In this document: piece by piece, positions 1 to 55,786 of the stretch
How the letters are laid out: each line of letters opens with the position of its first letter
Position numbering within the stretch: position 1 is the stretch's first letter
NCBI RefSeq assembly: GCF_016765695.1
Contig: NZ_JAETGO010000015.1
Coordinates: 1-55,786, forward strand
DNA length: 55,786 bases
Direction: 5' to 3'
Source of the DNA: Sporosalibacterium faouarense
Lineage (GTDB): Bacteria > Bacillota > Clostridia > Tissierellales > VENL01
Translations under genes and position numbers: made by a program
Notes under the pieces: generated by a model
Told to the model about the DNA's origin: nothing
The model's database searches: none
What the model saw: only the letters and a program-made list of their open reading frames with translations

Positions 1-65
1 AAGTTCTAGCACTTGATTCTAGAAGCTCCCACTTCTGCGTGAGCAAGTGGTGAGTAGTTCACTTA
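1..65 (+). mobile_element. Possible right end of an IS200/IS605-type element
   Basis: An imperfect stem (CTCCCACTT paired with AAGTGGTGAG) is preceded by TCTAGAAG and followed directly by AGTAGTTCAC. From memory, this layout (AAGCTCCCACTTC, loop, AAGTGGGAG, TAGTTCAC) is common at the right end of clostridial IS200/IS605 elements, where the tnpB guide RNA finishes. No tnpB lies in the window; it would have to be to the left. The stem carries a bulge, which suggests an old or decayed copy. Confidence 0.35.
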
Positions 66-231
66 TGTTGTTAATCTCATTTCAAAACTCTAATATTTTA
101 TATGGTTTTAGCTTACTACTATGTCAATAATAGAGTGTTCTCCCTTTATAATTTGCTTCTTATTGGCTTTTATTCACAAGAAAAGGCAGAGAAAGAAATC
201 CCCGCTTCTTAATTCTATCATATTCTCCTTG

Positions 232-478
232 TTAAATAATCTCAAGTGCATCCATTTCCTTCTCTACTCTGTTACTATCTTCATCTCTTTCATAATAAAT
301 CGTTACTCTTCCATTTACTAACTAGTCCAAGTTTGCATTTAAACTTTAGTTCTTTTATTTCAAGGGCTATTACCATACTTATTATATCAAAAATCTCATA
401 TTTTCCTAGACAATAAAAAAATGAATCTGAAAGCAAGAGCTCTCCTGCAAATACATATACTAATTCTGCATCATTGTT
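232..478 (-). pseudogene. Possible decayed coding remnant
   Basis: On the minus strand a start-less open stretch of about 55 codons reads through NDAELVYVFAGELL and LGKYEIFDIISMV. It passes, after a frame change near position 312, into a second stretch (GRVTIYYERDEDSNRVEKEM) that ends at a TAA at 232-234. The composition is protein-like in both pieces, but there is no start codon, ribosome site or recognised family. It may be the tail of a gene destroyed beside the putative IS end. The rest of 1-575 shows nothing else that I can support except the ribosome site of the LysR gene. Confidence 0.22.
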
Positions 479-575
479 TTATTTTTTATTTGCAAAATAA
501 CTTGAATTAAGGCAAAATAAAATTAGGTCAACTATTAATTTAAAATAATATTTCTTTGATAAATGGAGGTATAAT

Positions 576-1460
576 ATGAAGCTACAACAAATACGATATT
601 TACTTAGCGTAGCAGATTTAGGCTCTATTAGCAAAGCTGCAAAGGAATCATATGTATCCCAGTCTAGTATATCTAATGCAATCATGAATATAGAGTTCGA
701 ATACGGAATTACTATTTTTCGGCGAACCAGTAAAGGAGTTGTTTTAACTAGAGAAGGAGAAGAGCTGTTAGTTGATTTAGAACGCATATTGTATCAGACA
801 CAGCTTGTCGAAGAAAAATATTCTAGAAAAAATATTAAAAGTCAAAGATTTTGTGTTTCATCTCAACATCATATTAATAGCCTAGATGCATTCTTAAAGC
901 TTTTTAATATCATAAAAGACTTGGATTACAGATTAGGTTTTTTGGAATGCAAAACTCAAGAGGTATTGGAAAATGTAGAAAAGGGTATTTCTGATATAGG
1001 TGTTATTTACTATACAGAAAGAAGTAAAAGTGCTATGGAACAGGAACTAAAAACAAAAAATCTAAGCTTTAATCATATTACTTTTCAAAAACCTCATATA
1101 TATGTGAGAAAAGGACATCCTCTATGTGAAAAAACTTCAGTATATATTAAACAAATAGAAAAATATCCATTTATTACTTACGATCAAGCTATTAATAGCA
1201 CTACAATATTTACAGAGTCTAATTCTAATCATCATAACATGAGAAAAATTATATATGCAAACGATCGTGCAGCTGTATATTCAATTATAAAATCCACAGA
1301 TGCTTATCTAGTTGGAAGTGGATATAACCTTAACGATGACATACTCACCATACCAATACAAGATGAATCTAATGTTGATATTGGCTGGATTACTAAAAGC
1401 AATTTCAAAATATCAGGTATATTTCAACAATATACTTATTTCTTAAAAATGCTATTTTGA
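576..1460 (+). CDS. LysR-family transcriptional regulator
   Basis: A 294-residue protein with the typical LysR layout. An N-terminal winged helix-turn-helix occupies about residues 1-60 (LQQIRYLLSVADLGSISKAA, then SQSSISNAIMNIE, then TSKGVVLTREGE). A linker helix and a C-terminal effector-binding domain of the periplasmic-binding-protein fold follow. The ATG is preceded by TGGAGGT at good spacing. The gene ends at its own strong terminator, so it is transcribed separately. The operon just downstream, on the same strand, is the likely target; its leader holds nested inverted repeats. The inducer cannot be read from the sequence. A purine-, pterin- or triazine-like substrate of the downstream amidohydrolase is a guess. 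Confidence 0.92.
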   Translation: MKLQQIRYLLSVADLGSISKAAKESYVSQSSISNAIMNIEFEYGITIFRRTSKGVVLTREGEELLVDLERILYQTQLVEEKYSRKNIKSQRFCVSSQHHINSLDAFLKLFNIIKDLDYRLGFLECKTQEVLENVEKGISDIGVIYYTERSKSAMEQELKTKNLSFNHITFQKPHIYVRKGHPLCEKTSVYIKQIEKYPFITYDQAINSTTIFTESNSNHHNMRKIIYANDRAAVYSIIKSTDAYLVGSGYNLNDDILTIPIQDESNVDIGWITKSNFKISGIFQQYTYFLKMLF

Positions 1461-1508
1461 AAGATACATACCCATCGATTTAATCGATGGGTATGTATCT
1501 TTTTTTTG
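1461..1508 (+). terminator. Rho-independent terminator of the LysR gene
   Basis: A perfect 19-bp stem (1462-1480 with 1482-1500, arms AGATACATACCCATCGATT and its complement) runs straight into eight T residues. It begins one base after the LysR stop codon. Confidence 0.95.
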
Positions 1509-1675
1509 TCGTTTTTTAATAAATATACTTATGTTATAATGACTTTAAATTAACAAACAGCGTTTATACCTCATCATAAAAACTAATCATAAAAAAACAC
1601 ATCCTTTATATATACAATTTTTTACATAAATATTCATATCGTTTATACAAATATTGTTTCAACTACCTATAAGAT

Positions 1676-1752
1676 TTCCAAGATTCATCAAAAATAATTT
1701 TTCAATGGGGGTGAATAAGAAAAATTCCAAGATTGGAGAAAACGTTCTCCAA
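1676..1752 (+). promoter_or_regulatory. Candidate LysR operator upstream of the DUF3100 operon
   Basis: TTCCAAGATT occurs twice (1676-1685 and 1725-1734), 49 bp apart. The second copy runs into an inverted repeat TTGGAGAA-AACG-TTCTCCAA (1733-1752). That repeat nests with TTCCAA-GA-TTGGA, giving overlapping dyads 40-60 bp before the gene start. Repeated half-sites spaced by whole helical turns suit a LysR regulator, and the LysR gene lies immediately upstream. The remainder of 1509-1790 is AT-rich; a TATAAT lies near 1533 without a convincing -35, and CGTTTATAC occurs at 1561 and 1640. Confidence 0.5.
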
Positions 1753-1790
1753 AAGTATTATTCTAAATTTATATTAAGGAGGGGGAAAAA

Positions 1791-2609
1791 TTGACATTTA
1801 TAAAAAGTGTCGTAAGAAAATACTGGAAAGTATACGTAGTTGCAGTAGTAATTTCTATTATCCTAGATTCCATTGGAACATTAAGCTTTAACATAGGTTT
1901 AGGAACACTCACCATTCTTCCAATGGTTTTTGCAACAATTGTTGGGGGATTATTAGGGCCAGATACATTAAAACTATTTGATTTGAAAGAATCAAAACTA
2001 GGAGGAAGCCTTGTTTTAGTAGCATTAGCACCATTTATGGCCAAGATGGGGGTATCTGCAGGAGCAAATTTATCAAAACTAGTAGAAGTTGGTCCAGCAT
2101 TAATTCTCCAAGAATTCGGTAATTTAGCTACTATAGTTATTTCTTTACCATTAGCACTTTTACTAGGACTTAAGAGAGAATCAATCGGTGCATGTTATTC
2201 TATCAATCGAGACTCAAATCTTGGTTTAACAACAGATATCTATGGACCAGATGCGCCTGAAACAAAGGGAACATTTGCAGTATACATTGTGGGCTCAGTA
2301 ATTGGTACAATCTTTATGAGCCTTTTTGTAAACATAGTTGCTTCTTGGGGGATTTTCCATCCATTAGCTCTTGGAATGGCATCTGGTATAGGGAGTGGAT
2401 CGATGATGTCAGCTGGAGCAGGAACCTTAGGTACTATTTATCCTGAATTTTCTGATCAGATATTGGTTTTAGGTGGAGCTAGTGATATGTTAACAGGTAT
2501 TACAGGTATCTATATAGGAACTTTTATCGCATTACCTATAACCACAAAATTGTACAAGATTCTAGAACCAAAACTAGAACATTTTAGAAAGAAAAAGGGG
2601 GTGGCTTAG
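1791..2609 (+). CDS. DUF3100-type integral membrane protein
   Basis: A 272-residue, very hydrophobic protein with roughly seven to eight membrane segments and a short basic C-terminal tail (FRKKKGVA). The start is TTG, chosen because GGAGGGGG sits just upstream and no in-frame ATG fits. Conserved-looking Gly-rich stretches (GGLLGPDTL, GMASGIGSGSMMSAGAGT) and polar loops such as CYSINRDSNLGLTTDIYGPD match my memory of the DUF3100 family, which has no established function. It is followed without a gap by a second membrane gene and then an amidohydrolase. A transporter for the amidohydrolase substrate is the natural inference, but it is untested. Confidence 0.75.
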   Translation: MTFIKSVVRKYWKVYVVAVVISIILDSIGTLSFNIGLGTLTILPMVFATIVGGLLGPDTLKLFDLKESKLGGSLVLVALAPFMAKMGVSAGANLSKLVEVGPALILQEFGNLATIVISLPLALLLGLKRESIGACYSINRDSNLGLTTDIYGPDAPETKGTFAVYIVGSVIGTIFMSLFVNIVASWGIFHPLALGMASGIGSGSMMSAGAGTLGTIYPEFSDQILVLGGASDMLTGITGIYIGTFIALPITTKLYKILEPKLEHFRKKKGVA

Positions 2610-3071
2610 TTGGTAAGAAAATATTTTGTTCAGCAACTTGGTCTATTATTTATAGTATCCATAATTATTATCCTAACAAATATCATAGGCTATAATATGA
2701 CAATAAAAAATTCCATTATCGGTATAGGAATTTTAAGTATCATAGCATTAACTGGACTTACTGTGAGCAAATTTATGAGCAAATTTGTTAAACTACCCTC
2801 TATGATGTATATTTCATTGTTAGGCTTATTATTAGCTTCTCCTATCTCACCGATAAAAGATTTTATTATAAATTCAACATCTCAAGCTGCTTTTTTAGCA
2901 CCTACCACTGCTTTAGGTGCATTTGCAGGGATTTCTCTAGGAAAAGATATAAAAAGTTTTGCAAAGATGGGGTGGAAACTAGTAATTTTAACAATATTTA
3001 TTATAGCAGGAACTTTTTTAGGGTCTGCGCTAGTAGCTCAAGTAGTACTAAGGCTTACTGGAGCTATATAA
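2610..3071 (+). CDS. Small membrane protein, partner of the DUF3100 protein
   Basis: A 153-residue protein with about five predicted membrane segments. It starts at TTG directly after the previous stop codon, and the AGGGGGTGG inside the end of the upstream gene serves as ribosome site, so the two are translationally coupled. The segment ALGAFAGISLGKDIKSFAKM between helices is polar and Gly-rich, as in two-part secondary transporters. I do not recognise a named family. The zero gap and matching composition suggest a heteromeric permease with the DUF3100 protein. Confidence 0.7.
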   Translation: MVRKYFVQQLGLLFIVSIIIILTNIIGYNMTIKNSIIGIGILSIIALTGLTVSKFMSKFVKLPSMMYISLLGLLLASPISPIKDFIINSTSQAAFLAPTTALGAFAGISLGKDIKSFAKMGWKLVILTIFIIAGTFLGSALVAQVVLRLTGAI

Positions 3072-3096
3072 CTTTTAAAAATCGAGGCGATAATTT

Positions 3097-4434
3097 ATGA
3101 AATGTGATATTTTAATTAAAAATTGTCAAGTTTTGAATCCAGACTTTACTATCTCTACTGATTGTTCTGTAGCAATAAATGATACTATAATTGTTGATAT
3201 CGGAAAAATCAAAGAAATAGAACAAAAATATGAACCAATAGAAATAATTGCAGGCAAAGGAAAACTGCTAATGCCAGGGTTTATTGATGGACATACTCAT
3301 ACTTGTCAGCAATTATTACGGGGAAGAGTCTCAGATGAATATCCTATGGTTTGGACTAGATATTTAGTACCTTTTGAAAGTAACTTAAATCCAGAAGATT
3401 CTTACATAAGTGCACAGCTATCTTGTTTAGAAATGATAAAATCCGGTACAACTGCTTTTGCAGACTCTGGCGGAGTACATATGCATAGGGTGGCAGATGC
3501 AGTAATCGAATCTGGCATGAGAGCTGCTATCGCTAAGTCTACTATGGATATGGGTTCCTCCATTATAGGTACGATGAAGGAAACAGCAAATGAAGCAATC
3601 TCTCATACAGAAGAATTATACAAATCATATCAGGGTTCTGGAGATGGAAGAATAGATGTTTGGTTTGCAATTCGTCAAGTAATGACTTGCTCTGAAAAAT
3701 TAATACGTACAGTTGTTGAAAAAGCAAAGGAATATAATACAGGAATTCATGCTCATTTGTGTGAACATAAAGATGAGGTCAGCTTTTGTCTTCAAAACTA
3801 TAAAAAACGTCCTGCAGAATTCTTAAATGATTTAGGTGCATTAGGACCAAATCTTTTAACTGCTCATAATGTAGTGTTATCAGAACATGATATTACATTA
3901 CTTTCAACAAAAGGAGTTAAGGTTATTCATTGCCCAAGAGCAAACTTAGCCAATCATGGTTTTCCTAAAACACCACGCATATTAGAATCAGGTATTTCAG
4001 TAGGTCTAGGATGTGATGGTGCAGCTCCATCTAACTTGAACCTATTTGATGAAATGAAAGTATTGCGTTATGGAACAATGGCTTATTGGGGACTAACTGT
4101 TTTTGACCCTGTTGTTCTTACTTGTTCTACTCTGCTAAAAATGGCTACTCAAGGCGGAGCTAATGCAATCCAGCATGGAGATATCTTAGGTAAAATAGAA
4201 GTAGGAAAAAAAGCAGACCTAATTCTAATAAATATTGATCAACCACATATAACTCCTTCTCAAGTCTTAGTAAACACTATCGTGGAAGCAGCAGATGGTC
4301 ACGATGTAACAGATTCCATAATAAACGGTAAGATTGTCATGAAAAATCGTGAGGTTCTTACTTTAGATGAAGAAAAAATCATTGCAGAAAGTAAGATTAA
4401 AATGAAAAAAATTATTTCAAGGGCAGGATACTAA
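3097..4434 (+). CDS. Amidohydrolase-superfamily deaminase/chlorohydrolase (TrzN/SsnA/MtaD type)
   Basis: A 445-residue metal-dependent hydrolase. The N-terminal beta-sandwich leads into the metal-binding GFIDGHTHT (His66, His68). HAHLCEH supplies His220 and Glu223, AHN gives His257, and CDGAAPSN supplies Asp307. This set matches the MTA/SAH deaminase and triazine/cytosine hydrolase branch of the superfamily. The C-terminal strand block (GKIEVGKKADLILI) completes the composite domain. The ATG follows a GAGGCGA ribosome site 25 bp after the membrane gene, so it belongs to the same operon. The substrate is probably an amino- or halo-substituted heterocycle, but family-level homology does not fix it. 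Confidence 0.88.
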   Translation: MKCDILIKNCQVLNPDFTISTDCSVAINDTIIVDIGKIKEIEQKYEPIEIIAGKGKLLMPGFIDGHTHTCQQLLRGRVSDEYPMVWTRYLVPFESNLNPEDSYISAQLSCLEMIKSGTTAFADSGGVHMHRVADAVIESGMRAAIAKSTMDMGSSIIGTMKETANEAISHTEELYKSYQGSGDGRIDVWFAIRQVMTCSEKLIRTVVEKAKEYNTGIHAHLCEHKDEVSFCLQNYKKRPAEFLNDLGALGPNLLTAHNVVLSEHDITLLSTKGVKVIHCPRANLANHGFPKTPRILESGISVGLGCDGAAPSNLNLFDEMKVLRYGTMAYWGLTVFDPVVLTCSTLLKMATQGGANAIQHGDILGKIEVGKKADLILINIDQPHITPSQVLVNTIVEAADGHDVTDSIINGKIVMKNREVLTLDEEKIIAESKIKMKKIISRAGY

Positions 4435-4443
4435 AATTATAGT

Positions 4444-4511
4444 CACCCGCTCAACGGGTGATATTCTTAATACAAATAAAAGGTGTTTCTCAAGCTTAAG
4501 AAACACCTTTT
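4444..4511. terminator. Terminator region between the convergent amidohydrolase and transaldolase genes
   Basis: Two hairpins lie back to back. A small one pairs CACCCG with CGGGTG (4444-4460). A strong one has 13-bp arms AAAAGGTGTTTCT / AGAAACACCTTTT (4478-4490 and 4499-4511). The second ends in TTTTGTTTT on the plus strand and in TTTTATTTG on the minus strand, so it can stop transcription from both sides. Confidence 0.88.
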
Positions 4512-4552
4512 GTTTTAATATAGTATACTTAATTAAAACTTTATATATTTTT

Positions 4553-5197
4553 TTATTTTCCTACACCTTCCCAATCTTTTAGGAATCTATCTATTCCTTT
4601 ATCAGTCATGGGATGCTTTGTCATAGCATTAAATATTTTATAAGGAATCGTTGCAATATGGGACCCAGCTCTTGCTGCATCCATTACATGTTGCGGATGT
4701 CTTATGCTTGCAGCTATTATTTCTGTTTCAATACCATGAATGGAGAATATTTCAGCTATATCTCCTACGATTTCCATTCCAGGATTACCTATATCATCCA
4801 TTCGTCCTATAAATGGACTTACGTATGATGCTCCTGCTCTTGCTGCTAACAAAGCTTGATTTGCAGAAAATACTAATGTAACGTTAGTTTTGATTCCTTT
4901 ATTGGATAACTCTTTTACAGCCTTCAAGCCTTCACTCGTCATAGGTATCTTAATAACTATATTGTCATGTATCTTAGCTAGCTCTTCAGCCTCTTTTACC
5001 ATACCTTCAGCTTTAAGATCAATAACCTCTGCACTTATGGGACCATCAACAATTTCTGTGATTTCTTGTACGACTTCTTTGAAATCTCTTCCTTCCTTTG
5101 CTATAAGAGAAGGATTAGTTGTAACACCACAGATTACTCCCCAATCATTAATCTCTCTGATTTCATCAACATTAGCTGTATCAATAAATAGCTTCAT
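4553..5197 (-). CDS. fsa: Fructose-6-phosphate aldolase/transaldolase, small (Fsa/TalC/MipB) subfamily
   Basis: At 214 residues it has the exact size of the short transaldolase subfamily. It opens with [13 protein letters not shown] and has the GVTTNPSL motif, then the Schiff-base lysine in VIKIPMT (Lys83, equivalent to Lys85 of E. coli FSA) and the [11 protein letters not shown] and SPFIGRMDD blocks. AAGGAGG lies just upstream of the ATG. It probably handles C3/C6/C7 sugar phosphates in the non-oxidative pentose phosphate route; short family members act as transaldolases in many Firmicutes, so either activity is possible. It sits downstream of the class II aldolase on the same strand with a 158-bp gap. 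Clostridia often keep these two genes together. Confidence 0.92.
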
Positions 5198-5284
5198 AAT
5201 AGATGAAAGCCTCCTTTTAAACTATCAAAACCAAAATAACTCTTCTTACTCCAAATTGAAAATAACTCTTGAGCTGTGACTTTT

Positions 5285-5325
5285 TTAAGTGATTTTTCAT
5301 TTATTTAATAAGTTAAATCACTTAA
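5285..5325. repeat. Inverted repeat in the fba-fsa spacer
   Basis: TTAAGTGATTT (5285-5295) is repeated inverted at 5315-5325 with a 19-base loop. On neither strand does a T-run follow the stem, so it is not a standard terminator. It may be an operator or an RNA processing site between fba and fsa. Confidence 0.45.
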
Positions 5326-5355
5326 AAACCGGAATAGCGAGAGTCTTATTTTCAA

Positions 5356-6213
5356 CTATCTCCATGCCTTTCCAGCAGATCCAAACATGTTCATTTTTTC
5401 AGCTATAACTGCCTGTGCAGCTTCTCTTCCTGGTCCTAAAAGCTTTCTTGGGTCATAAACATCTGGATTTTCATTAGCAAAGTCTCTTACACCTTTGTTA
5501 AATGACATTCTTATATCAGTATCTATATTGATTTTGTTTATTCCATTAGCAACTGCTTTCTTGATACTTTCTTCTGGCACTCCTGAAGATCCATGAAGAA
5601 CTAATGGAATATTAAGTCTCTCTTTAATTGTCTTAATTCTATCAAAATCTAGCTTTGGTTCACCTTTATATGGTCCATGGGCAGTTCCTACTGCTATAGC
5701 CAAATAATCTAATCCTGTTGACTCTACAAACTTAGCAGCTTCATCTGGATCTGTCATAGTAGCATCTTTTTCAGCTACAGTTATATCATCTTCAGTTCCA
5801 CCAATTTTACCAAGCTCAGCTTCCACTGAAACTCCAACTGCATGGGCGATATCAACAATATCCTTTGTTATTTTGATATTTTCATCTAGAGAATGCTTTG
5901 AAGCATCAATCATAACAGAAGTAAATCCATTTCTTAAGCAAAGCATGATTTGTTTAAAGTCTGTACCATGGTCAAGGTGTAGAGCTACTGGTACTGATGC
6001 ATTATCAGCTGCTACCTTTACCATTGCAGATATATATTCTACACCTGCATATTTAAGAGCTCCTTGACTTGCTTGTAATATAACTGGTGATTGAGTTTCC
6101 TCAGCAGCATTTATTATAGCCTGTACTATCTCCATATTATTTACATTGAATGCACCTACTGCATATCCATTTTCATTAGCATGATCTAATATTTGTTTAC
6201 CTGTTACTAACAT
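5356..6213 (-). CDS. fba: Class II fructose-bisphosphate aldolase
   Basis: A 285-residue zinc aldolase cleaving fructose-1,6-bisphosphate to dihydroxyacetone phosphate and glyceraldehyde-3-phosphate in glycolysis/gluconeogenesis. The catalytic Asp81 and Zn ligand His82 are in HLDHGTDF. Further ligands are Glu132 (EAELGKIGG), His178 (GTAHGPYKG) and His206 (LHGSSG). The NIDTD phosphate-binding motif follows, and the C-terminus has FGSAGKA. The start was set to the ATG eight codons inside the longest frame because AAGGAGG lies seven bases before it, and MLVTGKQILDHA is a normal family N-terminus. It lies downstream of a zinc-ribbon gene and upstream of the transaldolase gene. Confidence 0.95.
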   Translation of the reverse strand: MLVTGKQILDHANENGYAVGAFNVNNMEIVQAIINAAEETQSPVILQASQGALKYAGVEYISAMVKVAADNASVPVALHLDHGTDFKQIMLCLRNGFTSVMIDASKHSLDENIKITKDIVDIAHAVGVSVEAELGKIGGTEDDITVAEKDATMTDPDEAAKFVESTGLDYLAIAVGTAHGPYKGEPKLDFDRIKTIKERLNIPLVLHGSSGVPEESIKKAVANGINKINIDTDIRMSFNKGVRDFANENPDVYDPRKLLGPGREAAQAVIAEKMNMFGSAGKAWR

Positions 6214-6296
6214 TTTCTTTATCCTCCTTTTGTACATAAATACATTTTTATTTAATAAACAACTCTCGTTTTATTATATTATAAATACTGGTTGTT

Positions 6297-6956
6297 TTAT
6301 TTATTATAATTGTCATTATTCAAATTTATTGCATCAATACATCTAAGAGAATTATTATGTAAAACAATTCTTTCTTTACCTAATAAATTCTTTAAATCGT
6401 CTTCATTTTGAGCATATATCATTTGAACACTATTACAATTTATACAAGTAAGCTCTATTCTATCAGGAAATAAGTCTATTTTAACATTGCCCATATCACA
6501 ATCACAATAAACTTTATCCTCCAACTCAAGCTCTCTTATTTTATTTATTGCTTTCATAACTATATCACAGTTATCGAAATAGTCAAAGAATCCAAGCTCA
6601 TTTATGGCATCAAAAGAATTGGTTTCGTATTCAGCAATTATTCTTTGTATATCCTTATATTTTCCTATAAATCCTATTTCCATTCCTGTTTCTATACATC
6701 TAGCAACTATATTTCCCTTGAAAAACTGTTTAACATTATAAGTAAAGACGTGGGTGTCTTGACAAGCAAAACAAGGGACTTCAATCCTAAATGTTTTATT
6801 ATTTTCACTCTTTACTATAGCATTTGTGTGACAACAAGTACAGCTCAATTTAATACTTTTCCCTTTAGCTAAATCAAATATGGAAATATTTCGAATTTCT
6901 AATCTATTACATACGTCACATCTTATTGCAAATGCTATATTTGTATTAATTAACAC
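6297..6956 (-). CDS. Cys-rich zinc-ribbon protein of unknown function
   Basis: A 219-residue soluble protein with GTG start (GGGAGGTG is the ribosome site). It has repeated paired cysteines: C13/C16 (CDVC), C39/C41/C42 (CTCC), C62/C65 (CFAC), then CDCD and CINC near residues 155-180. This is the pattern of two split zinc ribbons, one at each end of the protein, with a helical middle (about 85-150). No catalytic motif is visible. It ends 83 bp before fba on the same strand and may be co-transcribed with it. I do not know a named family. A nucleic-acid- or protein-binding accessory role would fit the ribbons, without proof. Confidence 0.8.
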   Translation of the reverse strand: MLINTNIAFAIRCDVCNRLEIRNISIFDLAKGKSIKLSCTCCHTNAIVKSENNKTFRIEVPCFACQDTHVFTYNVKQFFKGNIVARCIETGMEIGFIGKYKDIQRIIAEYETNSFDAINELGFFDYFDNCDIVMKAINKIRELELEDKVYCDCDMGNVKIDLFPDRIELTCINCNSVQMIYAQNEDDLKNLLGKERIVLHNNSLRCIDAINLNNDNYNK

Positions 6957-7041
6957 CTCAGCACCTCCCTACTATATACCACTTCTTCACTTTATAAAAA
7001 ATTCCTTCTTCATTTTAAATTAAAAAATAAAATAAAGAATT

Positions 7042-7071
7042 TCAAAAAAATAAGAGGACTGAAAAGTCCTC
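7042..7071 (-). terminator. Terminator of the BKACE gene
   Basis: GAGGACT (7054-7060) pairs with AGTCCTC (7065-7071) around a GAAA loop. Read on the minus strand, the stem is followed by TTATTTTTTTG. It stands 13 bp after the stop codon. Confidence 0.9.
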
Positions 7072-7083
7072 ATTTAAAATAGA

Positions 7084-7896
7084 TTATTTAATATTTAGTA
7101 TTTTTCTTGCTTCATCAGGTGTAGCAACTTCTCTACCTAATTCTTTAGCTAGTCTTACTATTCTTTCAACTAATTGAGCGTTTGATTTCGCAAGCTCTCC
7201 CTTATTATAATAAATATTATCTTCAAATCCTACTCTAACATGTCCTCCTAAAAGAATTGCCATATTGGCTAAAGGAAGTTCATGTCTTCCAATGCCTGCA
7301 ACAGTCCATGTGGAATCTTTAGGAATGCTTTCAACTAGATATAATAAGTCCCTTATTTCTCCAGTTATTGCTCCTGGAACACCCATTACAAAGTCAAAGT
7401 GAATAGGAGTATCAAGAAAACCTTTTCTTACTAACCTTAAAGCATTATTAATCATACCTCTTTCAAATACTTCTACCTCAGGCTTAACTCCCAGATCTTT
7501 CATCTTCTGAGCAAATTTCTCCATATATTCCTGAGAGTTCATAAAAACATCTGACCCAAAATTGCAGGTTCCACAGCTTAATGTTGCCATTTCTGGTTGT
7601 AAATCTACTGGTTGTAATCTTTCTTCTGGAGAATGCCATGTCGCTCCTCCAGTAGATGGTTGAAATATTACAGGACATTTTGCTTCTACCTTTTCTTTAA
7701 TTTCCTTATACACTTCATAGCTTTGTGTAGGCTTCCCTTCTTCGTCTCTTGCGTGTATATGTACTATAGATGCTCCTGCCTTATATGCTTCGTAAGCCGC
7801 TTCTGCTATTTCATCAGGAGTTAGGGGAAGATTAGGTTGTACCTCTCTATTTACCTCAGCTCCAGTTAAAGCAGCAGTTATTATTAATTTTTCCAT
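7084..7896 (-). CDS. Beta-keto acid cleavage enzyme (BKACE, DUF849; Kce-like)
   Basis: A 270-residue TIM-barrel enzyme of the family founded by 3-keto-5-aminohexanoate cleavage enzyme (Kce). It condenses a beta-keto acid with acetyl-CoA to give a CoA ester and acetoacetate. Zinc ligands His46 and His48 are in ASIVHIHARD. Further family blocks are QPSTGG, MATLSCGTCNFG, FERGM, GVPGA and GGHVRVGFEDN. The start was moved to the ATG with GGGGTGTG upstream, 12 codons inside the longest frame. None of the other lysine-fermentation genes (kdd, kal, kamA, kamD/E) is nearby, so the substrate cannot be assigned from context. It forms its own transcript, with a terminator on the downstream side. Confidence 0.9.
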   Translation of the reverse strand: MEKLIITAALTGAEVNREVQPNLPLTPDEIAEAAYEAYKAGASIVHIHARDEEGKPTQSYEVYKEIKEKVEAKCPVIFQPSTGGATWHSPEERLQPVDLQPEMATLSCGTCNFGSDVFMNSQEYMEKFAQKMKDLGVKPEVEVFERGMINNALRLVRKGFLDTPIHFDFVMGVPGAITGEIRDLLYLVESIPKDSTWTVAGIGRHELPLANMAILLGGHVRVGFEDNIYYNKGELAKSNAQLVERIVRLAKELGREVATPDEARKILNIK

Positions 7897-8133
7897 ATTC
7901 ACACACCCCTTTATTAATTTAATGAAATTCAAAATTAGATACTTTTACCAACAATTATATTCCATTCTCATTATACATAATAATTCAAATAGAAAACAAG
8001 GGGAGATAATAACTTAAAGTTACTACTTCATATTTAAGCTAATTTAATGGTTTTGCTTTAACTTAATCTTTAACTTTAACTATCTCCATTAACCCTCTTT
8101 ATATATACCATATAGCCATTTATATAATTTTTC
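7897..8133. other. Intergenic spacer without a recognised gene
   Basis: AT-rich spacer between the BKACE start and the terminator of the MotB-like gene. It must hold the BKACE promoter, but no clear -35/-10 pair stands out. A TTTAACTTTAAC-type repeat lies near 8070. I see no gene. Confidence 0.6.
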
Positions 8134-8167
8134 AAAAAAGAAATGACTAGGGTAAGCTAGTCACTTC
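8134..8167 (-). terminator. Terminator of the MotA/MotB-like operon
   Basis: AGAAATGACTAG (8139-8150) pairs with CTAGTCACTTCT (8156-8167) with one mismatch. On the minus strand a run of six T follows. Confidence 0.9.
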
Positions 8168-8203
8168 TAAAACTCTTATCTTTAAATCTTAAATCTATAA
8201 CTT

Positions 8204-9190
8204 TTAATTATCATCAAATACATCCATTGAGTCTTCTAAGTAGTCATCAAGTATATTCCTTATATTAGAATCCTTTAGAATTACCGATATCTCTATCCTT
8301 CTATTCTTAGCTCTGCCTTCTTCAGTATTATTTGATGCAATAGGTCTAAATTCAGAATATCCACTAGCTACAAAATAGCTAGCGTATTTATCTTCAAGCT
8401 GAGAATTAGCATTAAGTAAATAATCTACAACTGAAACTGACCTTAATGATGATAGCTCTCTGTTATGTTCTGCTGTACCGTTGCTGTCTGCATGTCCCTG
8501 TATACTTATAGCATCAATATTTTCTCTAACATCAGATTCATCCAAAACATTCTCAAAGGCTACAGCTAACTCGTCTAAAAGGTCTCTACCTTCATTTTTA
8601 ATTTCAGCAGAGTTAAAATCAAAAACTAAGCCTTCATCAATTATTATATTACCATTATCTGCTATATAAACTAAATCTTGATCATTATCTCTATTTTTAC
8701 TTAATTCTTCTTCTATTGAATCCTTTACCTTAGTTAAAACATCAAGTCTAAGTAATGCTATACCTTCTAGTTTACTCCTAAGTCTTCCTAGCTCTTGATT
8801 ACTTTCAGCTATAATTTCCTTCTGGTCTTCTATTTTTTGTTCTGATAGTTTCAATGCATCTTCTCCACGCTCTACCTCTGCTCTAACCTTATCAATCTTA
8901 TCTTCTAGAAGCTGTAGATTTTTTTCAGCTCTACTTATTTCAGAATTTGATTCTTCTAGTCTTTGCTGTGTATCTTGTAGTTGACCTAATGTATTATCTA
9001 GATGGTCTTGTGTATCCTCAAGTTGTTGCTTTGCATAATCTAAATTACTCCCTGTAACCATGTTTTGTACATATGCAAGAATCATGAGGAAAAATAAGAT
9101 TAAGGCTATAGTAGATATCATATCCGTGAAGGAAGGCCAGAAATTTTGGGCTTCTCCATTCTTTTGAAACCTTCTCTTTCTTGCTTTCAT
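8204..9190 (-). CDS. MotB-like protein with OmpA peptidoglycan-binding domain
   Basis: A 328-residue membrane protein. A short basic N-terminus (MKARKRRFQK) leads to one membrane helix, about residues 20-42, that starts with FWPSFTDMIS. Asp23 lies where MotB/ZorB carry the ion-conducting aspartate. A long coiled coil (about 48-160) follows, then an OmpA/MotB domain (about 175-310) with GLVFDFNSAEI, IQGHADSNG and AKNRRIEI. It should be the wall-anchored half of a stator-type ion channel. The ribosome site is GGGGAGAT. It follows the MotA-like gene with a 39-bp gap. No flagellar, chemotaxis, TolA/TonB or Zorya ZorC/ZorD/ZorE gene is within reach, so the driven partner is unknown. Confidence 0.88.
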   Translation of the reverse strand: MKARKRRFQKNGEAQNFWPSFTDMISTIALILFFLMILAYVQNMVTGSNLDYAKQQLEDTQDHLDNTLGQLQDTQQRLEESNSEISRAEKNLQLLEDKIDKVRAEVERGEDALKLSEQKIEDQKEIIAESNQELGRLRSKLEGIALLRLDVLTKVKDSIEEELSKNRDNDQDLVYIADNGNIIIDEGLVFDFNSAEIKNEGRDLLDELAVAFENVLDESDVRENIDAISIQGHADSNGTAEHNRELSSLRSVSVVDYLLNANSQLEDKYASYFVASGYSEFRPIASNNTEEGRAKNRRIEISVILKDSNIRNILDDYLEDSMDVFDDN

Positions 9191-9229
9191 ATATTATCTC
9201 CCCTTTATCGTCAATTGGGTAGTAGTTTT

Positions 9230-10237
9230 CTATAGTTTATTGGCTAGTTTATCAATATTTTCACTTAATTCTTTAATTGTTTCATGACTCTTTGCAAAGT
9301 CTCTAGTGCTCCTTTTTAAGTCTTGCACTAAGTCAGCAAAGCTAATATCCATTCTTTCAATATTTGTTCTTAAATTATAGTTAAACTCTGTAAAGTCTCT
9401 TGTGTTCTCACTAAAAGTCTGCAATGACTTATCAAATTTTTCAACACTCTTGAGTAATCCTTCTGATGAGTTTTGATTATATGAGGTTACAGCTATTAAC
9501 TGGTTACCTAAATTATCAAACACATCTTTAAGTCTCTCTTCCACTTTTTCAGCAAATTTATCTGCAAAATCTGTATTCATACCATTTGCTTGTCCAGATC
9601 CGGAGCTTACTCTTGCATATTTTAATGCTATATTGTTGTCTAAATACTCTTCTATTTTCACCATTACTGACTCTCTAGAGTCCTCAATACTAATAATAAT
9701 ATTGATTAGTGTTATTATTATTGATGAAGCTATACCAAATAAAGAAGTGATAAAGGCAACTGACATACCTTGTACTGAGCTAATTAGCTTTTGAACCAAT
9801 GCATCAATACTGTTTAATACCTCTGTACTAGCACTTTCACTAAGGAAGTCTACTAAATCACCTATTGAAAGGGTAAGTCCATAAAATGTTCCTAATAATC
9901 CTAAAATGATCATTATTGACACTGAGCTTTTTACAAATCTTTCTCCTAAGCTCAATCCATTATGATATTCATGGAAATTCTTTTCAATTATTGCTTGAGT
10001 ATTAACTTCATTAGGGTTTGATTGCGCTGCTGTTTTATAATCCTCTAATGACGAATTAAGTACTTCATAATTAAAAGATTCACTCTCTATATTTAATTCA
10101 TTCTTTAAATCTTCTCCAATTCTCTTATATCTCTTTCTGATTGATAAGGTTGATATAAAAGAAGTTGCCATTATAGCTAATATTGCAACTATAATTATCT
10201 TAGCTGGTACCGATAAGCTTGTTAAAATCTCTACCAA
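9230..10237 (-). CDS. MotA/TolQ/ExbB-like channel protein with coiled-coil tail
   Basis: A 335-residue protein. A first membrane helix (about 10-30) is followed by a cytoplasmic stretch. A MotA/TolQ/ExbB core has two helices (about 105-125 with GLLGTFYGLTLSIGDL, and 160-185 with GMSVAFITSLFGIASS). A 130-residue coiled-coil C-terminus follows. The start is taken as TTG (10235-10237) because TAAAGGAGG lies seven bases before it. The longer ATG frame would begin upstream of a plausible promoter (-10 at 10284-10289). The long cytoplasmic tail recalls ZorA, though it is shorter. It forms a two-gene operon with the MotB-like gene. Confidence 0.85.
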   Translation of the reverse strand: MVEILTSLSVPAKIIIVAILAIMATSFISTLSIRKRYKRIGEDLKNELNIESESFNYEVLNSSLEDYKTAAQSNPNEVNTQAIIEKNFHEYHNGLSLGERFVKSSVSIMIILGLLGTFYGLTLSIGDLVDFLSESASTEVLNSIDALVQKLISSVQGMSVAFITSLFGIASSIIITLINIIISIEDSRESVMVKIEEYLDNNIALKYARVSSGSGQANGMNTDFADKFAEKVEERLKDVFDNLGNQLIAVTSYNQNSSEGLLKSVEKFDKSLQTFSENTRDFTEFNYNLRTNIERMDISFADLVQDLKRSTRDFAKSHETIKELSENIDKLANKL

Positions 10238-10283
10238 AGTTAATTCCTCCTTTAAAGTTAAATTCATGGCTTGTCTCATATTA

Positions 10284-10313
10284 ATTATACCATTTATCAA
10301 TAATTTAAAACAA
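10284..10313 (-). promoter_or_regulatory. Probable promoter of the MotA/MotB-like operon
   Basis: Read on the minus strand: TTGTTT (10308-10313), 18-bp spacer, TATAAT (10284-10289). The predicted transcript starts near 10277, so only the TTG at 10237 and later codons can serve as start. The -35 overlaps the terminator of the upstream SLH gene. Confidence 0.5.
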
Positions 10314-10349
10314 AAGTGAAACGAAAGATAATTTTTTTCGTTCCACTTT
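10313..10349 (-). terminator. Terminator of the SLH gene at 10359
   Basis: AAAGTGAAACGAAA (10313-10326) pairs, with one mismatch, with TTTCGTTCCACTTT (10336-10349). The minus strand continues with TTTTGTTTTAAAT. Confidence 0.85.
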
Positions 10350-10358
10350 ATCTTTTAT

Positions 10359-12347
10359 TTAATCTTCATTTTTTCTCATGATTACAATATTTTTAGCAAT
10401 AAATGTTACTTCGTCATGGTTACAAACTACCAATAATTCATCTCCTATATCTAATGAATCCATATCTCTATTCTTACCTTCAACATCTATAATACGTGTA
10501 TCCTTTGTAGTATTTATCATTTTATTCTGTCCATCATCAGTTTTTATTACAATGACTTGCGAATCTTCATTAGTATATATCAAGTGACCAATATACCTAG
10601 TTTCTTGTTCAATCTTTTCTGCACTTAGGCTAACTATTACATTTCCTTCTAGCTCCATATTAACCTTATGTCCTAATCTAAGGTCATAAATCGCCTTATA
10701 CTTGCCTTCAATTTTTATATCTGCTCCACTTGCTACTATATACTCGGTTTCTTTACCTTCATTATTAGTTATAGTAACTTTAGAAGTATTGGCAATTAAA
10801 ATCGAGCTTAGAATTCCACTGGTCTGAGTTCTAACTACTTCTGCCACAACTTTAGTTACTTTGTTATACTCTGTATAGACCTTAATGTCATCACCTAGCT
10901 TTAAGTCAATAAATGGAATTTCCTTACCATTCCTAATAATTTGAGTGTTATCATCAAATTTAAATTCCTTTAGTGTATCATTATCATTTACGACTATTAA
11001 AGGTTGCCCTTCAAAGTCTACTCTTTGCAATATTCCATGGAAATTTTTATTTTTACTCTGAGCAACAATCTTAATTACCTCATCATCTGTAGTTTTTATG
11101 TCAACATAATCTCCTCTTTTAAGGTCATTAAAATCTACCTCATTTCCATTTAAAAGAACAATCATATCATCAGCACCATAGAATGCCATTTCTCCATCTC
11201 CACTTTCTGTGTCTATAATGACAAATGGCACCAATACATTGGCAAGAGATGTAATTTTACCTGTATATTGACCTTCAAAGCTTGTACCATTAATTGAAAG
11301 TACTTCATTATGCTCTGTTACTTCCGCCTCAACCACTACATCTTTAGTGATATCTAAAACATCTATCTCTTCTCCATCCAATACTGTATTTATATCTGAT
11401 TTAGCTTGATATAATATTTCCTCTCCATTATCCCTTAGTATCTTTATATTTATAGTATCTTTAGTTTTCAAGGTTCCTGTTACTGTTCCAGTGATCTTAA
11501 ATGTTTCTACTTCCTCTTCGTTAGAAGAATTATCTTCATCTTCACTAACATCCTCATCTTCCTCGTCTTGATTATTATCTATATCCTCATCTTCATCAGA
11601 ATTTCTATCTCCATTATCACTGTCACCTTGCTGATTATCTTCTCCAAGTGAAATTTTTATATTATTTTCTTGTATGTAATCATAGGCTCTCGAAAGCATT
11701 GTTGCCATTACAGCTCTACTAACAGAGGATTCTGGATTAAACTTGCCTTCTTCATCCCCTTGTTTACTTACTATGCCATGATCCATCATAACCTCTATAT
11801 ATGCTTCTTGGTTTTTAGGAATTAATTCTACATCAGTGAAAGGAAGGAATACTAATTCTTTGTCATCAACCTCTTCTTGTAGATTCATGGCCCTAGCCAA
11901 GAATATGCATGCATCTACTTTAGTAATATATTCTGAAGATTTATCATCTAAAATTTGTTTCAAAGAACTTTTAGAAATAATTCCAGCAGATAGTGCGATA
12001 GCTACTGATTTTTTATCTTCATTAGATATGTTCATCTCTTCTAAAAAATCTTTATTATATTCAATGGCCTTGCTTGCTAACTCAACATCCACATCTATTA
12101 GCTTAGCAATAGCTACTATACCTTCTAATTCTCCTACTTTTTCATCAGGCTTAAAGGTAGCAAAATCCTCATCCCCTGTCATGATACCCAACTCATGCAT
12201 TTTCTCTATATGTTCTTTAGCCCAGTGACCATCAGGTACATCTGTAAATCTCTGTGCTGCAAATACTGAAGACATAGTAGAAATCACCATAGTAATAACT
12301 AATAATACTGTGAACACTTTTGTCATTTTGTTACTTCTAAAATTCAT
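10359..12347 (-). CDS. SLH-domain surface protein with acidic linker and DUF5666-like repeats
   Basis: A 662-residue secreted protein. A signal peptide (about 1-30, ending SVFAA) precedes three SLH units, about residues 32-90, 90-155 and 160-225. The first has FTDVPDGHWAKEHIEKM and the third has FTDVELIPKNQEAYIEVM. An Asp/Glu/Asn-rich linker spans about 234-282. Then come four to five beta-rich repeats of roughly 70 residues, each ending in a motif like DLKRGDYVDI, DLKLGDDIKV, DLRLGHKVNM and SLDIGDELLV. The repeats resemble DUF5666 modules and recur in the SLH protein at 47628. GGAGGAGG precedes the ATG. SLH domains bind pyruvylated wall polymers, so it should be a wall-attached protein; the function of the repeats is unknown. 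Confidence 0.88.
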   Translation of the reverse strand: MNFRSNKMTKVFTVLLVITMVISTMSSVFAAQRFTDVPDGHWAKEHIEKMHELGIMTGDEDFATFKPDEKVGELEGIVAIAKLIDVDVELASKAIEYNKDFLEEMNISNEDKKSVAIALSAGIISKSSLKQILDDKSSEYITKVDACIFLARAMNLQEEVDDKELVFLPFTDVELIPKNQEAYIEVMMDHGIVSKQGDEEGKFNPESSVSRAVMATMLSRAYDYIQENNIKISLGEDNQQGDSDNGDRNSDEDEDIDNNQDEEDEDVSEDEDNSSNEEEVETFKITGTVTGTLKTKDTINIKILRDNGEEILYQAKSDINTVLDGEEIDVLDITKDVVVEAEVTEHNEVLSINGTSFEGQYTGKITSLANVLVPFVIIDTESGDGEMAFYGADDMIVLLNGNEVDFNDLKRGDYVDIKTTDDEVIKIVAQSKNKNFHGILQRVDFEGQPLIVVNDNDTLKEFKFDDNTQIIRNGKEIPFIDLKLGDDIKVYTEYNKVTKVVAEVVRTQTSGILSSILIANTSKVTITNNEGKETEYIVASGADIKIEGKYKAIYDLRLGHKVNMELEGNVIVSLSAEKIEQETRYIGHLIYTNEDSQVIVIKTDDGQNKMINTTKDTRIIDVEGKNRDMDSLDIGDELLVVCNHDEVTFIAKNIVIMRKNED

Positions 12348-12463
12348 CTTTTCCTCCTCCTTTAAGTTGTTTTATAATGATAGTTATTCTATATATTTTA
12401 AGTAAATCCTTCTATCATATCAAAAATAGTATTATCTTCCCAGTTAATCAATTTTTTTGCTGT

Positions 12464-14764
12464 TTATTTATATATATTTTCTAGAAGTTCTAAAAAATTA
12501 TCATTTGTCATTCCATCTCCATCCATTTCCTTATAATTTACATAAAAAGTTTCATCATCAACATTAACCGTAAATTGTAATAATATCTCAACTAATTCAT
12601 TATTGTAATAGCATTCCCCTTTAAATTCCACTACATCATAATCATCATCGGACTTAAAGTATTCCCAATTAGGATTATTGAAATAATTATCAAAAGCTTC
12701 TTCTATAGTTAGCTGTGGATATTGATAAAAATGTCCATCTTTTATAACTGATATGGCATCTTCATCCATGTTAGAAAAAGTAGTTGAACTGTCTATATTA
12801 CTAAAATCTGATTCTTCTCCATTTTTAACAGCTGTAACCTTGAAATAAAGAGTAGTATCTGGAGCTATATCGTATATCTTCACGCAATAGTCTGAAAACC
12901 AATAGTATTCTTCCTTATTCCCTTCACTATCAGTATATGGTACATATGGTCCATTTGCAGATTCGCTTTCATATAAGTGATAATAATCTACTCCTTCAAC
13001 CTTATCCCAGCTAAGCTGCATTTCATTATCAGAAATGGCCTCTGCCTTCAGGTTGGTTGGTCTTTGTATATCTTCAATAATCGCTACATTTAGAGTGGTA
13101 ATAATTTCATCTGAACTTGTATATAATTGGACTTTTATTAAATCACCAGCCTCTCTACTGGGAAATACAAATAAAGGTTCTCCAAGATTAGCAATTTCAT
13201 CTGTGTTTATCAAACTAAATTTATCTGCATTTGGATAGTCAACCTTACCCCTATTCTCTAAATCAATTGTGATTTTACTGCCAGCTATAAGATTCTCAAG
13301 GCTAACTACTACTTTATCCTTCTCATCTTGATATGGTTTAGTATCTTCAATAGACTTGTATGTCACATAGTTAAAACCATCCATTGTATAGCTTAAGTCG
13401 GTAAGATTGTATACTGTAGCATCAGATCCATCTAATTTAAACCAATTATTATTAATCTTCACATATATATTGGTTTTATCCTCTTGTGTCAATGCGTTAT
13501 ACATCACACTTAAATTGTCAGTATTATTGGCAAAATCTAAATCAAAGGCTTTTTCTCCAATAACTATTGTATTATTAGGCAGTTCCTTTACTGTTTTATT
13601 AGATTCTTTAGTCTCAGGGGTAGTAAACTCAATCTCTCCTGAAAGTATTTTTTCAATATTACTGTAAGAAAATAATGTGCTAGTACACCTTGGATAATCT
13701 AATGTATTCCAATTATGGTCTACTGACATTTGAGCATCAGTTAGATTAAAATAATCATGACTTATTTTATTAGGGTCTACAGTATCATTCCATGTTGCAT
13801 CTAAATGATAGTAATTATTCTGGATTTTAACTATATTCCAAGCATGAGGCTCTCCTAATCCTGTTCCCGTAACAAAATAACTTTCAATATCTACCATATC
13901 TAGAAGCTTATGCATTGCCTTAGCATAACTAGAGCATACGCCCTTACCTTTTATTAGAACTCCGTAAGCCGTATGTTCATCCTCTGGTAAAATAACATCT
14001 TTTTCATAGTCTGTATTATAAACTGTATTGTTTATAACATAATCATGTAAAGCCAATTCTTTTTGAAAATCATTCATATCAGGCTTAATAACGGTTTCAA
14101 TTATAAATTTCGCCTTCTTATCAACAGCGGCTCTCATCTCTTCCATTTTTTCTTTAGAATAGCTATAATTCATATATATCTCTAAGAGCTTATCTTTACC
14201 TTCTCCATACATTGTATTAGACCAGCTCAGAATTCCATAATCTAGGTCAGGAACTTCACTTAAAATTGTATAAATTGCATCATCTAAATTAAATATTTCA
14301 TCATTATAGTCCTTAACTTTAATTAACATCTTGTCATCAAAATTGTTTAGTCCTTTCACAATAGCCTCTTTAAACTCAATGTAATCATTAGTGTCAGTCA
14401 TCTTATCCAGATCTTCTTCTGAGCCACGGTATCTAAAATATATATCTATGACTCTATACTTCTGATATGTATAATAACTTCTCATACTTATTGACGCTCC
14501 GCCATAGTTATAATCAATTTCAGGGTTTTGCATCACTACTTCATTAATTGCATTTTCAAAATCAAATTTATTATCATCATAATTATTTACTTTAATGCTT
14601 ATTTTTTCTTTAAAGGACTGCATTGCTTCCTTAACTGCATCTAAAAACTCATTTTGAGAGTCTATAGCTACATCGTATTTTTCTTCTGCATTTACTAACT
14701 GCGGAGTGAAAAAACTCACAGTTATCATAAGTATTAATAAAATGGAAAATATTCTTTTATTCAT
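12464..14764 (-). CDS. Secreted transglutaminase-fold protein with internal duplication and FN3 domain
   Basis: A 766-residue exported protein. A signal peptide (about 1-26) is followed by two tandem copies of an unnamed about 85-residue module (about 34-118 and 125-212; compare IKVNNYDDNKFDFENAI with IKVKDYNDEIFNLDDAI). A transglutaminase-like core has an intact triad: Cys277 (GKGVCSSYAKAM), His307 (EPHAWNIV) and Asp322 (HLDATWND). A beta-rich region and one fibronectin type III domain (about 575-680) follow. The start was moved to the ATG after GGGAGGG. It may cross-link or cleave surface proteins, since bacterial members of this fold are often peptidases or structural. No SLH or LPXTG anchor is visible, so it may be released. 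It is probably transcribed alone. Confidence 0.85.
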   Translation of the reverse strand: MNKRIFSILLILMITVSFFTPQLVNAEEKYDVAIDSQNEFLDAVKEAMQSFKEKISIKVNNYDDNKFDFENAINEVVMQNPEIDYNYGGASISMRSYYTYQKYRVIDIYFRYRGSEEDLDKMTDTNDYIEFKEAIVKGLNNFDDKMLIKVKDYNDEIFNLDDAIYTILSEVPDLDYGILSWSNTMYGEGKDKLLEIYMNYSYSKEKMEEMRAAVDKKAKFIIETVIKPDMNDFQKELALHDYVINNTVYNTDYEKDVILPEDEHTAYGVLIKGKGVCSSYAKAMHKLLDMVDIESYFVTGTGLGEPHAWNIVKIQNNYYHLDATWNDTVDPNKISHDYFNLTDAQMSVDHNWNTLDYPRCTSTLFSYSNIEKILSGEIEFTTPETKESNKTVKELPNNTIVIGEKAFDLDFANNTDNLSVMYNALTQEDKTNIYVKINNNWFKLDGSDATVYNLTDLSYTMDGFNYVTYKSIEDTKPYQDEKDKVVVSLENLIAGSKITIDLENRGKVDYPNADKFSLINTDEIANLGEPLFVFPSREAGDLIKVQLYTSSDEIITTLNVAIIEDIQRPTNLKAEAISDNEMQLSWDKVEGVDYYHLYESESANGPYVPYTDSEGNKEEYYWFSDYCVKIYDIAPDTTLYFKVTAVKNGEESDFSNIDSSTTFSNMDEDAISVIKDGHFYQYPQLTIEEAFDNYFNNPNWEYFKSDDDYDVVEFKGECYYNNELVEILLQFTVNVDDETFYVNYKEMDGDGMTNDNFLELLENIYK

Positions 14765-14875
14765 ATTACCCTCCCTGTTTTTAGATCTATTACCCATTAA
14801 TTATAACTTTTACCTTTATTCTATACTATCATATTTCTATTAAATGTCTCTAACTCCTTCTATGTTTTAAATAAA

Positions 14876-14904
14876 TATAGCAATGGACATTCACCATTGC
14901 TATA
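14876..14904 (-). terminator. Orphan hairpin, possibly the terminator of a lost gene
   Basis: TATAGCAATGG (14876-14886) pairs perfectly with CCATTGCTATA (14894-14904). It lies between two divergently transcribed genes, where no terminator is needed. On the minus strand it is followed by TTTATTT and stands 26 bases after the stop of the gene remnant at 14930. Confidence 0.45.
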
Positions 14905-14929
14905 TTCTATATTGACGAACTAACTATTA

Positions 14930-15031
14930 CTATCTATGATTACTAAATTCAATAATATATACCCCTTGATTATATGACGTATTCTTTATTTCTTTTGTTC
15001 CATTTTCTGCATTTATATTATTAATTATGAC
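14930..15031 (-). pseudogene. Possible C-terminal remnant of a lost gene
   Basis: A minus-strand open stretch of about 32 codons ends in NQGVYIIEFSNHR and a TAG at 14930-14932. It has no start codon, and stop codons close the frame upstream. It is followed by the perfect hairpin at 14876-14904, as a gene tail would be. The family cannot be identified. Nothing else coding is visible between 14765 and 15206 apart from the ribosome site of the MBOAT gene. Confidence 0.25.
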
Positions 15032-15206
15032 TCTTCAGTAAATATATTCATAATTATTCTACTGAACAATTTTACATTTTCTCATACTTGGAAACAATTT
15101 ATATAAATATACAAATTGAATAAAAGTAACATATTTGATAAAATTGAAAAGGACTTTTAAATTAATACTACGTAGGTTAATAGCAGTAATCAAGGAGGTG
15201 ATTAGT

Positions 15207-16622
15207 CTGGTTTTTTCAAGCTTAACTTTTTTATATTTATTTTTACCCCTTAGCTTAATTCTATATTTCTCCATAAAGAATATTAAGTATAAGAATTATA
15301 TTCTAATATTCATATCTCTAACTTTTTATGCATGGGGTGAGCCTGTATGGGTTTCTCTACTTCTTTTTAGTAGCTTTGTAGATTATTTTCATGGATTAAT
15401 AGCCGAGAAACATAGAGATAATTGGAAAGGTAAGGGTGCCGTTATTTCCTCTTTGATAGTTAATTTAGGATTACTTGGCTTCTTTAAGTACTCTGGGTTC
15501 ATCATGGATAATTTTAATATGCTGACTAATCTAAATATAGAAACTCATGCCTTCAATCTACCTATTGGCATTTCTTTCTATACATTCCAGACTATATCCT
15601 ATGTGATTGATGTTTATAGGGATAAAATACCAGCTCAAAGGTCTCCTTTTAAACTGCTCCTCTATGTGTCAATGTTCCCTCAATTGATTGCAGGGCCAAT
15701 AGTTAGATATACAGATATAGCTAAACAAATAGACAATAGAAAGATTACTTCTCGCTCCTTTAGTAAAGGCATTAATAGATTTATAATAGGACTATCTAAA
15801 AAAGTTATTATTGCAAATATAGCTGGCGAGCTAAGTGACAAATTCCTAGGTGGAACCATGATGGAATATACCGTGGCAGGAGCTTGGTTTGGTATATTTA
15901 TGTTTGCAATCCAAATATACTTTGATTTCTCAGGTTACTCAGATATGGCTATTGGATTAGGAAAGATCTTAGGCTTTGATTATAAAGAGAACTTCAATTA
16001 TCCATATATTTCAAAATCGGCTTCTGAGTTTTGGAGAAGATGGCATATATCTCTTGGTAGTTTCTTTAGAGACTATGTCTATATACCTCTAGGCGGGAAT
16101 AGAAAACATTATATTAGAAATCTACTCATTGTGTGGTTTTTAACAGGTTTATGGCATGGCGCCAGTTGGAATTTCGTATTATGGGGATTATATTTTGGTA
16201 TCCTGATATTTATCGAGAGAGTATTCCTATCAAATCTACTTAATAAATTACCAAAGATTTTTTCAATCTTCTATTTCGTCATAATAGTTTTAGTCGGATG
16301 GGTATTCTTCTATTTTACAAATTTAAGTGATGCTTTAAATATATTAAAAATTATGTTTGGCTTAGGTAATTTTGATTTGATAAATCTTGAAACGAAAATT
16401 TACATCATGAACAACTTGTATTTCGCCATTATAGCTATAGTACTAAGTACTCCTATAATTAAAAACCTAGTCAAAAGCTTTGCAATTTATGTTAAGAATT
16501 CGGATACTCTTAACTTTGATCCTAGTTATATAAGAACAATTGTAAATGCTGGATTGTTACTTTTGTCAACAGCTTTGTTGGTAGGACAGACCTATAATCC
16601 ATTTTTATATTTTAGATTCTAA
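15207..16622 (+). CDS. MBOAT-family O-acyltransferase (AlgI/PatA/DltB-like)
   Basis: About 471 residues with some ten membrane segments. Family motifs are FWRRWHISLGSFFRDYVYIP (about 290-310) and LTGLWHGASWNFVLWG, which carries the catalytic membrane histidine. It moves acyl groups, usually acetyl or alanyl, across the membrane onto a surface polymer. The best start is the CTG at 15207. AAGGAGG lies eight bases before it, and the protein then begins VFSSLTFLYLFLP, the usual N-terminus of AlgI relatives (MVFSS...). The upstream ATG at 15135 has no ribosome site and adds 24 basic residues not typical of the family. It is followed after 11 bp by the DHHW gene. Confidence 0.9.
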   Translation: MVFSSLTFLYLFLPLSLILYFSIKNIKYKNYILIFISLTFYAWGEPVWVSLLLFSSFVDYFHGLIAEKHRDNWKGKGAVISSLIVNLGLLGFFKYSGFIMDNFNMLTNLNIETHAFNLPIGISFYTFQTISYVIDVYRDKIPAQRSPFKLLLYVSMFPQLIAGPIVRYTDIAKQIDNRKITSRSFSKGINRFIIGLSKKVIIANIAGELSDKFLGGTMMEYTVAGAWFGIFMFAIQIYFDFSGYSDMAIGLGKILGFDYKENFNYPYISKSASEFWRRWHISLGSFFRDYVYIPLGGNRKHYIRNLLIVWFLTGLWHGASWNFVLWGLYFGILIFIERVFLSNLLNKLPKIFSIFYFVIIVLVGWVFFYFTNLSDALNILKIMFGLGNFDLINLETKIYIMNNLYFAIIAIVLSTPIIKNLVKSFAIYVKNSDTLNFDPSYIRTIVNAGLLLLSTALLVGQTYNPFLYFRF

Positions 16623-16633
16623 AGGGTGATATT

Positions 16634-17869
16634 ATGAAAGCAAATAGATTAAATATTGTGGTATTTATTATAATAATCTTTTCATTATCAATTGTTAATA
16701 TTCTAAACCCTCATAAGCCCAAAATCTCAGAAATTGAGCGTAGGGTTTTAAAACCGATGCCAGAGTTCTCCTTTCAAGCTTTGAGAGAAGGCCTATTTTT
16801 AAAAGAATATGATGAACATTTTGCAGATACTTTTATTTTTCGAGAATCATTTGTAAAGCTTAGCAAAACTGTCAATACCTATCGTGGTGTCAAAAGCGAT
16901 GACAATATAAAGCTTATTACTAATTATGGGGATAATATTGCTCAAATTGATAATTTAGATAAAATTGATGTGAATGCTGAAAATGAAGACCCTGTTACGA
17001 TTCTCTTTAAAGATAATAGAGCTTTAACATTGCATAAATTCTATCCAGAAAAAGCACAGAATTATGCTAATGCAATAAATAAGTTTAGAAATAAGTTAAA
17101 TGATGGCGTAAGAGTATACTCTTTACTCGTCCCTGACCAGATTGAATTTATTAAAGATGAAAAATATAAAAGTCTATCTGATCCACAAGATTTTACTTTA
17201 GAGTATGTTAATATGCAACTCAAAGATAATGTTGAGTTTATAAACATATATGACAGTTTAAAAAATAACAGTGATAAATATTTATATTTTAAAACTGATC
17301 ATCATTGGACGGATCTGGGTGCTTACTACGGTTATACTGGATTTATAAAACAGCTAGGCGAAACTCCCGTTGATTTAAGTATGTATAAAGTAATTAACAT
17401 AGATAATTTCTTAGGAACGCGATACGCTTTAAATGAAGAGCTTGCTTCTAATCCTGATACTGTTCAAGTATTTATGCATAAGGATTTAGATAAGTATCAA
17501 TATTCAGTTTACAACATGGAGACTAATAACTATGAATCTGCGGATTTATTTGATATGAGCTTTGAAGATGGTGAAAAGGGGAGTAAGTATGGGATATTCC
17601 TTGGTGGAGATAGACCTTTAGCAAAAATAATTTCATCCAACAAGAACGGTAGAAAGATTCTTATTATAAAAGATTCCTACGGTAATGCTTTTACACCATT
17701 TCTAATTCCTCATTTTGAAGAAATATATGTAGTAGACCCTAGACATTTTGATATGGATATATTCAATTTGATTGAGAAAAACAATATCGGAGAGGTATTA
17801 TTCTTAAATACAATTCATGTAACAAGTAAAAATGGATATTCTAAGGTTTTAGAAAATTTAAGTAAATAA
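16634..17869 (+). CDS. DHHW-family (AlgJ/AlgX/DltD-like) partner of the MBOAT acyltransferase
   Basis: A 411-residue protein with one N-terminal membrane helix (about 8-25) and an extracytoplasmic SGNH-like domain. The family signature FKTDHHWTDLGAYYGY lies near residue 218, and the nucleophile region KDSYGNAFTPFLIPHF near 345. Such proteins accept the acyl group made available by the MBOAT partner and place it on a polysaccharide or teichoic-type polymer. The ribosome site is AAGGGTGAT, 11 bp after the MBOAT stop, so the two form one operon ended by the hairpin at 17881. The acceptor polymer is not encoded nearby. Confidence 0.88.
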   Translation: MKANRLNIVVFIIIIFSLSIVNILNPHKPKISEIERRVLKPMPEFSFQALREGLFLKEYDEHFADTFIFRESFVKLSKTVNTYRGVKSDDNIKLITNYGDNIAQIDNLDKIDVNAENEDPVTILFKDNRALTLHKFYPEKAQNYANAINKFRNKLNDGVRVYSLLVPDQIEFIKDEKYKSLSDPQDFTLEYVNMQLKDNVEFINIYDSLKNNSDKYLYFKTDHHWTDLGAYYGYTGFIKQLGETPVDLSMYKVINIDNFLGTRYALNEELASNPDTVQVFMHKDLDKYQYSVYNMETNNYESADLFDMSFEDGEKGSKYGIFLGGDRPLAKIISSNKNGRKILIIKDSYGNAFTPFLIPHFEEIYVVDPRHFDMDIFNLIEKNNIGEVLFLNTIHVTSKNGYSKVLENLSK

Positions 17870-17880
17870 CATGATTTTCA

Positions 17881-17911
17881 ATTAAAGCTCGAGATAATCT
17901 CGAGCTTTAAT
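17881..17911 (+). terminator. Hairpin terminator of the MBOAT-DHHW operon
   Basis: A perfect 14-bp stem, ATTAAAGCTCGAGA / TCTCGAGCTTTAAT, with a TAA loop, starts 12 bases after the stop codon. The following T-run is short (TTTAATTCT), so termination may be moderate. Confidence 0.8.
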
Positions 17912-18089
17912 TCTAGTGAATTCGATGAATAGAAAGATCACCTTACATGACAATTTCTTAAATATGGATATAATAGTAATATATACTTAATGAGATTGCA
18001 TGGAAAATTTAAAGTAAAATTATATTTAATTTGCAAATAAGAAAATTGCATATTAAAATTTTATAGAATAAATAAAGGAGGTACCTAAT

Positions 18090-18614
18090 TTGAGTGTTTA
18101 TTGGAAGATTTTTTTAGCATTTTTAAGACCAGGACTCTTTGGTTTTGGTGGCGGTCCTGCCTTCTTACCTCTTATCCAAGAGGAGGTAGTAGAGAGATAC
18201 CAGTGGCTGTCTGTACAAGAATTCACAGATGCTATAGCCTTAGCAAATACATTGCCAGGCCCTCTAGCTACAAAAATGGCTACTTTAGTTGGTTTTAAAG
18301 TTGGTGGATTATTGGGATCACTGATAGGACTATTAGCTATGCTTATACCTTCAACCGTAGCAATATTACTTTTAGCTAAGGTATATTTAAGCTTCAAAGA
18401 TAAACCGTGGATGCAAGGAATGATGAGAGGTGTTAGACCTGTTGTCGTTGCTCTTATAGCATATGTAGTTTGGACTATGTCTCAAAAGTCCTTTCCTAAT
18501 ATTCAGACTGGAATTATTGCAGCAATAGCAGCTGTAGCTATCTTCTTTTTCAATGTTCACCCTATTATCTTAATTGTTGCCGCTCTTACCTATGGTGCAA
18601 TATTCTTAGGGTAA
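18090..18614 (+). CDS. Half-size ChrA-type chromate/anion transporter
   Basis: A 174-residue membrane protein with about five to six helices. It carries the ChrA signature at the N-terminus (FGFGGGPAFLPLIQEEVV, then WLSVQEFTDAIALANTLPGP). The start is TTG, placed by AAGGAGG. ChrA proteins are either double-length or are encoded by two adjacent half-size genes that work as an antiparallel pair. Here only one half is present; the next plus-strand gene is 930 bp away and unrelated. It could act as a homodimer or pair with a half encoded elsewhere. The real substrate in anaerobes is uncertain. Confidence 0.88.
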   Translation: MSVYWKIFLAFLRPGLFGFGGGPAFLPLIQEEVVERYQWLSVQEFTDAIALANTLPGPLATKMATLVGFKVGGLLGSLIGLLAMLIPSTVAILLLAKVYLSFKDKPWMQGMMRGVRPVVVALIAYVVWTMSQKSFPNIQTGIIAAIAAVAIFFFNVHPIILIVAALTYGAIFLG

Positions 18615-18650
18615 AGCTTTAATATTTACATAATAGAATTATCATCTTTT

Positions 18651-18717
18651 ATCATGTTAAGTCTTAAACAATATTACTTATACTCATAAAGATTATTAAT
18701 GTGACACTTAACATGAT
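18651..18717. repeat. Long inverted repeat downstream of chrA
   Basis: ATCATGTTAAGT (18651-18662) recurs inverted at 18706-18717 with a 43-base loop. Similarity continues imperfectly outward (TCATCT outside the left arm, AGATGA outside the right). No T-run follows. It could be an mRNA 3' structure of chrA or the ends of a very small element. Confidence 0.4.
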
Positions 18718-18730
18718 ATTAGATGACAAC

Positions 18731-18766
18731 AAAAAACTCCTTCAAACATTATGTTTTCCAGAGTTT
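18731..18766 (-). terminator. Terminator of the tandem small-ORF transcript
   Basis: On the minus strand AAACTC pairs with GAGTTT, and the inner AAAACA with TGTTT, around mismatches. The stem is followed by seven T. It lies about 160 bp after the stop of the second small ORF and has no other gene to serve on that strand. Confidence 0.6.
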
Positions 18767-18925
18767 CTTAATCCTTATCATATTGCTTTATATTTAAGCT
18801 TATCAAGTTAACTTTCCCCTTTTCCTTTATTATCTTTTCCCTAGTTAGCTTCCTCTATATGATTCAAATTCTTCAACATTTATGGGGAGTGAAAATTTCT
18901 TCTTTCAATTAAGAACTCTAATATA

Positions 18926-19021
18926 TTATCTCATCCTTAATTCCTGTTTTTTATATTCATCTAGTCCTTTGTCTACATTCTTATTAAATATAGGTTTAGT
19001 ATCCATAATATTTTCAAACAT
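18926..19021 (-). CDS. Small ORF 2 of a tandem pair (31 residues)
   Basis: ATG at 19021 lies eight bases after AAGGAGG, which itself is inside the last codons of the preceding small ORF; the stop is TAA. The product begins MFENIMDTKPIFNKNVDKG and ends EYKKQELRMR. It aligns with small ORF 1 over the whole length (IFNK, D, G, D/E-EYKK, ELR), so the two look like a tandem duplication kept under protein-level selection. It is charged and helix-prone, with no membrane segment and no known family. Confidence 0.5.
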   Translation of the reverse strand: MFENIMDTKPIFNKNVDKGLDEYKKQELRMR

Positions 19022-19023
19022 AT

Positions 19024-19119
19024 CTATAACCTCCTTAATTCTAACTTCTTATATTCTTCGTATCCATCTTTCCTCTTATTAAATATTCTTTCCATTTTAT
19101 TGATTTGATCGAACAACAT
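19024..19119 (-). CDS. Small ORF 1 of a tandem pair (31 residues)
   Basis: ATG at 19119 is preceded by AGGGAGGG at normal spacing; the stop is TAG, with two bases before the next start. The product begins MLFDQINKMERIFNKRKDG and ends EYKKLELRRL. It shares IFNK, D, G, EYKK and ELR with the second ORF in the same order. The close coupling, two good ribosome sites and a downstream terminator argue for a real dicistronic mRNA in what would otherwise be a 930-bp gap. Function unknown. Confidence 0.5.
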   Translation of the reverse strand: MLFDQINKMERIFNKRKDGYEEYKKLELRRL

Positions 19120-19546
19120 TATTATTCCCTCCCTAATTATAATTTTTCATGGAATTTATAGCCACTATTATTCAAGTTAAATCTCTATGTGAATGCAAGT
19201 AAATATTTAATTATTTATTTGTTGTTCTTAATATATTTAATTTATTAATTAAATTATTTAATATTCCTTTGTAATTACATTATATGGTTAGTAGTATCTA
19301 ATGTCAACCTTTTTTATTGATTTATTTAATGTTTTTATTAATAATTTTAATTATATATTTGATTTTAATTATTTTGACCTAAATTAATTAATAATATTTA
19401 AAAATATAAATAAATATTTTATTTGTATTATGTTTTGTCCCACAATATGCCAAATCATATAAATAGCAATTAGATATGACGACAAATTTCTTCAAAAAGT
19501 GTATAATAAAGTAAAATATAAAAATATTTACGGGGGTATATGTTAA
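19120..19546. other. Very AT-rich divergent spacer with SLH gene promoter
   Basis: About 430 bp of almost pure A/T runs between the minus-strand small ORFs and the plus-strand SLH gene. A TATAAT at 19502-19507 stands about 45 bases before the SLH start and probably is its -10; the matching -35 is weak (CGACAA). No coding signal. The composition may create curved DNA or an UP-element-like region. Confidence 0.5.
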
Positions 19547-20971
19547 ATGAAGAAAATTTTGGTTATTATATTGATGGTTGCAATAGTACTGCCAGTTGTA
19601 GCATTTGGAGATGGAGAAATAACCGACATAAGTCAACACTGGGCTAAATCATACATAAGAGAACTAATTAACAAAGGGATTATAGATGGTTATCCCGACG
19701 GAACATTTAAACCTAACCAGTCCATACAAAGGGATTCATATATCAAACTTGTAGTTACAGCTCTTGGATATAGTCCAGGGAACGCAGAAGGCTATTGGGC
19801 TACTAATTATATCAATAAAGCTATGGACCTTGGACTTATAGAATCAGATGAATTCGATAAATATAACGTACCAATTAACAGGGAAGAAATGGCTAAGATA
19901 ATAACTAATGCCACTTACTTAAATGAAGAAAAAAATGAGAACATTAATATTACAGAGATTAAAAAGCTTATAAAAGACTATAATTCAATATCAGATTATT
20001 ACAAAGAATCAGTAATAGATTCATATGTACTAGGTCTTATTACAGGTAAAGATGGGGGATTCTTTGACCCTCAAGGCACTGCCACAAGGGCAGAAGCTTC
20101 AACGGTAATAACAAGGTTATTAGACCCTGACATAAGGCAAATACCTGAAGGTATAGAAATAACCAAACCTGATAAAGACACAGAAGATATAAAGCTATCT
20201 GATTTACTTCATAAGGAACATACTAATGAAGATGGTGTGGATATGTACTGGTGGCACTTCTATGAAAGTGCTGTAGATTTAGAAACTGGACTTTTTAAAG
20301 AAGATTATAAAGATTACTCAGAAAAAACCAATGGATTAAACCACTTTAGGATTAAAGAAGATGCTGAATATATGCTAGAATATGACGGTAAGTTTTGGAA
20401 TGAAACTGAACCAAACTTTATGGAGCTAAAGGAGGATAATATTCCTGATTTCAGTAAAAGAGTAAATAACCTATTATCCTTCTTTGTAGATAATGCAGTT
20501 GAAAAGGACAAATATATTGATGTTCGGGGAGAATCGGAAGATGGGAAGGAATTAAAATATATAAGACTGGCTTTCCATAGAAATGCTGTAGGTGCATTAA
20601 ATGATGAATATATTGGATATTACTTTTTCCCAAATTATGAAGATGTGTCATACGGAGATTATAAGGTGAATGATAACTTATCTAAAAAAGCCTTTATGAT
20701 GATTTCGGTAATTGATTTAATGCCCGATGAATATGATGAAAGGTTCTATCAAGATGAATATAAGGAAATGTTACATGAAAGTCTTGTTGTATGTTTTGGC
20801 GAAGAAAAGGGTAAGGAACTATTTGAATTTATGTTCGAAGAATATGTAGAATGGGTATGGGGCAGAAGTGCCTATAAAGATTACGGAAAGACATATCATG
20901 TAGCAGGCTATAGAATTGATGTACCTAAGAATCCATACAATCGCTTAGAATTCTATTTTTCATTAGAATAA
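19547..20971 (+). CDS. SLH-domain protein, first gene of a surface pair
   Basis: A 474-residue exported protein. A short signal peptide (about 1-20) is followed by three SLH units: about 25-75 (DISQHWAKSYIRELINKGII, then DGYPDGTFKPNQ), 80-125, and 135-195 with GLITGKDGGFFDPQGTATRAE. A C-terminal region of about 270 residues is rich in Tyr, Trp, Asp and Glu and matches no family I recognise. It may be a binding partner for the giant protein encoded 28 bp downstream. The ribosome site is GGGGG about 14 bases before the ATG. The operon ends at the terminator at 27303. Confidence 0.88.
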   Translation: MKKILVIILMVAIVLPVVAFGDGEITDISQHWAKSYIRELINKGIIDGYPDGTFKPNQSIQRDSYIKLVVTALGYSPGNAEGYWATNYINKAMDLGLIESDEFDKYNVPINREEMAKIITNATYLNEEKNENINITEIKKLIKDYNSISDYYKESVIDSYVLGLITGKDGGFFDPQGTATRAEASTVITRLLDPDIRQIPEGIEITKPDKDTEDIKLSDLLHKEHTNEDGVDMYWWHFYESAVDLETGLFKEDYKDYSEKTNGLNHFRIKEDAEYMLEYDGKFWNETEPNFMELKEDNIPDFSKRVNNLLSFFVDNAVEKDKYIDVRGESEDGKELKYIRLAFHRNAVGALNDEYIGYYFFPNYEDVSYGDYKVNDNLSKKAFMMISVIDLMPDEYDERFYQDEYKEMLHESLVVCFGEEKGKELFEFMFEEYVEWVWGRSAYKDYGKTYHVAGYRIDVPKNPYNRLEFYFSLE

Positions 20972-20999
20972 ATTAGAAGTATTAAGGTTGGTGAACTAA

Positions 21000-23900
21000 A
21001 TGAAAAGAAGTATATCTATTATATTATCAGCTATATTAATATTATCAATGGTTACACCTATGATTGAACTTGTTAATGCAGAATCCCTAGACCCTATGGG
21101 AAGTCATGAGGACTTTTTGACATATATCACTGATGTATTGGGTAAAAAAGCATATATAAACCATTACGGAAGGAAGCTAGATGCAAGTTGGAACTCATAT
21201 AAAAATTATCAAGGACAACTGGACTATGGTGAGCTAATTTATGGCTCTCCTGAGCATGTTGTAGGATATGAACCTTCTGGTATGCCTTCTCAGGCTGAGA
21301 AGAATGGAGAATGGAGATACTTAGGTTTTAGTTATGAAGGTGAAATTGTAGCAAATGAAAAATTTCCCCATGACAGTTCAACTGGAACAGACCCTCGGAC
21401 TTGGTTATCAAGATTTACTAATGTATCAGGGGCTAATAAAACTTGGAATAGTTCTTTGCTCACCTCACGTCAAAAAGGTTATATGACTGTAGCTAATTTA
21501 AGGGGTCATGGCTTGAATAATGGTGGTGACTGGGGTAATGAGAATAACTGGAATGTAGAGAGATTAAATGAAGGGTATGGATTTAATGACAATGGAAGTC
21601 TTTCCAGTTATTCAAAAACATACCTACAAACCCATGCAACATGGAAAACAGGCTTTTCTGTCCGTACCAATATGGGAAAATACTATCAGGTATGGTATGG
21701 TGATGGTTTTGGTGGAGATTTAGAATTAACAGGAGATTTAGAGTCAAAGGATCAAGTAGTTATATACCCTAATGATAGTCAAGGTACTTTAGATGTTAAT
21801 TTTACTGGACAAGCTATTTTAGGTAATGAGTGGTTAGTTGTACAGGATATAGCAGAATTAAAAGTCGAACTTTATAATAAGAAAAAAGTCGAGGAAGAAA
21901 CTACAACTCTTTCAGTAAGTGACCAATTAAATTTTAAAAGGTCAGATTATGGAGTAGGAGAACATGATGTTGAGATATTCGGTACCGTTACTATTGAATC
22001 GGTTTATGGAGATAAATATAGCGAAAAGATAAAAAAGGATATTAAAGTAATCGTCAAGGAACCATACTATCCTGAAGATTATGGCGACTCACAATCTGGT
22101 CATGAGCCAGATCCCGATCCAGTACCTGAGGTACCAAGTCCTGTTCTTGAAATGACCGATTCTGTAACCCCTATTTCTAAAGAGTGGAAGGGCAATGATA
22201 TAAACGCCCATGTAGACGTTGCAAGCGAAGTATTTAATGTAAACCCTAATGATGTTGAAAGTTTCACTATATCGGTCAATGATGAAACAATGCCTGCATC
22301 AAAGGTTATAAAGCTTAATAACAGATTTGACTTTACTATTGACTGTAGTGCCTTTGATGAAAATGAAACTTTAGAATCAATGGAAAAGAAATGGAATGTA
22401 AAAACCAAAGTAGTTCTAAAAGATGGAGAAACATTAACAAAAGAAGATTTATTAAGGACCACAATAGTTAGGGGTGTTAAGCCTCCAATTGTAAGAATAC
22501 GTGCAAATGATAAAGTAAAATTAGGAGATACAATAGATATATTCGGAAGTGCTACATCTCCTTCAGGGTTAGATATTAGTAAATACTATTGGGAAATAGA
22601 TTCTGACTATAAGCCTGAATATAACGATACAAAATGGATTAACGACTATGAATTTCAATCGGAAGGAATTAAGACAATAGAATTAATAGCTGAGGATCAG
22701 TTAGGCAACCAAGGTCATGGAGAAAAGGAAGTAGAAGTACTTCCCCCTACAGTCGATGGGAGAATGAATATAAAAGGAGTTTTTAAACCCTATAGAAAAA
22801 TAAGTGTTGATAATATTGGAAGTGATTCACCTGAGAAATATCCTATAGTAGAAAGCTTAACCGATTGGACCATTGAAACTTCAAATGGGCTTTTAGATAC
22901 TGATTTGCACTCTAATCCTTTGGGCATAGATGGACATAGTAATTTTGACTTTATATCTAAGAAAACTGGAACTGTAGATTTAAAGTTATACCAAGAAAAC
23001 ACTTTAGGCTATAACGATACTGTGAGAAAGATAATTGATATACAACCCGATGAAGAACCAGTTGCAGATTTCACTTCCCTTGGAGTAATATACAGAAATC
23101 CTTCTGAAAGTGGTAAAGCAACTATAAATGTCTTTAACAAGTCATATTCTCCTGATAATGACAAAATAGGAAATATAAAAGTGTATTATCAATATGATTC
23201 TAACAATGATGGTAATTTTTTAGATGAAGATACGAAATTAGCTTACACAGGTTTACCTAAGGAGCTAATAGAAATTGATGTATTTGAGGTTGGCAAGTAT
23301 AAAATATATATGGAAGTCACAGAAACATATGAAACATTAGCAGGATATGAAGATATTGCAGTATATAAAAATGATAATACAAGTGATAAACCCTTAGAAG
23401 AGTGTATAGTTGAAGTTGATAACATAGCTCCTTCTATGAATTTAGATATATCCAAAAAAAGTGAACCCCTAGATTTACATTTTCAACTGGCAAATTATAA
23501 TATGACAAAAGCAGAATTAGAGAGCTATATAGAAAACAATATAAAACCTCAATTAGAGTCAAAGGGCTTTGTTATTAATAGCTATAATATAATTGATGAA
23601 GCTATAAAACAAGTTGCTATTTCTGAAAAAAGCAATCGAACCTATAATGATAAATATAATAGGACTACTGGTCCGATGAGAGGTTATGAATATCGTAATG
23701 GAGTTAGAATAGATAATTTATATAGAGAACCGAAAATTCCAAATGAAAATATATACTTTATGAATAATGAAGATCATGGAGTAGATATAGTAAATTTAGA
23801 AACTCTGAAAACAAAAACATTTTCATCACAGGATGGTGACTTTCGCGCTGACGATATCGAGGAAATAATATATATAAAATCAAACCCTAATAAGTTCTTT

Positions 23901-26900
23901 TATAGGGGATGGAATGACGAAGTAGACAGATATTATCATTATTATTATGATAAAGAAACTGGAAGAGCATCTTCTGAGCCAGCACCGATTTATGTTCCTG
24001 AAGGTAGTAACAAGTATTATTATTATTTCGATAACTATGTAGCTAAATTCTCTAATCGCTATTCAAGCTATTTTGATGACTATACTACATCTTTAGAGGT
24101 ACATAATTTATATACAGGTGAAGAAATAATAGACCGTATAGATATAGATATATCCAGTAGTAAAAAAGACAAATATGATTATGATATCAGTTATGAGGAA
24201 GGTGTTCTTTTAATCGAGGATGATTATGACGGTAATGAAATAGAAAGATTTGAAATTCCAAAGGATACTTCTTTTGAAAAGGTAGAACTAGAAGAAGGAA
24301 CCTATAAACGTGTAAATGATATATTCTATATTGGAGGAGACAATTATAGTTATGGAGATGAAAAAATAGTCCAATACAAAACAGAAGAAGATGATTCACC
24401 TGAGTATGAAAGAAATCTAAAAAAATATGAAAAACTATATATTATGGATCATTTAATGAACGAAGATATTGAAATTTTCGATTACATGTCTTACCATAGT
24501 ATTTATTACGATGATGAAAAAGATACGAGTAAATTTAATGGATATTCCTATTATATAGCATGGATATATCCTGAACCTAAGACCAATAAGTTTACTATAG
24601 GCTATAATCTTGATAGAGATTATCACCGTACAGTTTTAGTAAATGGACATAGAATAGGAGATCAATATACTTACGATAAAATGTATTTAGAGGTCTACAG
24701 ATTAACAGATAACGTAAGTAAATATATAAATCAAGTAGAAACAGAGAACAAATCAGTATACATCTTATTAGATAATGACTTGACCCTATATAGCAGAAGA
24801 CCTAATTATAAAGATACTCTTGCTGAAAGCACATTAAGTAAAGATATCCCTATAATAGCTGTCAGTAATTCCAACGCTATTGATGAAGAAATAGGACTAA
24901 ATGATGGTAAGTCAATAAATGCTCTTAATGATTTAGCAACACAAATTATTGATACAGTTGAAGATAAGTCAACTAAAGTAAATTCAAATGAAATATATAT
25001 CACTAACGAAGGAGAAGTAACCTTTGAAAACTTTTATTGGGATTATGAAAATGACCCTATGTTTTCAGCAGGATACACATTAACCCATATTGATCCATAT
25101 TACTTTGAAAATTCAAATGGTATATATGCTGACAGTGGAATAACAAAAGCTCTAAATGAAAAGGATGCACTAACTCTAGATAAGGTTGGGTTATATGATT
25201 TAGAGCCAAAGGTAAGGGATAATCCAAAAGACGATGACAGATTTGGTAACTATAGAAAGTGGTCGGAAGATGATATGAACTACAGAATTATAGTTCATAG
25301 AAAGCCCATAGCTGATTTCACTATTGAACTTTATGAAGAAGGATTGTATTATGAAGACTTATCCTACGATTTAGATCATGAATCCCAACCAAACAAGGGT
25401 ATAACCGAATGGGAATGGAAGTGGAAGAAAAATGATAGAAACTGGAATATGGGATTATTAGATGATTCAGATGTAGAAGATGATTCTGTATATATGATTA
25501 GCTTAAAAGTCAAGGATGAGGAAGGAGTGTGGAGTGATCCTGCCTTTAAAAAGATAGAAACACCTAAAGCCTTACCACCTATGCCATTGAAGCTAAGTGC
25601 TAAACTAAGGGCTAAAAATAGCAGATATTCAACAAGTTCTATTCCAGCAAGTGAAATTTTAGAACTATATAATATTGAAACTATTTACGCAAATCCCCAT
25701 ATGTTAGAAGTGGCATTGTATAGTAGTGATGGCAACACAAGATTATTACCAATGAAAACTATAAATTACTATACAGGGACTAAAAATGACGATACTATAG
25801 ATTGGGATAATATAGACTATGAAATACCATCAACCTTTTCTGATGGTCTATATATTCTAAAAATAAAAGCTATTGATACAAGTGACCCTACCAAAATAGA
25901 TGAAAAAAGCTTTAACGTAACGGTAAATACACCTTTAAAAATTAATGCAACTATTTCCCCTAATTATCCAACAGGAATTCCAGCCAGCGAAGACATTGAA
26001 GTGACCGTTGATGTTGAAACGCCTATCAATATAACAAGTGTTAAAGCTAAATTGGAGGGTGAAAGCGAAACAATATTAAATCATATAGATAGTTCAGGAG
26101 ACATTGAAACGTACAACAATACATTAACAATTCCTTCAGTGAAACCTGATAAAAATTACTATGAGATAGAAATAATTGCAGAAATTGAGAACGGGAATAC
26201 AGCAATAGATATTAAAAGGATAAATGTGAGTACTCCTGTAAATCTGTCGATAACCAAAATGCCTACCGAGTTTATGACTGAAGAAGAAAATGTCATCGAA
26301 GCTAAAACCTCAAAATATGCCGATGAAGTAATCATAACATTATATAAAAATACTCCATATGAAACAACAGACTATATGTCCCTTAAGACTAGTGATAAAA
26401 AAAGGATTTGGATTTATTCCTATGTTCCATTAAGCGATATTCCGGATGACAATTATATAGCAGAGTTTACAGCATCTACACCAAATGGCAATTCAGAAAC
26501 CTTGACTAAAAACTATAAGAGCTTAAGCTTGAAACTGGAAAATCTAAGAATAACCAAAATAGCAGATTTTAACTGGCAAGATAATTTTGAAAAAACAAAT
26601 GGAACTCCTACAACACTACAAGAAGAAGGCATACATACTAAAGATTTTCCAGTTTACAGAAACGATAAACATAAATGGATAAAGCTAGGTTATAGGGTCT
26701 ATTTTGAAATAGATTCTACTGGCTTGCATAAGTCAGAGGATCAAATTCACGTAGATATTGATTATTATGCTTTGGATAATAAGAATCACTTTCATTCAGT
26801 GGATATATATGTCCCCAATGAAGAGTTTAATTATAAACTTCTTCAAAATAGCGACTATTCAAATGTTTCTAAAGCTTTTTCACTAAATGGCTTAAACAAA

Positions 26901-27254
26901 AGAAATTCAGAAGTCGAACCAATGAACGATAATAAGAACACATGGGATTTCAATATTTACTTACCCCCAACAGCAAAAATAGTAAAACAAGGAGAAGACC
27001 TTGACTTGATTAATGACAATACATTCAATAATATGTTGTTAGTAGTAATAAATATCACTGCCGAAAAAAACACAGGAGCAACTTATGATTATACATTGAA
27101 AGAAACAGATTGGGCAACTGATGACGGAAGTATCTACGGGTCTAATCTTCCAACTAATTTGGATTTTAAAAAAGGTATAAATCATGGACAAGTATTCTTT
27201 TATGATTTGAATGAAACTTTACTAGATGATGTGAATATACAGCAAGAGTGGTGA
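21000..27254 (+). CDS. 2084-residue secreted multidomain protein
   Basis: One uninterrupted frame. It has a signal peptide (about 1-27, ending VNAES), then an N-terminal region of about 220 residues (YLGFSYEGE, GTDPRTWLSRF), which from memory recalls the Athe_2463-type N-terminal domain of large Firmicute surface proteins. A Pro-rich spacer (PDPDPVPEVPSP, near 370) and PKD-like beta domains follow (near 500-580 with YYWEIDS and IELIAEDQLGNQG; near 690-780; near 1440-1520 with WEWKWKKND). The central region (about 850-1300) is very rich in Tyr and Asp. More beta domains lie near the C-terminus. There is no SLH, LPXTG or C-terminal membrane helix, so attachment may rely on the SLH protein encoded just upstream. 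The role (adhesin, scaffold or enzyme) is unknown. Confidence 0.82.
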   Translation: MKRSISIILSAILILSMVTPMIELVNAESLDPMGSHEDFLTYITDVLGKKAYINHYGRKLDASWNSYKNYQGQLDYGELIYGSPEHVVGYEPSGMPSQAEKNGEWRYLGFSYEGEIVANEKFPHDSSTGTDPRTWLSRFTNVSGANKTWNSSLLTSRQKGYMTVANLRGHGLNNGGDWGNENNWNVERLNEGYGFNDNGSLSSYSKTYLQTHATWKTGFSVRTNMGKYYQVWYGDGFGGDLELTGDLESKDQVVIYPNDSQGTLDVNFTGQAILGNEWLVVQDIAELKVELYNKKKVEEETTTLSVSDQLNFKRSDYGVGEHDVEIFGTVTIESVYGDKYSEKIKKDIKVIVKEPYYPEDYGDSQSGHEPDPDPVPEVPSPVLEMTDSVTPISKEWKGNDINAHVDVASEVFNVNPNDVESFTISVNDETMPASKVIKLNNRFDFTIDCSAFDENETLESMEKKWNVKTKVVLKDGETLTKEDLLRTTIVRGVKPPIVRIRANDKVKLGDTIDIFGSATSPSGLDISKYYWEIDSDYKPEYNDTKWINDYEFQSEGIKTIELIAEDQLGNQGHGEKEVEVLPPTVDGRMNIKGVFKPYRKISVDNIGSDSPEKYPIVESLTDWTIETSNGLLDTDLHSNPLGIDGHSNFDFISKKTGTVDLKLYQENTLGYNDTVRKIIDIQPDEEPVADFTSLGVIYRNPSESGKATINVFNKSYSPDNDKIGNIKVYYQYDSNNDGNFLDEDTKLAYTGLPKELIEIDVFEVGKYKIYMEVTETYETLAGYEDIAVYKNDNTSDKPLEECIVEVDNIAPSMNLDISKKSEPLDLHFQLANYNMTKAELESYIENNIKPQLESKGFVINSYNIIDEAIKQVAISEKSNRTYNDKYNRTTGPMRGYEYRNGVRIDNLYREPKIPNENIYFMNNEDHGVDIVNLETLKTKTFSSQDGDFRADDIEEIIYIKSNPNKFFYRGWNDEVDRYYHYYYDKETGRASSEPAPIYVPEGSNKYYYYFDNYVAKFSNRYSSYFDDYTTSLEVHNLYTGEEIIDRIDIDISSSKKDKYDYDISYEEGVLLIEDDYDGNEIERFEIPKDTSFEKVELEEGTYKRVNDIFYIGGDNYSYGDEKIVQYKTEEDDSPEYERNLKKYEKLYIMDHLMNEDIEIFDYMSYHSIYYDDEKDTSKFNGYSYYIAWIYPEPKTNKFTIGYNLDRDYHRTVLVNGHRIGDQYTYDKMYLEVYRLTDNVSKYINQVETENKSVYILLDNDLTLYSRRPNYKDTLAESTLSKDIPIIAVSNSNAIDEEIGLNDGKSINALNDLATQIIDTVEDKSTKVNSNEIYITNEGEVTFENFYWDYENDPMFSAGYTLTHIDPYYFENSNGIYADSGITKALNEKDALTLDKVGLYDLEPKVRDNPKDDDRFGNYRKWSEDDMNYRIIVHRKPIADFTIELYEEGLYYEDLSYDLDHESQPNKGITEWEWKWKKNDRNWNMGLLDDSDVEDDSVYMISLKVKDEEGVWSDPAFKKIETPKALPPMPLKLSAKLRAKNSRYSTSSIPASEILELYNIETIYANPHMLEVALYSSDGNTRLLPMKTINYYTGTKNDDTIDWDNIDYEIPSTFSDGLYILKIKAIDTSDPTKIDEKSFNVTVNTPLKINATISPNYPTGIPASEDIEVTVDVETPINITSVKAKLEGESETILNHIDSSGDIETYNNTLTIPSVKPDKNYYEIEIIAEIENGNTAIDIKRINVSTPVNLSITKMPTEFMTEEENVIEAKTSKYADEVIITLYKNTPYETTDYMSLKTSDKKRIWIYSYVPLSDIPDDNYIAEFTASTPNGNSETLTKNYKSLSLKLENLRITKIADFNWQDNFEKTNGTPTTLQEEGIHTKDFPVYRNDKHKWIKLGYRVYFEIDSTGLHKSEDQIHVDIDYYALDNKNHFHSVDIYVPNEEFNYKLLQNSDYSNVSKAFSLNGLNKRNSEVEPMNDNKNTWDFNIYLPPTAKIVKQGEDLDLINDNTFNNMLLVVINITAEKNTGATYDYTLKETDWATDDGSIYGSNLPTNLDFKKGINHGQVFFYDLNETLLDDVNIQQEW

Positions 27255-27302
27255 CATGAAAGAAAGTTCAACTACTCACTTTATAATATTACTTCAAATA
27301 GC

Positions 27303-27334
27303 AAAAGCTCTCCACATATAAAGGAGAGCTTTTT
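27303..27334 (+). terminator. Terminator of the SLH/giant protein operon
   Basis: AAAAGCTCTCC (27303-27313) pairs perfectly with GGAGAGCTTTT (27323-27333) and continues into T residues, 49 bases after the stop codon. Confidence 0.93.
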
Positions 27335-27378
27335 ATGCTATATAAACTTTATTCATCTCTACTTATATTGATATTTAT

Positions 27379-27811
27379 TTATAACTTTCCGTCATCTTCT
27401 CCAACATCTCCAAGAACATACCTATACATTTTCGTCGATATTCTATAATTATTGTCAATGAGTATATCTAGACATTTCTTCAACGAGTCGACTCTTCCTA
27501 ATATTTTAGCAATTTTCAATAAACCTATTAATCCAGTAGGCTCTAAAAGAATTTGTTCAGCTAGTCTTCTAACCGACCTATCATCAATTAATAAGTAGTC
27601 AACTTCTAGTTCTCTCGCACCTGCAATAACCTCTAATTCTCCCCTATGGAGTCTTCCTAAAAAAACGATTAACAAACAACTCATCTTGTACAGCATACAC
27701 CTTAATCTTACCCTCATTAACTGCTCGTTCTAACTCACTCTTACCCACTCTATTTCGACCTTCTTTAACAACTTCTTTATAAACAGTTTGCGGAATAATT
27801 ACTTCAGTGAA
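27379..27811 (-). pseudogene. PIN-domain (DUF3368/VapC-like) toxin remnant, frameshifted and N-terminally truncated
   Basis: Two overlapping minus-strand frames make one DUF3368-type PIN protein. The upstream part reads EVIIPQTVYKEVVKEG, then KIKVYAVQDELFVNRF, and hits a stop at 27644. The downstream part reads LGRLHRGELEVIAGARELEV, then DYLLIDDRSVRRLAEQ. Removing one T from the T7 run at 27659-27665 would fuse them as NRFLGRLHRGE. The first 20-30 residues of the PIN fold, with its first catalytic Asp, are missing; a TAG precedes EVIIP. No antitoxin gene is adjacent. It is most likely a dead toxin gene beside the intact MazEF pair. Confidence 0.82.
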
Positions 27812-27916
27812 CTACTTAATATACTTACAAAATTATAGCAGAACACTTAACTCTATTTATGTTACAAAATCCATGTTTTGCGACATTAGAAGAAAATACC
27901 TTTCATTTTCATAAAC

Positions 27917-27948
27917 AAAAAAGACAACAGAAATTTTCTTCCATTGCC
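27917..27948 (-). terminator. Terminator of the mazEF operon
   Basis: On the minus strand GGCAA-TGG-AAGAAA pairs with TTTCT-G-TTGTC (27923-27948, one GU pair and a small internal loop), followed by six T. It begins about 20 bases after the mazF stop. Confidence 0.75.
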
Positions 27949-27967
27949 TTTCATTCTTATCTAAAAT

Positions 27968-28330
27968 TCAATAAATCAAATTACTAGAATCTGTAGTTTC
28001 AACAGAACCAATTACGATATCTATTACCTCTTCCAAGATATCCACAGGAGCTTTTTCCAAATAAGAGGAATTTCTCGCTATAATATCTAAAGATTTAGCT
28101 TGCTCGCACATAATTACGCCATTTGTTTTAGTTCTTTCATCCAAATTCACATGAAGAGGAAACCCTCTATCAGTATTTGTAATTGGACAGACAATGGCCA
28201 TTTTTGTAAACCGATTAAAAGTACCGTTACTAACTACAAAAGCCGGCCTACTTCCCTTCTGCTCATGGCCAGTCTGAGGATCAAATTCAAGAAGAATTAT
28301 ATCTCCCTGTCTTGGTATATAGTTCATCAT
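27968..28330 (-). CDS. mazF: MazF/PemK-type mRNA interferase toxin
   Basis: A 120-residue ribonuclease of the MazF/Kid/PemK family that cleaves mRNA at short sequence motifs. Family features are RQGDIILLEFDPQTGHEQKG in the N-terminal beta-barrel, the catalytic-region RPAFVVSNGTFN, CPITNT in the core, and the C-terminal helix. The ATG overlaps the antitoxin stop by four bases (ATGA), the usual translational coupling. A second in-frame ATG follows directly and could also be used. The length is normal, and no key residue looks lost. Confidence 0.93.
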   Translation of the reverse strand: MMNYIPRQGDIILLEFDPQTGHEQKGSRPAFVVSNGTFNRFTKMAIVCPITNTDRGFPLHVNLDERTKTNGVIMCEQAKSLDIIARNSSYLEKAPVDILEEVIDIVIGSVETTDSSNLIY

Positions 28331-28566
28331 AACACCTCATTACCCTTTGTCTTTCCAACGTCCCATTCTTTACATTTATATTCCCCTTGATATTCTGCTA
28401 TTCTTTCTTCCAATGTTTTATGTTTTTTAATAGGAATGATAATTAAATTTCCATCCTGAACTTTAATTTCAACCTCAGAATTTTCTTTCATCTCCACGGA
28501 TTCAAGTAGAGACTTAGGAAGTCTGACAGCATGACTATTTCCCCACTTTTGAATTTTTGTATACAC
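28327..28566 (-). CDS. mazE: MazE-type antitoxin (AbrB/SpoVT fold)
   Basis: A 79-residue antitoxin. The swapped-hairpin DNA-binding domain has KIQKWGNSHAVRLPKSLLE, VEIKVQDGNLIIIP follows, and a disordered acidic tail should bind and block MazF. The start is taken as GTG at 28566, after GAGGGG. The upstream ATG of the longer frame falls inside the promoter (-10 at 28586-28591) and cannot be in the mRNA. The complex should repress its own promoter at the adjacent palindrome. Confidence 0.9.
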   Translation of the reverse strand: MYTKIQKWGNSHAVRLPKSLLESVEMKENSEVEIKVQDGNLIIIPIKKHKTLEERIAEYQGEYKCKEWDVGKTKGNEVL

Positions 28567-28585
28567 AACATCACCCCTCTCATTA

Positions 28586-28614
28586 AGTATATACATCGTA
28601 TATACAAATGTCAA
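28586..28614 (-). promoter_or_regulatory. mazEF promoter with palindromic operator
   Basis: Minus strand: TTGACA (28609-28614), 17-bp spacer, TATACT (28586-28591). The spacer and -10 hold GTATATAC-GAT-GTATATAC (28587-28605), each half itself palindromic. Binding of MazE or MazEF there would block RNA polymerase, the standard autoregulation of such modules. Confidence 0.82.
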
Positions 28615-28640
28615 TATATGTTTTTCAAGCTAAAGAAAAT

Positions 28641-28678
28641 CCATATATTCTACATATGTATAATAGTATAATATATGG
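28641..28678 (-). terminator. Likely terminator of the small gene at 28690
   Basis: CCATATATT (28641-28649) pairs with AATATATGG (28670-28678), with further partial pairing inside. The minus strand continues with ATTTTCTTT. It lies just after the stop codon of the 62-residue gene. Confidence 0.6.
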
Positions 28679-28689
28679 ACCCATCTCCT

Positions 28690-28878
28690 TTATTTATCAG
28701 ATCGCTTATTTAAAATTTCTATTAATTGTTCTCCCTCTTTTACAGCTTCATCAAAAACATCATTGTGCCTATCTACAATATTAGCTCGAGCAAATTTAGG
28801 AAGCTTTGTGTCCTTTCGCAATCCTTTAACTTTGTTACTTTGCCTATTCTTCTTTAGTACTAGCTTAGTCTTCCCCAT
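28690..28878 (-). CDS. Small basic protein, paralogue A (62 residues)
   Basis: The start was set to the ATG after AAGGAGG, giving MGKTKLVLKKNRQSNK. The second half has KLPKFARANIVDRHNDVFDE followed by AVKEGEQLIE. It is nearly the same as in the neighbouring gene at 28986, so the two are tandem paralogues with separate transcripts. The N-terminus is Lys/Arg-rich and the C-terminal half acidic and helical. There is no membrane segment and no cysteine. I do not recognise the family; small size and charge would suit a nucleic-acid- or protein-binding role. Confidence 0.72.
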   Translation of the reverse strand: MGKTKLVLKKNRQSNKVKGLRKDTKLPKFARANIVDRHNDVFDEAVKEGEQLIEILNKRSDK

Positions 28879-28944
28879 TCGAAAGCCTCCTTCTTTCCAA
28901 TCCATAAATATTATATTTTAAAAAAGAGGATATTATACAAATTA

Positions 28945-28979
28945 TTGTTAAAAAATAAAATAACTAGGGAATCCCTAGT
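28945..28979 (-). terminator. Terminator of the small gene at 28986
   Basis: ACTAGGGA (28963-28970) pairs with TCCCTAGT (28972-28979). On the minus strand TTATTTTATTTTTT follows. It separates the two paralogous small genes into independent transcripts. Confidence 0.85.
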
Positions 28980-28985
28980 CATTAG

Positions 28986-29168
28986 TTAACTTGATACTGA
29001 CATTGCCTTTATCAGTTCCTTACCTTCTTTTATAGCTTCATCGAAGATATCGTTGTGTCTATCTACAACCCTGGCGTGAGCAAACTTTGGAAGTTTATAA
29101 TCATCACTACACTTATTTTTTCCTTTGCATCCTTTTTGCGATTTCTTCAAAGATAGCTTAGTTTTCAT
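28986..29168 (-). CDS. Small basic protein, paralogue B (60 residues)
   Basis: ATG after GGAGGAG; begins MKTKLSLKKSQKGCKGK and shares KLPKFAHARVVDRHNDIFDE plus AIKEGKELI with paralogue A. Differences are concentrated in the basic N-terminus, while the block LPKFA-x-A-x-VDRHND-x-FDEA is kept; this points to a constrained motif. It carries two cysteines (CKGKNKC) that paralogue A lacks. The role is unknown. Confidence 0.72.
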   Translation of the reverse strand: MKTKLSLKKSQKGCKGKNKCSDDYKLPKFAHARVVDRHNDIFDEAIKEGKELIKAMSVSS

Positions 29169-29244
29169 ACATTCACGCTCCTCCATACATTCCAATTATA
29201 TCATTTTTTTCCAGTATAATCAATTTAAAAGATTTTACAATCTG

Positions 29245-30099
29245 TCAGTTCTCGGCAACATCCATTAATCTATTCTCTAAATTATCAAGAAAGGATAATA
29301 TCAAGAAAGCATCTTCATCAGCTAAAATAACTTGACTCGAAACTTGTACCTCAATTATTATATCCCCCAAAAAGCATGAGCTAACCAAAAGTATTAGTTT
29401 ATTTTTATCTTTGCCCACGAATTCTTTACTCGTTAGCAAAAAACTTGAATGTTGTTTTATGAGTCTGTCAAAAGTTTTTAAACCATCACCACATAAACCC
29501 TGTTTTAAGCTTAATAAGTTTTGTTCCGAATATTTGCTTACAGTTATAATAGGTGCTATATTTTGGAAGTTATAATATAATTCGATAGCTTCAATTAATA
29601 TATCTTCATGATATACATCTTTTCCTTCTTCAAGATCCATCTCAATCAAATCCACAATCTCATCTAGCTTTCCAACAGTATCTAATGAAGCCTTTATTTT
29701 TTCTTGATACATCTTGACATGAGTTTTATGCATATTAACTTGTTTTCTTACAACAGTTTCTGTACTCCATTCTGCCGAAAAGTTTTTACCACCAATTTTC
29801 TTTATAGGATAGGCCGAGATCAACAATACATCTAATGTTATAGCAATAATCATAAAAACTGCACCATAAAGTAAGACAGGCCAATATTGTTCCGATATCC
29901 CTATCTTTCTAATGAAACTAGCATCTTCTATTCCAGGCTTTTCTATATTCATAAATAATATAAATCCTATTAGAATCAGAGAATAATAAATTCTTTTCTC
30001 AGTCTTCATATTTCTCGGGTCATTAAGTTCTTTAAATTTAAAAGAAAGTATAGTGTATATTATAAATCCAATTGGTATTATCAAGAATCCCCAACCCAT
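29245..30099 (-). CDS. Unknown membrane protein with cytoplasmic helical domain
   Basis: A 284-residue protein with three predicted membrane helices in the first 100 residues (about 3-20, 38-54, 74-95). A soluble, mostly helical domain follows (about 110-284), with leucine/isoleucine spacing of short coiled coils and a final beta-containing part (LILLVSSCFLGDIIIEVQV). The ribosome site GGAGGGG precedes the ATG. No family is recognised, and no partner is obvious from the neighbours. It is probably monocistronic. Confidence 0.72.
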   Translation of the reverse strand: MGWGFLIIPIGFIIYTILSFKFKELNDPRNMKTEKRIYYSLILIGFILFMNIEKPGIEDASFIRKIGISEQYWPVLLYGAVFMIIAITLDVLLISAYPIKKIGGKNFSAEWSTETVVRKQVNMHKTHVKMYQEKIKASLDTVGKLDEIVDLIEMDLEEGKDVYHEDILIEAIELYYNFQNIAPIITVSKYSEQNLLSLKQGLCGDGLKTFDRLIKQHSSFLLTSKEFVGKDKNKLILLVSSCFLGDIIIEVQVSSQVILADEDAFLILSFLDNLENRLMDVAEN

Positions 30100-30223
30100 A
30101 AAACCCCTCCAATAATTCTCCCTTTTACCCTAGACTACACTACCTTTTTTCATCTACCATATTTTATAGTATTCTATATATATTTTACAATTCCTTCAAT
30201 TTATTTACCATTTTTTATATCAA

Positions 30224-30258
30224 AGAGACCAATAGAATAAACTATCCATTGGTCCTCT
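30224..30258 (-). terminator. Probable terminator of the gene at 30314
   Basis: AGAGACCAATAG pairs imperfectly with CCATTGGTCCTCT across a 10-base loop. The minus strand then has a short T-rich stretch (TCTCTTTG). It is the only hairpin after this gene. Confidence 0.6.
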
Positions 30259-30313
30259 AATATATCTAACATAAAATTTAGTTTCCTGTCATTTATCTCT
30301 TGCAAATCATTTT

Positions 30314-31825
30314 TTAGTCATTTCTTATTTTAAAAAACTTACAAAGGACATTTCCTTCTCTATCAAATAATGTTCCTTTGTCACTTATAAAGTCTTCTCT
30401 AAATATCCATTCCCCATCTTTCTCTTCTTCTGCTTTGATGTTTACTAATCTCAGTATATCTTGTTTACCAGGGCTCAGTAAAGATTTTTCTTCTATATAA
30501 TATTCTAGCTTACTATTTCTATCTACAACCTTGCACCCAGATAAGTCTTGTACTTTTTGAGAACCATTATATAAAGCAATAAATTTATTATCAAAGTCAA
30601 TTTGTCTAATCAAAACACCTGATATCTCTCTATTTTCCACCTCATAATTTTCACCATCTATTGTAATTACGATATTTCCACTATCATATGTATCATATAT
30701 TTCTACATCTCTATCTTTTAATCTATTAATAACATCAATCTTGGAGCTATTTAATTCATCTGAGTCTACAAAACCCCCATCTTCTATATCATAGGCTAAT
30801 CCCGAACTTATTATTGCAACCTCTGGTTTTGTGACATCGAGAAACTCACCGCTAGTAGAAGTGTTCAAACCATGATTTGCCACTTTTAAAACATCAATAT
30901 CACTAAACTTATCTAAATTTCTTAATTCAGTTTTTTCTTCCATATCTCCAGTCAACAAAACTTTCACGCTATTATGTTCAAGCATAGTTATCACACTATT
31001 ATTATTTATATTCGGGTCACTACCTCCCGTTTCAATTATATGAAAATATACTCCGTTACCTAAATCAAAGGTGAGATCATCATCTTCCATAAACCTTGTG
31101 ACCTTTAACCCACTAACAAAGGGAAAATAATCTTCCCTCACCTCTCTAATATTTTTAGTTCCTGAATGAATAAAAGTTTCAACTCCAATGTCATTTAATG
31201 CATCTTCTAATCCTCCAACATGATTTTCGTCTGGATGAGTAGTTATTAAAATCTCTATATCATCAGTATCTAAACTTTCTAAATAATTAGCGACTACCTT
31301 TCCAGACTCCTTATTTCCTACATCAATTAAAATATCATAATCTCCATAGTCGATAAATATAGAATCTCCATTACCAACATCAATAAAATGAACTGATAAT
31401 TCATTTTTACTGGATATGATTAATTCACGTTCTGATTCATCCCATAATACCTTAGCCCCTAATCCATCACTTAAAAAACTTACAGGAACTACCAACAAAT
31501 CACTTCTTCTATATACTGCTCTATTCAGTATCAACTTTTCATCATTAATATATGTGGATCTACTTGATTCAATAAGCTTTACCTCTATATTATTTTTAGT
31601 ACCCAAAATAATTTTTCCATCTTCTTTAGTTTCTACCTTAAAACCCATAGCTTCAAGGGTTTGTACCAAAGGGACAACCAGTTCACCATTTATAATATAG
31701 GGCTGTACTTCATACTGAATTTCTCTTCCGTCTATTTCTACTTTTGATAATCTAACAGCTTCCCCTATAGATGGAACATTAAAAATGAGGATAGCTATTA
31801 TACAAAGCAAGAAAAATTTCTTCAC
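30314..31825 (-). CDS. Secreted metallo-beta-lactamase-fold protein with Cu-amine-oxidase N-domain and lamin-tail domain
   Basis: A 503-residue exported protein. The signal peptide is about 1-22. A copper amine oxidase N-terminal-like domain spans about 28-140 (YIINGELVVPLVQTLEAMGF, then GAKVLWDESERELII), a wall/surface module unrelated to copper. A ComEC-type beta-lactamase-fold domain (about 143-345) has HFIDVGNGDS, TTHPDENHVGG, LTGDMEEKTE and LKVANHGLNTSTS. A lamin-tail-like domain covers about 400-503. Compared with the usual HPDxDH and HHG motifs, Asp is replaced by Asn201 and one His by Asn317, so the second metal site may be weak. Relatives are extracellular nucleases or phosphodiesterases; activity here is uncertain. 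Confidence 0.82.
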   Translation of the reverse strand: MKKFFLLCIIAILIFNVPSIGEAVRLSKVEIDGREIQYEVQPYIINGELVVPLVQTLEAMGFKVETKEDGKIILGTKNNIEVKLIESSRSTYINDEKLILNRAVYRRSDLLVVPVSFLSDGLGAKVLWDESERELIISSKNELSVHFIDVGNGDSIFIDYGDYDILIDVGNKESGKVVANYLESLDTDDIEILITTHPDENHVGGLEDALNDIGVETFIHSGTKNIREVREDYFPFVSGLKVTRFMEDDDLTFDLGNGVYFHIIETGGSDPNINNNSVITMLEHNSVKVLLTGDMEEKTELRNLDKFSDIDVLKVANHGLNTSTSGEFLDVTKPEVAIISSGLAYDIEDGGFVDSDELNSSKIDVINRLKDRDVEIYDTYDSGNIVITIDGENYEVENREISGVLIRQIDFDNKFIALYNGSQKVQDLSGCKVVDRNSKLEYYIEEKSLLSPGKQDILRLVNIKAEEEKDGEWIFREDFISDKGTLFDREGNVLCKFFKIRND

Positions 31826-31900
31826 GATAATTTCCTCCTTTTACCACTTTATATAATATATGCTATCCTCATTGCAAATTATTAATACATTAATCTTTAT

Positions 31901-32482
31901 TTATATACTAAAGCCTTTCATCAACGTGTCAATAACCACTTCTAAGTCCACTTCATTATACTTTAATTTTTCAATATATATCTTCTTAACACTATACTGA
32001 TTCATTGTACCAAGAAGACTAGCCGTAGCAACTTCTAAGTTTAAATCTTGTCTGAGATCGCCACTAGCAATCCCTTCCTTTACAACACTTTCCATCAAAC
32101 CAAATATTTCAAGCTTCAACCCTAACATCTGTCTTTTCATTTCCTCTGACATTACTTCAGGCTGATTCGCCACTTGTTGAAATACATCGCCGTGCTCCTG
32201 TAAAACCTTTAATTTATGTCTAAAGAAAGATTCTATCTGTTCCCTAAAGCCATTTTTCCCCAAAATTGATTTTTGAATTTCAGCGATATGCAGCTCCATT
32301 ACATACTTAATCATTTCTTGAAACAAATTCTTCTTGCTGTCAAAGTATTCATATATGGTCCCTTTACCTACACCAGCGTCTTCAGCTATTTCCTGTATTT
32401 TAGACTTATGAAATCCATTTTGAGAAAATATCTTAATGGCTGAAAATAATATATCTCTTCTTCTCTCTTCTCTACTTGCCAT
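31901..32482 (-). CDS. TetR-family repressor of the efflux operon
   Basis: A 193-residue regulator. The N-terminal helix-turn-helix spans about 8-55 (RRDILFSAIKIFSQNGF, then IAEDAGVGKGTIYEYFDSKK). The rest is the helical ligand-binding and dimer domain. The start follows AGAAAGGAAAGG. It is the last gene of the RND operon, 62 bp after the pump gene. The operon promoter carries a TetR-type palindrome at 38177-38192, so it likely represses its own operon and is released by pump substrates. Confidence 0.92.
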   Translation of the reverse strand: MASREERRRDILFSAIKIFSQNGFHKSKIQEIAEDAGVGKGTIYEYFDSKKNLFQEMIKYVMELHIAEIQKSILGKNGFREQIESFFRHKLKVLQEHGDVFQQVANQPEVMSEEMKRQMLGLKLEIFGLMESVVKEGIASGDLRQDLNLEVATASLLGTMNQYSVKKIYIEKLKYNEVDLEVVIDTLMKGFSI

Positions 32483-32544
32483 ACATACCTTTCCTTTCTA
32501 TCAAGAACCTTTTTCATTTTAAATAGTCTAAGATTTACGCTAAA

Positions 32545-35500
32545 CTATGCTTCTACTTTTTCATTTCTTTTAAGAATTCTTCTATTAAAGAATCTTGATA
32601 AATCATCACTTATAGTATATACAACCGGTACGAATACTAATGTTAATAGTGTTGAAAGTAGAAGTCCACCAATTACAGCTATTGCCATAGGCGCTTGAAT
32701 CTCTGCTCCCTCACCCACACCTAAAGCCAATGGGAATAAGCCTAAAACTGTCGTTAATGTAGTCATTAATATAGGTCTTAATCTTATAGGTCCAGCATTT
32801 TTAATTGCTTCATTCCTTTGTTCTCCACTTTCTCTTCTTGTATTGATATAGTCAACTAAAACTATGGCATTATTAACAACTATACCAGCCAGCACGATAA
32901 ATCCGATTATTGCAGGGACACTTAGAGTTTTACCTGTTACAAATAATCCTAATGCACCACCTGCAAAGGCAATGGGAACTGATAATATAATTGTAAATGG
33001 ATGTAATAGTGATTCAAACTGTGACGCTAATATCATAAACACTAAAATTACTGCTAGGATTAATGCCAATGATAAATCACTAAAAGCATCAGTTAATTCT
33101 TCATTTTCCCCACCAAATTCATAACTATATCCCGCTGGCATATCATACTCATCAAACTTAGCTTGAACTTCATCACTTACTGTCTTTAAGTCTCTTCCAC
33201 TAATTTGACCACTTACAGTAACAACTCTAACCTGGTCTTCTCTGTCAATTGAGTTTGGTTGCCTTTCTATCTGAGCTTTAGCAACTTGACTTAATGGAAT
33301 AGTGGCTCCCGTTGGAGTTGTAATAGACGACTGTTCCATATTTGAAATACTTTGACTAAATGTATCATCACCTTTTACCACAATATCTATCTCTGAGCCT
33401 TCATATTTGTATCTAGTAGCAACTCTTCCATCTATATTACTCTTCACGGCTGAAGCTATCTGAGCAGCTGTTAATCCATACTGAGAGGCTTTGATTCTAT
33501 CTATTACAATTTGAACTTCAGGAATTCCTTCACCAATACTTGATTCAACCTCTTCTGTTCCTTCTACTGAATTCACTATATCAACGAAGTCCTTAGAAAT
33601 ATCCTCAAGGGTATCAATTTCATCGCCCTTTATACTTATTTGTAGTGGCGCTCCACTAAGTCCACCCATCATGGCAGTAGATGTTACATTAACACTTATC
33701 TCTGCCCCAGGAATGTCTCTTACTAAGTCTCTCACCTGATCTGCTACCTCAAATACACTCCTATCTCTTTCATCTAGAGGTATTAGTATTCCGTCAATAG
33801 TTCCTGTATTAGATCCACTGCCACCTACTGACATGGTCATGCTTCCACCAGACCCAACATTTGAAACTAATATATCTATTTCATCTATATTTTCAAGTTT
33901 ACCTTCTACTTCAGTTATTATATCGTTGGTCTCTTCTAGTTCAGCCCCTACTGGTAAATTTACACTAATGCTAAACTGTCCTTCATCAGTTGATGGAAGG
34001 AATTCAGCGCCGACGCTGAGTATAGATGCCATACTCCCACCAAAAATTACCAATGCTGCTATAATAACTATCAATCTATGTTTTAAACTAAACCCTAATA
34101 GTCTTTTGTATAGCTTTTCTAAACCAAAGAATAATTTGTCAAATATATCATATATGAATGAAAATAATCTGAATTTAGATTTATGCTTCTCACCTTGCTG
34201 CATATCAACCTTTAAGAACTTAGAAGAAAGCATAGGTATTAATGTTAAAGAAACAACTAGTGATGCTAATAATGACATTGTTACTGTTAAAGCTAACTCT
34301 TTAAATATCATAGAAGCTATACCTTCAACAAATACTATTGGCAAGAATACCGCTACAGTCGTTAATGTTGATGCAGTAACAGCCATACCAACTTCCTTAG
34401 CCCCCTTAATCGAAGCTTCTTTTCTTGAATACCCTTCTTGTCTAAATCTATATATATTTTCAAGTACAACTATTGAATTATCCACCAGCATACCTATACC
34501 CAATGCTAATCCACCCAGTGTCATAAGGTTTAGCGTAATATCATTAAAATATATTAGGGTGAAAGTTGCTATTATGGATACTGGTATTGCAGTACCGATG
34601 ATTATAGTTGTTCTAAAGTTCCTTAAGAATATAAAGAGGATTAAAATTGCTAGTATACCTCCTAATAAACCATTCATAAGAACACTGTCTATGGACTGCT
34701 TGATATATTCAGATTGATCTAATACTGTATCAATTTTAATACCAGATATTTCTTGTCTTAAATTATCTAATTCTTGGTTTACATTATCTGCCACACTTAC
34801 GGTATTTGATCCAGACTCTTTTTGTATAGTGATGTTTATACTTTCTTCACCGTTAGTTTTAGACATACTACTTACATCTTTATATCCAAAGCTAATATCT
34901 GCAACATCACTTAGTCTTATAGTACCCCCTGTTTGAAGAGCAATAGGCAATTCTCGTATTTCCTCTATGGACTGGAACTCACCAACAGTTCTAACAGTAA
35001 GATCCTTAGTCCCTTTGCCTACCTCACCTACAGGCATATTTAAGTTTTCTGCTCCAATAATCTGGGCTATATAATCTAAGCTTAACCCATAGCCCTTAAG
35101 CTTACTCTCATTAAGCTTTATTTCTATTTCCTTTTCATATCCACCTACAATATCTACCGAAGCAACACCCTCTAGCCTTTCTAACCTTGGTTTAATTGTA
35201 TCCTCAGCTATTGTCTGTAAAGACTCTAGGCTATCTCCCTCAGATAATGCCACTTGCATCATAGGCATTGCATTTGGGTCTATTGTCATAACCATAGGAT
35301 CACTAGAATCCTCAGGTAAAAAACCTTTTACCATATCAACCTTTTCACGCATTTCTAAGGTTGCAAAATCCATATCTGTACCATAATTAAACTGAGCAAC
35401 TACTATAGAGTTTCCTTCCGAGGAAATAGAGCTGACCGACTCTATGCTACTTACTGTTGCTATACTCTGTTCTATTGGTCGTGTTACTAAATTCTCCATT

Positions 35501-35673
35501 TCTAAAGGTCCTGCTCCATCATAGGATGAAGATACAATAGCCACAGGAATCTCCATTTTAGGTAGCAAGTCTATTGGAATCCTAGTTAAAGAAACCACCC
35601 CTAATAGGATTACTATTAAAGTAACCATGACTATAGTAACAGGTCTTTTTACAGCCAAACTTGATAAATTCAT
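32545..35673 (-). CDS. RND-superfamily efflux transporter (HAE1/AcrB-like)
   Basis: A 1042-residue pump with the full RND layout: an N-terminal helix, the first large extracytoplasmic loop (about 35-330), helices 2-6, the second loop (about 550-850) and helices 8-12. Helix 4 carries GIGMLVDNSIVVLENIYR, the proton-relay Asp region in the VDNSIVV form common outside the AcrB branch. The internal duplication is intact, with no truncation. The start codon overlaps the adaptor stop by one base (TAATG). It should expel drugs or envelope lipids using proton motive force, together with the adaptor and TolC-like protein. Confidence 0.95.
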   Translation of the reverse strand: MNLSSLAVKRPVTIVMVTLIVILLGVVSLTRIPIDLLPKMEIPVAIVSSSYDGAGPLEMENLVTRPIEQSIATVSSIESVSSISSEGNSIVVAQFNYGTDMDFATLEMREKVDMVKGFLPEDSSDPMVMTIDPNAMPMMQVALSEGDSLESLQTIAEDTIKPRLERLEGVASVDIVGGYEKEIEIKLNESKLKGYGLSLDYIAQIIGAENLNMPVGEVGKGTKDLTVRTVGEFQSIEEIRELPIALQTGGTIRLSDVADISFGYKDVSSMSKTNGEESINITIQKESGSNTVSVADNVNQELDNLRQEISGIKIDTVLDQSEYIKQSIDSVLMNGLLGGILAILILFIFLRNFRTTIIIGTAIPVSIIATFTLIYFNDITLNLMTLGGLALGIGMLVDNSIVVLENIYRFRQEGYSRKEASIKGAKEVGMAVTASTLTTVAVFLPIVFVEGIASMIFKELALTVTMSLLASLVVSLTLIPMLSSKFLKVDMQQGEKHKSKFRLFSFIYDIFDKLFFGLEKLYKRLLGFSLKHRLIVIIAALVIFGGSMASILSVGAEFLPSTDEGQFSISVNLPVGAELEETNDIITEVEGKLENIDEIDILVSNVGSGGSMTMSVGGSGSNTGTIDGILIPLDERDRSVFEVADQVRDLVRDIPGAEISVNVTSTAMMGGLSGAPLQISIKGDEIDTLEDISKDFVDIVNSVEGTEEVESSIGEGIPEVQIVIDRIKASQYGLTAAQIASAVKSNIDGRVATRYKYEGSEIDIVVKGDDTFSQSISNMEQSSITTPTGATIPLSQVAKAQIERQPNSIDREDQVRVVTVSGQISGRDLKTVSDEVQAKFDEYDMPAGYSYEFGGENEELTDAFSDLSLALILAVILVFMILASQFESLLHPFTIILSVPIAFAGGALGLFVTGKTLSVPAIIGFIVLAGIVVNNAIVLVDYINTRRESGEQRNEAIKNAGPIRLRPILMTTLTTVLGLFPLALGVGEGAEIQAPMAIAVIGGLLLSTLLTLVFVPVVYTISDDLSRFFNRRILKRNEKVEA

Positions 35674-36812
35674 TATTTATCACCTCTTACTACCTTAACT
35701 TCACTACCATTCCCAACATAATTTTGCCCTTTTATAACAACTTTCTCAGCTTTACCTAATCCTGCTTTAATTTCTACATACATACCTTCATCTAATCCAG
35801 TTTCTACTTCTTTTTCCACTGCAGCATTATCTTCAACTACGTATACAAAAGTTTTATTATCTTTTTCTACCAAGGCATCTCCTTTTATAACAAGGACATT
35901 TTCTCTAACATCGGTTTTCAAGCTAACTTTAGCAAACATGCCTGGCATCACTTTATTATCTTCATTATCTATATATATTTTAACAGGATATAATTGTGTT
36001 CTAGCATCTGCTGTTGGATATATTTGATCTATCGTTCCAACAGTATCCCTTGATAAAGCATCAAAGCTTATTCTTACTTCCTGACCTTCTTCTATATTAC
36101 TTACGATATCTTCAGTAACATTTATTTGAACATATAGCTTATTTGCATCTATTATATTCATTGCAGGCTGAGCATTTGATGCAAACTCTCCTTCATCTAT
36201 ATTCATAGATGATACTGTACCACTCATAGGAGATGTGATTACTGTGTTATCCAATGCTTCCTTTGCCTGATTGTATGAAATTTGTGCCTGGTCTATTTGA
36301 GCCTGAGCTGCTTCCAATGGCTTATCTGATGCTGCAAGCTTAGCCTGTTCATACTGACTCTTAGATACTGCTCCTTGTTCATATAATGTTTGTGTTCTCT
36401 CAAGATTTGTCTTTGCATTTTCAATCTGTTCTTCATTAATAGCATAGCTTTTCTTCGCCGCATTTAAAGCTGCTTCTGCTTGATTAATCTGCTTTTGGAT
36501 ATCTTCTCTATCTAATGTAAATAGCACTTGCCCCTTAGAAACTTTATCACCTAGCTCTACCCTTATATCGGCTACTTTGCCCGGTGTTTTAGGTAATATC
36601 ATAATATCTTTGTTAGGGTGTACCTGACCGCTTATCGTAACTTCACGGAATATTGTATCTGTCTTTACACTTTCAATCTCAACTGGAACATAATCTTCTT
36701 TTTCAACTTCCTTTGCTCCATCATTATTGCTTTCACTACTACAACCCACAGTAAGCGTAAGTACTGCTGTTATTAAAATTAGAAATTTTATTAGTCTCTT
36801 TACCACATTCAT
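35673..36812 (-). CDS. RND/MFP membrane-fusion adaptor lipoprotein
   Basis: A 379-residue HlyD/AcrA-type adaptor. The lipoprotein signal ends in LTVGC (Cys24). Then come the beta-barrel/lipoyl start (VHPNKDIMILPKTPGKVADI), an alpha-hairpin (about 100-180, Gln/Ala-rich coiled coil), the second lipoyl half (VITSPMSGTVSSMNIDEGEF), and barrel and membrane-proximal domains. It sits between the TolC-like gene and the pump gene in the same transcript. In a monoderm cell it would be anchored to the outer face of the membrane. Confidence 0.93.
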   Translation of the reverse strand: MNVVKRLIKFLILITAVLTLTVGCSSESNNDGAKEVEKEDYVPVEIESVKTDTIFREVTISGQVHPNKDIMILPKTPGKVADIRVELGDKVSKGQVLFTLDREDIQKQINQAEAALNAAKKSYAINEEQIENAKTNLERTQTLYEQGAVSKSQYEQAKLAASDKPLEAAQAQIDQAQISYNQAKEALDNTVITSPMSGTVSSMNIDEGEFASNAQPAMNIIDANKLYVQINVTEDIVSNIEEGQEVRISFDALSRDTVGTIDQIYPTADARTQLYPVKIYIDNEDNKVMPGMFAKVSLKTDVRENVLVIKGDALVEKDNKTFVYVVEDNAAVEKEVETGLDEGMYVEIKAGLGKAEKVVIKGQNYVGNGSEVKVVRGDK

Positions 36813-36846
36813 GACCTCCCTAAGTTAAAATACATCTGATACTTTA

Positions 36847-38112
36847 TTACATTGAACCTCCCATAAGCATTATACCTTCACTTATTAATTCTAATTTACT
36901 CTTAGCAAGTAAATAGTTTATTTTGGCTTTATCTGATTCAAATTTATCCCTTTTTAATTGTTGCATCTCCATATCATATTGGAGTTCACTGATAGAACCT
37001 TGTTCATATCTAGCTTCTAGATTTTTTTCTTTTTCTATATAGTACTGATTGCTTACCTTTTTGACAAATAAGTCTAGTTTTTTAGTTTTAAAATCAAAAT
37101 ATGCTTGTTTTACATATAGCTCCATATCTCTCTCATTTATTTGCTTGTCTAATTCAGAATTTTTTAACTCTAATAGTGCTAGATTAACTTCATTTCCTTC
37201 AACATCATCATAGGCTTCATGACTTTTTTCTAAGATTATATCTTTAATTTCTATATTCTTTTCAAGGGAAGCTAATTCTAAACTGTTTTCTTTAAACTCA
37301 CTAATTAAATCAGCTAACGAATAATCCACACTTTCATCTACATCGCTTATTTCCCATTCAATATTTAACTCTTCCTCCACTGGCATATTAATTTTAGTCT
37401 TTAAGCTTTCCTTAGCCAGCTCTTTTTGATTTTCAAGTTGTTGTAATGTCAATTGCATTGTGTTGATAGTATCTTTAATGCTTTGTAACTCCTCATCCGT
37501 TGACATATCAAGCTCTTGCCTTGTCTTTTCTATTTCTTTCTGTTTATTTATATTTTCAATATCTGTTTTTAATAGCTCTATCTCTCGATTTAATATGTAT
37601 AAGTTATAGTAGCTATTTTTAAGCTCATTTTCTTCTGTAAGCTTTAATACTTCCTGTTGTCTATCTCCTTGTTCTATCTGAAGCTTAAGTTGCTCCATAG
37701 TACCAATTACTCCCATTTCTTGTTTAACAACATCCTTATACGCATCTAAAGTGCTCTCATAAATTTGCTCTCTCATATCTAGTTTAGCAAGCTCAAATTG
37801 TCTATCAGATTTCTTAGCTTTAAGATAAATTTCTCTAGCTTGTTCTTTATTTATCTTGGCTATTTCTAAGCTATCTCCAACATCTTCAACGGCCTCTTCT
37901 AAATCATCATAATCATCTAGCGACTTATCATATTTTAACTTCATAACTTTTGTATTATTATTCATCTTTAATATATCTAAATTTTCTTCATGTAATCTAT
38001 CTGTCAATTGTTTAAGATCATAGACCACATTATCATCTTCAGCATATGTACTCATGCTGGCTACTAGAGCAATCATAATAATTAATGCTATAAGAGTCTT
38101 TTTTCTATTCAT
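36847..38112 (-). CDS. TolC-like outer-factor homologue of a Gram-positive RND operon
   Basis: A 421-residue exported protein. The signal peptide is about 1-24; the rest is almost entirely helical coiled coil, with two similar halves as in TolC/OEP proteins (LREQIYESTLDAYKDVV in the first half, YVKQAYFDFKTKKLDLF in the second, and EARYEQGSISELQYDMEMQQ near the end, a classic OEP block). The start was moved three codons to the ATG with a spaced GAAAGGATG. The membrane-inserted strands of true TolC are hard to see. In a cell without an outer membrane it may span the wall. It is the first gene of the operon. Confidence 0.8.
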   Translation of the reverse strand: MNRKKTLIALIIMIALVASMSTYAEDDNVVYDLKQLTDRLHEENLDILKMNNNTKVMKLKYDKSLDDYDDLEEAVEDVGDSLEIAKINKEQAREIYLKAKKSDRQFELAKLDMREQIYESTLDAYKDVVKQEMGVIGTMEQLKLQIEQGDRQQEVLKLTEENELKNSYYNLYILNREIELLKTDIENINKQKEIEKTRQELDMSTDEELQSIKDTINTMQLTLQQLENQKELAKESLKTKINMPVEEELNIEWEISDVDESVDYSLADLISEFKENSLELASLEKNIEIKDIILEKSHEAYDDVEGNEVNLALLELKNSELDKQINERDMELYVKQAYFDFKTKKLDLFVKKVSNQYYIEKEKNLEARYEQGSISELQYDMEMQQLKRDKFESDKAKINYLLAKSKLELISEGIMLMGGSM

Positions 38113-38176
38113 TATATTCATCCTTTCTCTATTTTATATTGCATCTGCTAATAAAGATTTGCCACTATTAGTTTAA

Positions 38177-38231
38177 GACTGACTGGTCAGTCGATAATAA
38201 AAATTATATATTATAACTTGGTATCCGTCAA
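38177..38231 (-). promoter_or_regulatory. Promoter and TetR-type operator of the efflux operon
   Basis: Minus strand: TTGACG (38226-38231), 17-bp spacer, TATAAT (38203-38208). Ten bases further, over the predicted start point, lies GACTGAC-TG-GTCAGTC (38177-38192), a perfect 7-bp dyad of the kind bound by TetR/AcrR repressors. The repressor gene closes the operon. Confidence 0.85.
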
Positions 38232-38493
38232 CTTAAACATGTAAAATTTTCTTATAGACTGCTTAATCTCTTTACTTTCTTAATATTAATAAGAGGTAAC
38301 ATTTAAAGATTTATTTTTCGAGACCTTCCATTCTTATATTTCAGCAGTTAATACTATATAATTTTATATTAAAAGAGATTCTATAACAAACATTTTGGTG
38401 AAAATTTCAGCATTTTATTCTTTACAAAAAAAGATGTAATCATTATAAAAGCTGCTAAAATACTATTAACTAGACAAATACCCTAGAGGAAGC
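38232..38493. other. Spacer between the efflux promoter and the ISL3 remnant
   Basis: AT-rich DNA with no open frame of note. The stretch before the transposase (GCTGCTAAAATACTATTAAC, then TAGACAAATACCC) may hold the decayed left end of the ISL3 element, but I cannot pair it with a right end. Confidence 0.4.
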
Positions 38494-38960
38494 TTGCCAC
38501 AAGTGCATAAATATCATATCAATAAATTACTAAATTTAAAATATGTATTTACAGAAAGAGTTAACCATTTTGATGATCATGTTGAAATCTACATATCTAC
38601 TAAGGTAAAACCTCATTCTTGTTCAGTCTGTGGTGAAATTACGACAAAATACATGATTACAGGACTCAACGTTTTAAAGATTTACCGATCCAAATGAAAT
38701 ATACCTTTATTGTTCTTAGAAAACAAAGATATGCTTGTTCTTGTGGCAAGAGATTTCATGAAAAATTAAACTTTCTCCTTCGTTACCACAGAATAACTTC
38801 TAGATTTGTATCTTCAGTTATTATAGAGCTTGAACAAAATCATAATATAAAGTCTGTTGCTAATAGACTCAATCTCTCTACCCATACAGTTCAAAGAATT
38901 CTACATTTTTTCTACATAAGCAAAAAATGTCCAGAAACAAGATTTGAGCAGATATTCTAA
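38494..38960 (+). pseudogene. ISL3-family transposase remnant (frameshifted, truncated)
   Basis: Two overlapping plus-strand frames form the N-terminal third of an ISL3 transposase. The first (TTG start, MPQVHKYHINKLL) has the zinc-finger pair CSVCGE. The second continues DYRTQRFKDLPIQMKYT, then RKQRYACSCGKRFHEKL and the helix-turn-helix SVANRLNLSTHTVQRIL. A one-base shift near 38650 separates them. The frame then stops after about 150 residues, whereas family members have about 400-430, and the DDE domain is absent. It cannot transpose. Confidence 0.85.
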
Positions 38961-38992
38961 AGAATACCTGCCCAAACTATTAATATAGAGCC

Positions 38993-39022
38993 AAAAAAAG
39001 AACCAACCTTATAGGTTGGTTC
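38993..39022 (-). terminator. Terminator of the S-layer protein gene
   Basis: GAACCAACCT (39000-39009) pairs perfectly with AGGTTGGTTC (39013-39022). The minus strand continues with seven T. It stands 22 bp after the stop codon. Confidence 0.94.
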
Positions 39023-39044
39023 CTCTTATTATTAAAACTTATTG

Positions 39045-42000
39045 TTACTTCGGACTTACAGTAAGATTACTGAAGCTTTTAGCTTCATTACCAAATAAGT
39101 CAACCATAGGATTAGCTACTGAATTATCATAATCCAATGTAGGTGCGTCTGAATCTAATATATCACCGTCAAGAGTTAATATTACTTCATCATCATTAAC
39201 ATCTACATCAACTACATTTGGATTTGAAACAACACCATTTACAGTAAATGCATTAGTATCAATAACTACATCATCTATTTCTTCATCCATAGTTATTACT
39301 ATTTTAGTAACTCCATCATAGTCGCCATAAACCGCATCTACAACTGTTGAAACCATATTAACTTCGATTTCTTCTGCATCAATCTCTGCAAGAGTATTAT
39401 CTGACATATCTTTAATGTATTTCACGTCAGAAATTGTACTTACAGTAATCATACCATCGAATCCAGTATAGTCACCAATTAACGTTAATGTCGCTTCTGT
39501 AACAGAACCATCTTGATTAACATCTTCTAAAGCAAGTAAATAGTCAATACCAGCATCAAGTTCTTCACCATCTGCTTCTACTATTAAGTCAGATGCTGCG
39601 TAACTATCATTTTTAGCATAAATTTCTTCATTGAAGTTGATTGTGATTGTGTTATCACCATTATCAACAAGACCGTCATTAGCTACTCCATCTTCATCGT
39701 CGATTGGGTTAAGCTCAGGTGCAATTGCATCGTCAAGTCCTATGTTATTAAATACAATTTTTTCACCATAATCATTCATACTTACTACTTCATAATCTGA
39801 ATCATCATTAACTGAGATAGTTATAGTCTCATTATCAGTACCAACTGTACCTTCTGGGTTTAACTCTTCGTCTAATAATGTGAAGATGATTACACTGTCA
39901 CCATCATCATTAATAGTTTCGTCTATTGCAATTTCACCAAGGTCAAAAGTACCACTTGTTTCAATTACATAGTCTTCTTCTGCAAAATCATCAAGTGTTC
40001 CCTCTAGAGTTAATTCTAACTCAGTTGATGATACTGCTTCGAATGTATCAACGCCTATTGTACCAGTACTACCAATATCTAATGTATCCATAAGCTCTAC
40101 AGTCTTATTATCAAAAGCATCTGCTACTCTTGCTATTTCTAAGCTGTCGTCTCCACCTGCAAATTTATATTCAGCATCTTCAGTATCAAGTACGATTTCT
40201 ACTTTCTTACCGTCATCTGTAGCTGAGATAGATATTCCATCTTCAATATCAGAAAGTGATACCCATTCTCTAACTGCTGACCATCCGGAACCATCTGCTT
40301 CATATACTTCTACTCTATATTTTTCAAGGTCAAGCACTGAGTATTCACCATCAGTTGACATAGCCTCATCAAAGTTTATAACTAATGTTTGCTCTTTATC
40401 TCCATATAAAGTAGCTGAGAAATCAGCGAATAATGGACTAGTTACATCATCAACATCAAATTCATATGTTTCTTCGCCCATAGCATTTTCATAAATATCT
40501 TCAACATCTTCAATCACTAAAGCGTGTACTCCTGAGATATCATCTCTAAGAGTTAATTTAACTTGATCATTATCTTCTCCAGTAATTGTAGCTCTTCTGA
40601 TAATGCTCTTTATTTCGTCTCCGTCACTATCAAGAAGTGTATAGTTAGCTTCAGTTTCTGCTCCGCCTAATACTTCTTCGCTGAAAGTAACTTTTAATTC
40701 GTCTTGTGAAGTAGCTTCAACCTTTACGATTGATGGAGCTTCTGTATCTCCCTCTACTTCTATTTCTACTCTAATTTGTTGTGCATTTTCATTGCCCCAT
40801 AGGTCTTTTACAGCTTCTTTAGCAATGTAAACGTATACTGTACCTGAAGGCATTTTGTCAGCAGGATTGAATGATAATTTAAGCTCATTCTCTTCTATTG
40901 TAGGTGTAGCTTCTACTTTGTTCTTTGAATTAGTGTGATAGTAGTTTTCCTCATCAGTCTCTTCAAGAGCAATATCTTCATTGAATACTAATGTTACTGA
41001 GTATGGTTTAGCATCTTTGAAGTCAATAACTTCTGGAGCTTCTTCATCAATAACTACATCTAATTCAAATTCTTCTTTAACAACTGTATAACCAGCATAG
41101 TCTTTATACTCGTTATTTACAGTGAATGAATAAACTTCGCCATCTTCGAAATCTGAATAGAATTCAACTTTTGCTACTTTGTTGTTGTTTTCGAAAGTAA
41201 CATCACTAACGTATACAGTTTTACCGTTAGATTTTTCAAGTGAGAATCCTTTTCTTAGTTCAGATCTTGATAATCCATCAACGTTAACAGGCTCTGTGAA
41301 AGTAACCTTAACAGTGTCAACGCCAACTATTTCAGCGTCTACAACTTCTGGAATAGTCATATCAAGGAAGTCAATTCCTTCAATTGTAACTTCTTCAATT
41401 TCATTTTCATTTAAATCTAATATTTTTTCAATAGTAAGCTCTTTAGATGTTTGATTATCAACCTTAGTATCTAAAGTACCGATAACAGTTATTCCATCTT
41501 CTTGAAGCTCATATGTTCCAGCTAATGAATAATTATCAGCGTCTTCTGCTGAATCTTCATCAACTTTTGTTGTATAAACGATTTCTATTTGCTTTAAGTT
41601 AAGTGCAGTTACTGATGCTACAGCTAAATCAGCTTCATCAACTATAGCTGTAGCTAATGCAGTTAACTCAATTCCTTCAACTACACCTTCAATTGTTAAA
41701 TCTCCAGCTACAGTTGTATCATAGTCTGCCCAATCAACAGCTAATTCTTCAGTAGTTCCGTTGTCAAAAGTAACTTCTACTGTTTCTGGAAGATCTAATT
41801 CATCTCCATTAGCTACAGTTCCTAATTCAACAGCTGCTACTGAAACAGCAGTTTTTGGCATATCAACGTTTAATGAAGCAGCTAATGTACCGCTTCCGTC
41901 AGCCATATCAGCTTCTAAAGTGTTATAAACTATAGCAGCCATTATGCCTCTTGACGCATTACCTTCTGCTTCAACGTCACCCATGATTCCAGCTTCGATA

Positions 42001-42443
42001 GCCATTTCAGGAATATTATCTACTCCCCATTGTGGGTCATATCCTAAAGCTCTTAACATGAATATTTGAAGTTGCTCTACTGTTACTAAGTCAGTAGGGC
42101 CAAATGTTCCGTCTCCATAACCGTTAGTTAATCCCTTGTTATAAGCCCAAGAAATGAAAGACTCAAAGTAAGGGTGGTCTACGTCTGAGAAAGGAGATTC
42201 GAACTTAAAGTTCTCAGCCACTTGCTCTTCGCCCATTAGACGAGCAGTTAATACCATTAACGTTTGTCTGTCTAATGTAGCATTTAAATCTAAATTACCA
42301 TTTTCGTCGCCTTTTAATACACCAAGGCTTTTAAGAAGTTCTGCTTGGTTCGCATAGTCATTTTCATCTGCTGCTGCGAAAACAGGCGCGAAACTTCCTA
42401 GTACTAGTGATATCACAAGTACTAATGACAATACTTTCTTCAT
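39045..42443 (-). CDS. Probable major S-layer protein (SLH plus bacterial Ig-like domains)
   Basis: A 1132-residue exported protein. The signal peptide ends FAPVFA (about residue 23). Three SLH-like units follow (about 28-75 divergent, 80-135 with FSDVDHPYFESFISWAYNKG and NGYGDGTFGPTD, and 140-180). A long chain of SbsA-type Ig-like modules comes next, each with a phrase such as VKVTFTEPV, LVFNEDIAL, LKVTFSEEV or ININFNEEIY-like. I find no cysteine and very many Asp/Glu, as in crystalline S-layer proteins. Strong sigma-A promoter, long leader, perfect AAGGAGG and a strong terminator all point to heavy expression. Confidence 0.87.
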   Translation of the reverse strand: MKKVLSLVLVISLVLGSFAPVFAAADENDYANQAELLKSLGVLKGDENGNLDLNATLDRQTLMVLTARLMGEEQVAENFKFESPFSDVDHPYFESFISWAYNKGLTNGYGDGTFGPTDLVTVEQLQIFMLRALGYDPQWGVDNIPEMAIEAGIMGDVEAEGNASRGIMAAIVYNTLEADMADGSGTLAASLNVDMPKTAVSVAAVELGTVANGDELDLPETVEVTFDNGTTEELAVDWADYDTTVAGDLTIEGVVEGIELTALATAIVDEADLAVASVTALNLKQIEIVYTTKVDEDSAEDADNYSLAGTYELQEDGITVIGTLDTKVDNQTSKELTIEKILDLNENEIEEVTIEGIDFLDMTIPEVVDAEIVGVDTVKVTFTEPVNVDGLSRSELRKGFSLEKSNGKTVYVSDVTFENNNKVAKVEFYSDFEDGEVYSFTVNNEYKDYAGYTVVKEEFELDVVIDEEAPEVIDFKDAKPYSVTLVFNEDIALEETDEENYYHTNSKNKVEATPTIEENELKLSFNPADKMPSGTVYVYIAKEAVKDLWGNENAQQIRVEIEVEGDTEAPSIVKVEATSQDELKVTFSEEVLGGAETEANYTLLDSDGDEIKSIIRRATITGEDNDQVKLTLRDDISGVHALVIEDVEDIYENAMGEETYEFDVDDVTSPLFADFSATLYGDKEQTLVINFDEAMSTDGEYSVLDLEKYRVEVYEADGSGWSAVREWVSLSDIEDGISISATDDGKKVEIVLDTEDAEYKFAGGDDSLEIARVADAFDNKTVELMDTLDIGSTGTIGVDTFEAVSSTELELTLEGTLDDFAEEDYVIETSGTFDLGEIAIDETINDDGDSVIIFTLLDEELNPEGTVGTDNETITISVNDDSDYEVVSMNDYGEKIVFNNIGLDDAIAPELNPIDDEDGVANDGLVDNGDNTITINFNEEIYAKNDSYAASDLIVEADGEELDAGIDYLLALEDVNQDGSVTEATLTLIGDYTGFDGMITVSTISDVKYIKDMSDNTLAEIDAEEIEVNMVSTVVDAVYGDYDGVTKIVITMDEEIDDVVIDTNAFTVNGVVSNPNVVDVDVNDDEVILTLDGDILDSDAPTLDYDNSVANPMVDLFGNEAKSFSNLTVSPK

Positions 42444-42574
42444 TTTTCAAAGACCTCCTTTTGAAATGTGTGTTTTAATTTTTGAAGGAGTTAATAATAT
42501 GTTCTCCTAGGCCGTACCCCTTCCTACCAGCCTAAAAGAAAAGGACCGATTTTGAAGGCTAAATCTGCATCCTA
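42444..42574 (-). ncRNA. Structured 5' leader of the S-layer gene
   Basis: About 130 nt lie between the predicted start point and the ATG. AGCCU (from TTTAGCCTTC) can pair with AGGCU (from TTTTAGGCTGG), and GGTACGGCC follows. The segment ACTCCTT (plus 42485-42491) can pair either with AGGAG upstream (plus 42504-42508) or with the ribosome site AAGGAG (plus 42455-42460). So the Shine-Dalgarno may be open or masked. It matches no riboswitch class that I can name. It may act as a translational switch, thermosensor or stabilising leader. Confidence 0.45.
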
Positions 42575-42580
42575 CGCTAT

Positions 42581-42609
42581 ATTATAGCATTGACTGCTTA
42601 AACAGTCAA
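42581..42609 (-). promoter_or_regulatory. Strong promoter of the S-layer gene with overlapping dyad
   Basis: Minus strand: TTGACT (42604-42609), exactly 17 bp, TATAAT (42581-42586). The -35 and spacer form TTGACTG-6-CAGTCAA (42590-42609), a perfect 7-bp dyad that could bind a regulator. Confidence 0.85.
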
Positions 42610-42759
42610 CGTGACAAGCCTCATTGTAATGAAAATGTAATATAACTTGCCTTCACGTTCATTACATATGTAATTATATAGGATAAGATATGAAAATACC
42701 ATTACAGTAGTATTACAATTTCTTTTCTATAACATTACACTCCCTTAGCACTAAAAGGA

Positions 42760-42801
42760 AAGGCCCTGAAAATCCTACCATTATGGGATTTTCAGGGCCT
42801 T
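42760..42801. terminator. Terminator of pyrG
   Basis: AAGGCCCTGAAAATCC (42760-42775) pairs perfectly with GGATTTTCAGGGCCTT (42786-42801) around a 10-base loop. T-rich tracts follow on both strands (TTTCCTTTT on the minus). It lies 52 bp after the pyrG stop. Confidence 0.92.
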
Positions 42802-42853
42802 TTATCACTCTATATACATTGTTTAAATTTATTATTTTTTGTTATTTTTCTAT

Positions 42854-44491
<1,638 letters not shown>

Positions 44492-44628
44492 TTATCTATA
44501 TTATAATTAATTCTTTGTTCCCGATTTCAAATTCCACAACTTATAATACTTTATATCAAATATACTCACATGTCAATAATCAAAAACTGGTGTCAAAAGT
44601 TGTATCCCAATCATATTTCTATCTTCAA

Positions 44629-44664
44629 CAAAAGAGACCCAAAATATTCTTATTTTAGGTCTCT
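44629..44664 (-). terminator. Terminator of the TIG-SLH-SLH-ctpA operon
   Basis: AGAGACCCAAAATA (44633-44646) pairs, with one mismatch, with TATTTTAGGTCTCT (44651-44664). The minus strand continues TTTTGTTG. It follows ctpA by 22 bp. Confidence 0.9.
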
Positions 44665-44686
44665 AGCTTATTTATTTAATATCTAT

Positions 44687-46111
44687 TTATTTTTTTAATA
44701 CTTCTAGGGCTTTTTCTAATTGCATATCTTTAGTATTGTCAATTATATGAGTTTCTAAGGCCTTTACAAGGGCATCTTGAGTTGTATAATCAACTATTCC
44801 ATATGCAAATAACCCTTGCTCTTTTTGGAACTCCTTAACAGCATTTAAGCTTTCCTGATCCATTACTCCATCTGGCTCTTCCAATTCATAGCCTAATATA
44901 GTAAGAATCTGTTCAGTCGCTAATACATCTAAGCTTACACTATTAAGCTCTGGCTTGCTTTTCTTACTATATTTAGGTATGTCACTTAAGTCTATTTCAA
45001 ATTCAGCTGGTTTGTTTTCTACCACTATATCAGGGATTATTCCTTTACCATCTATAGAGCGCATTTTAGGAGTCAAATATTCCGCAACAGTTATCTTCAT
45101 TCCGCTCATCCCTTGAAGACTATATAATGGATATATAGTTTGAACTGTTCCTTTACCATAAGAAGTAGTTCCTATGATTGTTCCCACTCCCGTATCTTGA
45201 ATGGCACCTGCAAAGATCTCAGATGCACTGGCACTACCTTCATTTACTAATACAGCTACATCATATTTTGCTTTCTTTAAATGAGACTCTCGAGTTTCTA
45301 TTTCATCATCAGCATATTTTATATGTACTACTGGACCTTCTGTTATGAAGTATCCAAGTAGCTCGACAACTTCATCTAAATATCCACCAGGATTGTTTCT
45401 TAAATCAATTACTAGCTTTGTTATTTCTTTATTGTCCATCTCTTTTAGAGCTTTCTTCATATTGGATACAGTATGAGAGTTAAATTGAGTTATCTGAATA
45501 TATCCAATGTCTCCTTCCTTGATTTCATAGGATACTGGATTAATTTTTATAGTTTCTCTAGTTATATCAAAGTATAACATACTGTCATAGCCTTTTCTTA
45601 TAACTCCAATCCTTACAGCAGTACCTGAAGGACCTTTGATTAATTTGGCAGCCTGATCAGTGGTATAGCCCTCTATATACTGACCATCAACTGATGCTAA
45701 TTTATCTCCTGCCTTTAGTCCTGCTTTATCAGCTGGTGATCCTTGTATAGGTGTAACCACAGTTACAAAATCATCTTCTTCAACAATATAAACACCTATA
45801 CCATCGAAATCTCCTGATACATTCTCAAAGAGTTCATTAAATTCTTCTTCGTTATAGTAGCTACTATGTTCATCAAGGGAATCAAACATACCCCTAATAG
45901 CCGCTTCAGTCAATTCATCTAAATCTATATCATCTACGTATTTTGATTCCATAGTTTTAATCATGGATTTAATATATATCATATGTTTATCTAATTCAGC
46001 GTCGGGATTATCAGCTTCTCCATCTCCATATACAGGACTTATAATTAGAGATACCAGGATAAGTGTAAGTAATAATGCTGATATTTTCTTAAAATTTTTA
46101 CCAAATTTCAT
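44687..46111 (-). CDS. ctpA: S41-family C-terminal processing protease (CtpA/CtpB-like)
   Basis: A 474-residue exported protease. A signal peptide or membrane anchor (about 8-29) is followed by the N-terminal helical part, a PDZ domain (about 97-175, GIGVYIVEEDDFVTVVTP) and the S41 core. The nucleophile Ser lies in NEGSASASEIF (about 295) and the Lys in TTSYGKGTVQ (Lys320). A C-terminal peptidoglycan-binding-like domain covers about 400-470 (LTILGYELEEPDGVMDQES). The gene is the last of the operon, 12 bp after an SLH gene. Its place suggests that it trims or turns over the surface proteins encoded upstream; related proteases otherwise act in sporulation signalling. Confidence 0.93.
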   Translation of the reverse strand: MKFGKNFKKISALLLTLILVSLIISPVYGDGEADNPDAELDKHMIYIKSMIKTMESKYVDDIDLDELTEAAIRGMFDSLDEHSSYYNEEEFNELFENVSGDFDGIGVYIVEEDDFVTVVTPIQGSPADKAGLKAGDKLASVDGQYIEGYTTDQAAKLIKGPSGTAVRIGVIRKGYDSMLYFDITRETIKINPVSYEIKEGDIGYIQITQFNSHTVSNMKKALKEMDNKEITKLVIDLRNNPGGYLDEVVELLGYFITEGPVVHIKYADDEIETRESHLKKAKYDVAVLVNEGSASASEIFAGAIQDTGVGTIIGTTSYGKGTVQTIYPLYSLQGMSGMKITVAEYLTPKMRSIDGKGIIPDIVVENKPAEFEIDLSDIPKYSKKSKPELNSVSLDVLATEQILTILGYELEEPDGVMDQESLNAVKEFQKEQGLFAYGIVDYTTQDALVKALETHIIDNTKDMQLEKALEVLKK

Positions 46112-46123
46112 TTAATTGCCCCC

Positions 46124-47602
46124 TTAATAGTATTTAATAATATTGTCTACATAGTCCTTCTTCAAATCCTCTTGTAAGTAGCTTATAAATCTATTAACAA
46201 ATGTTGCAGCCTCTGCCTTCGTCATAATATCATTGGCATGAATATACCCATCATACCCTTCAGCTATACCTAGCTTTTCTGCAACATAAACTGATTTTTT
46301 AGCCCATACTGGAATATTAGCATCGTCTTTAAACTTGGTTTCAAAAGGGAGATTTGGAGCTAAATTTTCTAAGCCTAAAGCCCTAATTACAATAGTGATT
46401 GCTTCGCCTCTTGTTAATTCCTTATCAGGATATAGCTTACTACCATCACCATTCATAATGCCATTCTCTTTTATGGCTTTTACATATTTATAATTTGGAT
46501 CATCCTTACTAACATCACTAAATACAGCCATATCGTCATTAGGCTTAGTATAGGATCTTTTAACCTCTTTTTCTTCCTCTACTAAATTCATAGCACTGGC
46601 AATCCATTTTGCGAAATCTATTCTCTTTGTTGGTGTGTCTGGTCCAAAATATTGTTGATTTTGATCTGTTATTTTTAATCCAGCTATTCTATTTATATCA
46701 CTCTCTGCCCAATGACCATTTACATCGTTATATTTAGGTATAAATAGTTTTTGCTGAGTTGGTAAGGTCTCAAATTTCCCTTGACCATTTCCCCGTTCCC
46801 TTGAAATGGTAGGTAGTCCTTCTTCATCAAAGGTAGGTAAATTATAATCATAGGACATAATCGTCTCTTCCTGCTCTGTTAATGTATATCCACTACTAAA
46901 GCTAGTTTGAAAAGGTAGGTTGTTGAAGTACTCCATTCTCTTGGTTCTATTAAAAGCTACATCTACATCGGCATATCCAAACCATTCAACAGGCTCATCT
47001 CCAGTAGTCTGTTGGTATGAGATGTCTTTATGGAGCTTTTGTCCTTCTGTTGCTCCCCAATAATGGTCATACCCATATATTTCTCCAGTTATCTCAACTA
47101 CGATTTTTCCTTGATTTTCGTTTACAGAGTAGGTTTTAGTTCCTAACCAGTTTCCTGCATAATAGTCAACAACAGGTTGCTTATCATCTATTGAAGAATT
47201 ATGGAACTGATAATCATTTAATGTATAGGTTTGTCCATTCGTTACTATCTCTTCATCATAATCAACTATATTATTTGTTTCCACTATTTGCTTACTATGA
47301 GAAGTGTCATCTATGATTCTCTCAAGTTCTATTTCCCTTTCTAACGTAACAGTTCCATCATCATTAGATAGTATATATTCATAGGTAAGGTCATCATCAT
47401 CTACATCTATTTCAACTGTACCTTCTAGTAAAACAGGTTGTCCAGTTAGAAATATCACTTCCTTATATTGTTTTACATCATTATAATCCTGTTCATTCTT
47501 ATGAATTCCGCCTTCGAATCCAGCATTATTAATCGTGGCATTTGCAGTTACTGGAATTATGAGCATTAAAGCAATCAGTATTACACTAAATTTTCTTTTC
47601 AT
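46124..47602 (-). CDS. Surface protein with C-terminal SLH domains
   Basis: A 492-residue exported protein. A signal peptide (about 1-22) precedes a unique N-terminal domain of about 270 residues, beta-rich with many Asp/Tyr/Thr. Three SLH units sit at the C-terminus (about 290-345 with YNDVNGHWAESDINRI, 355-415 with GDGSKLYPDKELTRGEAITI, 420-485). The SLH at the C-terminal end is the reverse of the other SLH proteins in this window. AAGGAGG precedes the ATG; the gene lies 25 bp after one SLH gene and 12 bp before ctpA. It belongs to the same operon. Confidence 0.87.
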   Translation of the reverse strand: MKRKFSVILIALMLIIPVTANATINNAGFEGGIHKNEQDYNDVKQYKEVIFLTGQPVLLEGTVEIDVDDDDLTYEYILSNDDGTVTLEREIELERIIDDTSHSKQIVETNNIVDYDEEIVTNGQTYTLNDYQFHNSSIDDKQPVVDYYAGNWLGTKTYSVNENQGKIVVEITGEIYGYDHYWGATEGQKLHKDISYQQTTGDEPVEWFGYADVDVAFNRTKRMEYFNNLPFQTSFSSGYTLTEQEETIMSYDYNLPTFDEEGLPTISRERGNGQGKFETLPTQQKLFIPKYNDVNGHWAESDINRIAGLKITDQNQQYFGPDTPTKRIDFAKWIASAMNLVEEEKEVKRSYTKPNDDMAVFSDVSKDDPNYKYVKAIKENGIMNGDGSKLYPDKELTRGEAITIVIRALGLENLAPNLPFETKFKDDANIPVWAKKSVYVAEKLGIAEGYDGYIHANDIMTKAEAATFVNRFISYLQEDLKKDYVDNIIKYY

Positions 47603-47627
47603 ATGTCAACCTCCTTTCAATGATATT

Positions 47628-50330
47628 TTACTCAGCTATTATTATATGTCCCTCATTATCTTTTCTTATAATATATAGACTATCATCGTCCTCTATATTA
47701 TCTAAGGTTGTTTTTCTGCCATTTTTAATGAGTATAGCATTTTCTACCTTTAAATCAAATTCTGAAGTATTTATATTCCATTTCTGTCTAAAGTCACTCC
47801 AATCCTTTAATTCCTTTATAGCTATTGTACTGTTACTTGAATCTACACTATCTACCCTTGCAGATGTAATTATTTCTTCTCCATTAAAGTCATCAACAAT
47901 ATCTATTGCTGATACCATATTATCATACTCTATAACATAAGCGTTCTCTTCTAGAAAATTATCTCTTTCCATATCATAACCAAATCTTGTATTGCCTCCT
48001 GTATAAAATCTATTATTGTTAAAGGTATTAACTGAAACCTCTATAAGTTCTTCATCTCTTGTATCAACGATTTTCGTCTCCTCACTGATTTGAAGCTTAG
48101 CATAATTAGATTTACTTGTCCATTTATTATTTTCTAAAATATCATATTTCTTTAAATCAAAGGCATAGTTATAGATATCTTTAATTTCGCCCTTGTATAT
48201 CTTTGCAGCCATGTCATTTGGAGTCTCTACTGAGATAAAAGCTGCGGTATTATTGCTACCTTGGGTAATTACAAACAGCTCCTCATCTAATCTCAAGTTA
48301 TATGGGTCAATTAACCTTCCATTCTTTTCGATAATGGTACTTTCATCAAAGGCCATATTGTTATAATCAACCCTTAGTTTATTATCACCATAGGTTATTC
48401 TTTGAAGCTTATTGTAAAACTGCTTCTCATATCCATTCTTAAATACTATCTTTGATGCTTCCTCTTCGCCAAACCTATTATTGGTAACTATATATATTTC
48501 TTTACCGATATTATTACTCAAATCATTCTCAGAAACCTTTCTTCCATCAATATAGATTTCAGCATTGCCCCCTAAAGACATCTTCATATCTCCAACCCTA
48601 TCACTCCATTGAGAATAATTAAAGTAAGCTATATCTGTCAAAAGTAGTTCATCTCTACTGGGATTATATCTATTTAGCCTTGCCTTAATAAAATTCTCCA
48701 TTTGTCTATCGGGACTAGCAATGTATACTTTACTAGGACTATTTCCATTGTATGAATCAAATTCTAGTCTAACCATGTCTCCTTCTCTAATGCTTCTTAG
48801 ACTTAGATATTCATTTTCTTTAATGATTGATGTGCTTGGAGATATTTCAAACTCCAATCTTGTGTCCTCATCCATGATTATAATACTATCATTATTTAGA
48901 TCTGTTTCCAACACCTTGCCTATATATATCCTACCTCCAGGTTCAATATATCCTGGAGTTCCTGTGTCTAATTCTCCCCTTATGCTTTCTATATTACCAT
49001 TGCGTATATCTAAAGTAACTTCAAGTCCATAGATCATATCTTTTAATCCAACAGGTAACCCATTTATACTCATCTTTGCTGCAGGATTTATTTTATACAA
49101 ATATGTATTGTCATCATAATCCATAATAGTTATGGTATTATTTTCTTCATCAATTTTTTCAACAAATCCCTCTATTTGTGTCTCAGGCTTATTCAACACC
49201 TCTAAAAATACTGCTTGATTATCAGGATTGATATAATATTTTACATAGTCATGGGATTCTATCCCATCTGGCCATATTGGCTCTTTATTTTTTATACCTA
49301 CAAACCCATTATCATAAAGTGAGTCATCAGATGCTTGAGCTATTACGTTTATGTAAGTATCATCGTCAGACCCTATTGACAATACTATTTCTTCTATTTT
49401 TACTCCATCTTGAGATTTAATTGACTTATCTTTATCTTCAACGATTCCAGTCCCAATTTTAAATCCTCTGTCTAGTAGGAAGCTTTCATATATATTATCT
49501 AATAACCTTGCCATCTCTCCCCTTGATATCGTACCATTAGGTTTAAAATTCCCTTGAGCATTCCCATCCATAATTCCTTTTTGAAGTATGGCTTCTATAG
49601 CAGGAATATTGGTGGTTTTAATCTCTTCGTAGTCATTTAAGTTATATATGCTATGCTGATCTTCTCCATATATAGGCTCAAGATTTAGTACCCTATATAT
49701 CCACATGGCCATTTGCTCCCTTGTTACTGGCTTTTCCCAAGTATATTTTTTTTCTGTCTTTTCTTCCAATTCAGCTCTAATGGCATCTAATTGATTAAAT
49801 GTTAAATTTTCATCGTCTAAATATTGACCATAGGACTCTTCCACTTCATAATCAATTTCATCTTGTTCTTCAGGGGTTAAAGTAGTTATATAATCTACTT
49901 CTTCAGGAGTTATTATATTTTGATTTTGAGCCTCTGTGGTATATCCTTTAGTCCACTGGTCAAAATGGTTTAGAATCACATATCCACCTGTATCTTCATT
50001 GGCAATGCTTTCTTCTCCTAACTTTTGGGCCTCTTCTTCTAGACCCATAAGTCGTACTAATAAAGCAATTCCCTGGTCCCTAGTAAGGGGAGTATTGGGA
50101 TAAAAGCCGTCTCCCATCCCCTTGATGATAGAAAGGGCACTCATTCTTGAAATTGAGTCTTGAGCCCAATGTCCATCTATATCTGGAAAATTAATATTTC
50201 CATATAAATCCCTATAGGTGGATATTCCATAATAGGTTTCCTCTGCTACCGCTCCTTGAACAAATATAGATGTTGGGAATAAAGTTAAAACAACTGTTAC
50301 AATCATTATTATTGATATGGCCTTTTTCAT
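47628..50330 (-). CDS. SLH-domain protein with DUF5666-like repeats
   Basis: About 900 residues, exported. A signal peptide (about 1-28) is followed by three SLH units in the first 290 residues (FPDIDGHWAQDSISRMSALS; QWTKGYTTEAQ; AQGNFKPNGTISRGEMARLL). The second unit is interrupted by a Glu-rich insert of about 70 residues. Then come several beta repeats of 60-75 residues with GFVEKIDEENNTITIMDYDD, YIGKVLETDLNNDSIIIMDE and SIREGDMVRLEF, similar to those in the SLH protein at 10359. The start is the ATG at 50330, spaced from AAAGGGTGA. The gene is preceded by the TIG giant with a 26-bp gap. Confidence 0.88.
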   Translation of the reverse strand: MKKAISIIMIVTVVLTLFPTSIFVQGAVAEETYYGISTYRDLYGNINFPDIDGHWAQDSISRMSALSIIKGMGDGFYPNTPLTRDQGIALLVRLMGLEEEAQKLGEESIANEDTGGYVILNHFDQWTKGYTTEAQNQNIITPEEVDYITTLTPEEQDEIDYEVEESYGQYLDDENLTFNQLDAIRAELEEKTEKKYTWEKPVTREQMAMWIYRVLNLEPIYGEDQHSIYNLNDYEEIKTTNIPAIEAILQKGIMDGNAQGNFKPNGTISRGEMARLLDNIYESFLLDRGFKIGTGIVEDKDKSIKSQDGVKIEEIVLSIGSDDDTYINVIAQASDDSLYDNGFVGIKNKEPIWPDGIESHDYVKYYINPDNQAVFLEVLNKPETQIEGFVEKIDEENNTITIMDYDDNTYLYKINPAAKMSINGLPVGLKDMIYGLEVTLDIRNGNIESIRGELDTGTPGYIEPGGRIYIGKVLETDLNNDSIIIMDEDTRLEFEISPSTSIIKENEYLSLRSIREGDMVRLEFDSYNGNSPSKVYIASPDRQMENFIKARLNRYNPSRDELLLTDIAYFNYSQWSDRVGDMKMSLGGNAEIYIDGRKVSENDLSNNIGKEIYIVTNNRFGEEEASKIVFKNGYEKQFYNKLQRITYGDNKLRVDYNNMAFDESTIIEKNGRLIDPYNLRLDEELFVITQGSNNTAAFISVETPNDMAAKIYKGEIKDIYNYAFDLKKYDILENNKWTSKSNYAKLQISEETKIVDTRDEELIEVSVNTFNNNRFYTGGNTRFGYDMERDNFLEENAYVIEYDNMVSAIDIVDDFNGEEIITSARVDSVDSSNSTIAIKELKDWSDFRQKWNINTSEFDLKVENAILIKNGRKTTLDNIEDDDSLYIIRKDNEGHIIIAE

Positions 50331-50356
50331 CTGATTCACCCTTTCTATCTAATATT

Positions 50357-53300
50357 TTATTTTTTATTAAGAATTACATATTTGCCTGAATTAAATATAG
50401 TCGCCTTTACCTTATGCATATATTTAACTAGCTTGTAGTCGAAGAAAGTATCCGCCGTTGAGCTTTCTTCATCCATCTTATTGGTTTCTACATTATATCT
50501 ACCCATATATAGATTATCACTTGTTATATTTCCTTTATCAATCTGAATTTGGAAATCCATGCTATTTTTTAAATTAAATACCTCTTCTGTTTTCCTTTGC
50601 TGGAAAATAAATTCTATGCTATAAGCATAGGACACAGCTTCTTCCTTTCTACTGATATTCTTTGCTATCCTATCAGTCTCTGCATCACTAAGTCTATTTA
50701 TCCTAATCTTAACATTTGTATCCTCTAAATCATCTCCCTTATAGAAAACACTGTTTTCTATATTATGCAAAGATACCTCAGCATCTATATATTGGGTTTT
50801 AATAACTACATTTCCATTTATCCTTCTAGTAACTGCCAGAGGAAGGGTTACTTCTATATTTCCATATTCATTATATTTGGAATCCCTAAGGTCTATAGTA
50901 TATTGCTCCTCAGTATAGAAGTTAGGAAGTATTACAGATACGTTATTATTTGAATAGTCTATCTTCGTTTTAGTTTCTCTGCTCTCAGAATACTTTCCAT
51001 CACCTTGGTCTTGATACGCTGTTAATGTGGTTGTATATGCCCAGTCATATCTTGGTGACTCGCCATAGTCATTTACAGCCCAGAGTCTAAAATAATACTT
51101 TGTATCTACTTCTAAATCCTTTACTCTATACTCTGTTCCTGAGGTTTCTCCAAGGAATGTAAATTCTTCATCATCATACCTATAATAGCTATCCTTATCC
51201 TCTATAGCCTTAACTGCAAATATCTTATATCTGTGAGCCCTTTCCGATTCATTCCATTTAAGAATAATAGAACGCTCATTTCCCGCTACAGCCTTAAAGC
51301 CCGTTGGTACATCTGGGTAAGGAAAAATGTATCTAATATTATAGGTTGCACTTCCACCATCTGTATTTTCTACTTTTAGAGTCTGAGGTCCTTCCTCTTC
51401 ATTAGGAAGAGTTATTATTTCTATCCTTGTATCACTTATCCTATTTACTTCTTGTACAGTCTCATCGTCAATAGTTACCTGTACTCCTTCCATAAACATT
51501 GTACCCCTAATAACTAGTTCTTCTCCACCTGTTGTATGTATATGGTTAGGAGAAACATCAGTGATTGTTGGACTTGAGTAGTATGTGAATCCACCTTCAA
51601 GGGTCGTTTCACCTAAAGGTTCTTTGTTCATAATATATACGTCCACTGGCCCTAGTACATCACTGGATGGTAATCTAACTGATAATTCATCTATTGTAGA
51701 ACCACGTCTTACTGATGCTACTTTATCACCAATCTTAACTATTACATTGCTTAATCCATTATTTACTGCAAAGTTCTTACCTGTAATGGTTATTATGTCT
51801 CCACCTTCTACACTACCTTTATTTGGCTTAACTTCTTCTATTTCAGGAGTACTTCCTCCAATATCCCTATATACATAATATATTGGTTTATCTAATGTAG
51901 GGTCTGCCGATGTAACTGAACCTACATCACTAACCTCCACAGTTATTAATAATGGTTGGTCTGGTTCTACGTTAGCTGGAATTCCTTTTGACCTCACTCT
52001 AATACTATCACTTGAAATCCCATTAGGAAGTATTTCTGCTTCCTGTCCTCCGATTTTAACTGTTAATGGCTCTTGGAATCCGCTACCTTCAATAGTAAAT
52101 GTCATCCCACCGTCAACTGTAGATTCAATTATATAATAACTATTTACTCCATCATCAATCTCTTTCTTCTCTATAACATCGGTTATATCATCCATTCTAA
52201 GCTCTACTATAGGATTTGTATATTGGAACTTTTGGTTTGCAATTGCAGTATTACCATCTGGATTTATAACTGTAATTGTTACTCCCGTTGGTGATATTGT
52301 ATAGTATGAAGGTGACCAAACTTGAAGTTGTCCAGCCCTCAATAGCTCTGTTGAAGGAGAATAACCCCTCTCAACAAAGATCGCCTTATCCTTATCATCA
52401 ACTACAACCTTAATTAACTCGTATCCATTATAGTATTCTGTTGGGTCATCTGTGTTTTTCAAGGTACTTACATCTATATATCTGGTTATCTTGTTTGTTG
52501 TATGACTAAGATCAAAGTTTCTTTCATACTCCACAGTTTCTCCAGATATCTTTTCAGATATATTCATGGTCAACTGTTGTGTCTGCCCATTATAGTTAAC
52601 TGTTAATCCACCACTAACAGTCATTTCCGTTGTACGAGATACCATAATATCCTCTTCTTCAGATATTTCATCAAATCTAACCTGTACCATTTCCTTTCTT
52701 GTGGTTACTATATTCCCCGATCCATCATCCTCTAAAATATCTAGAGCACTATTATTAAAGTTTTCACCATGAATTTCCATATATGTTTTCCCCTTCTTAG
52801 TACCTGTAGATGGATCAACTCTATTTATTTTAGGAAACTTTGGTATATAAGTATATTTCACTGTATTTGAAACTCCATGGTCATTATTTGTTAAATAAAC
52901 ATCTGCATCCTCTCTCAAGTCGGTTGGAATTTTAACAAGGATATATCCCTCTTGATATTCAACTATTTCTGCAACAGTTTCACCTATATATACTTTAGGT
53001 AAAACAGCTAATATATCCTCTAAAGTCTCTCCTGGGTTTAATATAGTTGGATCTATTCTATCGCTATAATCGTCATATTGACCATTGCCATTTACATCTA
53101 TATAAGTCTCATTTGCAGATATATCACTATCATATTTAGCATTTCCATTTTTATCATCAAAGGGTTCTTTATATCTAAAATCATCCCCTATTACTTGAAG
53201 ATATCTTTCATCTACACTACCTCTATCTATTTCATTTATACTCCAAATTTCAGGGTGACTGGTTGGCGTCACATAAGTAAATCCATCTTCTTTACTGTCA

Positions 53301-55786
53301 CTACCACCATCAGAGTTCAGAACCACTACAGGAACTGTCAATCTGTCTAATCCTAGTTCCTCTTTTATATCAATGGGATACTCGGGCACTGTAACAGTTA
53401 TCCTATCTCCACTTGACCATACTGTAATGTTTTCTTGAGGCACTTCCATACCATCGATAATAACCTTACTTTGAATTATTTCTGTATCGTCTTTTTCCTT
53501 ATATTCAAAATTCTCACCATAAATATCAATATCATATCCACCATTCACTGACCCTTCTGAAGGTGATATTTCATTTATTACTGGTTTGTTTAAAGGTCTT
53601 TCAGAAAAATAAAATCCATCTTCCACTTCAACCCTTTTAATGTCAGGGTTAACTACTGTTACATCATACCATCCTTCACCAGGTAATATAGGTACTGTAA
53701 CATATATTTGTTTCTTACTTTTTACTTTAACTCTATTACCAATGATTACATCATCACCATCTTCATTCTGAGCTATCTCGTATGGTGTTCTTATACGTAA
53801 CTTTGTTCCATCATTAAGTTCAATATGAGAATTAGTTATAGTTACATCTTGACTAGATTCAGATTCTTTCTTCAATTTAAGATTTCCACTCTCAACTAAA
53901 ATTGTGAAATTATTGTCTACTCCATCGGTTAATACAGGTGTTTGTCCATCCTCTACATCTATAGTATAGAAATTATTAATTAGAGTGCCTGTCCCATCTT
54001 CCTCTTGTAAAACAATACTATGATAATAGTCAGCAAGCTTTACATGACCGTCCTCAACTGTTACCAATTGTTTTTCAGCGGATGGAGCGATATAATCTTT
54101 TAGAACTATTTTATCGGTCATATCATCTCGATTATATTTATTTATTTCTTCTCCATCAAATAGTACTCTGGTACCTATCAGCTTATACATTCCCATTTCT
54201 GTTTGGGGATTAGCTGTTGGATCTGGCTTCAAGAAATTATCTCCGTCGATAATAACTAGAGTATTGGCCATACCTTTTTCAGGAGATATGCCTATAACCT
54301 CTGGGTCAGTATAGGTTTTAACATATATGAAGTCATGTACTGCGATCCCACCATCATCATTCATTAATAAAAGCTGAGTTTTACCTTCTCTACCTGGTGG
54401 GCAGATAAAGTTTAGACCCCTACCATTTCCTTCTCTTTGTACTCCATTTACTTCTTCACCATCTATATATACCTTAATTCCTTCTCTGAAGTTACTACCA
54501 GTTACTATGATTTCTTCATCTCCATTTATCGTAACTATATAAGGCTCTACAGTTGCAATCTTAGGAGCATCTTCATCATCAACTCTTATAAAGTTAACTG
54601 TTCCTTCATCCCAAGGCTCTATATCTTCAGTATTTCTTATTGGGTTTGTTACCCTAAGCCTTATATCCTTTATAACATATTCCTCCGACACAATTGAATC
54701 AGATATTACACTTCCCTTTGGTATCTTTACTATGATTTTAGATCCAATCTCATTACCGATTGACCCGTCTAGTATTCTACCTTCATCATTCAATACGAGA
54801 AGTTCTACATCTACATTAGATACTCCATCATGGTCTGTAATAGTATTATCGTTTTTGTTTATTATTAGTTCATCTTCAATATTAATTACTGGATATCTAG
54901 TATGTTGCTGATTAGATTCATCCTTATAACTATGAATTAAGAAGTCTCTACCATGAATAGCTAAATATATATCTTCACTAACTTCAAACGTGCCATCTAC
55001 AGCTGATTTTTCCTTAACCATAATCTTATTTGGGTTTATTTCATCTATGGTTGGTGTTATTCTACTTGGAATAAATGTAAATCCATCGAATTCTTCCCTT
55101 TCCTCAAATCTATATGGAACTCCCGTTCCATCTTCTGTAAATGTTGTAATCGTTGTTACAATAACATTTTCTCTTCGAAGATCGTCATAAAGAGTTAAAG
55201 ATGGAGTCTTTACAAATATTGTGTCTGAGTGGGTTGAGAAGTTACCTAAATCGTTTTTTCCATCTTCAAAGGTTGCATCTGATGCAATAAATACACTTAT
55301 GGTTTTCTTTATATTATTAACTGTCTTTCCATTATACTCGCCTGTTCCATAATTCATAACAAGCTCAGTCTTATTATTTTCAGAGCTTAAGGCTCTCGAA
55401 TCTATATCATCAATAATTAAGTCATTAATATTAATCGTTCCAAAATACTTACCATTTATTTCTACACTTTGTCCAGTATCTGGACCTTGATCTGGCTCAA
55501 TATTATATATCTGAACATTGTCATCTCTACTTATAACTGTAAAGGTCCTTCCTTCTAAGAGCTTTTCCTTTGTTATTACCCTTTCAGGATCTTTATCATC
55601 TTCCACCTTATTAGTAAACACAATCAAATAATCCTGTCCAACTTCTAAGGTTTCTGGTATTTCAACTGAAAATTGGTCATAAAATACTCCTGGAGATACT
55701 TCTTCAGCATCCTTTTTATATGTTGTATTTATACCTTTATTAGTTTGCTTATATACCTCTGTACCATCATATCTAGTAAGAAAAAA
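50357..55786 (-). CDS. Giant IPT/TIG-repeat surface protein, partial at the right edge
   Basis: At least 1809 residues. The frame stays open to the window edge, so the signal peptide and N-terminus are outside and the TTG at 55627 is not the start. I count about eight IPT/TIG (Ig-like) modules with phrases such as INEISPSEGSVNGGYDIDIY, INRVDPSTGTKKGKTYMEIH, IEEVKPNKGSVEGGDIITIT and VSPNHIHTTGGEELVIRGTMF-like. There is a double EF-hand-like stretch (DDKNGNAKYDSD and DVNGNGQYDD), one fibronectin type III domain near the C-terminus (VPTGFKAVAGNERSIILKW) and a final beta domain of about 200 residues. No SLH or LPXTG occurs at the C-terminus. It is the first visible gene of a four-gene operon with two SLH proteins and CtpA. 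Confidence 0.88.
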   Translation of the reverse strand, partial: FFLTRYDGTEVYKQTNKGINTTYKKDAEEVSPGVFYDQFSVEIPETLEVGQDYLIVFTNKVEDDKDPERVITKEKLLEGRTFTVISRDDNVQIYNIEPDQGPDTGQSVEINGKYFGTININDLIIDDIDSRALSSENNKTELVMNYGTGEYNGKTVNNIKKTISVFIASDATFEDGKNDLGNFSTHSDTIFVKTPSLTLYDDLRRENVIVTTITTFTEDGTGVPYRFEEREEFDGFTFIPSRITPTIDEINPNKIMVKEKSAVDGTFEVSEDIYLAIHGRDFLIHSYKDESNQQHTRYPVINIEDELIINKNDNTITDHDGVSNVDVELLVLNDEGRILDGSIGNEIGSKIIVKIPKGSVISDSIVSEEYVIKDIRLRVTNPIRNTEDIEPWDEGTVNFIRVDDEDAPKIATVEPYIVTINGDEEIIVTGSNFREGIKVYIDGEEVNGVQREGNGRGLNFICPPGREGKTQLLLMNDDGGIAVHDFIYVKTYTDPEVIGISPEKGMANTLVIIDGDNFLKPDPTANPQTEMGMYKLIGTRVLFDGEEINKYNRDDMTDKIVLKDYIAPSAEKQLVTVEDGHVKLADYYHSIVLQEEDGTGTLINNFYTIDVEDGQTPVLTDGVDNNFTILVESGNLKLKKESESSQDVTITNSHIELNDGTKLRIRTPYEIAQNEDGDDVIIGNRVKVKSKKQIYVTVPILPGEGWYDVTVVNPDIKRVEVEDGFYFSERPLNKPVINEISPSEGSVNGGYDIDIYGENFEYKEKDDTEIIQSKVIIDGMEVPQENITVWSSGDRITVTVPEYPIDIKEELGLDRLTVPVVVLNSDGGSDSKEDGFTYVTPTSHPEIWSINEIDRGSVDERYLQVIGDDFRYKEPFDDKNGNAKYDSDISANETYIDVNGNGQYDDYSDRIDPTILNPGETLEDILAVLPKVYIGETVAEIVEYQEGYILVKIPTDLREDADVYLTNNDHGVSNTVKYTYIPKFPKINRVDPSTGTKKGKTYMEIHGENFNNSALDILEDDGSGNIVTTRKEMVQVRFDEISEEEDIMVSRTTEMTVSGGLTVNYNGQTQQLTMNISEKISGETVEYERNFDLSHTTNKITRYIDVSTLKNTDDPTEYYNGYELIKVVVDDKDKAIFVERGYSPSTELLRAGQLQVWSPSYYTISPTGVTITVINPDGNTAIANQKFQYTNPIVELRMDDITDVIEKKEIDDGVNSYYIIESTVDGGMTFTIEGSGFQEPLTVKIGGQEAEILPNGISSDSIRVRSKGIPANVEPDQPLLITVEVSDVGSVTSADPTLDKPIYYVYRDIGGSTPEIEEVKPNKGSVEGGDIITITGKNFAVNNGLSNVIVKIGDKVASVRRGSTIDELSVRLPSSDVLGPVDVYIMNKEPLGETTLEGGFTYYSSPTITDVSPNHIHTTGGEELVIRGTMFMEGVQVTIDDETVQEVNRISDTRIEIITLPNEEEGPQTLKVENTDGGSATYNIRYIFPYPDVPTGFKAVAGNERSIILKWNESERAHRYKIFAVKAIEDKDSYYRYDDEEFTFLGETSGTEYRVKDLEVDTKYYFRLWAVNDYGESPRYDWAYTTTLTAYQDQGDGKYSESRETKTKIDYSNNNVSVILPNFYTEEQYTIDLRDSKYNEYGNIEVTLPLAVTRRINGNVVIKTQYIDAEVSLHNIENSVFYKGDDLEDTNVKIRINRLSDAETDRIAKNISRKEEAVSYAYSIEFIFQQRKTEEVFNLKNSMDFQIQIDKGNITSDNLYMGRYNVETNKMDEESSTADTFFDYKLVKYMHKVKATIFNSGKYVILNKK

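Follow-up and report, generated by a model that had tools for sequence, protein, structure and literature searches.

A conserved clostridial gene set for two SLH proteins, a giant TIG-domain protein and a CtpB-like protease

The locus and its four proteins

The stretch of DNA analysed here (55,786 nt in full, hereafter the window) makes up an entire contig, C86, of an assembly of 4.12 Mb in 99 contigs. Four reading frames on its minus strand were located exactly where a first-pass annotation had placed them. These encode a giant protein with TIG and fn3 domains (50357-55786; 1809 aa, the frame being open at the contig end), a protein with SLH repeats at its N terminus (SLH903; 47628-50330 from an ATG, or to 50339 from a GTG), a protein with SLH repeats at its C terminus (SLH492; 46124-47602, 492 aa) and a protease (CtpA; 44687-46111, 474 aa) with S41, PDZ and PG_binding_1 domains in a CtpB-like architecture, all domains being assigned by Pfam. 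The opposite placement of the SLH anchors in the two proteins agrees with what had been claimed, as do the intergenic gaps of 26, 25 and 12 bp when SLH903 is taken to start at the ATG. A single terminator-like hairpin was found 3' of ctpA (44664-44633, minus strand) and none within the three gaps, as had also been proposed; pyrG (CTP synthase; 42854-44479, minus strand), a frequent downstream neighbour of these genes, lies past the hairpin in the window. Note that the hairpin scan gave 9 hits over the entire scanned stretch against 5.0 expected from shuffling, and that a promoter scan did no better than chance, with 73 hits against an expected 72.5.

The TIG gene continues on contig C47, which brings the full protein to about 2,085 aa and bears out the earlier minimum of 1809 residues. 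The missing part was located with the N-terminal portion of a related TIG protein (locus L032) as genome query, residues 11-285 of that protein matching the end of C47 and residues 287-315 the end of the window; the C47 frame supplies 274 aa, the 5' part of the gene. Uncut relatives range from 1,786 to 2,228 aa. The protein is composed of TIG repeats, one fn3 domain and a C-terminal beta-rich region. The N terminus of the L032 protein resembles a signal peptide, as judged by eye, and no anchor family was detected in the full TIG proteins of three relatives (E 0.01). A sulfatase-family gene lies upstream of the 5' part on C47. The two contigs, C47 (at its end, L087) and C86 (at window position 55786), seem to abut within the TIG gene, and the assembly could be extended there.

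In SLH903, two Pfam SLH stretches precede a C-terminal body (residues 372-900) that was predicted as a chain of OB-like domains (pLDDT 84.6, pTM 0.65), its repeated strand-helix-strand units in the model reading as OB-like. The body matched the OB-fold protein CusF (Z 9.7, 3.0 Å over 78 residues) and the S-layer self-assembly domain of Viridibacillus arvi (Z 8.2, 2.7 Å over 70 residues, 20% identity), the latter chain being also the top PDB profile match of SLH903 (E=0.031). On the scale of the tool used, where the typical best score for models without a clear match is Z 7-8, the V. arvi match is modest and the CusF match lies above. The DUF5666-like repeats once ascribed to this protein find little backing in sequence: PF18914 matched one of 31 alignment members (E=0.0048) and not the window protein.

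SLH492 consists of an N-terminal hydrophobic, signal-like stretch, a beta-meander N-domain, three C-terminal SLH repeats and a conserved tail helix, and was modelled with AlphaFold2 at a mean pLDDT of 84.3. Its SLH part, covered by three Pfam stretches, superimposes on the SLH domain of Bacillus anthracis Sap (Z 19.3, 2.8 Å over 173 residues), so that the Pfam stretches and the fold match together describe three SLH repeats forming a binding trimer. SLH matches were obtained in 33 of 34 SLH492 alignment members, the remaining one probably being L041, which is cut by a contig end. Because only 22 of 31 SLH903 members carry SLH matches (9 do not), SLH492 is taken as the constant anchor. The source genome holds one PF04230 pyruvyl-transferase gene (E=1.2e-44), a type of enzyme that SLH ligands require, from a family that occurs also in genomes without SLH; the presence of this gene, together with the match of SLH492 to solved SLH trimers, makes SLH-mediated wall anchoring plausible.

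The N-domain of SLH492 (residues 42-285; 46748-47479, minus strand) matched no Pfam family above cut-off, and a PDB sequence search with its profile returned nothing up to E=1. Its 12 long strands were predicted to form a meander resembling outer-membrane barrels, and all 37 structural matches listed are outer-membrane barrels by title. The best match listed was CymA (Z 13.8, 5.2 Å over 211 residues), and LpxR was matched with Z 11.6 and 3.7 Å over 180 residues; Foldseek scores for such barrels were weak, with non-barrels listed too. The alternating lipid-facing hydrophobic strands of an outer-membrane beta-barrel were not seen: averaged over 34 alignment members, 3 of 12 strands are at least 70% hydrophobic on one face, the 70% yardstick being our own and applied here to the N-domain alone. 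By residue count, the window N-domain has a net charge of -32.

The protease carries the PDZ and S41 core of a C-terminal processing protease, with matches to PF03572 (E=5.6e-53), to the Pfam PDZ domain and to TIGR00225 (320 bits; cut-off 218.6). Its catalytic triad, S295/K320/Q324, is invariant among 31 aligned cluster members and is spaced as S309/K334/Q338 of Bacillus subtilis CtpB. The best solved match was CtpB itself (PDB 4C2C), to which the window protein aligns over residues 37-471, including the N- and C-terminal dimerisation regions; the CtpB_N-like match is barely above cut-off, and the tail is missing from some cluster members. The tail had been regarded as peptidoglycan-binding. 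It aligns with the C-terminal part of CtpB, a dimer-forming motif that, in the portion of the structure paper drawn on here (PMC3808539), is likened to a peptidoglycan-binding domain 'despite distinct function'. A peptidoglycan-binding role was rejected, as the CtpB structure, to the extent described in that portion, explains the tail better.

Six S41 matches were found in the source genome. The other strong one lies on contig C83, where the Ctp-type gene comes after genes resembling ftsE and ftsX and one for a hydrolase-like protein of peptidase type (names read from translations). In a phylogenetic tree, the 31 cluster Ctps, those of loci L091, L092 and L093 and the ftsEX-side copy of the source genome form a group of 35 rows (support 100/97), and 17 other tail-bearing Ctps fall apart from it. 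The ftsEX-side copy lies inside the cluster Ctps with weak support (87/61), and an exclusive cluster clade was rejected on this account.

Gene order and the second Ctp protease

Gene neighbourhoods were surveyed at 68 loci, comprising 15 found by the TIG protein within the order, 33 named ones found with the SLH492 N-domain and 20 chosen from class and phylum searches. Removal of six duplicates, recognised as repeated contigs by their equal lengths, left 62, and the SLH492 frame was called in 60; it was missed in L023, where the contig ends first, and in L073, where a longer opposite frame took precedence in the ORF filter. Rather than chance-level co-occurrence, the survey revealed a fixed order, and the proposed set survived it. 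SLH903 was present in 58 of the 60 loci (the exceptions being L040 and, at a contig edge, L033) and preceded SLH492 on the same strand in 58/58, with a gap of -60 to 300 bp in 57 and a median of 24 bp. The TIG gene preceded SLH903 on the same strand in 47/47 loci, with a gap in that range in 46 and a median of 36 bp; 13 of the 58 loci yielded no TIG gene, and in three of these 13 a contig end cuts the locus. Ctp and SLH492 shared a strand in 34/34 loci, the gap being at most 60 bp in 14 and at most 300 bp in 19 (median 111 bp). In L040 the Ctp gene lies upstream of SLH492, and in 26 of 60 loci none was called within the fetched stretch. Conservation of these tightly spaced, co-directional genes as a set goes far beyond chance, and in these respects the coherent four-gene set first proposed held. 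One culturable relative with the set is Thermohalobacter berrensis (L035). Its membership had to be qualified, however: the near-invariant core is the SLH903-SLH492 pair, and TIG and Ctp are common, not universal. A literature search of open-access PMC found no earlier description of this operon.

Among 120 genomes of the order, 16 have the TIG C terminus, and among 391 sampled genomes of the class, 66 have the SLH492 N-domain (36 genera out of 223), the source genome being counted in both. In G139, G399 and G433 the N-domain was matched as two pieces at contig edges. The module is usually present in a single copy, one genome of the phylum sample (G785) having two SLH492 copies. A strong TIG C-terminal match, defined as E at most 2.4e-36 (the next, at 1.5e-15, covers the fn3 part only), was obtained in 22 of the 391 class genomes, all of them among the 66 with SLH492, leaving 44 without. 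At phylum level, the full SLH492 profile matched 208 of 398 genomes, a count that was set aside, many rows covering the SLH part only.

The linkage of the protease was then quantified with a profile of the 31 cluster Ctps, run against 80 module genomes: apart from the source genome, all 65 in the class sample that have SLH492, plus 15 from the TIG search of the order (including G049, where SLH492 itself is unseen as the contig ends). Rows of at least 411.8 bits, plus that of G016 at 286 bits, were counted as a second Ctp, and lower rows were taken, by our own choice, as the housekeeping copy. So defined, a second Ctp was present in 69 of the 80 genomes (five of the 69 without the tail) and absent from 11. 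One (G049) could not be placed, two were on another contig and 66 were on the same contig as the module, 58 within 2.5 kb, six within 10 kb, one at 10.03 kb and one at 2.9 Mb (G441). Distances in the 65 class genomes were measured from the N-domain match, which overstates the gap.

As a control, 79 of 306 SLH492-negative class genomes were taken by regular thinning, two of them added by hand. A tail-bearing Ctp was present elsewhere in 25 of the 79, so the protease is not confined to genomes with the module. The difference is large, not exact, as kinship is ignored: 69/80 with the module against 25/79 without (Fisher p 1e-12), or 64/80 against 25/79 for tail-bearing Ctps alone (p 6.5e-10, likewise large, not exact, with kinship ignored). 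Of the 20 loci fetched for these 25 control Ctps, 18 had no member of the surface-protein trio. L091 holds an SLH492 piece at a contig edge and is really a positive, its genome being left among the negatives, and the SLH-only matches in L103 and L104 belong to other proteins. In several SLH492-negative genomes (L094-L110) the tail-bearing Ctp gene is preceded by frames of roughly 270, 150 and 565 aa; going by size, we would guess these to be an NAD kinase-argR-recN run. In a Schnuerera locus (L052), a 986-aa FG-GAP-repeat protein is encoded between SLH492 and Ctp (11431-14391), and frames of similar size occupy that place in L043, L046, L053 and L054.

A candidate wall-anchored assembly and its alternatives

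One interpretation of these data, which we hold to be on balance probable, is that the locus is a conserved clostridial wall-anchored envelope operon, with SLH proteins, a TIG giant and a CtpB-like protease acting on a partner. SLH492, and in most lineages SLH903 too, would be secreted and bind a pyruvylated wall polymer through the SLH repeats, and the OB-like body of SLH903 would serve as an assembling or connecting part; both roles are read from domain content and fold matches. The TIG giant, likewise taken to be secreted, may be held by one of the SLH proteins as an outward stalk or lattice element, as its lack of a recognisable anchor and the constant gene order suggest. Contacts among the surface proteins are likewise presumed. 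Finally, the second Ctp, a CtpB-like protease whose gene lies within the operon or close to it, could trim or remove one surface protein outside the membrane, a role to which gene linkage and an intact active site point. The wall-anchored assembly with CtpA envisaged in the first-pass annotation fits the conserved linked set, the plausible SLH anchoring and the second Ctp that is usually adjacent; it does not extend to every locus, as TIG and Ctp are not universal.

It could be instead that the TIG-SLH903-SLH492-Ctp-pyrG order is ancestral and that the protease is an unrelated gene left in place. This passive synteny is a tentative option, unlikely and still to be reckoned with, as pyrG is often kept near too (SLH492 with pyrG in 20 loci), is found without Ctp in L026, L037, L059, L062, L078 and L082, and in L093, from an SLH492-negative genome, adjoins a tail-bearing Ctp that belongs to the cluster group in the absence of the trio. 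Against it, Ctp accompanies SLH492 with pyrG unseen in the fetched stretch in loci such as L042, L044, L045, L048, L049 and L069-L071, close spacing of at most 60 bp is far commoner for SLH492-Ctp (14/34) than for Ctp-pyrG (1/14), and a second Ctp is commoner in genomes with the module, by the counts given above. A role in sporulation, with the protease as the clostridial CtpB and the surface proteins as a coat or mother-cell structure, would agree with CtpB being the best solved match and with a modest enrichment of SpoIVA, which was found in 58 of 66 SLH492 genomes, the source genome included, against 220 of 325 others (Fisher p 6e-4). We consider it improbable all the same: 220 of 278 SpoIVA genomes lack SLH492, and SLH proteins are normally vegetative wall proteins. 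A sporulation-only role was rejected, as two near-complete genomes without a SpoIVA match (G377 and G441, 99 and 100% complete) carry SLH492, TIG and a second Ctp, that of G441 being the distant copy.

The barrel-like N-domain raises the further idea of a cryptic two-membrane cell in which SLH492, in the manner of Deinococcus SlpA or OmpM, would be a wall-tethered barrel of the outer membrane. The titles of the listed structural matches and the OEP-family protein in an efflux gene set downstream speak for this, but the Tissierellales are regarded as single-membrane, and the few hydrophobic strand faces and the charge of the N-domain do not suit a membrane barrel, which was rejected on strand-face composition. 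The SLH repeats also lie at the opposite end relative to SlpA, as far as the part of the SlpA paper drawn on here describes it (PMC9388160), and we give this idea very little credence. Another thought, speculative and in our view rather unlikely, is that the N-domain forms a beta-barrel with the up-and-down topology known from outer-membrane proteins, but soluble and tethered to the wall of a single-membrane bacterium. There it might act as a gate, pore ring or hydrophobic-ligand cup in the surface layer, with SLH903 and TIG as the other components and a dedicated Ctp for maturation. With no Pfam family above cut-off and with the outer-membrane barrels listed above as its solved matches, the domain is a good structural target.

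To return to the envelope operon, it represents a conserved variant among SLH-anchored surface systems and has a CtpB-like protease alongside. It shares the SLH trimer fold and a multi-domain beta body with the S-layer proteins Sap of B. anthracis, SpaA of P. alvei and that of V. arvi, whose self-assembly domain resembles one domain of the SLH903 body. It differs from them in having two SLH proteins, an unanchored TIG giant and a protease, usually in one copy. SlpA and OmpM, as outer-membrane-to-wall connectors, likewise join SLH to a barrel-like beta domain; in SLH492 the strands are not membrane-like and the domain order is reversed with respect to SlpA, within the part of PMC9388160 cited. 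CtpB has the same domain order and triad spacing as the window protease, but its known substrate is SpoIVFA in sporulation, whereas the window ctpA belongs to an operon of surface-protein genes. Prc-NlpI and CtpA-LbcA are examples of Ctp proteases paired with envelope partners, and the first-pass view that CtpA relatives normally act in sporulation or photosystem processing is too narrow given these pairs. The window protease would resemble them in acting on envelope proteins; the difference is that an adaptor lipoprotein was not recognised at the window operon. SLH proteins have mostly been studied singly, and the locus offers a conserved module in fixed order with a protease usually adjacent. 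With its partners defined, one can ask how the clostridial wall retains large proteins that have no anchor, and whether, outside sporulation, surface structures are matured by Ctp proteases.

Other genes in the window

Further surface genes are present elsewhere in the window. Just after pyrG (39045-42443, minus strand) lies the gene for another SLH protein, whose Ig-like domains are of the Big_4 and Big_5 types, and several relatives encode proteins with a similar N terminus close to pyrG or to the trio. A region of surface genes (10359-27254) contains two more SLH proteins (10359-12347 and 19547-20971), a transglutaminase-like protein (12464-14797), an MBOAT/DHHW pair (15135-17869) and a protein of 2084 aa that matches PKD below threshold (21000-27254). 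The protein encoded at 30314-31825 (minus strand) has a metallo-beta-lactamase fold and a Cu_amine_oxidN1 domain and matches a lamin tail below threshold. An RND efflux set, consisting of an AcrB-type pump, an HlyD-type adaptor and a TolC-like OEP protein, lies at 32545-38121 (minus strand), which is odd for a presumed single-membrane cell; in L078 an AcrB-type pump gene is located between SLH492 and pyrG.
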